A stretch of DNA of 51,624 bases from Planosporangium thailandense (lineage in GTDB: Bacteria; Actinomycetota; Actinomycetes; Mycobacteriales; Micromonosporaceae), in NCBI RefSeq assembly GCF_011947195.1, contig NZ_JAATVY010000037.1, positions 1 to 51,624 on the forward strand, in the 5' to 3' direction. How positions within the stretch are numbered: the first letter of the stretch is position 1; each line of letters opens with the position of its first letter. The notes below the pieces were generated by a model that was not told the origin of the DNA, searched no databases, and saw only the letters and a list, made by a program, of their open reading frames with translations. Positions 1-51,624 of this stretch are shown piece after piece. Made by a program: the position numbers and the translations under genes.

Positions 1-1802
1 CCAGCCGGGCTCTCACTGTCGGCGAGGGTCTGCCCGGATCCGGGCGTCGGCACCAGCGGGGTGGCGCTGTAGACCTCCTCCTCCAACCTCTCCTCGGTGG
101 CCACCAGGTCGGCAGCCTGCTCCCGCCCGGCCGACTTCGGAGTGAGCAGCGAGGCGAGCGCGCCGACGACCGCCATGGCGATCGCCAGCCAGAACACGAC
201 CACCAGGCCGTCGTGGAACGGTCCGGAGATCAGGTGCGGGAAGAACTGCCGGCCGGTGAGCGTGTGCGCGTTGGCGGCCGGCAGGTGGCCGAGGACCGGC
301 CCGAGCAGCGTTCCGATCGGGTTGTAGCCGAGGAATGCGGCGAACAGCGTACCCACCGGCGGCAGGCTCGCGATCGTGTGCGCGGCCTGCGCCGGCACGC
401 CCTGCGCGGTGAGCCCGCTGTCGAGGGTGTTCGGCAACGACGACGACAGCCCGGCGACCATGAGCGAGAAGAAGACGCCGATCGACAGCACCATGCCGGA
501 GTTCTGGAACGTCGCCCGCATACCGGAGGCGGCGCCGCGCAGGTGGGCCGGCACGCTGGACATGATCAGCGCGGTGTTCGGGGCGGAGAACAGGCCGCCG
601 CCGAGGCCGTTGACGAAGACCAGCAGGGCGAAGACGACGTAGTTGAAGTCGCTCGGGATCAGCAGCAGACCGCCGAACGAGGCCGCCATGACGAGCAGGC
701 CGCCGGCGGCGAACAGCCGGGCGCCGAACTTGTCCGACAGGTGGCCGGCGACCGGGCCGGCGGCGAGGAAGCCGATGGTCAACGGCAGCAGGTAGATGCC
801 GGCCCACAGCGGCGTCTGCTCGTAGTTGTACCCGTGCAGCGGCAGCCAGATGCCCTGCAGCCAGATGATGAGCATGAACTGCAGGCCACCGCGGGCGATG
901 GAGCTCAGCAGGTTGGCGGCGTTGCCGCTGGCGAAGGCCGGGATGCGGAACAGCGCGAGCGGGAACATCGGCTCGGCCACCTTCGCCTCGATCAGGCAGA
1001 AGACGAGCAGCACGACGACGCCGCCGATCAGGGCGGCGAGCACCCACGGGTTGGTCCAGCCCTGGGTGTGGCCGCCGTAGGGCTGGATGCCGTACGTGAT
1101 GCCGGCCAGCAGCGCGGTCAGTCCGACGGCGAAGGTCAGGTTGCCCCACCAGTCGATGCGCGCCTTGCGCCGCTGCGCCGTCTCGTGCAGTGAGCGGTAC
1201 GCCCAGATGGTGCCGACGATGCCGACCGGCACGCTGACCCAGAAGACCGAGCGCCAGTCCCAGTCGGCGAGCACACCGCCGAGCACCAGGCCGATGAACT
1301 GCCCGGCGAGGGCGGCGACGATGTTGATGCCGAGCGCCATGCCGCGCTGGGCGGCCGGGAACGCGTCGGTGAGGATGGCGGCCGAGTTGGCCATGAGCAT
1401 CGCGCCGCCGATGGCCTGTACCACCCGCCAGCCGATGAGCCAGAGCGCGCCCTTACCGCCGCTGAACGGGTCGAGCGACAGGGCGATCGACACGACGGTG
1501 AACACCGCGAAGCCGGCGTTGTAGATGCGCACCCGCCCGAACATGTCGCCGAGCCGGCCCAGGGTCACGACGAGCACCGCGGTGACGAGCATGTAGCCCA
1601 TCAGCATCCACAGCAGGTAGCTGACGTTGCCGGCGCCCAGCGCATCGAGCTTGATGCCGTTGAAGATCGCCGGAAGCGAGATCAGCACGATCGATCCGTT
1701 GATCGTGGCGATCAGCGTACCGAGCGTCGTGTTGGACAGCGCGACCCATTTGTACTTCGGATGGTCCGCGGTCAGCCCACCGGCCCCCGTACTCTGTGCC
1801 AT
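1..1802 (-). CDS. MFS multidrug exporter, DHA2/EmrB-QacA type (C-terminus outside window)
   Basis: About 600 residues are visible, and the reading frame runs off the left edge without a stop, so the C-terminus is missing. The protein has many hydrophobic segments, consistent with a 14-helix DHA2 drug:proton antiporter of the cytoplasmic membrane. Near residue 75 is an MFS motif-A-like stretch, [12 protein letters not shown] later [13 protein letters not shown] stretch is also typical of the family. The visible tail is hydrophilic ([13 protein letters not shown]). The ATG at 1802-1800 is preceded by AAGGAG about 11 bases upstream. It lies 105 bases downstream of a MarR gene on the same strand, the usual arrangement for an exporter under a substrate-responsive repressor. 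The substrate cannot be told from sequence. Confidence 0.93.
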
Positions 1803-1907
1803 TGAGGCTTGGTCTCCTTTTTCGGTTATGCGCCGCCGCGACGGTCGGCGGTCGTTCGTTCGGCCGTCTGCCCCTCCGGTGAGCCGTGCGCCGGTGCACG
1901 GCGCGTG

Positions 1908-2399
1908 TTACGACGGAAGCAGGTCGGCCAGTCGATCCAGTGCCGGCAGCGCGGCCACGATCGCCGCCCGGTCCGCCGGCGGAAGTGCGCTGAGCAGTTC
2001 GTAGAGCTTCTCGGCACGGGCCGCACGCCGCGCCAACAGCAGTTCGCGTCCCGCGTCGGCGATACGTACGACCACCACCCGCCCGTCGGCCGGGTCGGCG
2101 CATCGTTGCGCCAGCCCGGCCTTCTCCAGCCGGGACACCAGTTGGGTCATCGCCGGCTGGGTGACGCCCTCGGTGGCCGCCAGTTCGGACAGCCGATACG
2201 GGCCGTGCCGCTCGAGGGTGCGCAGCGTGGAAGCCGCCGTCAGGCTGATGTCACCCTGCGGGTTGAGGCGACGGACCAGCGTGAACACCCGCTCGAAGCT
2301 GATGGCCAGTTGGGTGCGGTCGAGCCGGTCCAGTTCGTCAAGACCGGCGACCTCACCGGGATCCGCCGGATCAGTGGAATCAATGCCGGTCTCCGCCAT
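1908..2399 (-). CDS. MarR-family transcriptional regulator
   Basis: A 163-residue winged-helix regulator. The recognition-helix region reads LSELAATEGVTQPAMTQLVSRLEKAGL (about residues 70-95), followed by the beta-wing DPADGRVVVVRIADAG, the standard MarR pattern. The length is normal for the family. The start chosen is ATG 2399; an in-frame start 21 bases upstream (2420) is possible. It precedes the MFS exporter on the same strand, so it probably represses the exporter and itself. The 30 bases upstream of the start are unusually A/T-rich for this region (gatagttatatcacgcac), a plausible promoter/operator. Confidence 0.92.
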   Translation of the reverse strand: MAETGIDSTDPADPGEVAGLDELDRLDRTQLAISFERVFTLVRRLNPQGDISLTAASTLRTLERHGPYRLSELAATEGVTQPAMTQLVSRLEKAGLAQRCADPADGRVVVVRIADAGRELLLARRAARAEKLYELLSALPPADRAAIVAALPALDRLADLLPS

Positions 2400-2561
2400 A
2401 CGGATAGTTATATCACGCACTTATACAAAGGTTCGATGCGCCCGCACCGCGGGCAGCGCGCCCCGGTCCGCGTCCGGCCGCCGTACGCCGCGGTCCGACC
2501 CGGAGCGAAAGGAGACACAGTGGACATCTCCACACGCGCCAGGCGCACCGTGGCCGGCCCG

Positions 2562-3434
2562 TCAGCCCTGCTCCAGCAGCCGCATCATGTCGGCGGCGTT
2601 GCGCTGCGCGTTGTCACCGGCGCAGTTGTTGAACAACACGTGCGTCTGGTCGGCCTCGCCAGCCAGCTGGCGGAGCCGGGGCGCCCAGTCGGCGAGCTCG
2701 GTGTCGGAGTACAGGTACCCGAACTTCTCCTGGATGTCGTGGCTGGTCCACTTGTCGCTGTGGCCGTGGAAGCGCACCACCGCCAGATCGGAGGTGGCCG
2801 CCACCACTGGCGGCACGGACGACTTGTACCCCTGCGGCATGTCGACCGCGACGAACGGCAGATCGTGTTCGCGCAGGAAGCCGAGGGTCTCCGCGGCGTT
2901 GTCGCCGTCGAACCAGGAGCGGTGCCGGAACTCCACCGCCACCCGCATCGGCTTGCACCGCGCGGCGACCTCGAGGATGTACTGCTTGTTGGACTTGCGG
3001 ATGGTGAACCAGGGCGGGAACTGGAACAGGATGACCCCGAGCTTGCCGGCGTCGGCCAGCGGGTCGAGCGCCGACAGGAACCGGCTCCAGAGATCTTCGT
3101 ACACCTGCGGCGCCAGGTCGTTCGGGTAGATGTTCTTCTTCTCGGTGTCCGGGCGCAGGTCGACCGGGAGCGCGGTCGGCTTCGACGGGTGACCGGTCAG
3201 CAAGCTGAAGGCCTTGACGTTGAAGGTGAAGTCGGCCGGCGTGCGCTGGGCCCACAGCCTCGCGGTCTGCTCGGCCGGCGGCGCGTAGTAGGTCGCGTCC
3301 ACCTCGACCAGCGGAAACTGCCGGGCGTAGTACGCCAGCCGCTTCTCGGCGGTGTTCGCCGTGCCCGGATACCAGCCGGAGGCCAGCAGGGTCTTGTCGG
3401 TCCACGACGCGGTGCCCACCCTGATCTCACCCAC
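2562..3434 (-). CDS. DUF72 family protein (YecE-like TIM barrel)
   Basis: This 290-residue protein matches DUF72 (PF01904) along its whole length. It has N-terminal IRVGTASWTD, a central FQFPPWF, VAVEFRHRSWF and a C-terminal VLFNNCAGDNAQRNA. All are family hallmarks of a cytoplasmic TIM-barrel fold of unknown biochemical role. The start is a GTG at 3434 with GGAG just upstream; the much longer open frame extending to 4631 overlaps the pirin gene on the opposite strand and is not real. It is divergent from the pirin gene, with about 156 bases of shared upstream DNA, so the two could share regulation. The function is unknown beyond the family. Confidence 0.93.
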   Translation of the reverse strand: MGEIRVGTASWTDKTLLASGWYPGTANTAEKRLAYYARQFPLVEVDATYYAPPAEQTARLWAQRTPADFTFNVKAFSLLTGHPSKPTALPVDLRPDTEKKNIYPNDLAPQVYEDLWSRFLSALDPLADAGKLGVILFQFPPWFTIRKSNKQYILEVAARCKPMRVAVEFRHRSWFDGDNAAETLGFLREHDLPFVAVDMPQGYKSSVPPVVAATSDLAVVRFHGHSDKWTSHDIQEKFGYLYSDTELADWAPRLRQLAGEADQTHVLFNNCAGDNAQRNAADMMRLLEQG

Positions 3435-3519
3435 GTGCTCCAGTCCACCTCGCGGCGGGTACGCCGGCAACTCGCGCCGTCGATATGAGCGGCCGGTAAC
3501 ATTGTTGCTTTGCGGAATG

Positions 3520-3531
3520 TTGCTTAAGCAA
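3520..3531. promoter_or_regulatory. 12-bp perfect palindrome, candidate operator upstream of pirin
   Basis: TTGCTTAAGCAA is a perfect palindrome in an A/T-rich pocket between the divergent DUF72 and pirin genes, 59 bases before the pirin ATG. A half-site-like TTGCTT also occurs at 3505. Palindromes of this kind are typical of MarR or HxlR regulators. Which protein binds is not known. Confidence 0.4.
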
Positions 3532-3590
3532 GTACAGTGAGGCGTGGCTGCCGGGACGACCGGCGCCGGCCGAGCCTTCAGGAGGGCCTC

Positions 3591-4571
3591 ATGCCTGCTG
3601 TCACCGTCGACGACCTCCTCGTCCTGCCCCGGGTCCCCGCTGCCGACCCGGCCACCACGCGCCCGCGCCCCGTCGAGTCCGTGACGACCGCGCCGCGTGG
3701 CTTCGAGGGCGAAGGCTTCCCCGTACGACGCGCGTTCGCCGGCGTCGACCTGCGGAAACTCGACCCGTTCATCCACATGGACCAGATGGGCGAGGTCGAA
3801 TACGCTCCGGGTGAGCCGAAGGGAACCCCCTGGCACCCGCACCGCGGCTTCGAGACCGTCACCTACATGATCGACGGCGAGATGGCGCACTCCGACTCCA
3901 ACGGCGGCGGTGGCCTGATCACCAACGGGGACACCCAGTGGATGACGGCCGGTGCCGGGATCCTCCACATCGAGACCCCGCCCGAGCACCTCGTGATGAG
4001 CGGCGGCCTGTTCCACGGCTTCCAGCTGTGGGTCAACCTGCCCAAGGCGCTGAAGTTCGCGCCCCCGCGCTACCAGGACATCCGCGCCACGAGCGTCGCC
4101 CTGCTCTCGTCGCCCGACGGCGGGGCCCTGATCCGGGTCATCGCCGGCGAGGTCGCCGGCCACGCCGGCCCGGGCGCGACCCACACCCCGATCACGCTGG
4201 TGCACGCGACCGTCAGCCCGGGCGCAACGCTGACGCTGCCCTGGCGCACCGACTTCAACGCCCTCGCGTACGTGCTGGCCGGCCGGGGTACCGTCGGCGC
4301 GGAGCGGCGGCCGATCGAGGCCGGGCAGCTCGCCGTCTTCGGCGCCGGCGACACCGTCAGCGTGGGCGCCGGGTCGAGCCAGGACAGCCGCAGTCCCCAG
4401 CTCGACGTTTTGTTCCTGGGCGGCCTGCCGATCCGCGAGCCGGTCGTCGCGTACGGCCCGTTCGTGATGAACACCAAGGCCGAGCTCGTCCAGGCCTTCG
4501 AGGACTACCAGAAGGGTCGGCTGGGCAGCATCCCCGCCGCCCACGCCGACGTCCGCGGCGAGGCCGACTGA
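3591..4571 (+). CDS. Pirin family protein
   Basis: A 326-residue bicupin. The N-terminal pirin domain carries the metal site: HPHRGFETVTYMIDGEMAHSDS (about residues 84-105), with His84, His86 and His104, and TAGAGILHIE near residue 122, whose Glu completes the set. The C-terminal cupin (about residues 170-290) and tail YGPFVMNT are also typical. Pirins bind Fe and act as redox-sensing co-regulators or quercetinase-like dioxygenases; which applies here is unknown. The start is ATG 3591, with AGGAGGG upstream. The gene is monocistronic and is followed by a strong hairpin at 4586-4653. Confidence 0.95.
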   Translation: MPAVTVDDLLVLPRVPAADPATTRPRPVESVTTAPRGFEGEGFPVRRAFAGVDLRKLDPFIHMDQMGEVEYAPGEPKGTPWHPHRGFETVTYMIDGEMAHSDSNGGGGLITNGDTQWMTAGAGILHIETPPEHLVMSGGLFHGFQLWVNLPKALKFAPPRYQDIRATSVALLSSPDGGALIRVIAGEVAGHAGPGATHTPITLVHATVSPGATLTLPWRTDFNALAYVLAGRGTVGAERRPIEAGQLAVFGAGDTVSVGAGSSQDSRSPQLDVLFLGGLPIREPVVAYGPFVMNTKAELVQAFEDYQKGRLGSIPAAHADVRGEAD

Positions 4572-4585
4572 CGTCCGAGCCCTCG

Positions 4586-4653
4586 GCTCCCGCCGGCCGG
4601 GCGGGGATTGCGGTGCCCCATACCATCGCAATCCCCACCCGGCCGGCGGGAGC
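4586..4653 (+). terminator. Large hairpin, terminator after pirin
   Basis: The arms are 4586-4612 and 4627-4653: 27 bases each with one mismatch, separated by a 14-base loop. It begins 14 bases after the pirin stop codon. There is no U-tract, as is usual in GC-rich actinobacteria. The stem is unusually long for a simple terminator. Confidence 0.65.
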
Positions 4654-4715
4654 GGTCTCAGTCAGACGGTGCGAATATCAGTCAGTTCGTGAACGCAGCC
4701 TCGTAACGGCGATGC

Positions 4716-4747
4716 GCGGGCCGATGCCGGCATGGGCGTCGGCCCGC
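4716..4747 (-). terminator. Hairpin downstream of the GntR gene
   Basis: Nine-base perfect arms (gcgggccga / tcggcccgc) are separated by a 14-base loop. The hairpin lies about 47 bases beyond the stop of the leftward GntR gene. It is a plausible factor-assisted terminator, though weak on sequence alone. Confidence 0.35.
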
Positions 4748-4793
4748 AGGCCGGTGGCGACCTCCGATGAGCGCGTGCGACCAGCCGCTTCGG

Positions 4794-5024
4794 CTACTGC
4801 GAGACTACGAACGTCCCGCGCCCCTTCACGACCCTGACCAGGCCCTCTTCCTTCAGCATCTCAACCGCGTGGAGCACCGTTCCGCGCGCCAGTCCGTACT
4901 CCTGCTGAAGCTGGGCGACAGACGGAATCGGCCGGTTGGGCTGAAGCTCCCCACTCTCGATCCGCCCGCGGAGGATAGCGGCGAGTTGCTGGTAGAGGGG
5001 ATCCGGTCCCTCTAGATCGATCAT
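4794..5024 (-). CDS. Small GntR-family (YtrA-like) transcriptional regulator
   Basis: A 76-residue protein that is almost only a GntR winged helix-turn-helix: PLYQQLAAILRGRIESGEL, then IPSVAQLQQEYGLARGTV and the wing GRGTFVVSQ. There is no effector-binding domain, so this is a minimal GntR regulator. The start chosen is ATG 5024 (MIDLEGPDPLY); longer in-frame starts exist upstream but add atypical sequence. It is divergent from the small genes at 5195-5709. The intervening DNA carries three ACTACC repeats that may be its operator. It probably controls itself and the two facing genes. Confidence 0.88.
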   Translation of the reverse strand: MIDLEGPDPLYQQLAAILRGRIESGELQPNRPIPSVAQLQQEYGLARGTVLHAVEMLKEEGLVRVVKGRGTFVVSQ

Positions 5025-5067
5025 GCAGGGACCGTAAACGGCCCAGGACTGCACGGTTCTTTCCGGG

Positions 5068-5103
5068 ACTACCATGGACCACCCTAGACTACCCTGCACT
5101 ACC
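5068..5103. promoter_or_regulatory. Three helically phased ACTACC direct repeats
   Basis: ACTACC occurs at 5068, 5088 and 5098, with offsets of 20 and 10 bases, placing the copies on one DNA face. They lie in the divergent region between the GntR gene and the gene starting at 5195, as expected for a GntR operator. This is read by eye; binding is inferred. Confidence 0.4.
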
Positions 5104-5134
5104 GGCGTACCGTCATCAACCAGTCACCAACGGC

Positions 5135-5170
5135 GAGAGCCGGCCGGCGATGGCACGCCAACCGGCTCTC
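5135..5170 (+). promoter_or_regulatory. Hairpin in the leader of the 5195 gene
   Basis: Nine-base perfect arms, GAGAGCCGG at 5135-5143 and CCGGCTCTC at 5162-5170, are separated by an 18-base loop. The hairpin ends 24 bases before the ATG at 5195, so it would sit in the 5' leader of the mRNA. The role is unknown. Confidence 0.3.
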
Positions 5171-5194
5171 TTGATCGGGACGGAGCCCCGACCC

Positions 5195-5485
5195 ATGACC
5201 AGCATGAAGGCGCGTCACTTCGCACCCGTCACGCCGCTGGAGACGGAGCCCCTCGGCGCGTACACCGACCCCGAGAAGCGGGAGGAAGCCCTGCGCGATG
5301 CCCTGCGGGGTGTGGAACTGGGCCGGTACGACGAGCGAATGATCGACTGGACGGTCAAGCGGTTCGACAACTCGGCGCTCCGTGTGTTCGTTAGCTGGCT
5401 GGAGCGCGTCCGGACGGCCGGGGTGGTCAGTGTGCTGAACGTCGACCGGGCACGGCAGGGCAACATCGGGAGGTTCGACCGGTGA
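5195..5485 (+). CDS. Small conserved hypothetical protein
   Basis: A 96-residue soluble, charged protein with no signal peptide or membrane segment. I do not recognise a domain. The start chosen is ATG 5195 (MTSMKARHF). An earlier ATG at 5150 would place the 5162-5170 hairpin arm inside the coding region. Its end overlaps the next start by four bases (GTGA), so the two genes are translationally coupled. It faces the small GntR regulator and is probably controlled by it. The pair could be a remnant of an accessory element; that is inference. Confidence 0.7.
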   Translation: MTSMKARHFAPVTPLETEPLGAYTDPEKREEALRDALRGVELGRYDERMIDWTVKRFDNSALRVFVSWLERVRTAGVVSVLNVDRARQGNIGRFDR

Positions 5486-5709
5486 CTGCTCACCAGCCGC
5501 TACGGCCGAACTGGTCCTGCGTCGGGTGCGGGTACCCCTGGCCGTGCCCGAGCCGCCGGCGTCAACTGCTCGGCCAGTACGCCGACGCTCCGGCGTCGCT
5601 GGCCCTGATGCTCGGGTCGGCCATGATCGAGGCCGCCGCCGACCTCCGGGAAGCGCCGGCCGGCGATCTGCACGAACGCTTCGTGGGGTGGTTGTCACCG
5701 GCGGCATGA
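5482..5709 (+). CDS. Small Cys-rich hypothetical protein (CxxC...C)
   Basis: This 75-residue protein starts at a GTG that overlaps the previous stop. Near the N-terminus is WSCVGCGYPWPCPSRRRQLL, with Cys13, Cys16 and Cys22, which could hold zinc or form a disulfide pair. The rest is predicted helical (ADAPASLALMLGSAMIEAAADLREA). No catalytic domain is visible. I believe similar small genes sit beside minimal GntR regulators in related actinobacteria, but that is memory and should be checked by search. Confidence 0.7.
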   Translation: MTAHQPLRPNWSCVGCGYPWPCPSRRRQLLGQYADAPASLALMLGSAMIEAAADLREAPAGDLHERFVGWLSPAA

Positions 5710-5764
5710 TGACCTTGATCGGGGACGTGGATGCCGCCCCCAGCCCGCTTGGCTGGAGGCCGTC

Positions 5765-6133
5765 CTAGAGCTCTTGGACAGGACGTGACAGCAGGCAGAA
5801 CTCGTTGCCTTCCGGATCGGCAAGCACGACCCAGCTCACGTCGGAGGGCTGTCCCACGTCGACGCGCCGTGCCCCGAGGGTGAGCAACCGGTCAAGCTCC
5901 TCCGCGGTGGACACGCCGTCGGCACGCAGGTCGAAATGCAACCTGTTCTTAATGACCTTTCCCGCTGGCACCGCCACCACGTCGATCATCGGCCAGGAAC
6001 GGTCGGAGGCGGCGATGGTGATCACCTCAGCATCCTCGTCGACAACCTGCCAGCCGAGAACCGAGCACCAGAAGTCGGCGATCAGTTGTGGTCGGACGGC
6101 GTCGATGGCGATGACGGCAAGACGGCTCGGCAT
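5765..6133 (-). CDS. VOC superfamily (glyoxalase-like) protein
   Basis: A 122-residue protein with the actinobacterial glyoxalase-like pattern: AVIAIDAVRPQLIADFWCSVLGWQV at the N-terminus, RLHFDLRADG in the middle, and WVVLADPEGNEFCLL at the end. These form the paired beta-alpha-beta-beta-beta modules of the vicinal oxygen chelate fold. Potential metal ligands include His in LHFDL and Glu in EGNEFCLL. The substrate is unknown. The start chosen is ATG 6133 (MPSRLAV); an in-frame start at 6151 is possible. Confidence 0.9.
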   Translation of the reverse strand: MPSRLAVIAIDAVRPQLIADFWCSVLGWQVVDEDAEVITIAASDRSWPMIDVVAVPAGKVIKNRLHFDLRADGVSTAEELDRLLTLGARRVDVGQPSDVSWVVLADPEGNEFCLLSRPVQEL

Positions 6134-6362
6134 GCCGTCATTTTCACCCACCCGCGGCGATGCACCAGCCCTCTAGTCCGGTAGCCGGCGGGTGGGAGCA
6201 ACGGCACAACGTCATCGCGCCGGCGCTGGGCCGGCCCAACGTCGGGGCCGCTGATGGTTGGTGCCGCGCCACCTAAACGGCAGGATAAGAAAGCCGCAAG
6301 AATCCTTAAGGCTGGCTTACGGCCATGGCCGATGCGCTGCGCCGACTGGTACCACATACCTG

Positions 6363-7820
6363 ATGGACGCCGCAACGACGACCTACGGGACTCGGCCGTC
6401 AGCTTCGGGTCCGGCCGAAACGGCCACGCCGGGACCGACGGCGGGGACCGGCTGGTCGGCCCGGCCGCCGGCCGCGTTCGTCCGGCCGCCCCGCCCCCGC
6501 GAGGACACCAGGCCCGGTCGATGGGTGGTACGCCTGGTGTTCTGGGCGGGCCTCGTCGCGGTGATCGCACCCTGGTGGCTGGACACGCCGTCCGGCTCCC
6601 TGGCCGGGACCGGAGCGGTCCTCACCGCGGCCGGCCGGATCACCGGGCTGCTCAGCGCGTACCTGCTGCTCGTCCAGGTGCTGCTGATGAGCCGGTCCGG
6701 CTGGCTGGAGCGCTGGGTCGGCGCCCGCAGCCTCGTCAGCTGGCATCGGGAACTGGGCGGATTCCTCGTCGTCGCGATCGCCGCCCACATCGCGTTCATC
6801 GTCGTCGGGTACGCGGCGACCGACCACTCGTCGGTGACCAAGGAGACGTGGACGATCGTCACCGGATACGAGGACATGGTCACCGCCGTCGTGGCCGCCG
6901 CCCTGCTCGCCGGGATCGCCCTTCTCAGCATCCGGGCGCTGCGCCGGGCGCTGCGCTACGAGCTCTGGTACTACCTGCACGTCACCTCGTACCTGGTGCT
7001 GTTTCTCGCCTACGGCCACGAGTTCGCCAACGGGCAGGAGATGGTCGGCGGCAAGCTGGGACGGCACCTCTGGATCGCCCTGTACGTGCTGGTCGGCGCC
7101 GAGGTGCTGTGGGGCCGGCTGCTCGGCCCCCTACTGCTCAACCGGCGCCACCGGCTGCGGGTGGTACGGGTGATCGACGAGGCGCCGGACATGGTGTCGG
7201 TGTACATGATCGGCCGGGATCTCAGCCGGCTCGACGTCAAGGCCGGGCAGTTCTTCCGGTGGCGTTTCCTTGCCCGCGGGTACTGGTGGCAGGCCCACCC
7301 GTTCTCGCTGTCGGCCGCGCCGAACGGGCAGTGGCTGCGGGTCACGGTCAAGACCGTCGGCGACCACACCACCGCGCTGCGCCGGCTGCGACCGGGCACG
7401 CGGGTCTACGTCGAAGGCCCGTCCGGCGACTTCACCGCCGACCGGCGGACCGCGGCCGGCGCCCTGCTCATCGCCGGCGGCAGCGGTATCGCCCCGATCC
7501 GCGCCCTGCTGGAGGAACTGCCGGCCGGCACGGTGGTGATCTACCGTGCCAGCACCGACCAGGACCTGCTGTTCCGCCGGGAGCTGGAGCAGCTGGCCGA
7601 GGCGCGCGGCGCGACGCTGTGGTACCTGGTGGGCTCCCGCGACGATCCCCGGACCCGCCACTTCCTGTCCCCCCGCGGCGTCCGTGAGCTGGTGCCGGAC
7701 GTGACGGCCCGGGACGTGTACCTGTGCGGACCGTCGGGCCTGATCGAGCAGTCGCAGCGCACCCTGCGCCGGCTCAACGTCCCGCGCCGCCAGATCCACC
7801 TCGACCCGTTCGAGTTCTGA
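6363..7820 (+). CDS. Ferric-reductase-like transmembrane flavocytochrome
   Basis: A 485-residue membrane protein. After a Pro-rich cytoplasmic N-terminus (about residues 1-50), roughly six transmembrane helices (about 50-255) carry heme-type histidines: WHRELGGFLVVAIAAHI and YYLHVTSYLVLFLAYGHEF. The C-terminal half is an FNR-type FAD/NAD(P)H reductase, with HPFSLSAAP for FAD, AGGSGIAPIRALL for the nucleotide, and YLCGPSGLIE. It should move electrons from cytoplasmic NAD(P)H through heme across the membrane. Downstream lie an FMN-binding protein and ApbE, so the likely acceptor is a covalently flavinylated extracytoplasmic protein. The start is ATG 6363; an earlier ATG at 6258 adds 35 atypical residues. 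Confidence 0.92.
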   Translation: MDAATTTYGTRPSASGPAETATPGPTAGTGWSARPPAAFVRPPRPREDTRPGRWVVRLVFWAGLVAVIAPWWLDTPSGSLAGTGAVLTAAGRITGLLSAYLLLVQVLLMSRSGWLERWVGARSLVSWHRELGGFLVVAIAAHIAFIVVGYAATDHSSVTKETWTIVTGYEDMVTAVVAAALLAGIALLSIRALRRALRYELWYYLHVTSYLVLFLAYGHEFANGQEMVGGKLGRHLWIALYVLVGAEVLWGRLLGPLLLNRRHRLRVVRVIDEAPDMVSVYMIGRDLSRLDVKAGQFFRWRFLARGYWWQAHPFSLSAAPNGQWLRVTVKTVGDHTTALRRLRPGTRVYVEGPSGDFTADRRTAAGALLIAGGSGIAPIRALLEELPAGTVVIYRASTDQDLLFRRELEQLAEARGATLWYLVGSRDDPRTRHFLSPRGVRELVPDVTARDVYLCGPSGLIEQSQRTLRRLNVPRRQIHLDPFEF

Positions 7821-7848
7821 CCCCTCGCCGTCGACCAGGAGGCCCACC

Positions 7849-8415
7849 GTGCGCCGCGTGATCGCCGCACTCTTCGGCACCGCTGCCGGCACGACGCTGC
7901 TCATCGGGCTGAAGACCGGCGCGCCCGTCGGGAAGCCGACGCCGGTGTCCGCGGCGCCGGTCCAGCCGACCTCTCCCCCGCCCGGCGCGCCGCCGGCCGG
8001 ATCAGCGCCGTCGGCGCCGGCCGCTCCCCCGGCGGCGTCGCGGACTCCGGGCGCTCCGGCGCCGACCCTGTCGGCCTCCCGTGCCGCCGCGCCGGCGCCC
8101 CGCCCGACCACCTCGCCGAAGCCTCCCACCGGCGCCACCGGGACCTTCACCGGCTCGGTCGCGCAGACCCCGTACGGCCCGGTACAGGTGCGCATCGTCA
8201 TGTCCGGCGGGCGGATGACCGACGTCACCGCGGTCCAGTTGCCCAACAGCTAGTCCCGGTCGGTCCAGCTCAGTGGCCGCGCGGCACCCGTCCTGCGACA
8301 GGAGGCGCTCAGTGCGCAGAACGCAGCGATCAACACCGTGTCCGGCGCGACCTACACCAGTCAGGGGTACCGCAGCTCGCTGCAGGCAGCCCTCGATGCG
8401 GCGAAACGTGCTTGA
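7849..8415 (+). pseudogene. FMN-binding domain protein interrupted by in-frame TAG
   Basis: A GTG start at 7849 follows AGGAGG. The frame encodes an N-terminal signal/anchor, a long Pro/Ala-rich linker, then an FMN_bind domain (TGSVAQTPYGPVQVRIVMSGGRMTDVTAVQLPNS). TAG occurs at 8251-8253 (codon 135). Translation in the same frame continues for 53 codons to TGA at 8413, giving the rest of the domain: PVLRQEALSAQNAAINTVSG followed by ATYTS. The SGATYTS segment is the threonine flavinylation motif used by ApbE. A protein ending at TAG would lack it. A CAG-to-TAG change would explain the stop. It could be a true nonsense mutation, a sequencing error or readthrough. Confidence 0.85.
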
Positions 8416-9169
8416 CCGGTTGCACGGGTTACACCAGGTCGAACAGGTCATGGGCATTCCGGTGAGCGTGCAGCTCGCCGACGACCTGCCGTACGCGACG
8501 CTCGCCGCGCACGCCGACGGCGCGTTCGCCTGGCTGCGCCTGGTCGACGAGCTGTTCAGCACGTACAAGCCGGGCAGCGAGGTGAGCCGGCTGCGCCGTG
8601 GTGACCTGCGGCTGGACGACTGCTCGCCGCACGTGCGCGATGTCGTGGAGCGGTGCGCGGAGCTCTGGCGCGACACCGACGGGTACTTCGACGTGTACGC
8701 CGCCGGGGGCCTCGACCCATCCGGGTACGTCAAGGGCTGGGCGGTGCAGGTCGCCTCGGACGCGCTGGTCGAGGCGGGCGCCGTCAACCACTGCATCAAT
8801 GCCGGCGGCGACGTCCGGGTACGCGGCTGCCCGGCCGACGCGACGGCCTGGCGCATCGGGGTGCGCCACCCGTGGGAACCGCTCGCGGTCTGTTTCGTGC
8901 TCACGGGTACCGATCTGGCGGTGGCCACCTCGGGGACGTACGAGCGGGGCGCGCACGTCATCGACCCGCACCGCGGGGTGCCGGCGCAGCACCTGCGCTC
9001 GGTGACGGTGGTCGGCCCCGATCTCGGGCTCGCCGACGCGTACGCCACCGCGGCGGTGGCCATGGGTGAGGCGGCGCTGGAGTGGCTCGCGGGGCTGGAC
9101 GGGTACGAGTCGGCGGTCGTCACCGAGGACCGGCGGTGCTTCCGGTCGGCGGGGCTGCCCGCGCTGTAG
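8396..9169 (+). CDS. apbE: FAD:protein FMN transferase (ApbE family)
   Basis: This 257-residue protein transfers FMN from FAD to a threonine of target proteins outside the cytoplasm. The family motifs are in order: FSTYKPGSEVSRL (about residues 45-58), SGYVKGWAV (near 110), NAGGDVRVRG, TSGTYERGAHVIDP, and the metal/active site ADAYATAAVAMG near the C-terminus. It is shorter than typical ApbE (about 330) and has no obvious signal peptide, a variant common in actinobacteria. The start may be ATG 8396 or GTG 8408; both overlap the end of the FMN-binding frame. This coupling, and the adjacent target motif, make that protein its likely substrate. Confidence 0.93.
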   Translation: MRRNVLDRLHGLHQVEQVMGIPVSVQLADDLPYATLAAHADGAFAWLRLVDELFSTYKPGSEVSRLRRGDLRLDDCSPHVRDVVERCAELWRDTDGYFDVYAAGGLDPSGYVKGWAVQVASDALVEAGAVNHCINAGGDVRVRGCPADATAWRIGVRHPWEPLAVCFVLTGTDLAVATSGTYERGAHVIDPHRGVPAQHLRSVTVVGPDLGLADAYATAAVAMGEAALEWLAGLDGYESAVVTEDRRCFRSAGLPAL

Positions 9170-9183
9170 GCCCGACGGTCGCG

Positions 9184-9741
9184 TCAGCCGTCGCCGTGGT
9201 CGTCGGCCCGCCGGGTCACGGTGGCCTGCGGCCCGTCGTCGCCGCAGCGCACCGACAGCACCACCTTGTCGGTGTGGGACTCGAACCGCACGCGCGCCAC
9301 CGCTGCGGGTCCCCGGGCCACGTCGTCGGTCCGGTAGCCCTGCTCCGGGCTCCACGACAGGAGGTACGCCCGCCCGCCAGCGCACCGGGCGACGGCGCTG
9401 CCGCCGGGCGAGGAGACGAGCCGGTCGACGTCGGTGGTTCCGCGCGTCGGCTGCGCGGCGGCGGTGGCGGGAGCGCCGGCGCCCGACGGGGCGGAGGTGG
9501 CGGGCGCCGGGACGAGCCGCGCGGACCCCGACGGCGCCGACACCGGGGGCGCCGAGGCGGCGGGTGCGGCGGAGGCCTCCCGGGCCACTGTGTCCGGGCT
9601 GAGCGGCTGGGCCGTCCGGGAGGTCAGGTCGTCACCGATCATCGACAGCGCGAGCACGCCGACCGCGACGGCCGCCACGGCCCCCACGATCCAGGCGAGC
9701 GCGCTCGCCACGAGGCGCCGAACACGTCCAGTCACGGCCAC
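9184..9741 (-). CDS. Membrane-anchored secreted protein, two-component-system partner (copy 1)
   Basis: 185 residues. A short basic N-terminus and one transmembrane helix (about 12-35) are followed by an Ala/Ser/Pro linker (about 45-100) and a small extracytoplasmic domain: VSSPGGSAVARCAGGRAYLLSW, then GYRTDD, ARVRFES and VVLSVRCGDDGPQ. Two cysteines in that domain could pair. The function is not known. It is divergent from an OmpR-type regulator/kinase pair and resembles in layout the protein at 49196-49693, which is also divergent from a related pair. It may therefore be a secreted target or signal-modulating partner of the kinase; this is inference. The start is GTG 9741, with a second GTG at 9735. 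Confidence 0.78.
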   Translation of the reverse strand: MAVTGRVRRLVASALAWIVGAVAAVAVGVLALSMIGDDLTSRTAQPLSPDTVAREASAAPAASAPPVSAPSGSARLVPAPATSAPSGAGAPATAAAQPTRGTTDVDRLVSSPGGSAVARCAGGRAYLLSWSPEQGYRTDDVARGPAAVARVRFESHTDKVVLSVRCGDDGPQATVTRRADDHGDG

Positions 9742-9838
9742 GATGATTGTCCGTCCCCGGATAACGGCACGTTAAGGCCCGTACAAAATGGCCGTTCGCC
9801 CGGCCGGCAGCCGTCCCGGTAGGACGTACCGTGCCCGC

Positions 9839-10537
9839 GTGGCCCAGATCCTGCTGGTCGAGGACGACGCGGAGATCCGCCGTGCGCTGATCCGCGCGCT
9901 GACCGACCGCGGACACGTCGTGTCGAGCGCCGCGACGGCGATGGCGGGGCTCCAGTCGGCGCTCGACGGCCCGGTCGACATCGTCGTCCTCGATCTCGGC
10001 CTGCCCGACGTCGACGGGCGCGAGGCGCTTCGCATGCTGCGTTCGGTGAGCCAGGTGCCGGTCATCGTGGCGACGGCCCGCGACGACGAGCGGATGATGG
10101 TGGACGTGCTGGACCGCGGCGCCGACGACTACCTCGTCAAGCCGTTCGGACCGGCCCAGCTCGACGCCCGCATCCGCGCCGTGCTGCGCCGCGCGGGCGG
10201 CGAGGGCGCCGAGCCGGCGGCGCAGGTGCTCGTCGTCGGCGACCTCCGGGTGGACCCGGCGAGCCGGGAAGCCACCCTGTCCGGCGTCCCGCTCGAGCTC
10301 ACACCCCGCGAGTTCGACCTCCTCTGCTACCTGTCCGCCCGGCCGGGCGCCGTGGTGTCCAAGCGGGAACTGCTGGCCCAGGTGTGGCGCCTGCCGTTCG
10401 GTGGCGCCGACAAGACCGTCGACGTCCACCTGTCGTGGCTTCGCCGCAAGCTCGGGGAGACCGCCATCGAGCCGCGCTATCTGCACACGATCCGCGGTGT
10501 CGGGGTCAAGCTCGTCGCGCCGGCTCCCCCGGCATGA
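9839..10537 (+). CDS. OmpR/PhoB-family response regulator (module 1)
   Basis: 232 residues. The receiver domain has the acidic pair in LLVEDDAEIRR, phospho-acceptor Asp in IVVLDLGLPDVDG (about residue 51), Thr/Ala in VIVATARDD, and Lys in DYLVKPFGPAQLDARI. The C-terminal winged helix reads ELTPREFDLLCYLSARPGAVVSKRELLAQVW, ending TVDVHLSWLRRKLGE and HTIRGVGVKL. The start chosen is GTG 9839; an ATG at 9788 adds 17 residues before the receiver fold. It overlaps the kinase gene by ATGA. It is paralogous to the regulator at 48474-49160 (shared RALIRALTDRGH/RAALLRSLTDRGH-type start and similar wing). Confidence 0.95.
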   Translation: MAQILLVEDDAEIRRALIRALTDRGHVVSSAATAMAGLQSALDGPVDIVVLDLGLPDVDGREALRMLRSVSQVPVIVATARDDERMMVDVLDRGADDYLVKPFGPAQLDARIRAVLRRAGGEGAEPAAQVLVVGDLRVDPASREATLSGVPLELTPREFDLLCYLSARPGAVVSKRELLAQVWRLPFGGADKTVDVHLSWLRRKLGETAIEPRYLHTIRGVGVKLVAPAPPA

Positions 10538-11820
10538 GAGCCCGGCTCATCCTGCTCGTGACCGCCACCACCTCGATGGTGCTGGTCGCGTTCCTCGTGC
10601 CGCTCGCGCTGCTGGTCCGCGCCACCGCCGCCGACCGGGCCGTCAGCGACGCGTTCGTCCACATGCAGGCGCTCGCCCCGCTGGTGTCCACCGTCGACAC
10701 GCAGACCCTGGAGCTGACGGTCGCCCGGGCCAACGCGACCAACCGCCACCGGGTCACCGTGTTCCTGCCCGACGGCAGGGTCGTGGGCGCGTCCGCGCCC
10801 CGCTCGGCCGCGGTCACCCTGGCCGCGACGGGGCGCAGCTTCAACGCCGGGGCGCCGGGCGGCCGCGAGGTGCTCGTCGCGGTCGGCGGACTCAGCCAGG
10901 GCACCGCCGTGATCCGCGCGTTCGTGCCCGACTCGGAACTGCGGCGCGGGGTGGCGCGGGCCTGGCTGGTCCTGGGGCTGCTCGGGCTCGGGCTGCTGAT
11001 CGTGAGCATCCTGGTCACCCATCAGCTCGCGCGCAATCTCACCCGGCCGCTGACCGCCGCCGCCCAGGCGTCGCACCGGCTCGCCCGCGGCGATCTGTCC
11101 GCGCGGGCCGACGTGTCGGGGCCGCCGGAGGTACGCCAGGTCAGCGCCGGCCTCAACCTGCTCGCCGGCCGCATCGGCGAGCTCCTGGCGGGCGAGCGCG
11201 AGGCGGTCGCCGACCTGTCGCACCGGCTTCGGACGCCACTGACCGCCCTGCGCGTCGACGTCGAGTCCCTGCGGGATCCCGACGAGCGGGCGCGGATCGG
11301 CGCCGATCTCGACGCCGTCGAGCGGATGGTCGACGCGATCATCCGGGAGGCCCGCCGACCGGTACGCCACGACGTTGTCGCGACGTGCGTCGCCAACGAG
11401 GTGGTCGCCGAGCGGGTGGAGTTCTGGTCGGCCCTCGCCGCCGACGAGGGCCGCCGCGTCGACGTGTCGCTCCCGGCCGAGCCGGTGCCGGTACGGGTGG
11501 CCGCCGACGACCTCGCGGCGTGCCTGGACGCGCTGCTGGGCAACGTGTTCGCCCACACCCCGGAAGGCTGCGGGCTGTCGGTACGGCTGACCCGCCGGCC
11601 CGCGGGCGGCGGTGTGCTCGTCGTCTGCGACGACGGCCCCGGCCTGCCCGGCCCGGCGGCGCTGCGCCGGGGGCACAGCGGCAACGGATCCACCGGGCTC
11701 GGGCTGGACATCGCGCGCCGGGTGGCCGCCAACTCCGGCGGCGCGCTCACGCTGGGCCGGTCGCCGAGCGGGGGCGCCGCCGTCACGGTCGAGTTCGGAC
11801 CGCCGCCACCCGGCTACTGA
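10534..11820 (+). CDS. Sensor histidine kinase (module 1)
   Basis: 428 residues. An N-terminal transmembrane helix (about 5-28), an extracytoplasmic sensor of about 110 residues and a second helix (about 145-170) are followed by HAMP (NLTRPLTAAAQASHRLARGD). The dimerisation/phospho-acceptor box is DLSHRLRTPLTALRVD. The catalytic domain has LLGNVFAHTPEG (N box), DDGPGLPG (G1) and GSTGLGLDIARRVA (G2). The N box uses LGNVFAH rather than the commoner xxNAxKF. It is translationally coupled to the upstream regulator (ATGA). It is the paralogue of the kinase at 47050-48477. The gene ends just before a bidirectional hairpin. Confidence 0.95.
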   Translation: MRARLILLVTATTSMVLVAFLVPLALLVRATAADRAVSDAFVHMQALAPLVSTVDTQTLELTVARANATNRHRVTVFLPDGRVVGASAPRSAAVTLAATGRSFNAGAPGGREVLVAVGGLSQGTAVIRAFVPDSELRRGVARAWLVLGLLGLGLLIVSILVTHQLARNLTRPLTAAAQASHRLARGDLSARADVSGPPEVRQVSAGLNLLAGRIGELLAGEREAVADLSHRLRTPLTALRVDVESLRDPDERARIGADLDAVERMVDAIIREARRPVRHDVVATCVANEVVAERVEFWSALAADEGRRVDVSLPAEPVPVRVAADDLAACLDALLGNVFAHTPEGCGLSVRLTRRPAGGGVLVVCDDGPGLPGPAALRRGHSGNGSTGLGLDIARRVAANSGGALTLGRSPSGGAAVTVEFGPPPPGY

Positions 11821-11826
11821 CCCGAT

Positions 11827-11867
11827 CGTGGGGAGTCCGACACACACGCGGTGTCGAACTCCCCACG
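11827..11867. terminator. Bidirectional terminator hairpin
   Basis: Seventeen-base arms at 11827-11843 and 11851-11867, with one mismatch and a 7-base loop, fill the gap between the kinase stop (11820) and the stop of the leftward CopCD gene (11870). This is a convergent site, so it can serve both transcripts. Confidence 0.8.
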
Positions 11868-11869
11868 CT

Positions 11870-13789
11870 TCAGGGGACCAGTGCCGGGGCGTCCTTGCTC
11901 TCGGCCAGCATCCCGACGCCGTCGCTCCCGTCCGGCTCGTCGGGCCCCTCGGGCCCGTCCGGACCGCCCGGCCCGTCGTCCCCGGTGGACTCCGCCGGAC
12001 GCCGCCGGCGCGCGTACCACACGGCCAAGACGATCAGCCCCGCGACCGCCGCGACGCCGGCGAGGACCGTCGCCGCCGGCTTGACGGGCGCCGAGGACAC
12101 GACCGCCTTCGAACCGGTACCCGCGCCCGCCACGCCCCAGTCGTGGACGTCGGTGACCGGGGCCAGCCCGTTGCGCAGCACCGTCACCGTAACCTTCCAC
12201 CCACCCGGCGAGCGGATGTCGTCGGTGGTCACGGTCCACGACCCGTCCGCGGCCCGGGTGACCGGGTGGACCGTCTGGACGCCGTCGGGCGACCGCAGGA
12301 ACACCGAGACGCCGCTGATCGGCGCGAGCGCCGGCCGGCGGGTGTCCGCGACCGTGATCCTGATGACGTTGCGTCCGGGCAGGTTCGGGCGGACCTCGAC
12401 GGTGTCGACCAGGTCGGCCGACTGGCCGCTCACCTGCGGCGCGATCTTCACCGCGGCGGTCGACTCGAAGCGTGGGCCGCGGGCCGGTCCGGCCGACGCG
12501 AGCCCGCCTGCCAGCCCGAGCGCGACGACCAGCGCGGTCGCCTCGGTGAGCAGACCGCGTACCGGCACGGCGCCGCCGTCACCGCGCAGCCGGCGCGCCG
12601 TACGCAGACCCAGCAGCCCGGCCACCGCCAGCGCGACGGTTTTGGCGATCAGCATCCACCCGTACGGCGTGGTGAGCAGCGCGTCCACCGTCGCCACCTG
12701 GGTGCCGGTCAGCAGCAGCCCGGTGATGGTCAGCGACACCACCGCGCCGACGGCGAGCGCCGCGAACGCCCGCAGCAGCGCCGCGACCTGCGCTGACCGC
12801 GAGTCACCGGATCTGAGCACCGGCACCAGCGCGAGCGCCGCCGCGACAACGCTGCCCGCCCACGCTCCGGCGGCGAGCACGTGCACCGCCGTCGCGGCGA
12901 GCATCACCCCGGTGGTCCGGTGGCCCAGCATCGCGGTGCCGACGGCCGCGGCCAGCGCCCCCGCTCCCCCGACCACCAGCATCCCGGTCGACCCGGCCGC
13001 TTCGGGCTCCGCGGACCGCAGCGCGGCACGGGCCCGCAGCACCACCGCCGTCAACGCGAGCAGGCCGACCTCACGAGCGAGCCACCGGCCGCTGAACGCC
13101 TCGCGCAGCAGCAGGCTGCCGGCGCCGCCGGTGCCGGCGTACACCTGGGCCACCAACTGGACCGGTGTGCTGACCAGGGCCAGCGCACCGCCGCTCGCCG
13201 CCACGTCGAGCAGCCGCCGGCGCACGTCGGGCAGGCGGCGGGCCAGCAGTAGCGCCAGGGCCGCCCCGCCGAACAGCACGGACAGGCCCAGCAGGCCGAG
13301 GTCGCGCAGGGTGGTCTCGAGCGGCGCGGGCCCGGCGGGCCGGGGTGCCCGCGCGGCCGCCGGCACCGACCGCTGCACGCCGATGACCAGGTTTCCGCTG
13401 GTGGTGTGCAGGTCGTCGCTGGACAGCGTGCTCCACAGGATGTGGTACACGTTGGCCGGCAGCTTCGGCAGGCCGACGACGACGTCCGCGGGCGTCTCGG
13501 TGCCGCTGGCCACGGCCGCGCCGTCGGTCGCCGCCTTGGCGAGCGTGATGGAGGTCGGCGTGTAGTGCCGGCCGTCGCCGTCGACGATGTCGACGCGGGT
13601 CGCCGACAGTTCGACGTGCTCGGTGAAGCTGAGCGTGAGCGACTCCGGCGCGCGGTCGAGCATCGCCCCGTCACCGGGTGTGCTGCGGGCCAGGTACGCG
13701 TGTGCGCTGGCCGCCGTGGGCGCCATCGTCAGTGGCAGAAGCGCACCGGCGATGACGGCCACGAGCCAGCCGTAGAGAAGCCGTCGCAT
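11870..13789 (-). CDS. CopC-CopD (YcnJ-like) copper protein with C-terminal cytoplasm-anchored extension
   Basis: About 640 residues. The signal peptide ends AASA, so the mature protein begins HAYL, as in CopC where the new N-terminal His binds Cu(II). The CopC domain (about 30-125) includes PESLTLSFTEHVEL and SSDDLHTTSGNLVIGV. About eight transmembrane helices follow (about 160-415), matching CopD. An extracytoplasmic beta domain (about 430-575) follows, then a last helix and an acidic Gly/Pro/Asp tail. It probably binds and imports copper, which fits its place as last gene of the oxidase operon. The start may be GTG 13795, overlapping the previous TGA (GTGA), or ATG 13789, used here. Confidence 0.9.
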   Translation of the reverse strand: MRRLLYGWLVAVIAGALLPLTMAPTAASAHAYLARSTPGDGAMLDRAPESLTLSFTEHVELSATRVDIVDGDGRHYTPTSITLAKAATDGAAVASGTETPADVVVGLPKLPANVYHILWSTLSSDDLHTTSGNLVIGVQRSVPAAARAPRPAGPAPLETTLRDLGLLGLSVLFGGAALALLLARRLPDVRRRLLDVAASGGALALVSTPVQLVAQVYAGTGGAGSLLLREAFSGRWLAREVGLLALTAVVLRARAALRSAEPEAAGSTGMLVVGGAGALAAAVGTAMLGHRTTGVMLAATAVHVLAAGAWAGSVVAAALALVPVLRSGDSRSAQVAALLRAFAALAVGAVVSLTITGLLLTGTQVATVDALLTTPYGWMLIAKTVALAVAGLLGLRTARRLRGDGGAVPVRGLLTEATALVVALGLAGGLASAGPARGPRFESTAAVKIAPQVSGQSADLVDTVEVRPNLPGRNVIRITVADTRRPALAPISGVSVFLRSPDGVQTVHPVTRAADGSWTVTTDDIRSPGGWKVTVTVLRNGLAPVTDVHDWGVAGAGTGSKAVVSSAPVKPAATVLAGVAAVAGLIVLAVWYARRRRPAESTGDDGPGGPDGPEGPDEPDGSDGVGMLAESKDAPALVP

Positions 13790-13791
13790 GG

Positions 13792-14265
13792 TCACCGCAC
13801 CGGCACGTGCGCCAGCTTGCCCGACCCGGTCGAAATCTCGATCTTGTCGCCACGCTTGATCGCGTTGTGGTTGTTCTCGTACAGGATGAAGTACGTCTGG
13901 CCCGGGCGCAGCTCATGGCCCTGCCGCATCAGCGCGGTCCGCCAGGCGGTCTTGCCGCTCTTCTCGTTCTTGAGCAACGGCGGGTGCTGGACGTCGCTCT
14001 GGAACGCCGACGCGCGCTGGTTGTCGAGCACGGTGTAGCGGATCTCGACGAGGCCGCCGTCGCCGACGAGGGCCGCCTGGGTGATGCGCACCCCCAGCTT
14101 GCTCTCGATCTTGCCGTCCTGCGGCACCGCGTAGTTGCTCTTGGCGTCGGCGCTGCCGGCGAAGCGCCACCCGACCGCGGCGATGAAGCCGAGGGCGAGC
14201 AACACGATCATGATCCGGCCAGCCTGTCGCCGGATCACCGTGGACCAGTGGGTCACGTGGGTCAT
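13792..14265 (-). CDS. Small membrane-anchored exported protein of the oxidase operon
   Basis: 157 residues. One N-terminal transmembrane helix (about 18-35) is followed by a beta-rich extracytoplasmic domain of about 110 residues. Recurrent segments include VRITQAALVGDGGLVEIRYTVLD, DVQHPPLL and QGHELRPGQTYFILYENNHN. I do not recognise a named family. Several exposed His and one Met could bind metal, but no known copper motif is visible. It lies between MCO1 and the CopCD gene, and its stop is coupled to CopCD. A strong hairpin upstream may set its expression apart from the oxidases. A copper-delivery or assembly role is possible and is inference. Confidence 0.8.
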   Translation of the reverse strand: MTHVTHWSTVIRRQAGRIMIVLLALGFIAAVGWRFAGSADAKSNYAVPQDGKIESKLGVRITQAALVGDGGLVEIRYTVLDNQRASAFQSDVQHPPLLKNEKSGKTAWRTALMRQGHELRPGQTYFILYENNHNAIKRGDKIEISTGSGKLAHVPVR

Positions 14266-14284
14266 CGGATCTCCTCTTCGGGTC

Positions 14285-14317
14285 GGCGTGGGGGCCGAGC
14301 GCCTCGGCCCCCACGCC
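14285..14317 (-). terminator. Perfect 15-bp hairpin inside the oxidase operon
   Basis: Perfect 15-base arms at 14285-14299 and 14303-14317 enclose a 3-base loop. The hairpin lies between the MCO1 stop (14333) and the next start (14265). It could terminate or attenuate transcription after MCO1, or stabilise the upstream mRNA, so that the small protein and CopCD are made at a different level. Confidence 0.7.
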
Positions 14318-14332
14318 GTCAGGTGGTACGGA

Positions 14333-17300
14333 TCAGCGGTTGGAGGTGTAGTTGTCGACGGCGGCGGATCCGGTCGGCGCGTTGGACCCGCTGGTCGCGA
14401 CCACGCCGAGGGCGTCGGACTCGACCCGGTAGGCCGACGTGTTCCCGGTGACCGTGCCGACGGTGGCGCCCTCGACCGCGAGGGTCGCCGTGCCGGAACT
14501 GGCCGACGTCCAGTTGACCTTGACCGTCACGGCCGTCCGCGGAATGGTCGACCACGCCGAGTACTTCCAGCCGGTGCTGGTCAGGACGCTCACGCGCAGC
14601 TGCGGGATGCCGGTCGCGGTCGACTGGTACTGGACGACCAGCACCCTGGCGCCGCTGGAGTTACGCGCCTGGAACACGTCCACCACCGTTCCCTTGGTGG
14701 TGTAGGTGCCCGCCGCGAACCCGAACTGGGCGTGCAGGCTGCGCTCCGCCGCCGGGGTGTTGTCCACGACGTACGTGGCGTTGCGCCCGGTGACCGTCAG
14801 CGCCGGCGAGCTGCCGAACGCGGTCGAGGGAGCCACCTGGACCGTGCCGACGCGCTGCGACCAGCCGTTGGCGTTGCCGGTGTCGAAGGTGTTGGAGAAG
14901 ATCGCCAGCTTCGAGTTGACGGTCACCACGGTGGACACCGCCTTGCCCCACGTGCCGTTGGCGTCCTTGGCCCGGACGAAGATGACGTGGTCGCCGGTGG
15001 CCAGCTTGGACACCGTCCCCGACAGCGTCGCCGTGGTGGCGCCGGTCGATTTCACCGTCATCTTGTTCGCCCGGCCCAACCCGGGGTCGGTCTTCTCGAA
15101 CCACTCCGCCGCGACGACCGCGCTGGCGCCGTCGGTGGCGTTCGCGGTCAACGCCGCGCTGGTGCCGGTGACGATGCCGGACAGCGCCGACACGGCCGGT
15201 CCGTTGCGGTCCAGGGTGAACGTGAGGGCCGTCAGCGGACCCCAGTTACCGGCCGCGTCCCGGGCGTGCACCTGGATCTGGTGCGTGCCGTCGGCCAGTT
15301 GCGTGAACTGGGTGAGCGGAATCAGCCCGTACGCGCCCTCGGTGGCCGAGTTGAACGAGCCGTCCAGCGGCTGGAACGCGTTCCCGGTGCCGTTGACCCC
15401 GGCCGTGTCGAGGAAGCCCTCGACCGCGGTGATGGAGCTGTTGACCCCGGCGGTTGGCGGGCTCACCGGGTCGGTGAACGTCGCGTCGATCCGCAGGTAC
15501 CCCGCCTCAGACGGCGCACCGGTGGTGGTGGCCGTGACCAGGCCGGGCACGATCGCGCCCGACTTCAGGGTCGGCCCGGTGCGGTCGACGACCACGTCGA
15601 CCTCGGCGTACGGACCCCACAGTCCCACGGAGTCCTGGGTGTGCACCGAGACCTTGTGCTTGCCCTCGCCGAGCCCGGCGACCACGGTGGCCGGAATGGT
15701 GCCGGTCTCCGCGGCAACCGTCGCCCCGCTCCGGTTGAGGTTCAGCTTCTGGCCGCTGCCGTCGGTCGGGCGCGCGACGGGATCGCTGGTGTTGGCGTCG
15801 ATGAAGTACTCCGCCCCGGTGACCTGGCCGCCGACGGCGGAGTCGTCACCGCTCGCGCTGATGGCCAGATCGCTCAGGCCGGCCGTCGGGTTGGGGGTGA
15901 CCGCCAGGCCGGTGGTCGCCGCGCCGGTGACCGCGAGGTTGATCGTCGTCGAGCTCACCACGCCCCACCTGTCGCCGGGCATGTCGTGGGCGCGAACCCA
16001 CAGCGTGTGGGTGCCCTGCGTCAGCCCCTTCAGCTGGGTCGTGGGGATCGTGGCGGTCGCGCCGGTGACGGTCGCGCCACCGAACCCGGCGGGGTCGAAC
16101 TGGATCGGGCTCGTTCCCACCGCGATGCTGAGGTCGTCGATGACGACCTCGGCCTTGTCGATGACGGCGCCGGCCTGCGCGTCGGTGAAGTCGGCGGTCA
16201 CCGTGACCGGCGCGAGCACCGAGGCGGGGTTGGGCGATGCGACGACACGGCTCACGGCCGGGCCGGTGGGGTCGGGGGTGACCACCGTCGGGTTGGTCGC
16301 GAGGTAGGTCAGCATCCCGCCGAACGCCTGTAGCTGGCTCGTCCCGGCCCGGGCGCCGTTGTTGTTGAGCTGGCCGCCGGACTCGTACACCAGGAACTTG
16401 CGCCCGTCCTGGTCCTTCGGCATGTTGACCAGCGCGTCCACGGTCCGGCCCGGTGCCAGCGGCACGGTCACCGCCGCCTCCGGGAACGCGGTGGGCCGCG
16501 AGTCCTGGCCGACGATCGACTGGTCGAGGCCGAGCGTCGTCATGGGGTGTGCCAGCAGACCGGCGTTGACGTAGCGCAGCAGCACCGTGCGGCCGGCGTC
16601 GGTCGGGACCGGGTCGGTCTCCGGGAACGCCTTCCCGTTGATCAGCCGGTACTTCGGCAGGTATTTGCGCATGTCGAAGGTGAGCGGATCGGGGCTGCCG
16701 TTCAGCGCCGGGTCGATCTCGGTCAGCACCATCACCGCCTCGTCGTCGTAGGCGGTGCCGGCGCCGTACGCGACCGGCCGGCTACCGGCTGCGCCGGCCG
16801 CGGCCTTGACCACCAGGGCGCCGACGAGACCCATCGCGGCCTGGCGGCCACCGTCGCCGGTGTGCCCGGCCTCGTACAGGTAGGTGCCCGGGCGGCTGGC
16901 CTTGAAGTGGTAGGTCGCCGTGCCGCCCGGCGCCGCGCCCTTGGTGTCGGGGGCGAGCCCGGTCATCTCCGGGACCGCCAGCGACAGGTTCTGGCCGGAC
17001 AGTTGGTTGTGGACGTTGACGGTGACGTCGTCGCCTTCGTTGACGACGAGCACCGGCCCGGGCGTGCTCACCGGCGCGGTCGGATCCGCCACGGTCGAGA
17101 AGCCCCAGACCTTCACCGAGGCGCTCGAAACGGTGGTGGTGCCCGCCCTGGCCCACAGGTCACAGACCGCGTTCACGCAGGCGTTCGACGTCAGTGGCCC
17201 GGCCGTGTTCGCCGCGGGGAGCTCCGGCCGTACCGCCGCGGGCGCGACGTCGGTCACCGGCGCCCCCGCGTGGATGACCAGATCCGGCGCGGCGGCCGCT

Positions 17301-17443
17301 GGGACAGCGGCCGGCACGGCCGCGGGTGGCGCCACCGCGGGGGCGGCCGCGTAGGCGACCGCCGCCGGCGTGGCGAGCGCGAGCGTCGCGACGGCCGTGC
17401 ATGCCGTACCGCGCAACGCTGCTGGAACTAGTTTCATCGTCAT
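14333..17443 (-). CDS. MCO1: multicopper-oxidase-like scaffold with Ig repeats and C-terminal lectin-like domain
   Basis: 1036 residues with a signal peptide (about 1-33) and an Ala/Pro-rich segment. Two cupredoxin-fold domains (about 95-385) resemble multicopper oxidases (VLVVNEGDDVTVNVHNQL; GTYLYEAGHTGDGGRQ; MGLVGALVV; YRLINGKAFP). The copper ligands are missing: no HxH in the first domain, and LLAHPMTTLGLD and LVYESGGQLNNNGA where HxHG and HCH/HSH should be. Four Ig-like repeats follow (about 395-855), each with an H-x-V-x-x-x-D-x-x-G-x-W-G type signature (IQVHARDAAGNWG). A final jelly-roll-like domain ends the protein. It is probably a structural partner of MCO2 and MCO3. The start is ATG 17443 with GAAGGGA upstream. 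Confidence 0.88.
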   Translation of the reverse strand: MTMKLVPAALRGTACTAVATLALATPAAVAYAAAPAVAPPAAVPAAVPAAAAPDLVIHAGAPVTDVAPAAVRPELPAANTAGPLTSNACVNAVCDLWARAGTTTVSSASVKVWGFSTVADPTAPVSTPGPVLVVNEGDDVTVNVHNQLSGQNLSLAVPEMTGLAPDTKGAAPGGTATYHFKASRPGTYLYEAGHTGDGGRQAAMGLVGALVVKAAAGAAGSRPVAYGAGTAYDDEAVMVLTEIDPALNGSPDPLTFDMRKYLPKYRLINGKAFPETDPVPTDAGRTVLLRYVNAGLLAHPMTTLGLDQSIVGQDSRPTAFPEAAVTVPLAPGRTVDALVNMPKDQDGRKFLVYESGGQLNNNGARAGTSQLQAFGGMLTYLATNPTVVTPDPTGPAVSRVVASPNPASVLAPVTVTADFTDAQAGAVIDKAEVVIDDLSIAVGTSPIQFDPAGFGGATVTGATATIPTTQLKGLTQGTHTLWVRAHDMPGDRWGVVSSTTINLAVTGAATTGLAVTPNPTAGLSDLAISASGDDSAVGGQVTGAEYFIDANTSDPVARPTDGSGQKLNLNRSGATVAAETGTIPATVVAGLGEGKHKVSVHTQDSVGLWGPYAEVDVVVDRTGPTLKSGAIVPGLVTATTTGAPSEAGYLRIDATFTDPVSPPTAGVNSSITAVEGFLDTAGVNGTGNAFQPLDGSFNSATEGAYGLIPLTQFTQLADGTHQIQVHARDAAGNWGPLTALTFTLDRNGPAVSALSGIVTGTSAALTANATDGASAVVAAEWFEKTDPGLGRANKMTVKSTGATTATLSGTVSKLATGDHVIFVRAKDANGTWGKAVSTVVTVNSKLAIFSNTFDTGNANGWSQRVGTVQVAPSTAFGSSPALTVTGRNATYVVDNTPAAERSLHAQFGFAAGTYTTKGTVVDVFQARNSSGARVLVVQYQSTATGIPQLRVSVLTSTGWKYSAWSTIPRTAVTVKVNWTSASSGTATLAVEGATVGTVTGNTSAYRVESDALGVVATSGSNAPTGSAAVDNYTSNR

Positions 17444-17457
17444 GGTTCCCTTCGGCG

Positions 17458-18762
17458 TCACTGGGTCGGGCAGCCGTTGAGCGGATCGATGCGGATGAGC
17501 GTCATCATTCCGCCGAAGCTCGCGCCGAAGTTGGTCGACTGCTGCAGCGCGTGGCTGTGCGCCACGTGGTAGTACTCACCGCACTGGTTGTTCTGGACCA
17601 CGCCCGCGGGTAGCTGGCTGTTGGTCTGACCCAGGTACGGGTCCTCGCTGAACCACGTCTCGGTGCCGGGACCGACGATCTGGTCCTGCAGCTGTGGCAG
17701 CTTGATGTCGCTCGGAATCGGGTTGGTCTTGGGGTCGTACTCCTGCTTCCAGGTCATCAGCGTGTCGATGGTCTGCCCGGGCGCCGGGTCGATGAGGAAG
17801 TTCGAGTACGACAGGTCCTCGCCGCCCGGCCCCTGCGCCGGGTGCCCGTCACGCGCGATGAGCTGCTCGTCGCTACCGTGCGGGTGGAACGGGTAGCTCG
17901 TCGTACCGGCGTTGAGGTACCGGATGAGCGCCGGCTTGGGGTTCTTGGCGGCGTCGTACGGCTGGATGTGGATCAGCGCGCCGTACGGCTGGCTCGGCAG
18001 CCACGCCGCGTGGTTGGGCGCGATGGTGTCCGGCATGCTGCGGCCGTTGATCATGAAGTACCGCGGCGTGTAGTTGTTCCAGTTGAAGGCCCGCTTACGC
18101 TCCACCGCCAGGTGGGCGTCCGGGTCGACCTCGCTCAGCAGGAACAGGTACTCGTGCTCCGGGCTGAACGCCGACGAGGAGTTGTTGTTGTCCCAGTCCG
18201 CGTGGCCCTTCGGCCGTACCACCAGCGCGCCGTACAGCCCCATCTGCTGCTGCTTCTGCACGTCCGTACCGGACTGGTACAGGTACGTGCCCGGGTTCCC
18301 GGCGGTGAAGGTGTAGGTCACCGTGCCGCTGTTCGCGCCGGCCGACGTGGTCATCGACGTGAGGGTGCCGTTGGCGTCGGTCTCCGGCTGGGCCGGCTTG
18401 CCGTTGGCGTACACGTTGTTCTGCCCGGGGAACATGATCGAGGTCGGCTCGGGCAGCGCGTTGCGCAGCGCCACCGTCACGTGCGCACCGGACTCGACGC
18501 ACAGCGTCGGCCCGGGAAGCTGGAACGACCCGCCGGTGTCGCCGTAGCTCCACATGTAGATCGCGTTGCCGTCCGGAGTGGAGGCATAGCCGCCGCTCGC
18601 CGTGAGCGAGAAGCTGTTGCTCGACGAGGTCTCGCACTCCATGCCGTCGACCGGCCCGGCCGCCGAGCTCTGCGGCCCCGGCACGACCATCACCCCGACG
18701 GTCGCCGCGATGAGCGCGACCGGGGCCACGAGCCGCAGCCGCTTGCGGTTGAGAGATGGCAT
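17458..18762 (-). CDS. MCO2: secreted multicopper-oxidase-like protein keeping only C-terminal trinuclear-type ligands
   Basis: 434 residues with signal peptide (about 1-35). There are two cupredoxin-like domains. The first has lost its ligands (PEPTSIMFPGQ instead of HxHG; LYQSGTDVQKQQQMG instead of HSH). The second keeps FHPHGSDEQ (His293, His295) and YYHVAHSHALQQ (His402, His404). The HSH lacks the Cys of a type 1 site, so this domain can offer only trinuclear-cluster ligands. Taken alone it cannot be a complete oxidase. The start chosen is ATG 18762 with GGGGA upstream, two bases after the MCO3 stop; ATG 18777 would overlap MCO3. It is co-transcribed with MCO1 and MCO3. Confidence 0.9.
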   Translation of the reverse strand: MPSLNRKRLRLVAPVALIAATVGVMVVPGPQSSAAGPVDGMECETSSSNSFSLTASGGYASTPDGNAIYMWSYGDTGGSFQLPGPTLCVESGAHVTVALRNALPEPTSIMFPGQNNVYANGKPAQPETDANGTLTSMTTSAGANSGTVTYTFTAGNPGTYLYQSGTDVQKQQQMGLYGALVVRPKGHADWDNNNSSSAFSPEHEYLFLLSEVDPDAHLAVERKRAFNWNNYTPRYFMINGRSMPDTIAPNHAAWLPSQPYGALIHIQPYDAAKNPKPALIRYLNAGTTSYPFHPHGSDEQLIARDGHPAQGPGGEDLSYSNFLIDPAPGQTIDTLMTWKQEYDPKTNPIPSDIKLPQLQDQIVGPGTETWFSEDPYLGQTNSQLPAGVVQNNQCGEYYHVAHSHALQQSTNFGASFGGMMTLIRIDPLNGCPTQ

Positions 18763-18764
18763 CG

Positions 18765-20081
18765 TCACAGTCCCCATCCGTTCGGAACGTCCTGCGGCTT
18801 CAGGGGGTAATCCGCCGGGTACACCCGGATCTCGGTCATCTGCCCGCCGCTGCCACGGCCGCTGTTGTTGTTGAGCGAGACGTAGTCACGGTCGTAGAGC
18901 AGGAAGCTGGTGTAGGGGGTCTGCTGGCTCTGCGCCGTGACGTCCGGTGCGGTGAAGATGACGTCGCGGCTCTCGCCCGGGCCGACCTCCACCGTGTTCG
19001 TGACCTGGTAGTTGCTGACGCTGCCCTGACGCAGCAGGCCGGCGTCCTTGGCGACCACCGTGAGGTCGATCCCGTCGACGGTGACCGCGTGGTTGCGGTA
19101 GCCCAGGTTGGCCAGCCGCAGCAGGACCGTCTCGCCGCTCTTGCAGACGACCAGCGACGAGATCGGCTGGTGCTGCAGCCACGGGTTGGCCGCCGGGACC
19201 ATCGGGTCGCCGTTCGGCTCGAGGGTGTCCGGGTACGCGCGGCCGTTGAGCGCGTAGAACGACGGGTCGTAGTCGGTCCAGTCGCTGGTCTGGATGTGCG
19301 CGTCGCGGTAGTGCCCCTCGGCCCAGATCTCGGTCATCATGAACGCGAACTCGCGGTCATAGCCGGTCGACCCGTCACCGCAGTTGTAGGCGAACCTCGT
19401 GAAGGTCTTGCCGTTGAAGGCTATCGGGGTGCCGTTCTGCTTCGGACGCACGAACAGCATGCCGGTCATGCCCATCTGCACGTGCTCGACGTCCTCGTAG
19501 TGACAGTGGTACATGTACGTGCCCGGGTCGTGGGGCCGGTAGAAGTAGGTGAAGTCCCGCCCGATCGGCACCGACATGGACAGCTCCGGCACGCCGTCGA
19601 ACAGCGGGATCGCGTTCTGGAAGCCGTGCCAGTGGATCGTGTGGCCGTCGGTGAGGTCGGGCCGCTGCGACAGCCCCAGGTTCGTCAGCGTGACCCTGAC
19701 GTCGGTGTCCTGGTCGAAGTACAGCATCGGCGCGGAGATCTGCGCCTGGCCGCGCTGGGCGGTGATCTGGGCCGGTGTCATGCCGGTCACGTCCCGGAAC
19801 CCGAAGATGTACAGGTTGGTGTTCGCCGGCGCGAGCGGGTCGGGCCAGAAGGTCGGGACCGGCGGCGCGGCCTTCGGCATCGACGCCCAGCCGTCGGTGC
19901 CCGCGAGGTGGACCGCGGTCCTGGCGGGTGGTGGCGCGGCGGCGGGCACCGCCAGTCCTCGGGGCCGCGCGGGCGAACCGACGGAGCTGCCGGCGGGCAG
20001 CATCGCCCAGCCGGCCGCACCGGCAAGGCCGGCCAGGATGGCCCGGCGGCTCAGACCGCGTGGGGTTGCACGGTCGGACAA
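18765..20081 (-). CDS. MCO3: Tat-exported multicopper oxidase subunit with type 1 site and half trinuclear site
   Basis: 438 residues. A twin-arginine signal (GLSRRAILAGLAGAAG, about 9-24) suggests export folded, perhaps with copper loaded. Domain 1 has HTIHWHGFQN (His147, 150, 152) and YHCHYEDVEHVQMGM (His192, Cys193, His194, His200, Met203/205), which give a full type 1 site plus four trinuclear ligands. Domain 2 has lost its set (LGYRNHAVTVDG; no HCH or HSH near the C-terminus). The missing four ligands are present in MCO2. The start is TTG 20081, preceded by AAGGAGG at good spacing; a longer open frame from 20120 lacks this. It is first of the three oxidase genes. Confidence 0.92.
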   Translation of the reverse strand: MSDRATPRGLSRRAILAGLAGAAGWAMLPAGSSVGSPARPRGLAVPAAAPPPARTAVHLAGTDGWASMPKAAPPVPTFWPDPLAPANTNLYIFGFRDVTGMTPAQITAQRGQAQISAPMLYFDQDTDVRVTLTNLGLSQRPDLTDGHTIHWHGFQNAIPLFDGVPELSMSVPIGRDFTYFYRPHDPGTYMYHCHYEDVEHVQMGMTGMLFVRPKQNGTPIAFNGKTFTRFAYNCGDGSTGYDREFAFMMTEIWAEGHYRDAHIQTSDWTDYDPSFYALNGRAYPDTLEPNGDPMVPAANPWLQHQPISSLVVCKSGETVLLRLANLGYRNHAVTVDGIDLTVVAKDAGLLRQGSVSNYQVTNTVEVGPGESRDVIFTAPDVTAQSQQTPYTSFLLYDRDYVSLNNNSGRGSGGQMTEIRVYPADYPLKPQDVPNGWGL

Positions 20082-20217
20082 TGTGTCCTCCTTGTATCGG
20101 TCGCCGGGACCCGCGAACAAGATCGCCGGCGGGAAAAGCGAGGGGTACGGGTGGTGCTGCGGCGACGTCGCGGGCGGCGGCGGGACCTGAGGTCCGCGGC
20201 CGCCCGCGACGCGTCAC

Positions 20218-23200
20218 CTATCTCTCGTCAGCCCCGATGTCGGGTTTCGTGGCGTTGCGGCCGTCACCGTCGATGTCGAAGCCGGGTGCGCTCACCTTCG
20301 TCGAGCCGACCGTGACCGAACCGGTGCCGATGTTGTTGGCCGGGCTGGTGGCCTGCAGGTGGTAGTCGCCCATCTGGGTGCCCGCCACCTGCTGGATCAC
20401 GATCACGGCCTGCCGGAACGCCGGGTACGACCGGGAGGGGTCGACCGTGACGCTGGTGAGGAACTGCTTGACCACCTTCGGGTCGACCCCGACCTTGTTG
20501 CTCGGGTCCGACTTGGTGCCGGTGGTCGTCTGCAGCACCGAGTAGGTCGGCGCAAGCGGCCCGACGCCGTCGAAGGAGCCCATGTCCCAGTACCTGATCG
20601 GGTCCCCGGCCGGCGCGTCCTTGGCTCCGATGCCGCTGATGTAGAGCCCGTTCCAGCTACCCGCTCGGTTGTTCCAGAAGATGTTGTTGAACAACGTGGG
20701 GTTGCTGAAGTTGGGCGCGTTAGCCGGCAGGGTCGCCTGCAACTGGACGCTGTTCTCGGCGACGGACAGACCGGCCGGCGCCGGCTGGCCGTTGCTCGTG
20801 GTCGCGGTCGCGGTGGTGATGTTGTCCATCACCGTGTTGTTGATGATCTGGACGTTGGTGGCGTCGTCGAGGGCCAGCCCGCCACCCTCGTGGGTGGAGA
20901 TGTTGCCCGCGATGATGTTGTTGGTGATCTTGATCGGGAAGTTGTTCACCTGCAGCAGCCGGATGCCGCCACCGTCGTCGTTGGACAGGTTCGCCTGGAC
21001 GTAGTTGGCGTCGATCGTCACCGCCCCGGAGCCCGGCGAGAGCCGGTTCGGGTCCGGCGGCAGCTCACCGGCGATCATGATGCCGCCGGCCTCGTCGTAG
21101 GACTGGTTGAGGTACACCCGGTTGTTGGTGATCCTGCCGTCCGGCGACAGGCCGTAGTGCGAGATGGCACCGCCGTACTCGGCCGAGAAGTTGCCGCACA
21201 GGGAGTTGTGGTCGACCGAGTAGCCGTTGCTACCGGTGAAGAGCCCGATACCGCCGGCGAGGTTGGTGCCGCCGTTGTCGCGGATCTGGTTGCGCGAGAT
21301 CTTCACGTGGTCGTTGCGGGCGTTGGTGTACGGGGTGCCGACACGGATCGCGCCGCCGTACGAGCCGCTGTTGCCGGCGATCACGTTGTCGGTGACCTGG
21401 GTGTAGCTGGCCGAGGCGTGCAGGTACACGCCACCGCCCTGCGTCACGACCGCCCCGTCGGCCCCGTACGGCGTCTTGATGCCGCCGGTGACCTCGTTGA
21501 TGTTGTTCGGGAAGTCGGACTGGTTACCACCCGTGATCTTGAATCCGTTGATCGTCGGCGCGTTGGCCGCGGTGAACTGGCCGTTACGTGCGAGCACCGT
21601 CACCACCGCGCCGTCCGGCACCTCCGTCGGCCCGGCGTACTGCAGCGAGGCCACCAGGGACATCCACGCCGCGCCGTTGTCGTTGTCGATGGCGAAGTCG
21701 CGACCGTCCAGGATCGAGCCCGGCACCAGCGTGCTGCCGTACTGGCCACCGGGGCCGACACCCTGCAGGCGCACGGAGGAGTGGATGACCACGTTCTCCA
21801 GGTACGCGCCGAACGGGTTGTTGGCGTTCGCGTTGTTCGGCCACACCGCCACGACGACGGTGTCCCTACCGCCGTTCGAAGCCGCCGCCGCGTCGAGCGC
21901 CGACTGCACCGTGGTGTAGTTCTTCTCCTTCGGCCGCAGCGCCGTTGTCGGCGCGTTCACCTGCAGGAGCTTCGGGTCGGCCGTCGTGCCGGTGCCCTTG
22001 TCGAGGAACTGGAACGACAGGCCGTTCACCGTCTGCTTGCCGGCCGCCGTGGTGATCGACAGCGTCGCCACGGTCGGCTGCGCCGGTTTGGGCAGCGTCA
22101 CGACGATCTGCCGGTCGGTCCAGCTCTTGATGGTGACCCCGGGAAGGTTCCCCTGTGGACCGGCCACCTTGACCGTGCCGCGGCTGAGACCGAAGCCGGT
22201 GCCCTTGATGGTGATGTCGCGGTTGGCGTCACTGGCCCACAGGTACGGCTTGGACACCGAGAACAGCTGCGGGACGTCACGCGCCAGGTCACAGTCGACC
22301 GGTCCGATCTGCGTGCTGCCCGGAGCCAGCGACGTCATCGCCACCTGGGTCGGCGCCGTGTCGGTCACGGTGAACAGACCCGGCCACGCCTGGAAGTTGG
22401 TGCCGATGGTGCGGTACCGCTGGTTGTAGTTCTTGTTCAGATGACCGGGTTGGCCCGGATCGTTACCGACGAACCGGTACATGTTCGGACACGGCCCTGC
22501 GGGCACCGGGCAGTTGTACGTGCTCGTCGAGGGCTCGATCGCCTCGTAGAAACCGTTGGGGTCGGTGTCCACGGTGTCCACGAGCCGGCCGCTGTAGTCG
22601 TAGATGCCCATCGGAACGTTCGGCAGCCCCTCGGCCTCGCCGTACTCGATGCTGCGCTTGTCGTGCGAGATGCCCAGGTCGTTGATGGTCAGGCCCCAGA
22701 AGTGCGTGGGCAGCGGGACCTCGGTGAACAGGTTGAAGTTGGGCGCGGCCGTCTGACCGGCCCGGACGGTCACCACCTTGGCGTCGCACAGCGGCTTCTT
22801 CTGGCCCTCGTACGGGCTGCCACCAGCGGCGAGGAACGCCGGGTCGGTGACGTGCACGGTGTGCTCGGCGCCGGCGCACTCGGAGGTGATGCCGGTGCCA
22901 CCCGACGGGTTGGTCCCGGGGTCCGGGGTCGGCGCCGGCGGGTCCGGCTGGTCGGCGGCCTGGTCGGGCGTCGGCGGGAAGTTCTCCTGCGGCAGGTACC
23001 CGTCACCGTCGAAGACGTTGACGTCCTCCTCCTTGGTGACCTCGTACATCTTGCCGCCACCGACCGGGTTGTCCGGGATCTCGACCGAGACGATGTAGTC
23101 GTCCGGTACCAGCTGCTGCGTCTGCCCGTCGGGCAGCGGCGCGTACAGCGGCAGGTCGTGGTTGCCGGCCGGGCCCTTCGGGTCACCCGGGTTCTTCGGG

Positions 23201-25383
23201 TCGCCCGGCGGGTACAGGTTGAGCGTCGAGTCGGTGAACGCGTAGTTGCCGTTCACGGTCTGCCCGAAATTCTTCGGGTCGTTCTCGCTGGGCGCGAACT
23301 GCACGCCCATCATCGGCGCCTCGACGCAGGCCTGGTCGGCGGCGGTCCCGAACGCGGGCAGCGCCTGCTGGTCGGTCAGCGGGGCGCCGTTCCACATCCG
23401 GGCGGTGCAGCCGCGGCCGGCCTCCCACTTCTCGGCCGGGTACGCCTCGTTGAGCTCGAGCGCGGGGTCCCGCACCAGTTCGCCCGTGTTCGGGTCCTTC
23501 ACCGGGTCGCCGTTGGCGTCCCGCTTCACCGCGTACAGGTGCACCTTCACGTCGGGGATACCCGGCTGGTACGCCTCGGTGACGGCGTTGGCGGCGTCGA
23601 GCTCGTTACGGGTGGTGTCGTAGGTGACGGTGCCGGCGATGCCGCCGTTCTCGTCGCCGGCGTAGGGCTTGACGCCCCAGTCGACCCGTCCACCCAGACC
23701 GATGATCGGCAGGAAGTTGAGGTCGACGGCGGCCCCCATCAGCGTCGTGGGGGTCGGCTCGTTGTCGGCCTGGTACGTGATGCCGGTCGTCTGGTAGCGG
23801 GTGTTGAACGCCTCCAGCACCAGCCACTTGCTCAGCGGATACGCCTCTTTGATGTCGTAGTACCCGTTGTTGTCGGTCGTGACCGAGTTGGTGTACTGGT
23901 CCATCAACGAGTTGTCGCGCTCCTTGACCGACAGCGGGAAGCGCGGCACGCCGACCTCGCCCGGGTCGCGCTTGCCGTTGCCGTTGGCGTCGATGAAGAC
24001 GTAGCCGCGGACGTTGGTGAACCAGCCCACGAGCATCTTGGGGCCGACGTCGACCTTCTGCCCGTTGCGCACGGTCACGTTGAAGCTCCACAGGATCAGC
24101 TCCTGCGGCTGGTCCCAGATCGTCAACTGGTAGTCGCCGTCCGGCACGTTCTTGATGTCGAAGGTGCCGTCGGCGCCGCCCCGGCCCATGTAGATCATCT
24201 GGTCGCCGTTGCCGAGCGCGCTCAGCGCGATCCACGGTTCCTTGATGGGGCCGTCGATCTTGGCGCCGGCCATGCCGGTCTCGGGCACCGTCGCGCCGCC
24301 CTGGCCGCCGATGTACGGGCGACCGACGACGGCCGTACCGGTGATCTCACCCTTGATCCTGGAGTTGACCGGCAGGGTCTTGGGCTGGACGAAGCCGAAG
24401 TCCACGTAGGGCACCTTCTCGGCGCCCAGCGTCTGCTCGGTGTCGTAACCGGTGTCGCCCTCCTGGACCCAGATGTCCCAGTCGTAGCTGCCCTCGAGCG
24501 TCGTCGTCTGCGCCCACACCTGACCGGTCGGGGCCACCACCGAGGCGGCGTACCGGTCGGGTCCGAGGTTGGGGATGACGATGTCGCCGTTGGCGTCGCT
24601 GACGCACTTGCCGACCGAACTGGCGGCGATCACCGGCTTGCCGTCGGTGAAGACGATCGGGGACTTCGGGTCCTTCGGGTCCTTGTGGACGTACTCGGTG
24701 CACAGCGGGTTGCCGTAGTAGTCGACGCTGACCTGGCCGAGCACGTCGGTCAGGTAGCCGCGGAAGCCCGCCAGCCCCTTCTCCGCGCCCACCTCGTACG
24801 TGCCGTCGACCGGGTTGGTGTCGTTGAACACCCGCAGCCGGATGGTGCCCAGCGGCAGCGGGTACGGCTGCATGCCGACGGTGACCCGACTGGTCTGCCC
24901 GCTGGCGACCGTGAAGTGCGACCCGTCGATCTTGTACCCGTCGGCGGTCACCGAGATGAGGTACCGGCCGGCCGACAGGCCGTCCAGCTTGACCGTCTCG
25001 TTGAGCTTCTTCTCATCGCCCTGGGCCACGATCGGCACGGCCCCGGACGTGGCCCGTACGGACGGCCACTGGCACTTGTCCGCGAAGTTCGCGGGGCTGT
25101 TCACTCCGGCGCTGGACGGCAGACAGTTCTGCGCCGAGTCATGGGGGTTGCCCACGTCGTCAGAGGTGATCAACCACTTGTACGTGGCGACCTTGTCGCC
25201 TTTGTGAATTCCATCCTTCGGTCCGACGTCCCGCGCGCTTTCCACCCGCAGCGTGATGCTGCCCGGGCCGGTAGCCGCGGCGGTGGCCGCTTGGGGCAGC
25301 GCAGTCACCACGGCGAAGCCGGCCAGCGGTACCAGGCCGGATAGCGCAACGGTCAACCATCGCCGGGAGAGGCGACGCAACAT
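20218..25383 (-). CDS. Giant secreted SdrD-like / IPT-TIG / parallel beta-helix protein
   Basis: 1721 residues. The signal peptide (about 1-36) is followed by several carboxypeptidase-regulatory/Cna-B-like beta domains (about 40-450). An SdrD-B-type module is at about 458-560 (VFIDANGNGKRDPGEVGVP). More such domains and an Asp/Pro linker run to about 1030. An IPT/TIG domain is at about 1040-1127 (DITIKGTGFGLSRGTVKV). A right-handed parallel beta-helix covers about 1150-1690, with repeated Asn-rich turns (ITNNIIAGN, IINNTVMDN). The end, DGDGRNATKPDIGADE, is the usual terminal signature of such helices. There is no LPXTG or membrane anchor. As first gene of the oxidase operon it may be a surface scaffold or substrate-binding partner. 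The start is ATG 25383 with GAGGGGG upstream. Confidence 0.9.
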   Translation of the reverse strand: MLRRLSRRWLTVALSGLVPLAGFAVVTALPQAATAAATGPGSITLRVESARDVGPKDGIHKGDKVATYKWLITSDDVGNPHDSAQNCLPSSAGVNSPANFADKCQWPSVRATSGAVPIVAQGDEKKLNETVKLDGLSAGRYLISVTADGYKIDGSHFTVASGQTSRVTVGMQPYPLPLGTIRLRVFNDTNPVDGTYEVGAEKGLAGFRGYLTDVLGQVSVDYYGNPLCTEYVHKDPKDPKSPIVFTDGKPVIAASSVGKCVSDANGDIVIPNLGPDRYAASVVAPTGQVWAQTTTLEGSYDWDIWVQEGDTGYDTEQTLGAEKVPYVDFGFVQPKTLPVNSRIKGEITGTAVVGRPYIGGQGGATVPETGMAGAKIDGPIKEPWIALSALGNGDQMIYMGRGGADGTFDIKNVPDGDYQLTIWDQPQELILWSFNVTVRNGQKVDVGPKMLVGWFTNVRGYVFIDANGNGKRDPGEVGVPRFPLSVKERDNSLMDQYTNSVTTDNNGYYDIKEAYPLSKWLVLEAFNTRYQTTGITYQADNEPTPTTLMGAAVDLNFLPIIGLGGRVDWGVKPYAGDENGGIAGTVTYDTTRNELDAANAVTEAYQPGIPDVKVHLYAVKRDANGDPVKDPNTGELVRDPALELNEAYPAEKWEAGRGCTARMWNGAPLTDQQALPAFGTAADQACVEAPMMGVQFAPSENDPKNFGQTVNGNYAFTDSTLNLYPPGDPKNPGDPKGPAGNHDLPLYAPLPDGQTQQLVPDDYIVSVEIPDNPVGGGKMYEVTKEEDVNVFDGDGYLPQENFPPTPDQAADQPDPPAPTPDPGTNPSGGTGITSECAGAEHTVHVTDPAFLAAGGSPYEGQKKPLCDAKVVTVRAGQTAAPNFNLFTEVPLPTHFWGLTINDLGISHDKRSIEYGEAEGLPNVPMGIYDYSGRLVDTVDTDPNGFYEAIEPSTSTYNCPVPAGPCPNMYRFVGNDPGQPGHLNKNYNQRYRTIGTNFQAWPGLFTVTDTAPTQVAMTSLAPGSTQIGPVDCDLARDVPQLFSVSKPYLWASDANRDITIKGTGFGLSRGTVKVAGPQGNLPGVTIKSWTDRQIVVTLPKPAQPTVATLSITTAAGKQTVNGLSFQFLDKGTGTTADPKLLQVNAPTTALRPKEKNYTTVQSALDAAAASNGGRDTVVVAVWPNNANANNPFGAYLENVVIHSSVRLQGVGPGGQYGSTLVPGSILDGRDFAIDNDNGAAWMSLVASLQYAGPTEVPDGAVVTVLARNGQFTAANAPTINGFKITGGNQSDFPNNINEVTGGIKTPYGADGAVVTQGGGVYLHASASYTQVTDNVIAGNSGSYGGAIRVGTPYTNARNDHVKISRNQIRDNGGTNLAGGIGLFTGSNGYSVDHNSLCGNFSAEYGGAISHYGLSPDGRITNNRVYLNQSYDEAGGIMIAGELPPDPNRLSPGSGAVTIDANYVQANLSNDDGGGIRLLQVNNFPIKITNNIIAGNISTHEGGGLALDDATNVQIINNTVMDNITTATATTSNGQPAPAGLSVAENSVQLQATLPANAPNFSNPTLFNNIFWNNRAGSWNGLYISGIGAKDAPAGDPIRYWDMGSFDGVGPLAPTYSVLQTTTGTKSDPSNKVGVDPKVVKQFLTSVTVDPSRSYPAFRQAVIVIQQVAGTQMGDYHLQATSPANNIGTGSVTVGSTKVSAPGFDIDGDGRNATKPDIGADER

Positions 25384-25773
25384 CCGGTAAACCCCCTCGG
25401 GTCTCCACTAGCCGGCCCGGGTGGGCAGGCATCAGGAAGGCATCCTTTGGGTTGGCTGGGAGGTTGCTGAGATTCATGACGGACTTGTCATGCGGCTGTC
25501 ATTGTCGATGTCATCCATCGGCTCATCCGCATGAGCTATGGTGTCGGGCCCCCGGGGGACCCGGCCCATCCGTTCGCGGGATGCGGGTCGGCTGACCGGT
25601 GATCGAAGACTCACCCTTGTCGTTGGATGTTTCGGGCAAACCACACCCTACGTACAGCGGCGGCCATCGACCCTGGCGGTCGATCCCACGCTCCGGATCC
25701 AATAGGGCATCGACACCGGTACGCGCCGGGCCTGTCATGTGCGGCCCGCGGAATCGCTTGGGGAGGCAGAGGC
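25384..25773. other. Divergent intergenic region between oxidase operon and two-component genes
   Basis: About 390 bases with no convincing gene. The region holds a cluster of TGTCAT/ATGACA motifs at 25475-25514 (listed separately). The rest shows nothing I can assign. It must hold both the operon promoter (leftward) and the regulator/kinase promoter (rightward). Confidence 0.7.
25475..25514. promoter_or_regulatory. Candidate response-regulator operator (site A)
   Basis: CATGAC-N6-GTCATG is a perfect inverted repeat at 25475-25492. TGTCAT is repeated at 25486, 25497 and 25509, offsets of 11 and 12 bases, the spacing usual for OmpR-family tandem sites. It lies 92 bases upstream of the giant-protein start. 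The identical inverted repeat occurs at 28375-28392. Binding by the regulator at 25774 is inference. Confidence 0.6.
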
Positions 25774-26442
25774 TTGAGCCGGGTGCTTGTCATCGAGGAC
25801 GACGACCGGATCGCCCGGCTTGTCTCCCGCGCGCTCCAGGACGACGGGCACGGTGTGGAACGGGCCGCGCGCGGCGGAGACGGGCTCAACGAGGCCCTCG
25901 CCGGAGATTTCGACCTCGTCGTGCTCGACCTCATGCTCCCCGACATGGCGGGCACCCAGGTGCTCGAGCGCCTGGTCGAGGTTCGACCCGAGCAGCGGGT
26001 GCTCGTCCTGTCGGCGGTCCCCGAGATCGGCACCCGGGTCGCCGTGCTGGAATCGGGCGCGGCCGACTTCCTCGGCAAGCCGTTCGCCGTCGCCGAACTG
26101 CTCGCACGGGTACGGGCGCGGCTGCGGGTACCCGCACCGGGCGCGGCCACCCGGTGGCTGCGCGCCGGACCGGTCCTGCTCGACCTGAGACTGCGCCGGG
26201 CCGAAGTGGACGGCAGGCACGTCGAACTGACATTCCGCGAGTTCCTGCTCCTGCAGCACGTCATGCGGCGCGCCGGCCAGGCCTGCAGCCGCGGCGAGCT
26301 GCTCTCCGACGTGTGGGGCCTCACCTTCGACCCGGGAAGCAACGTCGTCGACGTCTGTGTGCGCCGGCTACGCCAGAAGCTGGACCGGCCGGACCGGATC
26401 GAGACCGTACGCAATGTGGGCTACCGCTTCACCGTCGACTAA
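25774..26442 (+). CDS. OmpR-family response regulator beside the oxidase operon
   Basis: 222 residues. The receiver has VLVIEDDDRIAR, phospho-acceptor Asp in LVVLDLMLPDMAG (about residue 52), and Lys in ADFLGKPFAVAELLARV. The winged helix has ELTFREFLLLQHVMRRAGQACSRGELLSDVW and VVDVCVRRLRQKLD with NVGYRF at the end. The start is TTG 25774, preceded by GGGGAGG at 7-base spacing. It is divergent from the giant-protein/oxidase operon and sits between two copies of CATGAC-N6-GTCATG. It overlaps the kinase gene, with which it forms a pair. It most likely controls the copper-oxidase operon; this is inferred from position and sites. Confidence 0.95.
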   Translation: MSRVLVIEDDDRIARLVSRALQDDGHGVERAARGGDGLNEALAGDFDLVVLDLMLPDMAGTQVLERLVEVRPEQRVLVLSAVPEIGTRVAVLESGAADFLGKPFAVAELLARVRARLRVPAPGAATRWLRAGPVLLDLRLRRAEVDGRHVELTFREFLLLQHVMRRAGQACSRGELLSDVWGLTFDPGSNVVDVCVRRLRQKLDRPDRIETVRNVGYRFTVD

Positions 26443-27505
26443 CCGGCTGCTGGTCGGCGGCTGGGTGGCCGCCGCGGCCGGGTGGTCGGCGCTCATGTAC
26501 CTGCTGCCCGGGCAGGAGACGATCCCGTTCCACTTCATCTGGATCGGCCTGGCGCTCGTCTACGGCTTCACCCGCTGGAAGGCGAGCGGCATGATCACCG
26601 CGCTGGTCGCGGTCACGGCGGTCACCGGCTACATCCTGTGCCACCACGCGGCGGATCGCCAGATCGGCTGGGAGGAGACCGCCGAGGTGCCGCTGATGGC
26701 GAGCATCTTCGGGGTCATGGTGTGGCACGTCAACCGGCGCAACGTCGCCGTCGCCGAGGTGAAGCGGCTGGCGGAGGCGGAGCGGCGGCGCCTGGAGGTG
26801 CAGCAGCTGTTCGTCCGGCTCGCCTCGCACGAGCTGCGCACCCCGATCACCGTCGCCCGTGGCTACACCGAACTGGTGCGCGCCGCCCACAACGACGCGG
26901 ACGTCCTCGAGGACACCGACGTGGTCCTCGACGAGCTGGACAAGCTGGCCCGGATCACGCAGCGACTGGTCACCCTCATGCAGATGGAGGAGCCCTATCC
27001 GCTGCGCGCGTGCGACCTGGACCTGGAGCTGCTCCGGATCGCCCGGCGCTGGGAGCCCACCGCGAACCGGATCTGGTACGTGCGCTCCGACATCGGCACC
27101 GGCGTGGTGAACTCCGAGCGGCTGGAGGCCGCCCTGGACTGCCTGGTCGAGAACGCGGTCAAGTTCACCGCACCCGGCGACCGGATCGAGCTGATCGGCC
27201 GCGCGGACGCGGCGGGATGGCAGATCCAGGTGATCGACACCGGCGCTGGCATGACACCCGAAACGGCGGCCGCGCTGGACACCTGGACTCCCCGGGGACG
27301 CACCGCCACCGGCACCGGACTGGGTCTGGCGATCGTCCGCTCGGTCGTACAGGCGCTCGGCGGCGAGGTCCGCGTCGACACCGAGCTCGGCCGGGGCACC
27401 ACCGTCACGCTGTCGGTCCCGGCCGGCGGCAGCAGCCCGTCGGCGCCCGCCGGCCCGCCCGCCACGGCAAACCCGACCTCGTCGGCCACGGTCGTGGTGC
27501 AGTAG
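26414..27505 (+). CDS. Sensor histidine kinase beside the oxidase operon
   Basis: 363 residues. Three short membrane helices at the N-terminus (about 10-95) leave almost no extracytoplasmic loop, so the signal is probably sensed within or near the membrane. Conserved His and Cys near the helices (GYILCHHAADRQIGW) could bind metal. The phospho-acceptor box is LASHELRTPITVARGY. The N box is ENAVKF, G1 is DTGAGM, and G2 is GTGLGLAIVRSVVQALGG. A Ser/Pro tail ends the protein. The start chosen is ATG 26414, inside the end of the regulator gene (29-base overlap). Its partner is the regulator at 25774. Confidence 0.92.
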   Translation: MWATASPSTNRLLVGGWVAAAAGWSALMYLLPGQETIPFHFIWIGLALVYGFTRWKASGMITALVAVTAVTGYILCHHAADRQIGWEETAEVPLMASIFGVMVWHVNRRNVAVAEVKRLAEAERRRLEVQQLFVRLASHELRTPITVARGYTELVRAAHNDADVLEDTDVVLDELDKLARITQRLVTLMQMEEPYPLRACDLDLELLRIARRWEPTANRIWYVRSDIGTGVVNSERLEAALDCLVENAVKFTAPGDRIELIGRADAAGWQIQVIDTGAGMTPETAAALDTWTPRGRTATGTGLGLAIVRSVVQALGGEVRVDTELGRGTTVTLSVPAGGSSPSAPAGPPATANPTSSATVVVQ

Positions 27506-27548
27506 TAGGTCCCCGGGCCCGACGACCCGGAGCCACGAGCCGGCTCAG

Positions 27549-28334
27549 CTACCCGAGGCCGGTACCCGAGGACCGCCCCGCCGTGGCCATCTCCGCAGCG
27601 TCCGACCCGGCACCGGCGGCCGGGGCGCCCGCGCCGTGCGCCAGCCGGCGGCGGGTACGGACCAGCGCGATGATGAGCATGCCGACGACGACCACGGCGC
27701 CGACGAGCAGGGTCAGCAGCCAGGCCTGCACCGGCGACGACTTCCCGGTCGCGGTCGCGGTCTTGCCGATCCACTTCAGCGATCCGTTGATCTCGAACGG
27801 GGTCCCGTCCGCGATGGCGTGCACCGTCCAGTTGCCGACCAGGTGCGGGTGCGTGGGGTCGGCCGCGACCGCGGGTGGCCGCGTCGCGCCCATCCAGTGG
27901 ATGCGGTGGTCGTGCCAACGGACCTTGCCGGTGGCGCCGATCCGCTTCCACGCCGGCGCGACACTGCTGTCGGGCTGGGCCTGCGCGGTCGGCACGCTCG
28001 CGGAGAACAGCGTCTGGTTGACGTACGTGGTCTGCGACAGCTCGTTCTCTTCCGCGCTGGTGGGCGTCAACCGCAGGTAAGGCTCGCCGCCGTAGCCGAG
28101 CACCACGACCGTGGCGGGGCCCGCGTTCGACAGCTCGATCCACTCCCCGCCCGGATCGACGCTCGCCGTCACCCCGGCGACCGCCGGCGTGACCCCGCCG
28201 GTGATCTCGGTCCGGTAGTAGGGTGCGTCCGGCTGTTGCTGAGCCGGAGCGTGGGCGCCAGCGGGTGCGGCGACGACCAGCATCGCGGCCAGCGCCGTCA
28301 GCACCCCCACGGTGTACCTCATCGCCCTGCTCAT
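27549..28334 (-). CDS. Exported, C-terminally anchored protein sharing the oxidase operator
   Basis: 261 residues. The signal peptide ends near AGAHA (about residue 29). A beta-rich extracytoplasmic region (about 30-205) includes GGEPYLRLTP, a His/Trp cluster WHDHRIHWMG, and THPHLVGNWTVHAI. One transmembrane helix near the C-terminus (about 210-235) is followed by a basic cytoplasmic tail. The layout and His-rich region recall copper-handling proteins such as the YcnI type, but I do not recognise a firm family. An inverted repeat identical to that before the oxidase operon lies 41 bases upstream, so it is probably co-regulated. The start is ATG 28334 or 28322. Confidence 0.82.
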   Translation of the reverse strand: MSRAMRYTVGVLTALAAMLVVAAPAGAHAPAQQQPDAPYYRTEITGGVTPAVAGVTASVDPGGEWIELSNAGPATVVVLGYGGEPYLRLTPTSAEENELSQTTYVNQTLFSASVPTAQAQPDSSVAPAWKRIGATGKVRWHDHRIHWMGATRPPAVAADPTHPHLVGNWTVHAIADGTPFEINGSLKWIGKTATATGKSSPVQAWLLTLLVGAVVVVGMLIIALVRTRRRLAHGAGAPAAGAGSDAAEMATAGRSSGTGLG

Positions 28335-28374
28335 CCGGTCATTGTGGCTGGTACTGGCCCGAGGTGACCAGGAA

Positions 28375-28392
28375 CATGACTGAAGTGTCATG
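28375..28392. promoter_or_regulatory. Candidate response-regulator operator (site B)
   Basis: CATGAC-N6-GTCATG is a perfect inverted repeat identical in both arms to site A at 25475-25492. It is placed 41 bases upstream of the ATG at 28334 (leftward). It also lies 121 bases upstream of egtA, so an effect on egtA cannot be excluded. Confidence 0.6.
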
Positions 28393-28512
28393 ACTGCACC
28401 CCTTGCACATACGGGCAGCCGAACCACCCGGATTCGGGCCAGATCCGCTGTGCTTGTCGGCGCGCCGTGGGTAGCGTCGCACAAAGAACGATCCACGGCG
28501 GCCGGGGAGCCT

Positions 28513-29736
28513 ATGGCGGACCTTGCGAAGCGGCGCGATACCGAGGCCGGCATCCTGCACGAGGTGTGCGAGGCCGAGGGCTACATCGCCTCGATCTGCT
28601 TCAAGACCGGACCTCCCGCGCTCGTCGGCGTCGAACTCGAATGGACAGTCCATGACAGGCACGCGCCGGGCGCTCCGCTCGACCCGGCCCTGCTGCGCCG
28701 GGCGCTCGGCCCCCACGCGCCGCCCACCCTGGCCCCCGACGGTCCGCACCAGCCGCTGCCCGGTGGCGGGCTCGTCACGCTGGAGCCGGGTGGCCAGGTA
28801 GAGATCTCGTCGGCGCCCGCGGCCGCGCTCACCGCGCTGCGCCACGCCGTCGACGGCGACAGAGACCGGCTCGCCCGGCTCCTGGCAGCCGTTGACCTGC
28901 ACCTTGGCGATTCCGGCATCGACCCGCACCGACGCCCGTGCCGCCTGATCGACACCCCCCGGTACGCGGCGATGCAGCGGGCCTTCGACGCCCACGGACC
29001 GCACGGCCACACCATGATGTGCAGTACGGCCGGCCTGCAGATCTGTGTGGACGCGGGCGAGCCGCACCGGATCGCCGACCGGTGGGCCGCCATCCACGCA
29101 CTCGGCCCGGTCCTGCTCGCGACGTTCGCGACCGCCCGCCGGCACGCCGGCCGCGACAGCGGTTGGGCGTCGGCCCGGATGGCGGCCTGGCTGGGCATGG
29201 ATCACCGCCGCACAGGCCCGGTCGGGACCGCGGGCGACCCGGGGCTCGCCTGGGCCCGGTACGCCCTCACCGCTCCCCTGCTGTGCGTGCGCCGCCCCGG
29301 CGGTTGCTGGGATGCTCCGCCGGGGGTCACCTTCGCCGACTGGATCGCGGGCGCGCTCACCCCGCCCCCGACCACCGACGATCTCGCCTACCACCTGAGC
29401 ACCCTGTTTCCGCCGGTACGCCCGCGCGGATACCTGGAGCTGCGGTTCCTGGACGCCCAGCCCGGCGGCGAATGGTTCGCGCCGGTCGCGGTCGTGACCG
29501 CGCTGCTCGGCGACGACACCGATCTCGACGCCGCGCGGGCCGTCTGCGAGCCGATGGAGGGCCGCTGGCGGGACGCGGCCCGGCTGGGCCTGACCGACCC
29601 CGCACTCGCGCGCGCCGCGACGGGGCTGCTCGAGGTCGCGGCGCGGGCGCTCGGACGGACGGGGCTGCCGTCAGCCGAGCGGGACGCGGTGATCGGCGTG
29701 GTCGAACGACGTCTCAACGGAAAGGCGGGACCGTGA
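28513..29736 (+). CDS. egtA: Glutamate-cysteine ligase EgtA
   Basis: 407 residues. It makes gamma-glutamylcysteine, the sulfur donor for EgtB in ergothioneine synthesis. The GCS2-type ligase pattern includes VGVELEWTVHD near residue 40, PGGQVEISSAPAAAL (about 92-107), HTMMCSTAGLQICVDAG, and YLELRFLDAQPGGEWF near the C-terminus. The start chosen is ATG 28513, with GGGGAG upstream; the ATG at 28390 would overlap the inverted repeat at 28375-28392 and add an atypical leader. It is the first gene of egtABCD and ends in a GTGA overlap with egtB. Confidence 0.95.
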   Translation: MADLAKRRDTEAGILHEVCEAEGYIASICFKTGPPALVGVELEWTVHDRHAPGAPLDPALLRRALGPHAPPTLAPDGPHQPLPGGGLVTLEPGGQVEISSAPAAALTALRHAVDGDRDRLARLLAAVDLHLGDSGIDPHRRPCRLIDTPRYAAMQRAFDAHGPHGHTMMCSTAGLQICVDAGEPHRIADRWAAIHALGPVLLATFATARRHAGRDSGWASARMAAWLGMDHRRTGPVGTAGDPGLAWARYALTAPLLCVRRPGGCWDAPPGVTFADWIAGALTPPPTTDDLAYHLSTLFPPVRPRGYLELRFLDAQPGGEWFAPVAVVTALLGDDTDLDAARAVCEPMEGRWRDAARLGLTDPALARAATGLLEVAARALGRTGLPSAERDAVIGVVERRLNGKAGP

Positions 29737-31052
29737 TCGATCAGATGACCGGGCGGCTGCGCGCGCACCTCGCGGCCGAACTGGAGCGCACCCGGGCGCG
29801 TACCGCGCTGCTCACCGACGCCGTGGACGACGCCGACCTGGTGCGCCAGCACTCCCCGCTGATGTCGCCACTGGTGTGGGACCTCGCGCACGTCGGCAAC
29901 CAGGAGGAGCTGTGGCTGGTACGCGACGTCGGCGGGCGCGAGCCGGTACGGCGCGACATCGACGAGCTGTACGACGCGTTCAAGCATCCCCGCCGCGACC
30001 GGCCGCAACTGCCGCTGCTGTCACCCGCGGAGGCGCGCGGGTACGTGCGGACGGTCCGCGACAAGGTGCTGGACCTGCTGGACGGGGTGCCGTTCTCCGG
30101 TCGCCGGCTGACCGCGGACGGCTTCGCGTTCGGCATGATCGTCCAGCACGAGCAGCAGCACGACGAGACGATGCTGGCGACACACCAGCTTCGACTCGGG
30201 CCGGCCGTCCTGCACGCGCTTCCCCCGCCGCGCGCCACCGTCGGCGTGTCCGGTGAGGTGCTGATCCCGGCCGGCCCGTTCACCATGGGCACGTCCACGG
30301 AGCCCTGGGCGCTGGACAACGAGCGGCCGGCGCACGCCGTCGACGTGCCGGCGTTCTTCATCGACGCCGGGTGCGTGACCAACGGCGAGTACGCGGCGTT
30401 CATCGCCGACGGCGGGTACGACCAGCCGCGGTGGTGGAGCGAAGCCGGCTGGCGGCACCGGGTCGAAGCCGGCCTGGTGGCGCCCATGCACTGGCGGCGC
30501 GACGGCGACGGGTGGGCCTACACCCGCTTCGGCCGTACCGAGCCGGTCGACCCGGGCGAGCCGGTCGTGCACGTGTGCTTCCACGAGGCGCAGGCGTACG
30601 CCGCGTGGGCCGGTAAGCGCCTGCCCACCGAGGCGGAGTGGGAGAAGGCCGCCCGGTACGACCCGGCGACCGGGCGAACACGACGCTACCCCTGGGGCGA
30701 CGGGTCACCGCTGCCGCACCACGCCAACCTCGGCCAGCGCCACCTCGCACCGGCGCCCGCGGGCGCGTACCCTCTCGGCGCCTCGCCGGCCGGCGTGTAC
30801 CAGCTCATCGGGGACGTGTGGGAGTGGACCGCGTCCGACTTCACCGGCTACCCCGGCTTCGCGGCGTTCCCGTACCGCGAGTACTCGCAGGTGTTCTTCG
30901 GGCCGCGCTACAAGGTGCTGCGCGGTGGCTCGTTCGGCACCGACGCGACGGCCTGTCGCGGCACCTTCCGCAACTGGGACTTCCCGATCCGCCGGCAGAT
31001 CTTCGCCGGTTTCCGCTGCGCCCGCGACGCGACCCCCGCGGAGCCCGGCTGA
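29733..31052 (+). CDS. egtB: Ergothioneine sulfoxide synthase EgtB
   Basis: 439 residues. This non-heme iron enzyme joins gamma-Glu-Cys to hercynine with O2. The N-terminal DinB-like domain carries the iron-binding His: WDLAHVGNQEE (about residue 50) and HEQQHDETM (HxxxHxE, about 140-146). The C-terminal formylglycine-generating-enzyme-like domain includes PFTMGTSTEPWALDNERPAH, LPTEAEWEKAAR, YPWGDGS, GDVWEWTASDF, LRGGSF and a final GFRCAR. It starts at GTG 29733, overlapping the egtA stop, and its TGA overlaps the egtC ATG. This tight coupling is typical of actinobacterial egt operons. Confidence 0.97.
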   Translation: MIDQMTGRLRAHLAAELERTRARTALLTDAVDDADLVRQHSPLMSPLVWDLAHVGNQEELWLVRDVGGREPVRRDIDELYDAFKHPRRDRPQLPLLSPAEARGYVRTVRDKVLDLLDGVPFSGRRLTADGFAFGMIVQHEQQHDETMLATHQLRLGPAVLHALPPPRATVGVSGEVLIPAGPFTMGTSTEPWALDNERPAHAVDVPAFFIDAGCVTNGEYAAFIADGGYDQPRWWSEAGWRHRVEAGLVAPMHWRRDGDGWAYTRFGRTEPVDPGEPVVHVCFHEAQAYAAWAGKRLPTEAEWEKAARYDPATGRTRRYPWGDGSPLPHHANLGQRHLAPAPAGAYPLGASPAGVYQLIGDVWEWTASDFTGYPGFAAFPYREYSQVFFGPRYKVLRGGSFGTDATACRGTFRNWDFPIRRQIFAGFRCARDATPAEPG

Positions 31053-31801
31053 TGTGCCGTCACCTGGCCTACCTGGGGCCACCGGTCCCGCTGGCCCGGC
31101 TGCTGACCGAGCCGCCACACTCGCTGCTGCACCAGTCATGGGCGCCGGCCGACATGCGCGGCGGCGGCACGATCAACGCCGACGGGTACGGGGTCGGCTG
31201 GTACCCCGGCGACGGCCGGACCGCGCTGCGGTACCGGTGCGACCGTCCGATGTGGGCAGACGCCGGCCTGCCGGCGCTGGCCGCCGCGGTGATGTCGCGC
31301 GGCGTCCTGGCGGCGGTCCGCAGCGCGACGGTCGGGATGCCCATCGTGGAGACCGCGGTCGCGCCCTTCACCGACGGGCCCTGGCTGTTCAGCCACAACG
31401 GCGCGATCGCAGGCTGGCCGGACTCGGTGGCCAAGGTCGCGTCCCAGCTGCCCACCGTCGACCTGCTCACCCTCGATGCACCCACCGACGCCGCCCTGCT
31501 GTGGGCCCTGGTGCGCGCCCGGCTGCGGGCCGGCGCGACCCCGGCGCGCGCCGTCGCCGAAACCGTCACCGAGGTCGCCGACGCGGCGCCGGGTTCGCGG
31601 CTGAACCTGCTGCTCACCGACGGGACGCAGATCGTCGCCACCACCGCCGGCCACGCCCTGTCGGTGCGCCGCGCCGACGGGCTCGTACTGGTCAGCTCGG
31701 AACCGCTCGACGACGACCCGTCCTGGGAGCCGGTGCCACCGGGGCGTCTCGTCGTCGCCACCACCGCAACCGTCGACATCGCCGAATGGGGCAGCCCGTG
31801 A
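31052..31801 (+). CDS. egtC: Gamma-glutamyl-hercynylcysteine sulfoxide hydrolase EgtC
   Basis: 249 residues. It is a class II (Ntn) glutamine-amidotransferase-like hydrolase that removes the gamma-glutamyl group from the EgtB product. Met1 is followed by Cys2, the nucleophile after Met removal (MCRHLAYLGPP). Other hallmarks are NADGYGVGWY, a conserved LAAVRSATVG, and FSHNGAIAGW. The ATG at 31052 shares its A with the egtB TGA. The stop overlaps the egtD GTG (GTGA). Confidence 0.97.
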   Translation: MCRHLAYLGPPVPLARLLTEPPHSLLHQSWAPADMRGGGTINADGYGVGWYPGDGRTALRYRCDRPMWADAGLPALAAAVMSRGVLAAVRSATVGMPIVETAVAPFTDGPWLFSHNGAIAGWPDSVAKVASQLPTVDLLTLDAPTDAALLWALVRARLRAGATPARAVAETVTEVADAAPGSRLNLLLTDGTQIVATTAGHALSVRRADGLVLVSSEPLDDDPSWEPVPPGRLVVATTATVDIAEWGSP

Positions 31802-32769
31802 ACGTACCCGACCTGGAGATCTACCTCACCGACCGGGACCTGGCGCGGTCCCTGCGATCCGACGTACGCGCCGGGCTCACCGCGACACCGAAGTGGCTGC
31901 CACCCAAGTGGTTCTACGACGCGCGTGGCAGCGCGCTGTTCGAGGAGATCACCCGGCTTCCGGAGTACTACCCCACCAGGGCCGAGCGGGCGATCCTGCG
32001 GGCACGCGCGCCGGAGATCGCCTTGCTCACCGAGGCGAAGACGCTGGTGGAGCTGGGCTCCGGGTCGTCGGAGAAGACCCGGCTGCTGCTCGACGCGCTC
32101 TGCCGCCACGGCACCCTGGGCGCGTTCATACCGCTGGACGTGTCCGTGACCGCGCTGGGCGAGGCGGTCTCGGCGCTGCGGTCGGAGTACCCGGGGCTGG
32201 CCGTGCACGGCATCGTCGACGACTTCACCCGGCATCTTCGACTGCCGCCCCACGGCGGCGCCCGGCTGGTCGCCTTCCTGGGCGGAACCCTCGGCAACCT
32301 GCTGCCGGACGAGCGCCACGACTTCCTCGCCGGCCTGCGCGCCGCCGTCGAGCCCGGTGAGTGGCTGCTGCTCGGCGCCGATCTGGTCAAGGACGAGCGC
32401 CTCCTGCTGCCCGCCTACGACGACGCGGCCGGTGTCACCGCCGAGTTCAATCGCAACGTGCTGCGCGTGATCAACCGGGAGCTGCACGCCGGCTTCGACG
32501 CGGAGGCCTTCGACCACGTGGCGCGGTGGGACGCCGCCAACGAATGGATCGAGATGCGGCTGCGGGCCCGCGACGCGATGCGGGTATCGATCAAGGACCT
32601 GGACCTCGTCGTCGAGTTCGCCGCCGGCGAGCAGGTGCGTACCGAGGTGTCCGCGAAGTTCCGCAGGCACGGGCTCGAACGGGAGCTCGACGCGGCCGGG
32701 TTCGCGCCGTACCGGTGGTGGACCGACCCCGACGGGCTGTTCGCCGTCTCGCTGTCACGCGCCCGCTGA
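31798..32769 (+). CDS. egtD: L-histidine N-alpha-trimethyltransferase EgtD
   Basis: 323 residues. It trimethylates histidine to hercynine using SAM. The N-terminal PKWLPPKWFYDARGSALFEEI and PEYYPTRAE stretches are characteristic. The SAM site is LVELGSGSSEKTRLLL (about residues 80-95), and FLGGTLGNL (about 160) is also conserved. Substrate-binding residues typical of EgtD are seen near EFNRNVLRVINREL. It starts at GTG 31798, coupled to egtC. egtE, the PLP C-S lyase, is not next to it; the last step must be encoded elsewhere or done by another lyase. Confidence 0.97.
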   Translation: MNVPDLEIYLTDRDLARSLRSDVRAGLTATPKWLPPKWFYDARGSALFEEITRLPEYYPTRAERAILRARAPEIALLTEAKTLVELGSGSSEKTRLLLDALCRHGTLGAFIPLDVSVTALGEAVSALRSEYPGLAVHGIVDDFTRHLRLPPHGGARLVAFLGGTLGNLLPDERHDFLAGLRAAVEPGEWLLLGADLVKDERLLLPAYDDAAGVTAEFNRNVLRVINRELHAGFDAEAFDHVARWDAANEWIEMRLRARDAMRVSIKDLDLVVEFAAGEQVRTEVSAKFRRHGLERELDAAGFAPYRWWTDPDGLFAVSLSRAR

Positions 32770-32867
32770 GCCGTCGGCTCCGCACGCCCCGGTTAGCGAC
32801 GACCGGCGGAGGGTAGCGCCGTACCCGCACGCTCGCAGCGCTGCCGAGCCGGCGGAGGGATCGTGGC

Positions 32868-33143
32868 ATGGAACCGGTCAAGCGATGGTGGCGGTGGCTC
32901 GCAGCGGCCGCCGGCACGATCGTCACCAGCTGGCTGATGCCCGCGGCAGCCTGGGCGCAGGCCGGCCCGGGCACCCGCCTGGTCGGCGACGAACTGGCCC
33001 GGCGATCCCGCCAATCCCCGTCGGGGCTGCTGGCCGGCTGCTGCTGCCTCATGGTCGTCCTCGTCATCGTGCTCATCGTCATGCAGTTCCGGCGGCTCAG
33101 GCGCAGACGGAACACCGACACCACGTCGCAGGGCCCGCCGTAA
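32868..33143 (+). CDS. Small membrane protein
   Basis: 91 residues. An N-terminal hydrophobic segment with Ala-rich end (AAAWAQAGP) looks like a signal peptide (about 10-30). It is followed by a short exposed stretch, a strongly hydrophobic helix with three adjacent Cys (LLAGCCCLMVVLVIVLIV, about 54-72), and a basic Arg-rich tail. The CCC run at the helix start may be a site of acylation or disulfide formation. The function is unknown. It starts at ATG 32868 after a GGAGGGATCGTGGC region. Confidence 0.7.
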   Translation: MEPVKRWWRWLAAAAGTIVTSWLMPAAAWAQAGPGTRLVGDELARRSRQSPSGLLAGCCCLMVVLVIVLIVMQFRRLRRRRNTDTTSQGPP

Positions 33144-33224
33144 CAGCTCCGTCCCGCAGACTGCGGCCGGTCGTGGGGACGACCGCTGCTCGCCCACGCA
33201 CGCCCACTACGACCTGGAGGTCAG

Positions 33225-33248
33225 ATGAAAGGACGGCCGAAGCAGTGA
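33225..33248 (+). CDS. Possible seven-codon leader peptide overlapping the phosphoesterase start
   Basis: ATG 33225 follows GGAGG by four bases and encodes MKGRPKQ, then TGA at 33246. The TGA overlaps the GTG of the phosphoesterase gene (33245) as GTGA. The phosphoesterase GTG itself lacks a well-spaced Shine-Dalgarno, so re-initiation after this short frame may drive it. Read from sequence only; expression is not known. Confidence 0.4.
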   Translation: MKGRPKQ

Positions 33249-34633
33249 AACGGTCATCGTTCACCGGAATCCTGTTTCGCGGTGGCGCGTTCCTCAGCGT
33301 CCTGCTGATGGCCATCGTCACCGGTGACGCCCGCGCCGGCTCCGCACACCCGAAGCCGCCACCGGGCGGTCCCTCACCGATCCAGCACATCATCTTCATC
33401 GTGCAGGAGAACCGCTCCTTCGACTCCTACTTCGGCGCCTTCCCCGGAGCGAACGGGGCCGCGACCGGCAGGACCTGCACGTCGGCGATGACGCCGTGCC
33501 CTACGGGCGCCCAGGGCACGGTGCCGCTTCACGACCTCGTCGACACGTCGACCCACATGCTGCCCAACTTCGCCCACTCCTGGAGTTCGGCGCACCGGGC
33601 CTACGACCTGGGCGCGATGGACAAGTTCAACCAGGCGAGCGGGTGTGGCGCTCCCGCATACGCCTGCTACGTCCGGGCGACGAAGAGCGACATCCCGAAC
33701 TACTGGGCCCTGGCGCAGCGCTTCGTTCTGGGCGACAACGCGTACTCGTCGGTCATGGGGCCCAGCTTCCCCAACCACCTCTACACCGTTGCCGCGAGAT
33801 CAGGCCCGGAGTTCGTCAGCACCAATCCCAGAGATAGCAGCGTGATCGACAATCCGGTCCTCAACGGGAGTGAGCCGCGTATCTGGGGGTGCGACGCGAA
33901 TCCGAACGCCACCGTGCAGACCCTCACCGCCGCGTCGTCCCTGCCGCCCTCGTTCCCAGGACGGGCGATCAAGCCTCCGCCCTGCTGGAGCAACAGCCAG
34001 GTGGCCACGTTGGCGTCCGAGATGAATGCCCACGCCGGCAGCACCTGGAAGTACTACGTGCCCAACATGCGAGAGTCCAACGACTCGCTGGCCTCGTTCC
34101 GGGACGTGAACGTGGAGTCCACCACGGCCCACCCCAACGGGATCGACATGCACCCGACCGGCTTCACCGACGATGTCAGGAACAATCACCTGCCTCAGTT
34201 CTCCTGGCTGTCCGCGCCGCATGACCAGAACGAGCATCCCGGACAATCGACCTCGTGCCAGGGTGAGAACTGGGTGACCGAACGGATCAACGCGGTCATG
34301 AACAACCCGACGGTCTGGAACAGCAGCGTGATCGTCGTGACGTGGGACGACTACGGGGGCCTCTACGATCACGTCCCGCCGATGAAGCTGGACGGTGTCG
34401 GTCTCGGGTTCCGGGTGCCGTTCCTCATCATCTCGCCCTATGCCGAACACAAGGTCAGCCACCGGTTCTACGACTTCACCAGCGTCCTCAAGTACGCGGA
34501 AGCGCAGTTTCTGGGGCGGACGACACCCGGGCTGAGCGCACGGGAGTCACAGGTGCAGAGCATCGAAGGTGACCTGAACTTCGCAGCGACCCCGATCAAG
34601 CCGATGACCCTGCCGCTCCACACCTGTCACTGA
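33245..34633 (+). CDS. Secreted phosphoesterase (phospholipase C / acid phosphatase family)
   Basis: 462 residues with signal peptide (about 1-29, ending ARAGS). It matches the bacterial phosphoesterase family PF04185: VQENRSFDSYFGAF at the start of the mature domain with metal-binding Glu-Asn, GPSFPNHLYTVAA near 180, NPTVWNSSVIVVTWDDYGGLYDHVPP near 370, and GFRVPFLIISPYA near 395. It probably hydrolyses phospholipid or phosphate esters outside the cell. Several cysteine pairs (TCTSAMTPC, GCGAPAYAC) suggest disulfides. Codon use is less extremely GC-rich than in neighbours, which could reflect transfer. The GTG start at 33245 may be coupled to a short upstream frame. Confidence 0.92.
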   Translation: MKRSSFTGILFRGGAFLSVLLMAIVTGDARAGSAHPKPPPGGPSPIQHIIFIVQENRSFDSYFGAFPGANGAATGRTCTSAMTPCPTGAQGTVPLHDLVDTSTHMLPNFAHSWSSAHRAYDLGAMDKFNQASGCGAPAYACYVRATKSDIPNYWALAQRFVLGDNAYSSVMGPSFPNHLYTVAARSGPEFVSTNPRDSSVIDNPVLNGSEPRIWGCDANPNATVQTLTAASSLPPSFPGRAIKPPPCWSNSQVATLASEMNAHAGSTWKYYVPNMRESNDSLASFRDVNVESTTAHPNGIDMHPTGFTDDVRNNHLPQFSWLSAPHDQNEHPGQSTSCQGENWVTERINAVMNNPTVWNSSVIVVTWDDYGGLYDHVPPMKLDGVGLGFRVPFLIISPYAEHKVSHRFYDFTSVLKYAEAQFLGRTTPGLSARESQVQSIEGDLNFAATPIKPMTLPLHTCH

Positions 34634-34956
34634 GTGACGAACGGGCCGGCCCACCATCCGCGATCTTGGACACTTGCGCCAGTTATAGCCGGCCCAAGTG
34701 TCCAAGATCGCGAAAGCTGGGGTTTGTCGCCGCCGTGCGCCGAACGCAAGGCGAGGACGCGCGACAGACAGAAATCCGACAGTCTCTCCCGGTCCGGACC
34801 TGTCGACGCGGTGACACGGGCGGCGGCCGGCTCCGGGCCGGGACCGGAAAAACCCGTTGCCGGTACGGCCACCGCCAGCCTGTGGCGGCACCGACATTTC
34901 TGCCAACCTCCCCCATCGACGGACCTCTCACTCTCTGGTCCGGTGGGGAGGCAGGT
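34634..34956. other. Intergenic region with palindromic element
   Basis: 323 bases without a convincing gene. The left part holds the perfect 18-bp hairpin at 34659-34712. The right part precedes the peptidase gene and shows a good ribosome site (GGGGAGG near 34945). Nothing else is recognised. Confidence 0.6.
34659..34712. repeat. Palindromic element, copy 1 (GATCTTGGACAC core)
   Basis: Perfect 18-base arms at 34659-34676 and 34695-34712 enclose an 18-base loop. The outer arm CGCGATCTTGGACACTTG shares GATCTTGGACAC with the hairpin at 50597-50646. It starts 26 bases after the phosphoesterase stop, so it can act as terminator. The sequence sharing with an unrelated locus suggests a dispersed family. 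Confidence 0.75.
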
Positions 34957-36528
34957 ATGCAGGGGAGTACCCGGATCGGCACCGCGCTCGGTGCCCTGAC
35001 GGCGATGGTGGCGCTCGGTACGGCCGTGACCACTCCGGCGTACGCCGCGCCGCCGCCCGCCGCGCCGACCGGCGCAGCGGCCGCGCGAGTGGAGTGGAAG
35101 CCGTGCCCAGACGCGCCCAACGTCGACTGCGGCAGCGTCAGGGTGCCCATCGACTGGTCCAGGCCGGACGGCGCGACGATCGACCTCGCCCTGGCCAGGC
35201 AGAAGGCCACCGACCCGGCCGCCCGGATCGGCTCCATCCTGGTCGACCCGGGCGGCCCCGGCGGTTCCGGAGTCGACTGGGTCAAGGGCGGCCCGGTCCT
35301 CTCGGCCGAGATCCACAGGCGGTTCGACGTCGTCGGCTTCGACCCGCGCGGAGTGGGCGGCAGCCACCCGGTGTTGTGCGACTCGGACATCGAGGCGCAG
35401 ACGGTGCCGGTGGTGCCGCGCGATGACGCCGAGTTCGCGCAGCTCATCGCCCACAACAAGGCCCTGGGTGACAGCTGCCGGAAGCTCACCGGGCCGCTGT
35501 TCGACTTCGTCGACACCGCGAGCGTCGCCCGCGACATGGACGCCATCCGCGCCGCGCTCGGCGAACGCCGGCTCAACTACTACGGCGTCTCGTACGGCAC
35601 GCTGATGGGCCAGCAGTACGCCGAACTGTTCCCGCGGCACATCCGCACCATGGTCATCGACAGCGACATGGACCACAGCGCGTCGACCACCTGGCAGTTC
35701 CTGCGGACCGAGGCGACCGCCGCGCAGGAGAGCTTCGACCAGTTCGTGGCGTGGTGCGCCCGGGCCAGCACGTGCGCGCTGCACGGCCGGGACGTCCGCG
35801 CGGCCTTCGCGGACCTGTACGCACGGGCCGACCGGGGGACGCTCACCTTCCCCGGCACCGACCTCAAAGTCGACCCGTTCGAGCTGCTGCAGATCACCCA
35901 CCAGCACTTCTACGAGCCAGGCTGGCAGTACCTGGCCGACTTCCTGCTCGAGCTCACCACCGGGCAGCGCGTACAGCCCAGCCGCAACGAGCGCGCCGCC
36001 CACGGCCAGCCGGTCCCCGACGCGTTCAGCGCGGTCTTCTGCCAGGACTGGCGGTTGCCGGTCCACAGCGTCGCCGAGCTTTCGGCGTACCGGAAGGCGC
36101 TTACCCTCGTGGCGCCGGACATGAAGCTGTCCCCGCTGGGGTGGCGGGCGGCCCTGTCGTGCCTCGGCTGGCCGGCCCGCGTCAGCAACCCGCAGCACCG
36201 TCTCACGGTGCACCACGCCCCGCCGATCCTGATGCTCAACAGCCGGTACGACCCGGCCACGCCGTACCAGTGGGCCACCGCCGCGGCCCACCAGACGGGT
36301 GCGGTGCTGCTCACGTACGACGGATGGGGGCACGGTGCCTACTTCAAGGGCAGCACCTGCGTCACCGACGCGACCGACGCCTACCTCGTCACGGGCCAGC
36401 CGCCCCGGCGCGGCACCCACTGCCCGGGCGTCGAGCCGTCCGTACCGCCGTCCGTCGCGGCGGCGCCGCTGACGACGCACGGCCCGCGGCTTCCGCAGCC
36501 CGCCTGGACGGCGCCGAGCCTGTCCTGA
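34957..36528 (+). CDS. Secreted alpha/beta hydrolase, tripeptidyl-aminopeptidase type
   Basis: 523 residues with signal peptide (about 1-30, ending AYAAP). The alpha/beta-hydrolase fold includes LVDPGGPGGSG (oxyanion region, about 90), FDVVGFDPRGVG, the nucleophile elbow GVSYGTLMG (Ser near 210), acid Asp in SRYDPATP (about 430), and His in GWGHGAYF (about 455). The TAP-like C-terminal region (PF08386) covers the last two. It most likely cleaves tripeptides or short peptides from the N-terminus outside the cell. The start is ATG 34957 after GGGGAGG. The ending is a Pro-rich tail. Confidence 0.93.
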   Translation: MQGSTRIGTALGALTAMVALGTAVTTPAYAAPPPAAPTGAAAARVEWKPCPDAPNVDCGSVRVPIDWSRPDGATIDLALARQKATDPAARIGSILVDPGGPGGSGVDWVKGGPVLSAEIHRRFDVVGFDPRGVGGSHPVLCDSDIEAQTVPVVPRDDAEFAQLIAHNKALGDSCRKLTGPLFDFVDTASVARDMDAIRAALGERRLNYYGVSYGTLMGQQYAELFPRHIRTMVIDSDMDHSASTTWQFLRTEATAAQESFDQFVAWCARASTCALHGRDVRAAFADLYARADRGTLTFPGTDLKVDPFELLQITHQHFYEPGWQYLADFLLELTTGQRVQPSRNERAAHGQPVPDAFSAVFCQDWRLPVHSVAELSAYRKALTLVAPDMKLSPLGWRAALSCLGWPARVSNPQHRLTVHHAPPILMLNSRYDPATPYQWATAAAHQTGAVLLTYDGWGHGAYFKGSTCVTDATDAYLVTGQPPRRGTHCPGVEPSVPPSVAAAPLTTHGPRLPQPAWTAPSLS

Positions 36529-36664
36529 GCGGGACGCGGGGCGGGGGCCACCAGGATCGGCGCACGGTGGCTCTCGCCCCGCCCGCTGTCGTCGTCCGGC
36601 GGCCCGCCGGCCCGGTCGACCCTAGGCTGGAGCGCATGGTGACGACCGGGCGGCGGGCCGTGAC

Positions 36665-37999
36665 GTGACGACCCCACCGACAGCCACCCTCGTTCCCTTC
36701 GTCGGTCGCGAATCGGAGGTGTTCCGGCTCGGCTCGGCCTGGGGCGCGAGCGCGCGCGGCCGGCCCGGACTGTTCGTGATCACCGGCGCGGCCGGCATCG
36801 GCAAGACCCGCGTCGCCGCCGAGGTGGCGCGGCTGGCCCGCGACACCGGCGGCGCCGTCCTCGCGGCGCGCTGCCACGAAGCGGAACGCTCGCTGGTGCT
36901 CCAGCCGGTGGTGGAGGCCGTCGGCCGGCACGCCGCGACGCTCCCGCCCGAGGTCCTGCGCCGGCTTGCCGGCCAGCGGGCCGCCGCGCTCGCGGCGCTC
37001 GTACCGGGGCTCGCCTCGGCGCTGGGCCCGCGGCTCACCACCGCCGCCAGTCGTGCCGTGCCCCGACACCTCGCCGAGGAGGCGGTCACCGCGTTCCTGC
37101 GCGCGCTCGCCGACCGGGAGCCCGTGCTGCTGCTGGTCGACGACCTGCACCACGCGGGCTCGGCGACCGTCGGGCTGCTGCGGGAGGTCGCCCGTGGCGC
37201 CGGTGGCCGCCTGCTCGTCGTCGCGACCGTACGCACGCCGACAGGCGATCCCGTGCTGGACGCGCTCTCCGACGTCGCCACCCGGCTGGATCTGGGTCCG
37301 CTGGCCCCGACGGCGGTAACCCGGATGGTGACCGCTGCCGGCTGGGCCGAGCGGGCCGACGACATCCGCGACCGTACCCGCGGCCACCCGCTGTTCGTCG
37401 TCGAGACGGTACGCGCCCTCGCCACCGGCGCGACCCGGGTTCCCGATTCGCTGGAGGCCGCCGTGCTGGACCGGCTGCGCCGGGTGGGCGAGGACACCGG
37501 GCAGATCCTGCGCGCGGCGGCGGTACTCGGCACGACCGTCGACCCCGCGACCCTGGCGAGGCTGGTGGACCTGCCGCTGCCGCAGACCGCCGGGCACTGC
37601 GAGGTCGCCCTGTCGGCGGGGCTGCTCGCAGCCGTGGACGACGGGTACGAGTTCACCCACGACCTGGCGCGCGAGCTTCTCTGCTCGACCACCCCGGCCG
37701 CCGTCCGGGCCGTGTACCACGCGCGCGCCGCCGATCTGCTCAGCCACCGCCCCGAGGCGATGGCGGCGCACGCCGCGGCCGTCGGCGACTGGTCGCGCGC
37801 GGCCAGAGGTTGGCTGCTCGCGGGCAGCGAGGCCGCCCGGCAGCTCGCCGCCGACGATGCCGAGGCGCTGCTGACGCGGGCCGCGGAGGCGGCGCGTCGG
37901 GCCGGTGACGTCGCGGCCGAGACGCTGGCCGCCGCGGGGCTGCGGGAGCTCGCGGCCGACGGCCCGGCCGAGGAGGTCCACCTCCCGCGCCAACGTTAG
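36665..37999 (+). CDS. Stand-alone AAA-type ATPase (LuxR/LAL-like, lacking HTH)
   Basis: 444 residues. The N-terminal ATPase begins LVPFVGRESEVFRL, with Walker A GAAGIGKTR (about 40-48) and Walker B PVLLLVDDLHHAG (about 155-167), then VATVRT (sensor). This matches the AAA_16 ATPase of large LuxR/LAL regulators. Those are usually 850-1100 residues with C-terminal TPRs and a LuxR helix-turn-helix; here the protein stops soon after the helical region (AAGLRELAADGPAEEVHLPRQR). No HTH is seen in the following 190 bases in any frame. It is either a free-standing ATPase or a truncated regulator. The start is GTG 36665. Confidence 0.85.
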   Translation: MTTPPTATLVPFVGRESEVFRLGSAWGASARGRPGLFVITGAAGIGKTRVAAEVARLARDTGGAVLAARCHEAERSLVLQPVVEAVGRHAATLPPEVLRRLAGQRAAALAALVPGLASALGPRLTTAASRAVPRHLAEEAVTAFLRALADREPVLLLVDDLHHAGSATVGLLREVARGAGGRLLVVATVRTPTGDPVLDALSDVATRLDLGPLAPTAVTRMVTAAGWAERADDIRDRTRGHPLFVVETVRALATGATRVPDSLEAAVLDRLRRVGEDTGQILRAAAVLGTTVDPATLARLVDLPLPQTAGHCEVALSAGLLAAVDDGYEFTHDLARELLCSTTPAAVRAVYHARAADLLSHRPEAMAAHAAAVGDWSRAARGWLLAGSEAARQLAADDAEALLTRAAEAARRAGDVAAETLAAAGLRELAADGPAEEVHLPRQR

Positions 38000-38191
38000 G
38001 TGGGCACTGCGGTCCCCACTGTTCGCGCCCGGAAACCCCGGACGGCTGTGGCCTGCGTCCCACCGCGATTTCACGCGGTTGTCGTGTCGCCCTCGCCGGC
38101 CGTGGGTAAACGCCGGTCGGGACGCACGCCGCCCGGTGCGGCGGCGCCCGCCAGCACGAGACACCGGCACGGCACCCCCCGGGAGGGCACC

Positions 38192-38317
38192 ATGACCACG
38201 ATGGACATCGACAACAGCACCCGGTCCGGCACGATCGGCACCGACCACGTCAGCCTGATCGCCGTCTGCCTGGTCGCGCTGTTGGGTCTCGTCGGCATCG
38301 TCACGATGACGGTCTGA
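38192..38317 (+). CDS. 41-residue single-helix membrane protein
   Basis: ATG 38192 follows GGGAGGG at good spacing. The product is a polar N-terminus (MTTMDIDNSTRSGTIGTDH) and one hydrophobic helix (VSLIAVCLVALLGLVGIVTM). The function is unknown. The strong ribosome site and clean helix support a real gene. Confidence 0.6.
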   Translation: MTTMDIDNSTRSGTIGTDHVSLIAVCLVALLGLVGIVTMTV

Positions 38318-38349
38318 CGGCGCGTTCGGTGCCTCCGTACCGCCGTCAG
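38314..38349. terminator. Hairpin between convergent genes
   Basis: Perfect nine-base arms, CTGACGGCG at 38314-38322 and CGCCGTCAG at 38341-38349, are separated by an 18-base loop. The hairpin spans the gap between the small membrane gene and the DUF4142 gene, whose stops face each other. Confidence 0.45.
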
Positions 38350-38350
38350 C

Positions 38351-38938
38351 TCACGACGACGCGCCCGGCGCCCGCGGCGGGGCCGCGCAGTGCAGCCCGG
38401 TGAGGTTCCTGGTGGCCAACTGGAGATGCTGGTGCAGCATCGGAATCTGAGCCTTGGCGAACGCGCGCACCTGCGCGTTCGTGGTGTGCTGCGCCGCGAT
38501 GGTGTACGCGGCCAGATCGGCCTCGTGGTCGGCCTGCATGGTCGGCGCGTACGAGCAGTCGAACGGCCCGCCCCGCAGGCTCGACCAGATGGCCGTCACC
38601 GCCTGCTGGTCGGGGCCCGGCGCGCTCGGCGCGGTGACCCCGAGCGTGCGGTCGAGCGCCTGCAACTGCTGCAGTTCCTTACCGTGGTCGCGGACCATCC
38701 GGTTGCCGAACACCCGGATCCGCGGGTCGGCGGCCCGGTCAGCGGCGAGCCGGCCGCCCGCGACCTCGAACGCGGCGCCGTGTCCGGCCGCCGTCAGGAA
38801 GTCCCGGTCCTGCGCACTGAGTCCGGTGGCCGACCCCGCGCCGTTGGGCGCCGGACTGGCCGCCGGCGCTGCCACGGCGGGAGCGGCTGAGGACACGCTC
38901 ACGACGGCCACGACGGCCGCCACGACTGGTACCCGCAT
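38351..38938 (-). CDS. Secreted DUF4142 protein
   Basis: 195 residues with signal peptide (about 1-24). The mature part is helical and matches DUF4142, a ferritin-like four-helix fold: LSAQDRDFLTAAGHGAAFEVAGGRLAADRAADPRIRVFGNRMVRDHGKELQQLQAL, later MQADHEADLAAYTIAAQHTTNAQVRAFAKAQIPMLHQHLQLA. Repeated His and Glu in the helices (RDHGKE, ADHEAD, MLHQHL) could bind metal. The function in actinobacteria is not defined. The ATG at 38938 has GGAGG five bases upstream. Confidence 0.88.
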   Translation of the reverse strand: MRVPVVAAVVAVVSVSSAAPAVAAPAASPAPNGAGSATGLSAQDRDFLTAAGHGAAFEVAGGRLAADRAADPRIRVFGNRMVRDHGKELQQLQALDRTLGVTAPSAPGPDQQAVTAIWSSLRGGPFDCSYAPTMQADHEADLAAYTIAAQHTTNAQVRAFAKAQIPMLHQHLQLATRNLTGLHCAAPPRAPGASS

Positions 38939-39005
38939 GACAACCTCCGGTGGGGTGCATGACGCTTACCGGACGTGTTGAGATACCCGCAAAACCGCCG
39001 TACCA

Positions 39006-39043
39006 CTCTCAGCGGCGCGGACCGCTCTCAGCGGCGCGGACCG
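39006..39043. repeat. 19-bp tandem duplication at the end of the TPR gene
   Basis: CTCTCAGCGGCGCGGACCG occurs twice without a gap, at 39006-39024 and 39025-39043. The stop codon of the leftward TPR gene (39028-39030) lies within the second copy. Because 19 is not a multiple of three, the duplication would change the frame; the present stop is the one the ribosome meets first. Confidence 0.75.
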
Positions 39044-39408
39044 CGCGAACCGACCGCCCGGGCCTCCACCCGCCGCAACGCGTCCGTGTAGTCGACCAGC
39101 GGCCGCATCGCGACCGCCATCCGCAGATGTGGCAGCGCCTGGCCCGGCCGGCCGAGCCGTTCCAGGGTGCGCCCGAGGACGAAGTGCGCGTAGTGATCGG
39201 CCGGGTCCCGGTCGATCAGCCAGCGCAACTGCTCCTCAGCGCGCCGTAGCTGCGCCGAGTGGTAGTAGGCCCGCGCCAGCAGCAGCCGGACCGAACTGTT
39301 GTCCGGCTCGGCCGCCACGACCGGGGCGAGCGCCCGCACCGCGCCGAGCGGGTCGCCCGCATCGAAGGACCGGACGGCCCGCTCGTACTCCGCATAAAGA
39401 TCCACCAC
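39028..39408 (-). CDS. TPR-repeat protein
   Basis: 126 residues made almost wholly of tetratricopeptide helices: DLYAEYERAVRSFDAGDPLGAVRALAPVVAAEPDNSSVRLLLARAYYHSAQLRRAEEQLRWLIDRDPADHYAHFVLGRTLERLGRPGQALPHLRMAVAMRP. About three TPR units are visible. There is no signal peptide. It is probably a small cytoplasmic adaptor. The start chosen is GTG 39408 with GAGGGG upstream. It is divergent from the AMP-forming ligase gene. Similar small TPR proteins are common in actinobacteria; the partner is unknown. Confidence 0.85.
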   Translation of the reverse strand: MVDLYAEYERAVRSFDAGDPLGAVRALAPVVAAEPDNSSVRLLLARAYYHSAQLRRAEEQLRWLIDRDPADHYAHFVLGRTLERLGRPGQALPHLRMAVAMRPLVDYTDALRRVEARAVGSRGPRR

Positions 39409-39492
39409 GCCGATCCCCTCTCCGTGCGTGTCGGCGTCAACGCCCGCTCCATCGGTTCTGTTCCCCGTGTCGGGGCCGGGTACCGTGCGACG

Positions 39493-40824
39493 ATGGTTGC
39501 GATCGTGACGGCGGCGGAGAGCGAAGCGGCGCAGCGGCGGGTGGCCGGCGCGCTCGCCGCGACCGGCCTCCGCGCGGGTGACCGGGTGGCCCTGCTGCTG
39601 GGGCCGTCGCCGGGGCTGATCGCGGTCGTCCTCGGCGCGCTCCGGCGCGGCGTCATCCCGGTCGTGCTCGATCCAGCGTTGCCGGCGGCCGAACGGGCGG
39701 CCCTGCTGGCCGACTGCCGCCCGGCCCTCACCGTCGAGGGTCCGGCCGGGCTCGACCGGCTGCTGGCCGGGCCGCCGGCCGACCTGGCCCCGGCGCCGCT
39801 GGGCCGGCCGATGCACTACACCTCGGGCACCACCGGCCGGCGCAAGGGCGTCTGGTCGGGAGTGCTCGACCCCGACGCCGCCCGGGCGCTGCTCGACGAG
39901 GAGGTCGAGCTGTGGGGGTTCGACGCCGACGACCGGCACCTCGTCTTCTCCCCGCTGCACCACTCGGCGCCGCTGCGATTCGCCATGTGCACCCTCCTGC
40001 GCGGCGGGACGGTGATCCTGCCGGGCCGGTTCGAGCCCACGGCCATGCTGGACGTGATCGCGCGGCACCGGCCGACCACCGCGTTCTGCGTACCCACCCA
40101 GCTGCGCCGGCTGTTCGCCGCGGCGGACGCCGGGCCGGGGCTGCCGCCGCTCACCAGCTTCCGGCTGCTGGCGCATGCCGGCGAGCCCTGCCCGTACCCG
40201 CTGAAGCGCCGTACCGTGGACGCGTTCCCGCCCGCCTCGGTGTTCGAGTTCTACGGCTCCACCGAGGGCCAGTTCACCACCTGCTCGGCCGCCGAATGGG
40301 CGGCCCGTCCCGGCAGCGTCGGGCGGGCCCGGCCGGGCCGGGTGCTACGGGTCGACGGCGACGGGGTCATCTGGTGCCGGGTGCCGGCGTACGCCCGGTT
40401 CAGCTACTGGGACGACCCGGCCAAGACGGCCACCGCGTGGCGCGGCGACGAGTTCACCGTCGGCGACGTCGGGCGGCTGGACCCCGACGGGTACCTGTAC
40501 CTCGACGGCCGCCGCGACGACCTGGTCATCACCGGCGGGGTCAACGTGTACCCGCGCGAGGTGGAGCTCGTGCTCGTCGAGTGCCCGGGGGTCGAGGAGG
40601 TCGCCGTGTTCGGCGTCCCGGACGAGCGGTGGGGCCAGCGGCTGGCCGCCGCCGTGGTGGGTTCGGCGACCGTCGAGTCCCTGGACCGGTACGCCCGGGA
40701 GCGGCTCACCGCGGCCCGGCGCCCCAAGGACTACTACGTGGTGGCCGATCTGCCCCGCACGACCACCGGCAAGGTCCGCCGGCTCGACCTGCCCGGCCAC
40801 CTTGGGCTGACCCCGCCCGCCTAG
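39493..40824 (+). CDS. AMP-forming acyl-CoA ligase (short)
   Basis: 443 residues, shorter than the usual 500-550 because the N-terminal part is compact. The ATP signature is HYTSGTTGRRKGVWSG (about 114-129). Further motifs are FEFYGSTEGQFTT (about 253), GDVGRLDPDGYLYLDGRRDDLVITGGVNVYPREVE (about 322-356), and the catalytic Lys in PRTTTGKVRRLDL near the end. It likely activates a carboxylic acid to its acyl-AMP or acyl-CoA; the substrate is unknown. The start is ATG 39493. It is divergent from the TPR gene. A second, different adenylate-forming enzyme (PaaK-like) lies at 44232-45575. Confidence 0.92.
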   Translation: MVAIVTAAESEAAQRRVAGALAATGLRAGDRVALLLGPSPGLIAVVLGALRRGVIPVVLDPALPAAERAALLADCRPALTVEGPAGLDRLLAGPPADLAPAPLGRPMHYTSGTTGRRKGVWSGVLDPDAARALLDEEVELWGFDADDRHLVFSPLHHSAPLRFAMCTLLRGGTVILPGRFEPTAMLDVIARHRPTTAFCVPTQLRRLFAAADAGPGLPPLTSFRLLAHAGEPCPYPLKRRTVDAFPPASVFEFYGSTEGQFTTCSAAEWAARPGSVGRARPGRVLRVDGDGVIWCRVPAYARFSYWDDPAKTATAWRGDEFTVGDVGRLDPDGYLYLDGRRDDLVITGGVNVYPREVELVLVECPGVEEVAVFGVPDERWGQRLAAAVVGSATVESLDRYARERLTAARRPKDYYVVADLPRTTTGKVRRLDLPGHLGLTPPA

Positions 40825-40860
40825 CGTGTCGGCACCGGCCGCACGGGGTACGAACAGTCC

Positions 40861-40983
40861 GTGCGCTTCGGGAACGTGGAGATCCGCCCGCTCGGCGGTG
40901 GGCTCGGCTGCCTGCTGATGATCCTTTTCTCGGTCATCGCCTCGGTCGTACTGACCGTGCTCGCCAATCTGGTGCTGCGGTAG
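40861..40983 (+). CDS. 40-residue conserved membrane protein
   Basis: GTG 40861 opens a 40-codon frame ending TAG: an N-terminal RFGNVEIRPLGGGLGC and one hydrophobic helix (LLMILFSVIASVVLTVLANLVL). I believe near-identical small proteins are widespread in actinobacteria, but this is memory. It follows the AMP ligase by 36 bases on the same strand and is convergent with the GGDEF gene. Confidence 0.65.
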   Translation: MRFGNVEIRPLGGGLGCLLMILFSVIASVVLTVLANLVLR

Positions 40984-40992
40984 CGGAGGCGC

Positions 40993-42588
40993 TCAGGCGG
41001 CCAACTGGTCGCGGCCGCGGCTCTTCGCCGCGTACAGCTGCTTGTCGGCGATGTGGAAGAGATGGTCGGCTGCCATCCCGTCGCGCAAGGTGGCGGCACC
41101 CAGGCTCACCGTGACGCGCATGCCGAGGGCGATCTCGTTCCAGGGCTGGGTGGCGATCCAGTGGCGGATCCGTTCGCCGATCCGGGCGGCGGTGGTCAGA
41201 TCGCCCCGGATGAACACGGCGAACTCGTCGCCGCCGAAGCGGACCGGTACATCCATGCTCCGGCAGTGCTGCTTCAGCGCCCGGGCGATCTGGATCAGCA
41301 CCTGGTCGCCGGCCGCGTGCGAGTACGTGTCGTTGATGTGTTTGAAGTTGTCGGCGTCAAGGAGGAGCAGCGTGAGCTGGTCCGGGCGCCCCTCCCGGTC
41401 GAGGAGGGCCATCTGCTGGTCGAAACAGCGACGGTTGCCCAGACCGGTGAGCGGGTCCTGCAGGGCCGCGGCGTCCGCGCGGGTCCGCTCGGCCTCCAAC
41501 TGCACCCGGCGACGGGCCTGGCGCAGCATCGCTAGCCGCTCCAGCCGCAGGTTCCACAGCTGCTGGGCCTGCGCCTGAAGCGCCGCCAGCACGTGCCGCG
41601 TCTCGGGGAACTGCGCGATCGCGAGCAGGGCCAGCTCGTGCTGGAAGATGAGCCGCTGCGTCGTCTGTCCCGTGTGCGTCGACAGCTCCACGGCGGCGAT
41701 GAACTCCCGCCGGGCACCCGGGTAGTCACCCCGGGCGCGCAGCACGAGGCCGTACGCGAAGTGCACCAGCCTGGCCTCGTGGTGCTGGCTGCGGTCGCGC
41801 ATCGACCCGACCATGGGCTCGACCAGCTCGGCGGCTTCGTCGACGCGGCCCAGCTTGGCGAGCACGGTGGCGAGCACCGCGGTGGCGAGCGGCGCGTCGG
41901 CGGTCGGCCCCGAGCGACGGTACGCGTCGACCCAGGGCTGGATCAGCCGGACGCTTTGCAGGTACCGGGCGGCCGCCACCTCGAGCTGGCCGAGGTGCTC
42001 CAGCCGCATGGCCCACTCCAGCAGCAGCTCCGCGCGCTGCAGCTCACTGGCCTCGCGGTCGATGCTGCCCGGCTCCTGGCCCTCCATCAGGATCCGCGAC
42101 GACGAGTCAGCCAGCTCGTACAGCTCCGCGGCGCGCGCGGCGTCGGTCAGCGAGGAGATCGCCGACAGGTGCCGCCGGTGGCTGCGCGGGGTCTCGTCCA
42201 GAATGCTGGTCGCGCGCGCGACCAGTTGGAGCCCCTCGTCGAGCCGGCCCATCCGGATAAGGATCTCGGCGACGTCCGAGAGGGTCTTCGCCTCCTCGAC
42301 GGTGGCGCCAGCGGCCCGGTGCAGGCGCAGCAGGGACTCGCCGGCCGCCAGCGCCTCCTGCAGGCGGGCCAGCCCGATCATGGCGTACATCCGGGTCTGG
42401 GTCACGAAGACCAGGGCCCGGGAGTCGTCCACGGCGCGGGCCAGCGCCTCGACGATGTCGGTGGCGCGCAGCGCCTCCCAGTTGCGGCCCTTGACCGTGA
42501 GCTCGTGCATCCAGTTGACAAGGCCCGGGAAGCCGCCCAAGGGGTGAGGCACGACGGGCAGGCGTCGCTCGTCCATGGCTCCAGCCAC
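40993..42588 (-). CDS. TPR-GGDEF diguanylate cyclase
   Basis: 531 residues, cytoplasmic, no membrane helix. The N-terminal two-thirds (about 1-350) is a chain of TPR-like helical repeats. A coiled-coil linker (RLAMLRQARRRVQLEAERTRADAAALQDPLTGLGNRR) leads to the GGDEF domain (about 370-531). The substrate/metal site is LLLDADNFKHINDTYSH and the signature is RFGGDEFAVFIRGD, intact, so it should make cyclic-di-GMP. A possible RxxD inhibitory site is not obvious. The TPR part probably senses a protein partner. The start is GTG 42588 with GGGGAG at 7-base spacing; an ATG at 42576 is possible. Confidence 0.93.
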   Translation of the reverse strand: MAGAMDERRLPVVPHPLGGFPGLVNWMHELTVKGRNWEALRATDIVEALARAVDDSRALVFVTQTRMYAMIGLARLQEALAAGESLLRLHRAAGATVEEAKTLSDVAEILIRMGRLDEGLQLVARATSILDETPRSHRRHLSAISSLTDAARAAELYELADSSSRILMEGQEPGSIDREASELQRAELLLEWAMRLEHLGQLEVAAARYLQSVRLIQPWVDAYRRSGPTADAPLATAVLATVLAKLGRVDEAAELVEPMVGSMRDRSQHHEARLVHFAYGLVLRARGDYPGARREFIAAVELSTHTGQTTQRLIFQHELALLAIAQFPETRHVLAALQAQAQQLWNLRLERLAMLRQARRRVQLEAERTRADAAALQDPLTGLGNRRCFDQQMALLDREGRPDQLTLLLLDADNFKHINDTYSHAAGDQVLIQIARALKQHCRSMDVPVRFGGDEFAVFIRGDLTTAARIGERIRHWIATQPWNEIALGMRVTVSLGAATLRDGMAADHLFHIADKQLYAAKSRGRDQLAA

Positions 42589-42807
42589 GTGCCCACTCCC
42601 CTCAGTACAGATGTCTGCACTCTCCGTAGTTGATTCCGCCGTGCAGGTCGGCTACGGCGAGCCTGGACTGAGGATTTCCGGACAAATCTTGCTGCGGCGT
42701 GCGACGGAGTACGGCGGACGCACATCGTGATCTATGACGTCAGCTCAGCCGCCGAGCCTTGGTGGCCGCAGCCTTCCCACAGCCCGGCCCACCAGCAAGA
42801 TCAAGGT

Positions 42808-43302
42808 CTATGGCTGGAGGTCGCGCTGGTACCAGGTGCCCGACTTACCGCCGAGATCGGCCGGGGTGGCCGGGCCAACCGGGACGAACCCGGCCTTGGC
42901 CAGCACCTTCTGGGACGCGGCGTTGTCATGGGAGGTGGCCGCCCGCAGTGTGCGCAGCCCGTGCCGCGCTGCCGCAATCCGGCACAGCTCCCGGACGGTC
43001 GCGGTCGCCACGCCGCGGCCGGCGACCTGCTGCGCGACCCGATAGCCGAGTTTGGCAGTGCCGTCATCGAAGTCGTACAGGTTGAACCGGCCCAGAACCG
43101 AGCCGTCATCAGCGACGAGCACGTAGAAGGCACAGATGCCCGCCTCTTGCTCAGCCAACAAGGCGCTGTGCCGGTCGGGGAACTGGTCGAAGAACTCGTC
43201 GCCGCGGTCGGAGACCGAAGCAGCGAAGTACGCGCGGTTCATCAGCTCGAAGTCCAGGACTGCCGGGGCATGGCCAGCATGCAGCTGCTCTAGCTCGGGC
43301 AC
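42808..43302 (-). CDS. GNAT N-acetyltransferase (RimJ/RimL-like)
   Basis: 164 residues. The GNAT fold is seen in FYVLVADDGSVLGRFNLYDFDDGTAKLGYRVAQQVAGRGVATATVRELCRIAAARHGLRTLRAATSHDNAASQKVLAKAGFVPVG. The acetyl-CoA pyrophosphate loop is QQVAGRGVATA and motif B contains NAASQKVLAKAGF. This pattern is closest to RimJ/RimL-type enzymes acting on protein N-termini or small amines; the target is not known. The start is GTG 43302. No operon partner lies close by. Confidence 0.92.
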   Translation of the reverse strand: MPELEQLHAGHAPAVLDFELMNRAYFAASVSDRGDEFFDQFPDRHSALLAEQEAGICAFYVLVADDGSVLGRFNLYDFDDGTAKLGYRVAQQVAGRGVATATVRELCRIAAARHGLRTLRAATSHDNAASQKVLAKAGFVPVGPATPADLGGKSGTWYQRDLQP

Positions 43303-43542
43303 CGCCCAACTCTACCCAGACAGCGCGCTGAGGCCATCTATGATTCCGCCACCGGTAGCCGGCCCCAAAGCCCGGGCGCATAACGATCTGCGGCTGGAGT
43401 ATCAGGTCCACGACCATTGATGGTTACGCGGTGGCCGTCTTCCTGGTTACCACGCCAAACGCACACCTTGGACACGCGGCATCCCGAAGGTCTTGGCACG
43501 ATGAGATCACGTGGATCTCGGTCGGTTCGGCGCTCTGGCGTC

Positions 43543-43749
43543 TCAGGCGCCGCGCCCGGTCTTCTCCTGTAGCTCGTCGATCTTCTTCGACGCCTCGGCC
43601 TTCGTCAGATCGTCGGGGACGTCCTCGCCGGCTTCCTGTGCAAGCGTGCCCAGGTAGGACTCCTGCGCTCCGGTCATCGGCTCGTCGCCGGTCTTCCAGT
43701 CGTCCGGGTCCTTGATAGCCGACTGCGGGGTCTCGCGCGCGTCGCTCAT
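43543..43749 (-). CDS. DUF3072 family protein
   Basis: 68 residues, charged and soluble: SAIKDPDDWKTGDEPMTGAQESYLGTLAQEAGEDVPDDLTKAEASKKIDELQEKTGRG. This is the complete DUF3072 pattern, common in actinobacteria, with a SAP/LEM-like helix arrangement (LTKAEASKKIDELQ). The role is not known. It is divergent from the DUF2795 gene. Confidence 0.9.
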   Translation of the reverse strand: MSDARETPQSAIKDPDDWKTGDEPMTGAQESYLGTLAQEAGEDVPDDLTKAEASKKIDELQEKTGRGA

Positions 43750-43838
43750 TCCTCCACCTTCCGATCCGTCGAACAGGTGTTCTGATACCCCGTACCGTGG
43801 GCAGGTATGCGTGGCGCGCGCGTGGGTACCTAGCCGGC

Positions 43839-44030
43839 ATGACAGTGAATCCGATCCAGCTGCAGAAGTTCCTGAAGGGCATCGACTACCCCGCCGACAA
43901 GAACACCCTGCTGCAAACGGCTCGGAGCAACGGTGCGGACGACAACGTCATCCGCACCTTGGAAGAGCTGCCCCGGGACCGGTTCAACTCCCCCAACGAC
44001 GTCAGCGAAGCCATCGGTGACAAGCGCTGA
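43839..44030 (+). CDS. DUF2795 family protein
   Basis: 63 residues matching DUF2795: QLQKFLKGIDYPADKNTLLQTARSNGADDNVIRTLEELPRDRFNSPNDVSEAIG. It is a small helical protein found widely in actinobacteria; the role is unknown. The start chosen is ATG 43839; an upstream frame from 43797 adds a non-typical segment. It is convergent with a short acidic gene. Confidence 0.88.
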   Translation: MTVNPIQLQKFLKGIDYPADKNTLLQTARSNGADDNVIRTLEELPRDRFNSPNDVSEAIGDKR

Positions 44031-44051
44031 CCGGCGCGGACGGGCGACGGG

Positions 44052-44207
44052 TCAGGGCTTGCGCTCCTGCTGCTCCTCCTCCTGGTTCACGTCGCCCTCC
44101 GCCTGATCCCTGTCCTGCGCATGTTCGACCTGAGGTGACGTGGCGTCCTCGGCGGGGATGTCGCCGGCCTCCGGCACCTGCAGCGAAGGAACCTCATTTT
44201 CACTCAT
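44052..44207 (-). CDS. 51-residue acidic hypothetical protein
   Basis: ATG 44207 to TGA 44052. The product is very acidic and Gln/Glu-rich (VNQEEEQQERKP at the C-terminus), with no hydrophobic segment, so likely unstructured. The start has an A/T-rich region upstream. No family is recognised. It is one of three small soluble genes clustered at 43.5-44.2 kb. Confidence 0.55.
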   Translation of the reverse strand: MSENEVPSLQVPEAGDIPAEDATSPQVEHAQDRDQAEGDVNQEEEQQERKP

Positions 44208-44231
44208 GACGCGGTGTTTACCCGCCGACGA

Positions 44232-45575
44232 CTACCGCAATCCCGCCACCGGCGGCTCACCGCTCTCCCAGCGAACCAGGCGGCGCGCCTTGCCGACCTC
44301 GGTGCGCGGTAGCTGGCCCGGCGGCATGAGCAGGACCTCGCAGGACAGCCCGAGCCGCTCCCGCAGCGCCGCGCCCAGCCGAGCGGTCACGGCGTCGGAG
44401 CCGGCGGCATCCGCCGCGAGGGCCTCGGCGCAGACCACCAGCCGCGGCTGCGCGGTCCGGGCGTCCACCACCAGCAGGTACTGCGCGGCGACCGCCCGGT
44501 CGGCGAGCACGACCTGCTCGACCTCACTCGGGTACACGTTCACACCGCGGATCACCAGCATGTCGTCGGCACGCCCGGTCAGCTTGCTCATGCGTACGGT
44601 CGTGCGCCTGCCGGGGCCGCGGGTGCGGTCGAGGCGGGCCAGGTCGCCGGTGCGGTAGCGCAGCAGCGGCAGCGCCTCCTTGGTGAACGTGGTGAAGGTC
44701 AGCTCCCCCAGCTGGCCGTCGGGCACCGGCTCGCCGGTGAGCGGGTCGATCGTCTCGACATAGAAATGATCCTCCTGGACGTGCAGCCACCCGTTCGAGT
44801 CGAGCGTCTCGCACGCCACCCCCGGGCCGATGATCTCGGACAGGCCGTAGATGTCGAGCGCCCGGATGCCCAGCAGCCGCTCGATCTGCGCGCGCATGGC
44901 GTCCGTCCAAGGCTCCGCGCCGTGCACCCCGACCCGTAGGCCGATCTCGTCCGGGGCGACGCCGGCCGCCGCGAACGCCTCGCCGAGATAGACGGCGTAC
45001 GACGGCGTACAGGTGAGCACGTCGGGGCGCAGGTCCTGGATGAGCCGCAGCTGGCGCTGGGTCATGCCGGCGGACGCGGGCACCACGGTCGCGCCGAGGG
45101 CACCGGCCCCGTGGTGGACCCCGAGCCCGCCGGTGAACAGCCCGTACCCGTACGCGTTGTGGATCACCGACGCGCGGGTCGCCCCGGCCCCGGCCAGCGA
45201 GCGGGCCATGACGTGGGCCCACAGCGCGATGTCGCCCGCTGTGTACGCCACCAGCGTCGGCCGGCCGCCGGTACCCGAGGAGCCGTGTACGCAGGCCACC
45301 TCCTCCGGTGGCACCGCGAGCAGCCCGAGCGGGTAGTGCTCCCACAGGTCCGCCTTGGTCGTCAGGGGAAGCCGTGGGAGATCCGCGAGGGTGAGCCCGG
45401 CGCCCGAGTCCACTCCCGCGGCGCGCAGCCGCCGCCCCAGCAGGCCATCCCGCACGAGCAGGCGATCGACGAGCTCGCATAGCCGCCGGGTCTGCAGCGC
45501 GGTGCGCTCGTCCACCGACATGGTCTCGGCTGGGTCGAAGACTGCGGTCGGCTCGACGGCATCGGCGAGTTTCAT
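44232..45575 (-). CDS. Phenylacetate-CoA ligase-like (PaaK family) adenylate-forming enzyme
   Basis: 447 residues. The PaaK pattern is clear: [21 protein letters not shown] (about 74-95), [14 protein letters not shown] (about 104-117), [30 protein letters not shown] (about 238-253), [11 protein letters not shown], and [13 protein letters not shown]. The C-terminal ligase subdomain follows ([11 protein letters not shown]). It activates an aryl or related acid to acyl-CoA. No other phenylacetate-pathway gene is nearby, so the substrate may differ. The start is ATG 45575. It is divergent from the site-2 protease gene. Confidence 0.93.
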
Positions 45576-45652
45576 GCCCACACGATAGGGCGGGACGATC
45601 GGCACTGGAATGGATCACTCGGAGGGAGGACCGTCGAAGCTGGAGGCGCACG

Positions 45653-46768
45653 ATGACACAGACCCTGCGGCTGGGGCGGGTGGCCGGCATCCCGGTCGGC
45701 GTGCACTGGTCGGTGCTCGTCGTCATGGTCCTGCTCGTACAGGGCCTCGCCACCGTGGTGCTGCCGTCCAGCGCCCCCGGGCAGGCGTTGTGGACCTACT
45801 GGGTCGTCGCCGCCGGTGCCTCGGTGCTGTTCCTGCTGTCGCTGCTGGCCCACGAACTCGCCCACGCGCTGGTCGGGCGGTACTTCGGCATCCGGGTGCA
45901 GCGGGTGACGCTGTGGCTGCTCGGCGGCGTCGCCGAGCTGGCAGACGAAGCACCGCACGCGCGGGCCGACCTGCTCGTGGCCGGGGCGGGACCGCTGGCC
46001 AGCATCGTCGCCGGTGCGCTGTCGGGCGTCGGGGCGCTCGTCGCTTCGGTCGCCGGCGCGCCGCCGGTCCTGACGGCGGCGCTGGTCTGGTTGACATTGA
46101 TCAATGGGGTGCTCGCGCTGTTCAACCTGCTGCCCGGTGCGCCGTTGGACGGCGGCCGGGTGCTGCGGGCCATCCTCTGGCAGGTACGCGGCGACCGGGA
46201 CCGGGCCAGCCAGGCGGCGGCCCGCACCGGGCGCGGTATCGGCCTCGTCCTGGTCGCGTTGGGGCTGGCCCAGGTGCTCGTCAGCGGGCAGCTGCGCGGA
46301 CTGTGGCTCGCCTTCGTCGGCTGGTTCCTCGTGACGGCCGCGACCGCGGAGGAGGCCGCCGCCCGGTACCGGTCGCTGCTCGGCGACGTGCCGGTACGGC
46401 AGATCATGAACCCGTACCCGGTGTCCGGCAACCCGGACCAGAGCGTCGGCGACTTCACCCGTACGGTCGTCTCCCGGGCGCACCACCGGGCGTTTCCACT
46501 GCGGGACTGGCAGGGCCGCCCGGCCGGGGTGGTGCGGCTGGTGGACGTCACGCGGGTGCCCGCCGACGCCCGGGACAGCACCCCGCTGTCCGAGCTCGCC
46601 ACGCGGCCGGAACTGGCGGCGGTGGTTCCGGCCTCCCGCCCCGCGGCCGAGATCGCGCCGGCGGTGGCGCGGGGCGGTCTGGTGCTGGTCGTCCAGGACG
46701 GGCTCCTCGTCGGCGTGGTGAGCGAGGCGGACATGGTCCGCGCCGCCGAACTGGCCCGGCAGTCGTGA
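45653..46768 (+). CDS. Site-2 protease family (M50) membrane metalloprotease with CBS domains
   Basis: 371 residues. About five or six transmembrane helices (about 15-235) carry the zinc site HELAH (about residues 72-76) and the third ligand in [18 protein letters not shown] (about 160-177). Two CBS motifs follow (about 245-365; [10 protein letters not shown] and [17 protein letters not shown]), which may bind a nucleotide and gate activity. This is the M50B/SpoIVFB type with CBS. It probably cleaves a membrane-bound anti-sigma factor or similar substrate within the bilayer; no candidate substrate lies beside it. The start is ATG 45653. Confidence 0.95.
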
Positions 46769-47049
46769 GCCGACCACGACCGGCGGCGGAGCCGAGCGGG
46801 AGCGGGGGATCCAAGCGGAGCCGGGCGGGAGCGGGGGATCCATGCGGAGCCGAGCGAGACCCGAGCGGGATCGCTGTGCGGGCGGCGGAGCCGAGCCGGG
46901 CCTGGCCGACTCCACCGCCCGCTGGGTGCGCCGGCCACCGGTGTGGGAACTGGGGCGGGGGTTTGGCCGGCGCTTCCACGTGGGAACGACGCAGACGCTA
47001 TCGGGTTCTCCGGCCCCCACAATGGCTTCGGCGCCCAATTAAATGAGAC
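46769..47049. other. Gene-free region with tandem repeats
   Basis: 281 bases between two convergent genes. The left part is a GC-rich tandem repeat (46786-46900). The right part (about 46985-47050) is less GC-rich and leads to the kinase stop. No gene is supported; the long frames that cross it are products of the repeat. Confidence 0.6.
46786..46900. repeat. 29-bp tandem repeat, two intact and two degenerate units
   Basis: The unit GCGGAGCCGAGCGGGAGCGG followed by GGGATCCAA occurs at 46786-46814 and, with two changes, at 46815-46843. Degenerate partial copies begin at 46844 and 46885. The array is intergenic, between convergent genes. Related GCGGAGCCGAGCGGGAGC strings may be dispersed in the genome. 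Confidence 0.8.
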
Positions 47050-48477
47050 CTAAGAAAGATTTGCCGACCTTTCAACTTCGGAGCGGTCGGCCCCTCGCTG
47101 GGCCCGTCGCCGGCGCCGCTCGGCCGGATCCCGCGACAGCCGCCCGACGAATCCGAAGCGGCTCGACGACTGCGCCGGCCGCTCGGCGTCCGCGAGCAGG
47201 ACCACGATGCTGGCCCCGCCCAACCGGCCGCGGGCGATGTTGACCGCCCCGTTGGCGTTGTAGGCGACCCGCTTGACGATGTCCAGCCCCAGCCCCGTTG
47301 AGCCGTGGTTGGTCTCGCCCCGGCGCAGTGCCCGGTCGGGGTCGGCGATGCCCGGGCCGCCGTCCTCGACACGGATCGCCACGTACCCGTCGCGCCTCGA
47401 CACGGCGACCTCCAACGGCACGCCCTGGGGCGTGTAGCGGAAGACGTTGCCCAGCAGGGCGTCGAGCGCGGCGGCGAGCTCCGCGCGCGGCACGGGTACC
47501 GGCGCCGGGGTGTCGACCCCGATCGCCTCGCAGCGACGCCCCTGGTCACCGGCGACGGCCGCCCAGAACCGCATCCGCTCGCGCACGACCTCGCTGGCGT
47601 CGCAGCCGGTCTGCTCCCCCGGCTCCGTCGCGGCGAGGCTCGGCTTACGGGCAGTCCGGATGATCTCGTCGACCTCGAGCTCGAGGTTGCTGATCGCATG
47701 CCGGATGCGCTGCGCGGCGTGGTCGTCGTCGAGGGTCTCGGCGTCCAGGCGCAGCGCCGTGAGCGGGGTGCGCAGCCGGTGCGACAGGTCGGCCACCAGT
47801 TCCCGCTCGTTGGCCAGCAGCCCCTTGACCCGTTCGGCCATGGCGTTGAAGGCGAGCGCCGCCTCGGCGAGCTCGCGGGGTCCGCTGGGCTCCACCCGGA
47901 CATCAAGCTGGCCGTCGCCCAGCGCGCTCGCGGCGGCGGCGAACCCGCGCGCCGACCCGACCACTTTCGCGGCCAGCCGGTCACCGACCCACACCGACGC
48001 GACGACGAGGCCGAGCGCGACGGCGGTAAGGGCGTACCAGGCGACGTGCACCCGCCGGGTCAGCTCACTGTTCGGGATGAACACCTCGATCACCGCGTTG
48101 CGGCCCTGCCCGATGTCGACCGGTAACAGGTACGACAGCCCGCCCGGCACCTCCGTCGTGGTGGCGCTGGACTGGTTCGCGGCGTTGGCGATGTCCTCGG
48201 CACGGGCGTGCCGCTGGCCGACGCTGCCGCCGTCGAGCCCGTGCACGGCGATCCGGGACGCGGTGGGCCCGCCGGCGATGGTGCTCAGCGCCCGGTCGAC
48301 CGCCACCGGATCGGTGGTGGTCATCAGGACCGCCACCACGACCGTGGTCTGCCGCTCGGCGTCGGCCAGGGCCCGTTCGCGCGCCAGCTGTTGCACGACC
48401 AGAGCGAGCGGGATGAGGAACGCCAGCGCCACCATGGACGTGACGGCCACGCAGACGTACGCGAGCGCCCGCCTCAG
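47050..48477 (-). CDS. Sensor histidine kinase (module 2), probable CTG start
   Basis: 475 residues if it starts at CTG 48477, where GACTGA gives a CTGA overlap with the regulator stop. Aligning with its paralogue at 10534, Leu1 falls exactly on the other's Met1 (LRRALAYVCVAVTSMVALAFLIPLAL vs MRARLILLVTATTSMVLVAFLVPLAL). No ATG, GTG or TTG in this frame lies near the junction; the nearest is a GTG about ten codons inside. There are an N-terminal helix, a sensor of about 120 residues, a second helix, HAMP, DLSHRLRTPLTALRLD, LLGNVFRYTPQG, EDGGPGI and GSTGLGLDIVKRVA. An Arg-rich tail ends the protein. Partner: the regulator at 48474. Confidence 0.9.
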   Translation of the reverse strand: MRRALAYVCVAVTSMVALAFLIPLALVVQQLARERALADAERQTTVVVAVLMTTTDPVAVDRALSTIAGGPTASRIAVHGLDGGSVGQRHARAEDIANAANQSSATTTEVPGGLSYLLPVDIGQGRNAVIEVFIPNSELTRRVHVAWYALTAVALGLVVASVWVGDRLAAKVVGSARGFAAAASALGDGQLDVRVEPSGPRELAEAALAFNAMAERVKGLLANERELVADLSHRLRTPLTALRLDAETLDDDHAAQRIRHAISNLELEVDEIIRTARKPSLAATEPGEQTGCDASEVVRERMRFWAAVAGDQGRRCEAIGVDTPAPVPVPRAELAAALDALLGNVFRYTPQGVPLEVAVSRRDGYVAIRVEDGGPGIADPDRALRRGETNHGSTGLGLDIVKRVAYNANGAVNIARGRLGGASIVVLLADAERPAQSSSRFGFVGRLSRDPAERRRRRAQRGADRSEVERSANLS

Positions 48478-49160
48478 TCCGGTACCACGAACTTGAAGCC
48501 GACCCCCCGCACGGTGTGCAGGAACTTCGGCTTCGCCGCGCTCTCTCCCAGCTTGCGGCGTAACCAGTACAGGTGGACGTCGATCGTCTGGTCCTCGCCC
48601 ACCGACGGTTGCCGCCATACTTCCTCCAGCAGCTCTCGCCGTGATACGACCCGGCCCGGCCGGGCGGCCAGGTACGCCAACAGGTCGAACTCCTTGCGGG
48701 TCAACGTCAACGGCTGCTCGTCAAGGTACGCCTGTCGCTGCCCGAGGTCGACCCGCAGTGCGCCGGCGTCGATCACGGCTGGTTCCTCGCGGCTGGCGCG
48801 CCCGACCCGCCGCAACACCGAGGTGAGCCGGGCGTCCAGGTGGGCGCTCGTGAACGGCTTGACCATGTAGTCGTCCGCTCCGGCTTTGAGCAGCCGCACG
48901 ATCTCCGCTTCGTCGTCGCGTGCGGTCGCGATGATGATCGGCACGTCGGCGATGCCGCGCAGCATGCGCAGCGCGTCGGCGCCGTCCAGGTCGGGAAGGC
49001 CCAGATCCAGCACGATCAGGTCGGGTGTGTCGGCCGCCACTCTCCGCAGGGCATCCAACGCCGTACCCACCGCGTGCACCGTGTGACCACGGTCGGTGAG
49101 CGAACGCAGGAGAGCCGCGCGGATGATGTGGTCGTCCTCGACCAATAGGACCGTCGCCAT
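48474..49160 (-). CDS. OmpR/PhoB-family response regulator (module 2)
   Basis: 228 residues. The receiver has LLVEDDHIIRAALLRSLTDRGH, phospho-acceptor Asp in LIVLDLGLPDLDG (about residue 51), and Lys in DYMVKPFTSAHLDAR. The winged helix has LTLTRKEFDLLAYLAARPGRVVSRRELLEEVW and TIDVHLYWLRRKLGE with HTVRGVGFKF. The start is ATG 49160. It is paralogous to the regulator at 9839-10537. It is coupled to its kinase by the CTGA overlap and divergent from the membrane-anchored protein at 49196. Confidence 0.95.
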   Translation of the reverse strand: MATVLLVEDDHIIRAALLRSLTDRGHTVHAVGTALDALRRVAADTPDLIVLDLGLPDLDGADALRMLRGIADVPIIIATARDDEAEIVRLLKAGADDYMVKPFTSAHLDARLTSVLRRVGRASREEPAVIDAGALRVDLGQRQAYLDEQPLTLTRKEFDLLAYLAARPGRVVSRRELLEEVWRQPSVGEDQTIDVHLYWLRRKLGESAAKPKFLHTVRGVGFKFVVPD

Positions 49161-49195
49161 GGTGAGCACCGTAGCGGGTAGGGCAAGATGGATGC

Positions 49196-49693
49196 GTGCA
49201 CCGTCGGCTTGCGTATCTGCTCGCATGGTCGGTAGCAGCGACGATTACCGTCAGTGTTGCCTGGCTAGGCATTCGGTCAGTGCTGGCCGCGGCCGCGCCG
49301 ACCCGCATCTCCCTGTCGACCACCCAGTTGCGACGGGCCGCGCCGCTGACGCAGTCCGGCGCGTCCGGTGCGCCGGTCGGCCCGCCGACGACGGGCGCCG
49401 GGTCGCGGTCGGCTCCCCCCAACCCGGCCTCCGAGTCGATCGGCGCGTGGCTGGCCACCAACGACGGTTACCGCCGCACGTTCCACACCGTCGGCGGGGA
49501 TGTCAGCTTCTTCACCGCCAAAGACGCCGTGCAGGTGATATCAAACACGCCCCAGCCGGGCTACACGGTGTACGTGACCCACTACGCCGCCGACTCGGTC
49601 ATGGTGTCGTTCTTCGGTGCCCGCAAGACCTCACGCGTGTGGGTGCGCTGGTGGAACGGGCCGTACGGTGAGGTCACCGAAAGCGTCGACTGA
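49196..49693 (+). CDS. Membrane-anchored secreted protein, two-component-system partner (copy 2)
   Basis: 165 residues. One N-terminal transmembrane helix (about 8-33) is followed by a Thr/Pro/Ser linker (about 35-80) and a small extracytoplasmic domain: YRRTFHTVGGDVSFFTAKDAVQV, GYTVYVTHYAADSVMVSFFGARKTSRVWVRWWNGP. The layout matches the protein at 9184-9741 (anchor, linker, GG-beta domain with a 'P-x-x-GY' turn), though this copy lacks the two Cys. Both are divergent from related regulator/kinase pairs. It is probably a target or sensor accessory of module 2; this is inference. The start is GTG 49196. Confidence 0.78.
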   Translation: MHRRLAYLLAWSVAATITVSVAWLGIRSVLAAAAPTRISLSTTQLRRAAPLTQSGASGAPVGPPTTGAGSRSAPPNPASESIGAWLATNDGYRRTFHTVGGDVSFFTAKDAVQVISNTPQPGYTVYVTHYAADSVMVSFFGARKTSRVWVRWWNGPYGEVTESVD

Positions 49694-49741
49694 TCGACAT
49701 AGATACGTTTGGGAATCGTGCCGGCGGCGCATGTTAAGACC

Positions 49742-50584
49742 ATGACCGCGAGCCATCTGGGCGCCACCACCGCCCGTCAGGCCGGCGGCACCGCCCGCCA
49801 GGCCGTCCGCAGCCGCCCGATGCGGGCCCTCACCAGATTCGGGTTCATCGCGTACGCGGTGATGCACGCCCTCGTCGGCTGGCTCGCCCTGCAGATCGCC
49901 TGGGGTGGGTCCGGCCGGGAAGACTCACAGTCGGGCGCCTTCAGTACCCTCGCCGCCCACCCGCTGGGTCGGGTGCTCCTGTTCGCCGTCGCCGTCGGCC
50001 TCGCCGCCTTGGCCGTCTGGCAGGCGGTCGCGGCCGCGGTGGGCCACACCGATGAGGAGGGTCGCCGCCGCGCCGCCGAACGGTTCATGTCGGCCGGACG
50101 TACGGTCGTGTACGCGGCCCTGGCCTGGACCGCCTTCCGCATCGTCGCCGGGTCCGGCACGTCGAGCGCGCAGAAGCAGGAGTCCGCGACGGCGACGCTG
50201 ATCTCGTCGACCGGCGGCCGCTGGCTGGTCGGCGCGGTCGGGCTGGCGGTGATCGGGTTCGGCGTCGGGATGGCGGTGTACGGGCTGCTCGGCAAGTTCG
50301 AACGCAAGCTCGACCGGTCCCGCATGGGCCCCTCGGCCGAACGCGCGGTGCACACGCTCGGCGCGGTCGGCTACGCCGCCAAGGGGGTGGCGTTCGCGAT
50401 CGTGGGCGTGCTGCTGATTCTCGCCGCCGTCCACCACGACCCGAGCCGTTCGCGCGGGCTCGACGCCGCCCTGCGGGCGCTCGCCGCCCAGCCGTTCGGT
50501 CCGTGGCTGCTGTCGGTGGTCGCGCTCGGCTTCCTGGCCTTCGGCGCCTTCTGCCTCTTCCAGTCCCGGTACCGCAGAGTCTGA
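49742..50584 (+). CDS. DUF1206 family membrane protein
   Basis: 280 residues with six transmembrane helices arranged as three repeats of about 70 residues, the DUF1206 pattern: RFGFIAYAVMHALVGWLALQIAWGG, AGRTVVYAALAWTAFRIVAG, and LGAVGYAAKGVAFAIVGVLLILAAVHHDP. Each repeat has a G-x-x-x-Y/A-x-G start and a second helix. The function of the family is unknown. The start is ATG 49742; a longer frame from 49709 has no clear ribosome site. It is followed by a palindromic hairpin and a convergent chitinase gene. Confidence 0.92.
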   Translation: MTASHLGATTARQAGGTARQAVRSRPMRALTRFGFIAYAVMHALVGWLALQIAWGGSGREDSQSGAFSTLAAHPLGRVLLFAVAVGLAALAVWQAVAAAVGHTDEEGRRRAAERFMSAGRTVVYAALAWTAFRIVAGSGTSSAQKQESATATLISSTGGRWLVGAVGLAVIGFGVGMAVYGLLGKFERKLDRSRMGPSAERAVHTLGAVGYAAKGVAFAIVGVLLILAAVHHDPSRSRGLDAALRALAAQPFGPWLLSVVALGFLAFGAFCLFQSRYRRV

Positions 50585-50596
50585 TGCCCCTGGCGC

Positions 50597-50646
50597 GGAT
50601 CTTGGACACCTGGCGGGCCTATGGCACCGCCAGGTGTCCAAGATCC
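50597..50646. repeat. Palindromic element, copy 2 (GATCTTGGACAC core)
   Basis: Perfect 20-base arms at 50597-50616 and 50627-50646 enclose a 10-base loop. The outer arm GGATCTTGGACACCTGGCGG shares GATCTTGGACAC with the arm at 34659. It fills the gap between the stops of the DUF1206 and chitinase genes, so it can act as a bidirectional terminator. Confidence 0.8.
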
Positions 50647-50654
50647 ATTGATGC

Positions 50655-51624
50655 CTACGGCAGCGTGGCCAGGTGCGCCTTCACGCTTCGCGACCATGCT
50701 CCCCCGGCCGCCGCGTCCCAGTTGATCGACCAGGTCATCGCGCCCCGGATACCCGGCCACGGCGTGCTCGGCCGGAACCGGCCGCAGTTCGCGCCGCGGG
50801 CCAGGCAGTCCAGCGCGCTGTTGACGACGGACGGGTCGACGTACCCGCTCCCCGCCGCCCGCGGCGACGCCGGCAGTCCGATCGCCACCTGGTCGGGGCG
50901 CAGCCCGGCCTGAATCGCGATGCAGGCCTGCGCCGTGATGAAGTCGACCGTGCCGGACGCGTAGACGTTCCCGTCGCAGCCGTTCATCGAGCCGGAGTTG
51001 TAGTACTGGGTGTGCACGACGGTCAGGATGCCCCTGATCTTGAGCGCCAGCGACAGGTACGTCGACGACGGCGACTGCATGAAAACCGTCTCCGGCGCCA
51101 TCGTGATGATCAATCCGGCCCCGGCCTTGTCGCGCAGGGTGTGCAGAGCGGCACTCATGGCGTCGGGATTGATGCCGTTCTCCAGATCGATGTCGACGCC
51201 GTCGAAGCCGTACCGGCGCATGAGCCCGTACACGCTGTCAGCGAAGTTGCCGGCAGCGGTCGCGTCGCCCACCGAGATCGTGCCGTTCTGGCCGCCGACG
51301 GAGACGACGACCTTTCTGCCGCGCGTGTGCAGCGTCGCGATGTCGGCGGTGAGGTCGGCGTCGGTGTACCCGCCGAGCGCCGAGGACAGTCCGGAGTCGA
51401 CCGCGAATGTCACCTTGCCCGGCCCGCTCGGGTCGGCGTCGGCGAACGCCACCGCGATCAGGTCGTAGTCGCCGGACACGTCCCGCAGGCGCTGGGCGGT
51501 GGCGCCGTTGGTGAAGTTCTGCCAGTACCCGGTCAGCTCGTGCGCGGGCAGTGCCCCGCCGCCCGGTGGCGGTGGCGGCGGCGCGGTCGGGGACGCGGTC
51601 GGGGTGGCCGGCCCGGTCGGGGTA
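50655..51624 (-). CDS. GH18 chitinase (N-terminus outside window)
   Basis: About 323 residues are visible; the reading frame leaves the right edge. A Pro/Thr/Ser linker (TASPTAPPPPPPGGG) precedes the catalytic domain, starting at LTGYWQNFTNG. The family signature DGVDIDLE (DxxDxDxE with catalytic Glu) lies about 120 residues into the domain. SVGGQNG, ITMAPET and the C-terminal GAMTWSINWDAA are also conserved. It is a secreted chitinase of the ChiC/ChiD-like bacterial type. A carbohydrate-binding module upstream of the linker is likely but lies outside the window. Confidence 0.95.
   Translation of the reverse strand, partial: TPTGPATPTASPTAPPPPPPGGGALPAHELTGYWQNFTNGATAQRLRDVSGDYDLIAVAFADADPSGPGKVTFAVDSGLSSALGGYTDADLTADIATLHTRGRKVVVSVGGQNGTISVGDATAAGNFADSVYGLMRRYGFDGVDIDLENGINPDAMSAALHTLRDKAGAGLIITMAPETVFMQSPSSTYLSLALKIRGILTVVHTQYYNSGSMNGCDGNVYASGTVDFITAQACIAIQAGLRPDQVAIGLPASPRAAGSGYVDPSVVNSALDCLARGANCGRFRPSTPWPGIRGAMTWSINWDAAAGGAWSRSVKAHLATLP

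Follow-up and report, generated by a model that had tools for sequence, protein, structure and literature searches.

Adjacent cupredoxin proteins of Planosporangium thailandense carry complementary halves of a putative multicopper oxidase active site

The stretch of DNA analyzed here, hereafter the window, comprises 51,624 nucleotides of Planosporangium thailandense (contig NZ_JAATVY010000037.1) and contains a six-gene set in which three consecutive genes, MCO3, MCO2, and MCO1, encode proteins with two cupredoxin domains each (Table 1). The MCO3 and MCO2 genes overlap by 13 nt and the MCO2 and MCO1 genes by 4 nt, and MCO3 starts with a TTG codon at 20081, with AAGGAGG just upstream; the limits 17458-20081 given for MCO2 and MCO3 in the first-pass annotation are exact. 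Pfam finds Cu-oxidase_3 and Cu-oxidase in MCO3, whose N-terminus shows a twin-arginine signal (SRRAIL). Of 31 MCO3 homologues, 29 show a loose RR pattern close to the N-terminus, one of them (L089) being off-pattern; it is missing from both Burkholderiales sequences. In the MCO2 and MCO1 of the window, Pfam recognizes domain 1, while domain 2 is recognized only via alignments with relatives, although domain 2 of the C. metallidurans MCO2 does match Pfam. None of the three proteins matches an NCBIfam family above its cut-off.

Table 1 Genes and ligand motifs around the MCO3-MCO2 pair, with positions in the window.
Feature	Position	Strand	Description
Histidine kinase	26357..27505	+	adjoins the response regulator; Pfam HisKA, HATPase_c
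Response regulator	25627..26442	+	divergent from the gene set; Pfam
Giant secreted protein	20218..25383	-	1721 aa; first gene of the conserved set; matches SdrD_B, CarboxypepD_reg-like, TIG, beta-helix
MCO3	18765..20081	-	438 aa; two cupredoxin domains
HTIHWHG, MCO3 domain 1	19623..19643	-	residues 147-153; by motif, H147 is a T1 ligand, H150/H152 trinuclear
HCHYEDVEHVQMGM, MCO3 domain 1	19467..19508	-	by motif, H192/H194 trinuclear; C193, H200, M205 T1
MCO2	17458..18777	-	439 aa; two cupredoxin domains; ends at 17458
HPH (H298, H300), MCO2 domain 2	17878..17886	-	inside FHPHG, residues 297-301; 32/32 covering rows
HSH (H407, H409), MCO2 domain 2	17551..17559	-	inside HVAHSHA, residues 404-410; 31/31 covering rows
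MCO1	14333..17461	-	1042 aa; two cupredoxin domains without ligands (about residues 94-388), followed by Ig-like repeats
Small conserved protein	13792..14265	-	157 aa; N-terminal hydrophobic stretch
CopC-CopD fusion	11870..13795	-	Pfam CopC 2.8e-14, CopD 3.3e-09

Two other members of the set are presumed to have accessory roles, the giant protein as a scaffold and the CopC-CopD fusion in copper supply. Only one His occurs among the 288 columns of the giant protein that are conserved at 90% (23 rows), and its match to NosD in NCBIfam is weak (E 0.003, under the family cut-off). The small protein gave no match in a Pfam search; its gene is conserved in the set. Of 34 mapped loci, 11 have a response regulator related to that of the window (at least 200 bits); several loci are too short to show one.

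MCO3 contains the type 1 (T1) half of the site. As proposed in the first-pass annotation, its domain 1 holds a T1 site and four trinuclear His while domain 2 holds none, which is borne out by the motif positions in HTIHWHG and in YHCHYEDVEHVQMGM (residues 191-205). The complete ligand set (H147, H150, H152, H192, C193, H194, H200, and M205) is found in 31 of 32 aligned homologues: H147, H150, H152, C193, H194, H200, and M205 are kept in all 32, and the single exception, the metagenome-assembled L022, has Leu replacing the trinuclear H192. The T1 Cys is confined to domain 1 in all 32 rows, and domain 2 lacks any HxH motif in 31 of them, the exception being a C-terminal HVH in L027; extra HxH motifs occur within domain 1 in L100 and L101. 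This domain aligns with domain 1 of 3g5w (8e-24) and of 2zwn (1e-23), which we take to be type C two-domain multicopper oxidases, and where the T1 Cys also sits in domain 1.

The remaining trinuclear ligands are found in MCO2. Its domain 1 lacks HxH in every one of the 34 rows, some of them fragments, and its domain 2 has HPH and HSH and no T1 Cys, in agreement with the original description. The motif HVAHSHA quoted there begins with a further His, H404, but this residue is not conserved, several homologues having F, M, or Q instead; the conserved motif His of domain 2 thus number exactly four (H298, H300, H407, and H409). Extra HxH motifs within this domain are seen in L027, L029, and L030. 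In an alignment with domain 2 of 2zwn, HPH corresponds to HSH, and HSH to HDH, with a weak local score; the motifs likewise coincide with those in domain 2 of 3g5w. Taken alone, MCO2 domain 2 gives a weak match to known structures (10.5 and 0.2 bits). The third protein, MCO1, has no HxH in its cupredoxin part (residues 1-420) in the window, nor in any of the 30 rows of its alignment.

Taken together, the ligands of MCO3 domain 1 and MCO2 domain 2 equal those of a single type C two-domain multicopper oxidase. For comparison, nine ordinary two-domain oxidases all show the four HxH motifs in a single chain (two of these controls, L113 and L125, have an extra stretch beside the two oxidase domains; the three-domain protein L112 was excluded), whereas no MCO1, MCO2, or MCO3 row has four. 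In a phylogenetic tree, the MCO1 and MCO3 groups are supported at 100/98 or better and the MCO2 group at 79/77, with long outgroup branches, and both phyla fall inside each subunit's group. The three proteins thus share a common descent.

The pair was mapped in 34 homologous loci from Actinomycetota and Burkholderiales. MCO3 and MCO2 occur together on one strand in 30 of them. In the other four, the contig stops on the side where the missing gene would lie, so that a locus with only one of the two genes, which the first-pass annotation named as a refutation, was met only in this truncated form. All six genes are present in 22 loci. The set runs intact from the giant protein through MCO3, MCO2, MCO1, and the small protein to CopC-CopD in 19 of the 34. 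In three of the 22 (L025, L026, and L027), CopC-CopD is divergent and upstream of the giant gene; it was not found in three of the mapped loci (L029, L030, and L097). No fusion of MCO1, MCO2, and MCO3 was found in the 34 loci. At the genome level, MCO2 is present in 24 of 25 MCO3-bearing genomes, the MCO3 of the 25th lying at a contig end, and the same three of 246 sampled Actinomycetota genomes, Planosporangium included, carry MCO3 and MCO2 together with MCO1, the last at E<=1e-50. Four further sampled genomes matched the MCO1 profile (E 1e-21 to 3e-34) with ordinary two-domain oxidases, which carry all four motifs in one chain and are therefore not split systems. A scan of genome contigs gave three close loci; two of them, L018 and L019, agree in length and score with L021 and L022, are apparently the same contigs, and were counted once.

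The Burkholderiales evidence consists of eight plasmid-collection records, with L029 and L030 mapped by script and L117 via its annotation. In this collection 420 records match MCO3 and 278 match MCO2, and among the best 30 listed for each, the same eight are the top matches for both; they are also the sole matches for an MCO1-like module. Of six records taken from below these eight (L111 to L116), five encode two-domain oxidases in which the four motifs are all present.

Both phyla show the same losses and retentions at 33-35% identity; a lack of conservation of the retained His, which the first-pass annotation named as a refutation, was thus not observed. The third member is likewise kept ligand-free: Actinomycetota have it as MCO1, and in Burkholderiales it takes the form of a fused MCO1-like module, which the MCO2 profile matches at equal hhalign probability. 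Since the complementary ligand pattern is kept in the homologues of other species, it is not due to chance. Used as a test of the interface, domain-wise conservation is in line for MCO3 domain 1, the most conserved domain, but not for MCO2 domain 2, whose mean identity is 0.548 versus 0.583 for the ligand-free domain 1. Single-chain structure predictions, made with alignments of four close sequences (the window, L018, L019, and L020), gave no usable fold, with a mean pLDDT of 34.0 for MCO3 and 31.5 for MCO2.

These data support the initial proposal that neither protein is complete and that the ligands of MCO2 domain 2 and MCO3 domain 1 complement each other to one T1 and one trinuclear site. 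Because the complementary halves are kept across two phyla, it is very probable that the enzyme is functional only when the proteins join in a mixed complex. We consider it likely that this complex is a secreted heterotrimeric ring of MCO1, MCO2, and MCO3 with one complete active site of three; its physical assembly, the 1:1:1 stoichiometry, the scaffold role of the giant protein, and the oxidase activity are what we infer from the genes and their conservation.

The closest known relatives of such a ring appear to be the type C oxidases, represented by 2zwn and 3g5w. As in these enzymes, MCO1, MCO2, and MCO3 have two cupredoxin domains per chain, the T1 of MCO3 is N-terminal, four HxH motifs are available (here in MCO3 domain 1 and MCO2 domain 2), and the site is expected between domains 1 and 2 of neighboring chains. 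Unlike in type C oxidases, no chain has all four motifs, three genes are involved instead of one, and one site of three would be formed. Ceruloplasmin and MnxG also have six cupredoxin domains, here summed over three chains, and a single trinuclear site of three possible. Nevertheless, six-domain oxidases are single chains, whereas the ring considered here would be built from separate ones, and type C oxidases are closer because the T1 of ceruloplasmin and MnxG lies on the opposite side of the interface. Accordingly, of the two analogies drawn in the first-pass annotation, that with two-domain oxidases is the closer one.

Heterodimeric fungal laccases of the POXA3 type are likewise described as heteromeric oxidases; in these enzymes, a small accessory chain joins a large one that is a complete laccase. 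The literature searched, which excluded most subscription papers and is no proof of novelty, yielded no description of a heteromeric or split multicopper oxidase resembling MCO2/MCO3, and the matches listed were fungal heterodimeric laccases, papers on two-domain laccases, or unrelated. In the Mnx complex (MnxE3F3G), which is also multi-subunit, the MnxG core is an undivided six-domain chain as described in PMC3600357, to which MnxE and MnxF are added; PMC5622069 presents these two small subunits as lacking known homologues. Here, the oxidase core itself would be split.

Alternatively, MCO2 and MCO3 may form a ring by themselves in some ratio, and MCO1 may have a place outside it, such as that of an adaptor attached to the giant protein. 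The long Ig-like tail of the window MCO1 and, in two Burkholderiales loci, the fusion between its counterpart and the giant protein fit an adaptor, and MCO1 shows the lowest conservation among the three proteins. We nevertheless regard this arrangement as unlikely, given that MCO1 comes after MCO2 in every mapped locus not truncated there by a contig end, apart from the two fusion loci, and stems from the same two-domain stock. In addition, the MCO1 relative in L025 is a 448-aa open frame with little besides two cupredoxin domains, as expected for a ring subunit, and the two-domain laccases described in PMC3192119 and PMC13151041 are homotrimers with active sites at the monomer interfaces.

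A split version of the bacterial six-domain Mn oxidases (MnxG/MofA type), oxidizing Mn(II), would also account for six domains in total with one site of three, and for the two-component system and copper supply genes nearby; the Pseudomonas mnxG operon, as outlined in PMC8218464, includes an SCO protein and is under two-component regulation. However, nothing in the gene set points to Mn. Moreover, according to PMC3600357, the bacterial six-domain enzymes carry T1 in domain 2 and form the trinuclear site between this domain and domain 3, so that T1 belongs to the C-terminal domain of a pair, a polarity opposite to that of MCO3/MCO2, in which T1 is N-terminal (MnxG being compared by its description, not by sequence). 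These differences make a Mn oxidase distinctly improbable.

Cupredoxins whose sole role is electron transfer are common, and MCO3 could be such a protein, with MCO2 binding copper and MCO1 being structural, each forming a separate homotrimer without a trinuclear site and without oxidase activity. Members of the family do, as a rule, form homotrimers (PMC3192119, PMC13151041), but MCO3 retains four trinuclear His that would be superfluous in a T1 electron-transfer protein, MCO2 retains precisely the four His absent from MCO3, and the adjacency and co-occurrence of the two genes also speak against separate homotrimers, leaving them very doubtful. Finally, degenerating copies with an accidentally complementary pattern in one genome, which the loss of most ligands from two of the three proteins and the disrupted MCO2 of L101 might suggest, are ruled out by the conservation data, the same losses and retentions recurring in two phyla.

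Returning to the heterotrimeric ring, a homotrimeric type C oxidase may have been triplicated and the copies may then have lost ligands in a complementary manner, one of the three sites being kept. The three specialized paralogues, arranged as MCO2-MCO3-MCO1, would assemble extracellularly into a ring with six cupredoxin domains, where MCO2 domain 2 against MCO3 domain 1 would be the sole complete inter-subunit face of three. Electrons from the substrate, possibly a metal ion or a phenolic compound, would enter at the T1 copper of MCO3 and pass over the HCH bridge to the trinuclear cluster shared by MCO3 and MCO2, where O2 would be reduced to water. MCO1 would close the ring and tether it to the giant secreted protein, and CopC-CopD would assist in copper supply. 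We lean slightly towards the most specific form of this model, an obligate A-B-C heterotrimer that would be a ceruloplasmin-like six-domain ring of three separate chains. This ring would have arisen independently, from a homotrimer of type C rather than type B, and would retain a single active site of three. Its T1 subunit would be exported by Tat (in Actinomycetota) and join its partners extracellularly, and the whole would be mounted via MCO1 on the giant scaffold.

If true, the locus would be a living case of the conversion of a symmetric trimer into an asymmetric one-site ring. Ceruloplasmin is supposed to have passed through such a step in its origin; here, the chains would not yet have been joined, so that the step could be tested by mixing subunits. 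It would also represent a new extracellular oxidase system of Actinomycetota and Burkholderiales, together with its scaffold and copper-supply genes.

The ligands of one copper oxidase site are divided between two adjacent two-domain cupredoxin proteins of the window. MCO3 carries two HxH motifs, HTIHWHG (147-153) and HCHYEDVEHVQMGM (192-205), both in its N-terminal domain (d1), as the first-pass annotation had claimed. MCO2 also carries two, HPH (298-300) and HSH (407-409), both in its C-terminal domain (d2); these motifs hold, except that H404, part of the HVAHSHA cited earlier, is not conserved. The third protein, MCO1, has no HxH within residues 1-420. Following the standard motif reading of the family, we take H147, C193, H200 and M205 of MCO3 to be the type 1 (T1) copper ligands, and the HWH, HCH, HPH and HSH pairs to be the eight trinuclear histidines.

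Losses and retentions are conserved as a pair among the homologs, the check that had been proposed for a shared site. In MCO3, H147, H150, H152, C193, H194, H200 and M205 are kept in 32/32 sequences, and M203 and H192 in 31/32 each, H192 being a Leu in locus L022, which derives from a MAG that is 86% complete and 6% contaminated. In MCO2, H298 and H300 are present in all 32 sequences covering them, and H407 and H409 in all 31. HxH motifs occur in d1 of none of 34 MCO2 sequences, in none of 30 MCO1 sequences, and in d2 of one of 32 MCO3 sequences. Conservation of MCO2 d2 is not above that of its d1. Outside the known copper motifs, H257 of MCO3 (19311-19313) is invariant (32/32) and may point to a substrate site or a structural one; the close H262 is kept in 27/32.

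As a control, nine ordinary two-domain oxidases (L111, L113, L114, L115, L116, L122, L123, L124, L125; the three-domain L112 was excluded) have four HxH motifs in a single chain. That of Deinococcus (L113) shows the type C pattern, with HTIHLHG and HCHVETNLHLDMGM in d1 and HSMHLHG and HDH in d2, so that its one chain has the pattern of MCO3 d1 plus MCO2 d2. The best structure matches of the MCO3 profile are 3g5w (8e-24) and 2zwn (1e-23), d1 on d1, and that of the MCO2 profile is 2zwn (3.6e-13), chiefly through d1. HPH and HSH of MCO2 align to HSH and HDH of 2zwn d2, respectively, a correspondence that rests on order and motif rather than on score, because the local segments reach just 10.5 and 0.2 bits.

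The three proteins belong to a six-gene set, with overlaps of 13 nt between MCO3 and MCO2 and of 4 nt between MCO2 and MCO1. MCO3 starts with TTG preceded by AAGGAGG, which fits exactly the start at 20081 annotated before. A response regulator and a histidine kinase lie divergently upstream, with EgtA (ergothioneine glutamate-cysteine ligase) slightly past them (28390-29736). On the plus strand, an open frame of 1661 aa (20359-25344) runs opposite the giant gene and most probably results from high G+C. The 157-aa protein, a constant member of the set, has no Pfam match, and a Burkholderiales relative gives a sub-threshold match to NfeD. The sole further Cu-oxidase_3 match in the genome (G000:C13:172555-172887) lies within a 693-aa open frame.

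Six-gene set of the window
Feature	Position	Strand	Remark
Giant secreted protein, 1721 aa	20218-25383	-	first gene of the set
MCO3	18765-20081	-	
MCO2	17458-18777	-	
MCO1	14333-17461	-	
157-aa protein	13792-14265	-	
CopC-CopD fusion	11870-13795	-	

Among 34 homologous loci mapped by profile, the window excluded, MCO3 and MCO2 occur together on the same strand in 30, and the other four (L028, L107, L108, L109) are cut off by a contig end toward the missing gene; neither was thus found alone, which the first-pass annotation had regarded as contrary to a shared site, other than at a contig end. Of these 30 loci, 26 also have a separate MCO1; L096 and L100, which have none, end within MCO2. All six genes are found in 22 loci, 19 of them with the order of the window; in the other three (L025, L026, L027) CopC-CopD lies upstream of the giant gene in divergent orientation. 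In L101, MCO2 is split over two overlapping frames (4069-5084) with its middle missing, beside open frames of MCO3 and MCO1, which we attribute to assembly error or decay. The MCO1 of L025 (11961-13304, a 448-aa open frame) is barely more than two cupredoxin domains, and its MCO2 open frame is longer (699 aa). Genome G052 (~4.2 Mb) contains the entire set three times, as diverged copies (L024, L025, L026).

Two Burkholderiales loci (L029 and L030) show the order MCO3, MCO2, a 2708/2744-aa protein and a small protein. The long protein has an MCO1-like N-terminus followed by the giant-protein part: its N-terminus matches the MCO1 profile with E 1e-28 and 6e-32 (95 and 106 bits) and scores lower against that of MCO2 (77 and 81 bits), hhalign gives its N-terminal module 99.8 against both, and this module groups with MCO1 in the tree. 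Profile mapping found no CopC-CopD in L029, L030 or L097.

Relatives of MCO3 occur in 7/61 related genomes, and the profile finds it in 13/298 genomes of the order, 8/394 of the class and 3/246 of the phylum, each count including the window's own genome. The MCO2 profile finds the same three phylum genomes with equal copy numbers, and MCO2 is present in 24 of 25 genomes with MCO3, the exception (G029) having MCO3 at a contig end. Burkholderiales were sampled through the plasmid collection only (72,556 records), which gave 420 matches for MCO3 and 278 for MCO2; the best eight of each are identical records, two from Cupriavidus metallidurans and six from Paraburkholderia, and the MCO1-like module of a C. 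metallidurans record matches exactly these eight. Weaker matches include ordinary oxidases (six inspected). In L117 (12242-24146), from a Paraburkholderia largidicola of stinkbug midgut crypts, the four genes of the set are annotated "hypothetical protein".

The set does not qualify as a six-domain oxidase, and its polarity is the reverse of the one given for bacterial six-domain enzymes in the excerpted text of PMC3600357. Mnx, as excerpts of PMC5622069 and PMC3600357 describe it, has several subunits, but MnxG within it is one six-domain chain. Among the hits listed by our literature search, we found no paper on a heteromeric bacterial oxidase core of the MCO1-MCO2-MCO3 kind. Two-domain laccases are described in excerpts of PMC3192119 and PMC13151041 as homotrimers whose active site forms where two monomers meet; in the latter, d1 of a monomer and d2 of its neighbor together hold the trinuclear site, and the position of T1 sets types A, B and C. 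Type C as defined has four motifs per chain, and the MCO set falls outside it because none of its chains has four. The set nevertheless very likely works like a type C oxidase. Three different chains could form two cyclic orders, of which only MCO2-MCO3-MCO1 would place MCO2 d2 against MCO3 d1, making one site complete and leaving two empty.

A twin-arginine signal is present in MCO3 of Actinomycetota and mostly missing from MCO2 and MCO1; a loose RR pattern, which also catches stray matches, occurs in 29/31 MCO3, 8/30 MCO2 and 4/29 MCO1 sequences, and in neither of the two Burkholderiales MCO3 sequences. Given this difference, the two oxidase halves may be exported by separate routes and come together only outside the membrane. 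Of 288 conserved columns in the giant protein, one is a His and many are Asp, Asn and Gly, a composition that suits a scaffold and not a redox partner.

In a maximum-likelihood tree of 41 sequences, whose outgroup branches are long and whose rooting is unsure, a single branch sets off each of the MCO1, MCO2 and MCO3 groups (support 100/98, 79/77 and 100/99, respectively), with Burkholderiales sequences inside each; MCO1 groups with MCO2, apart from MCO3 and the outgroup. The simplest reading of these sequences is that the triplication predates the split between the systems of the two phyla, the set having remained together ever since, by descent or transfer.
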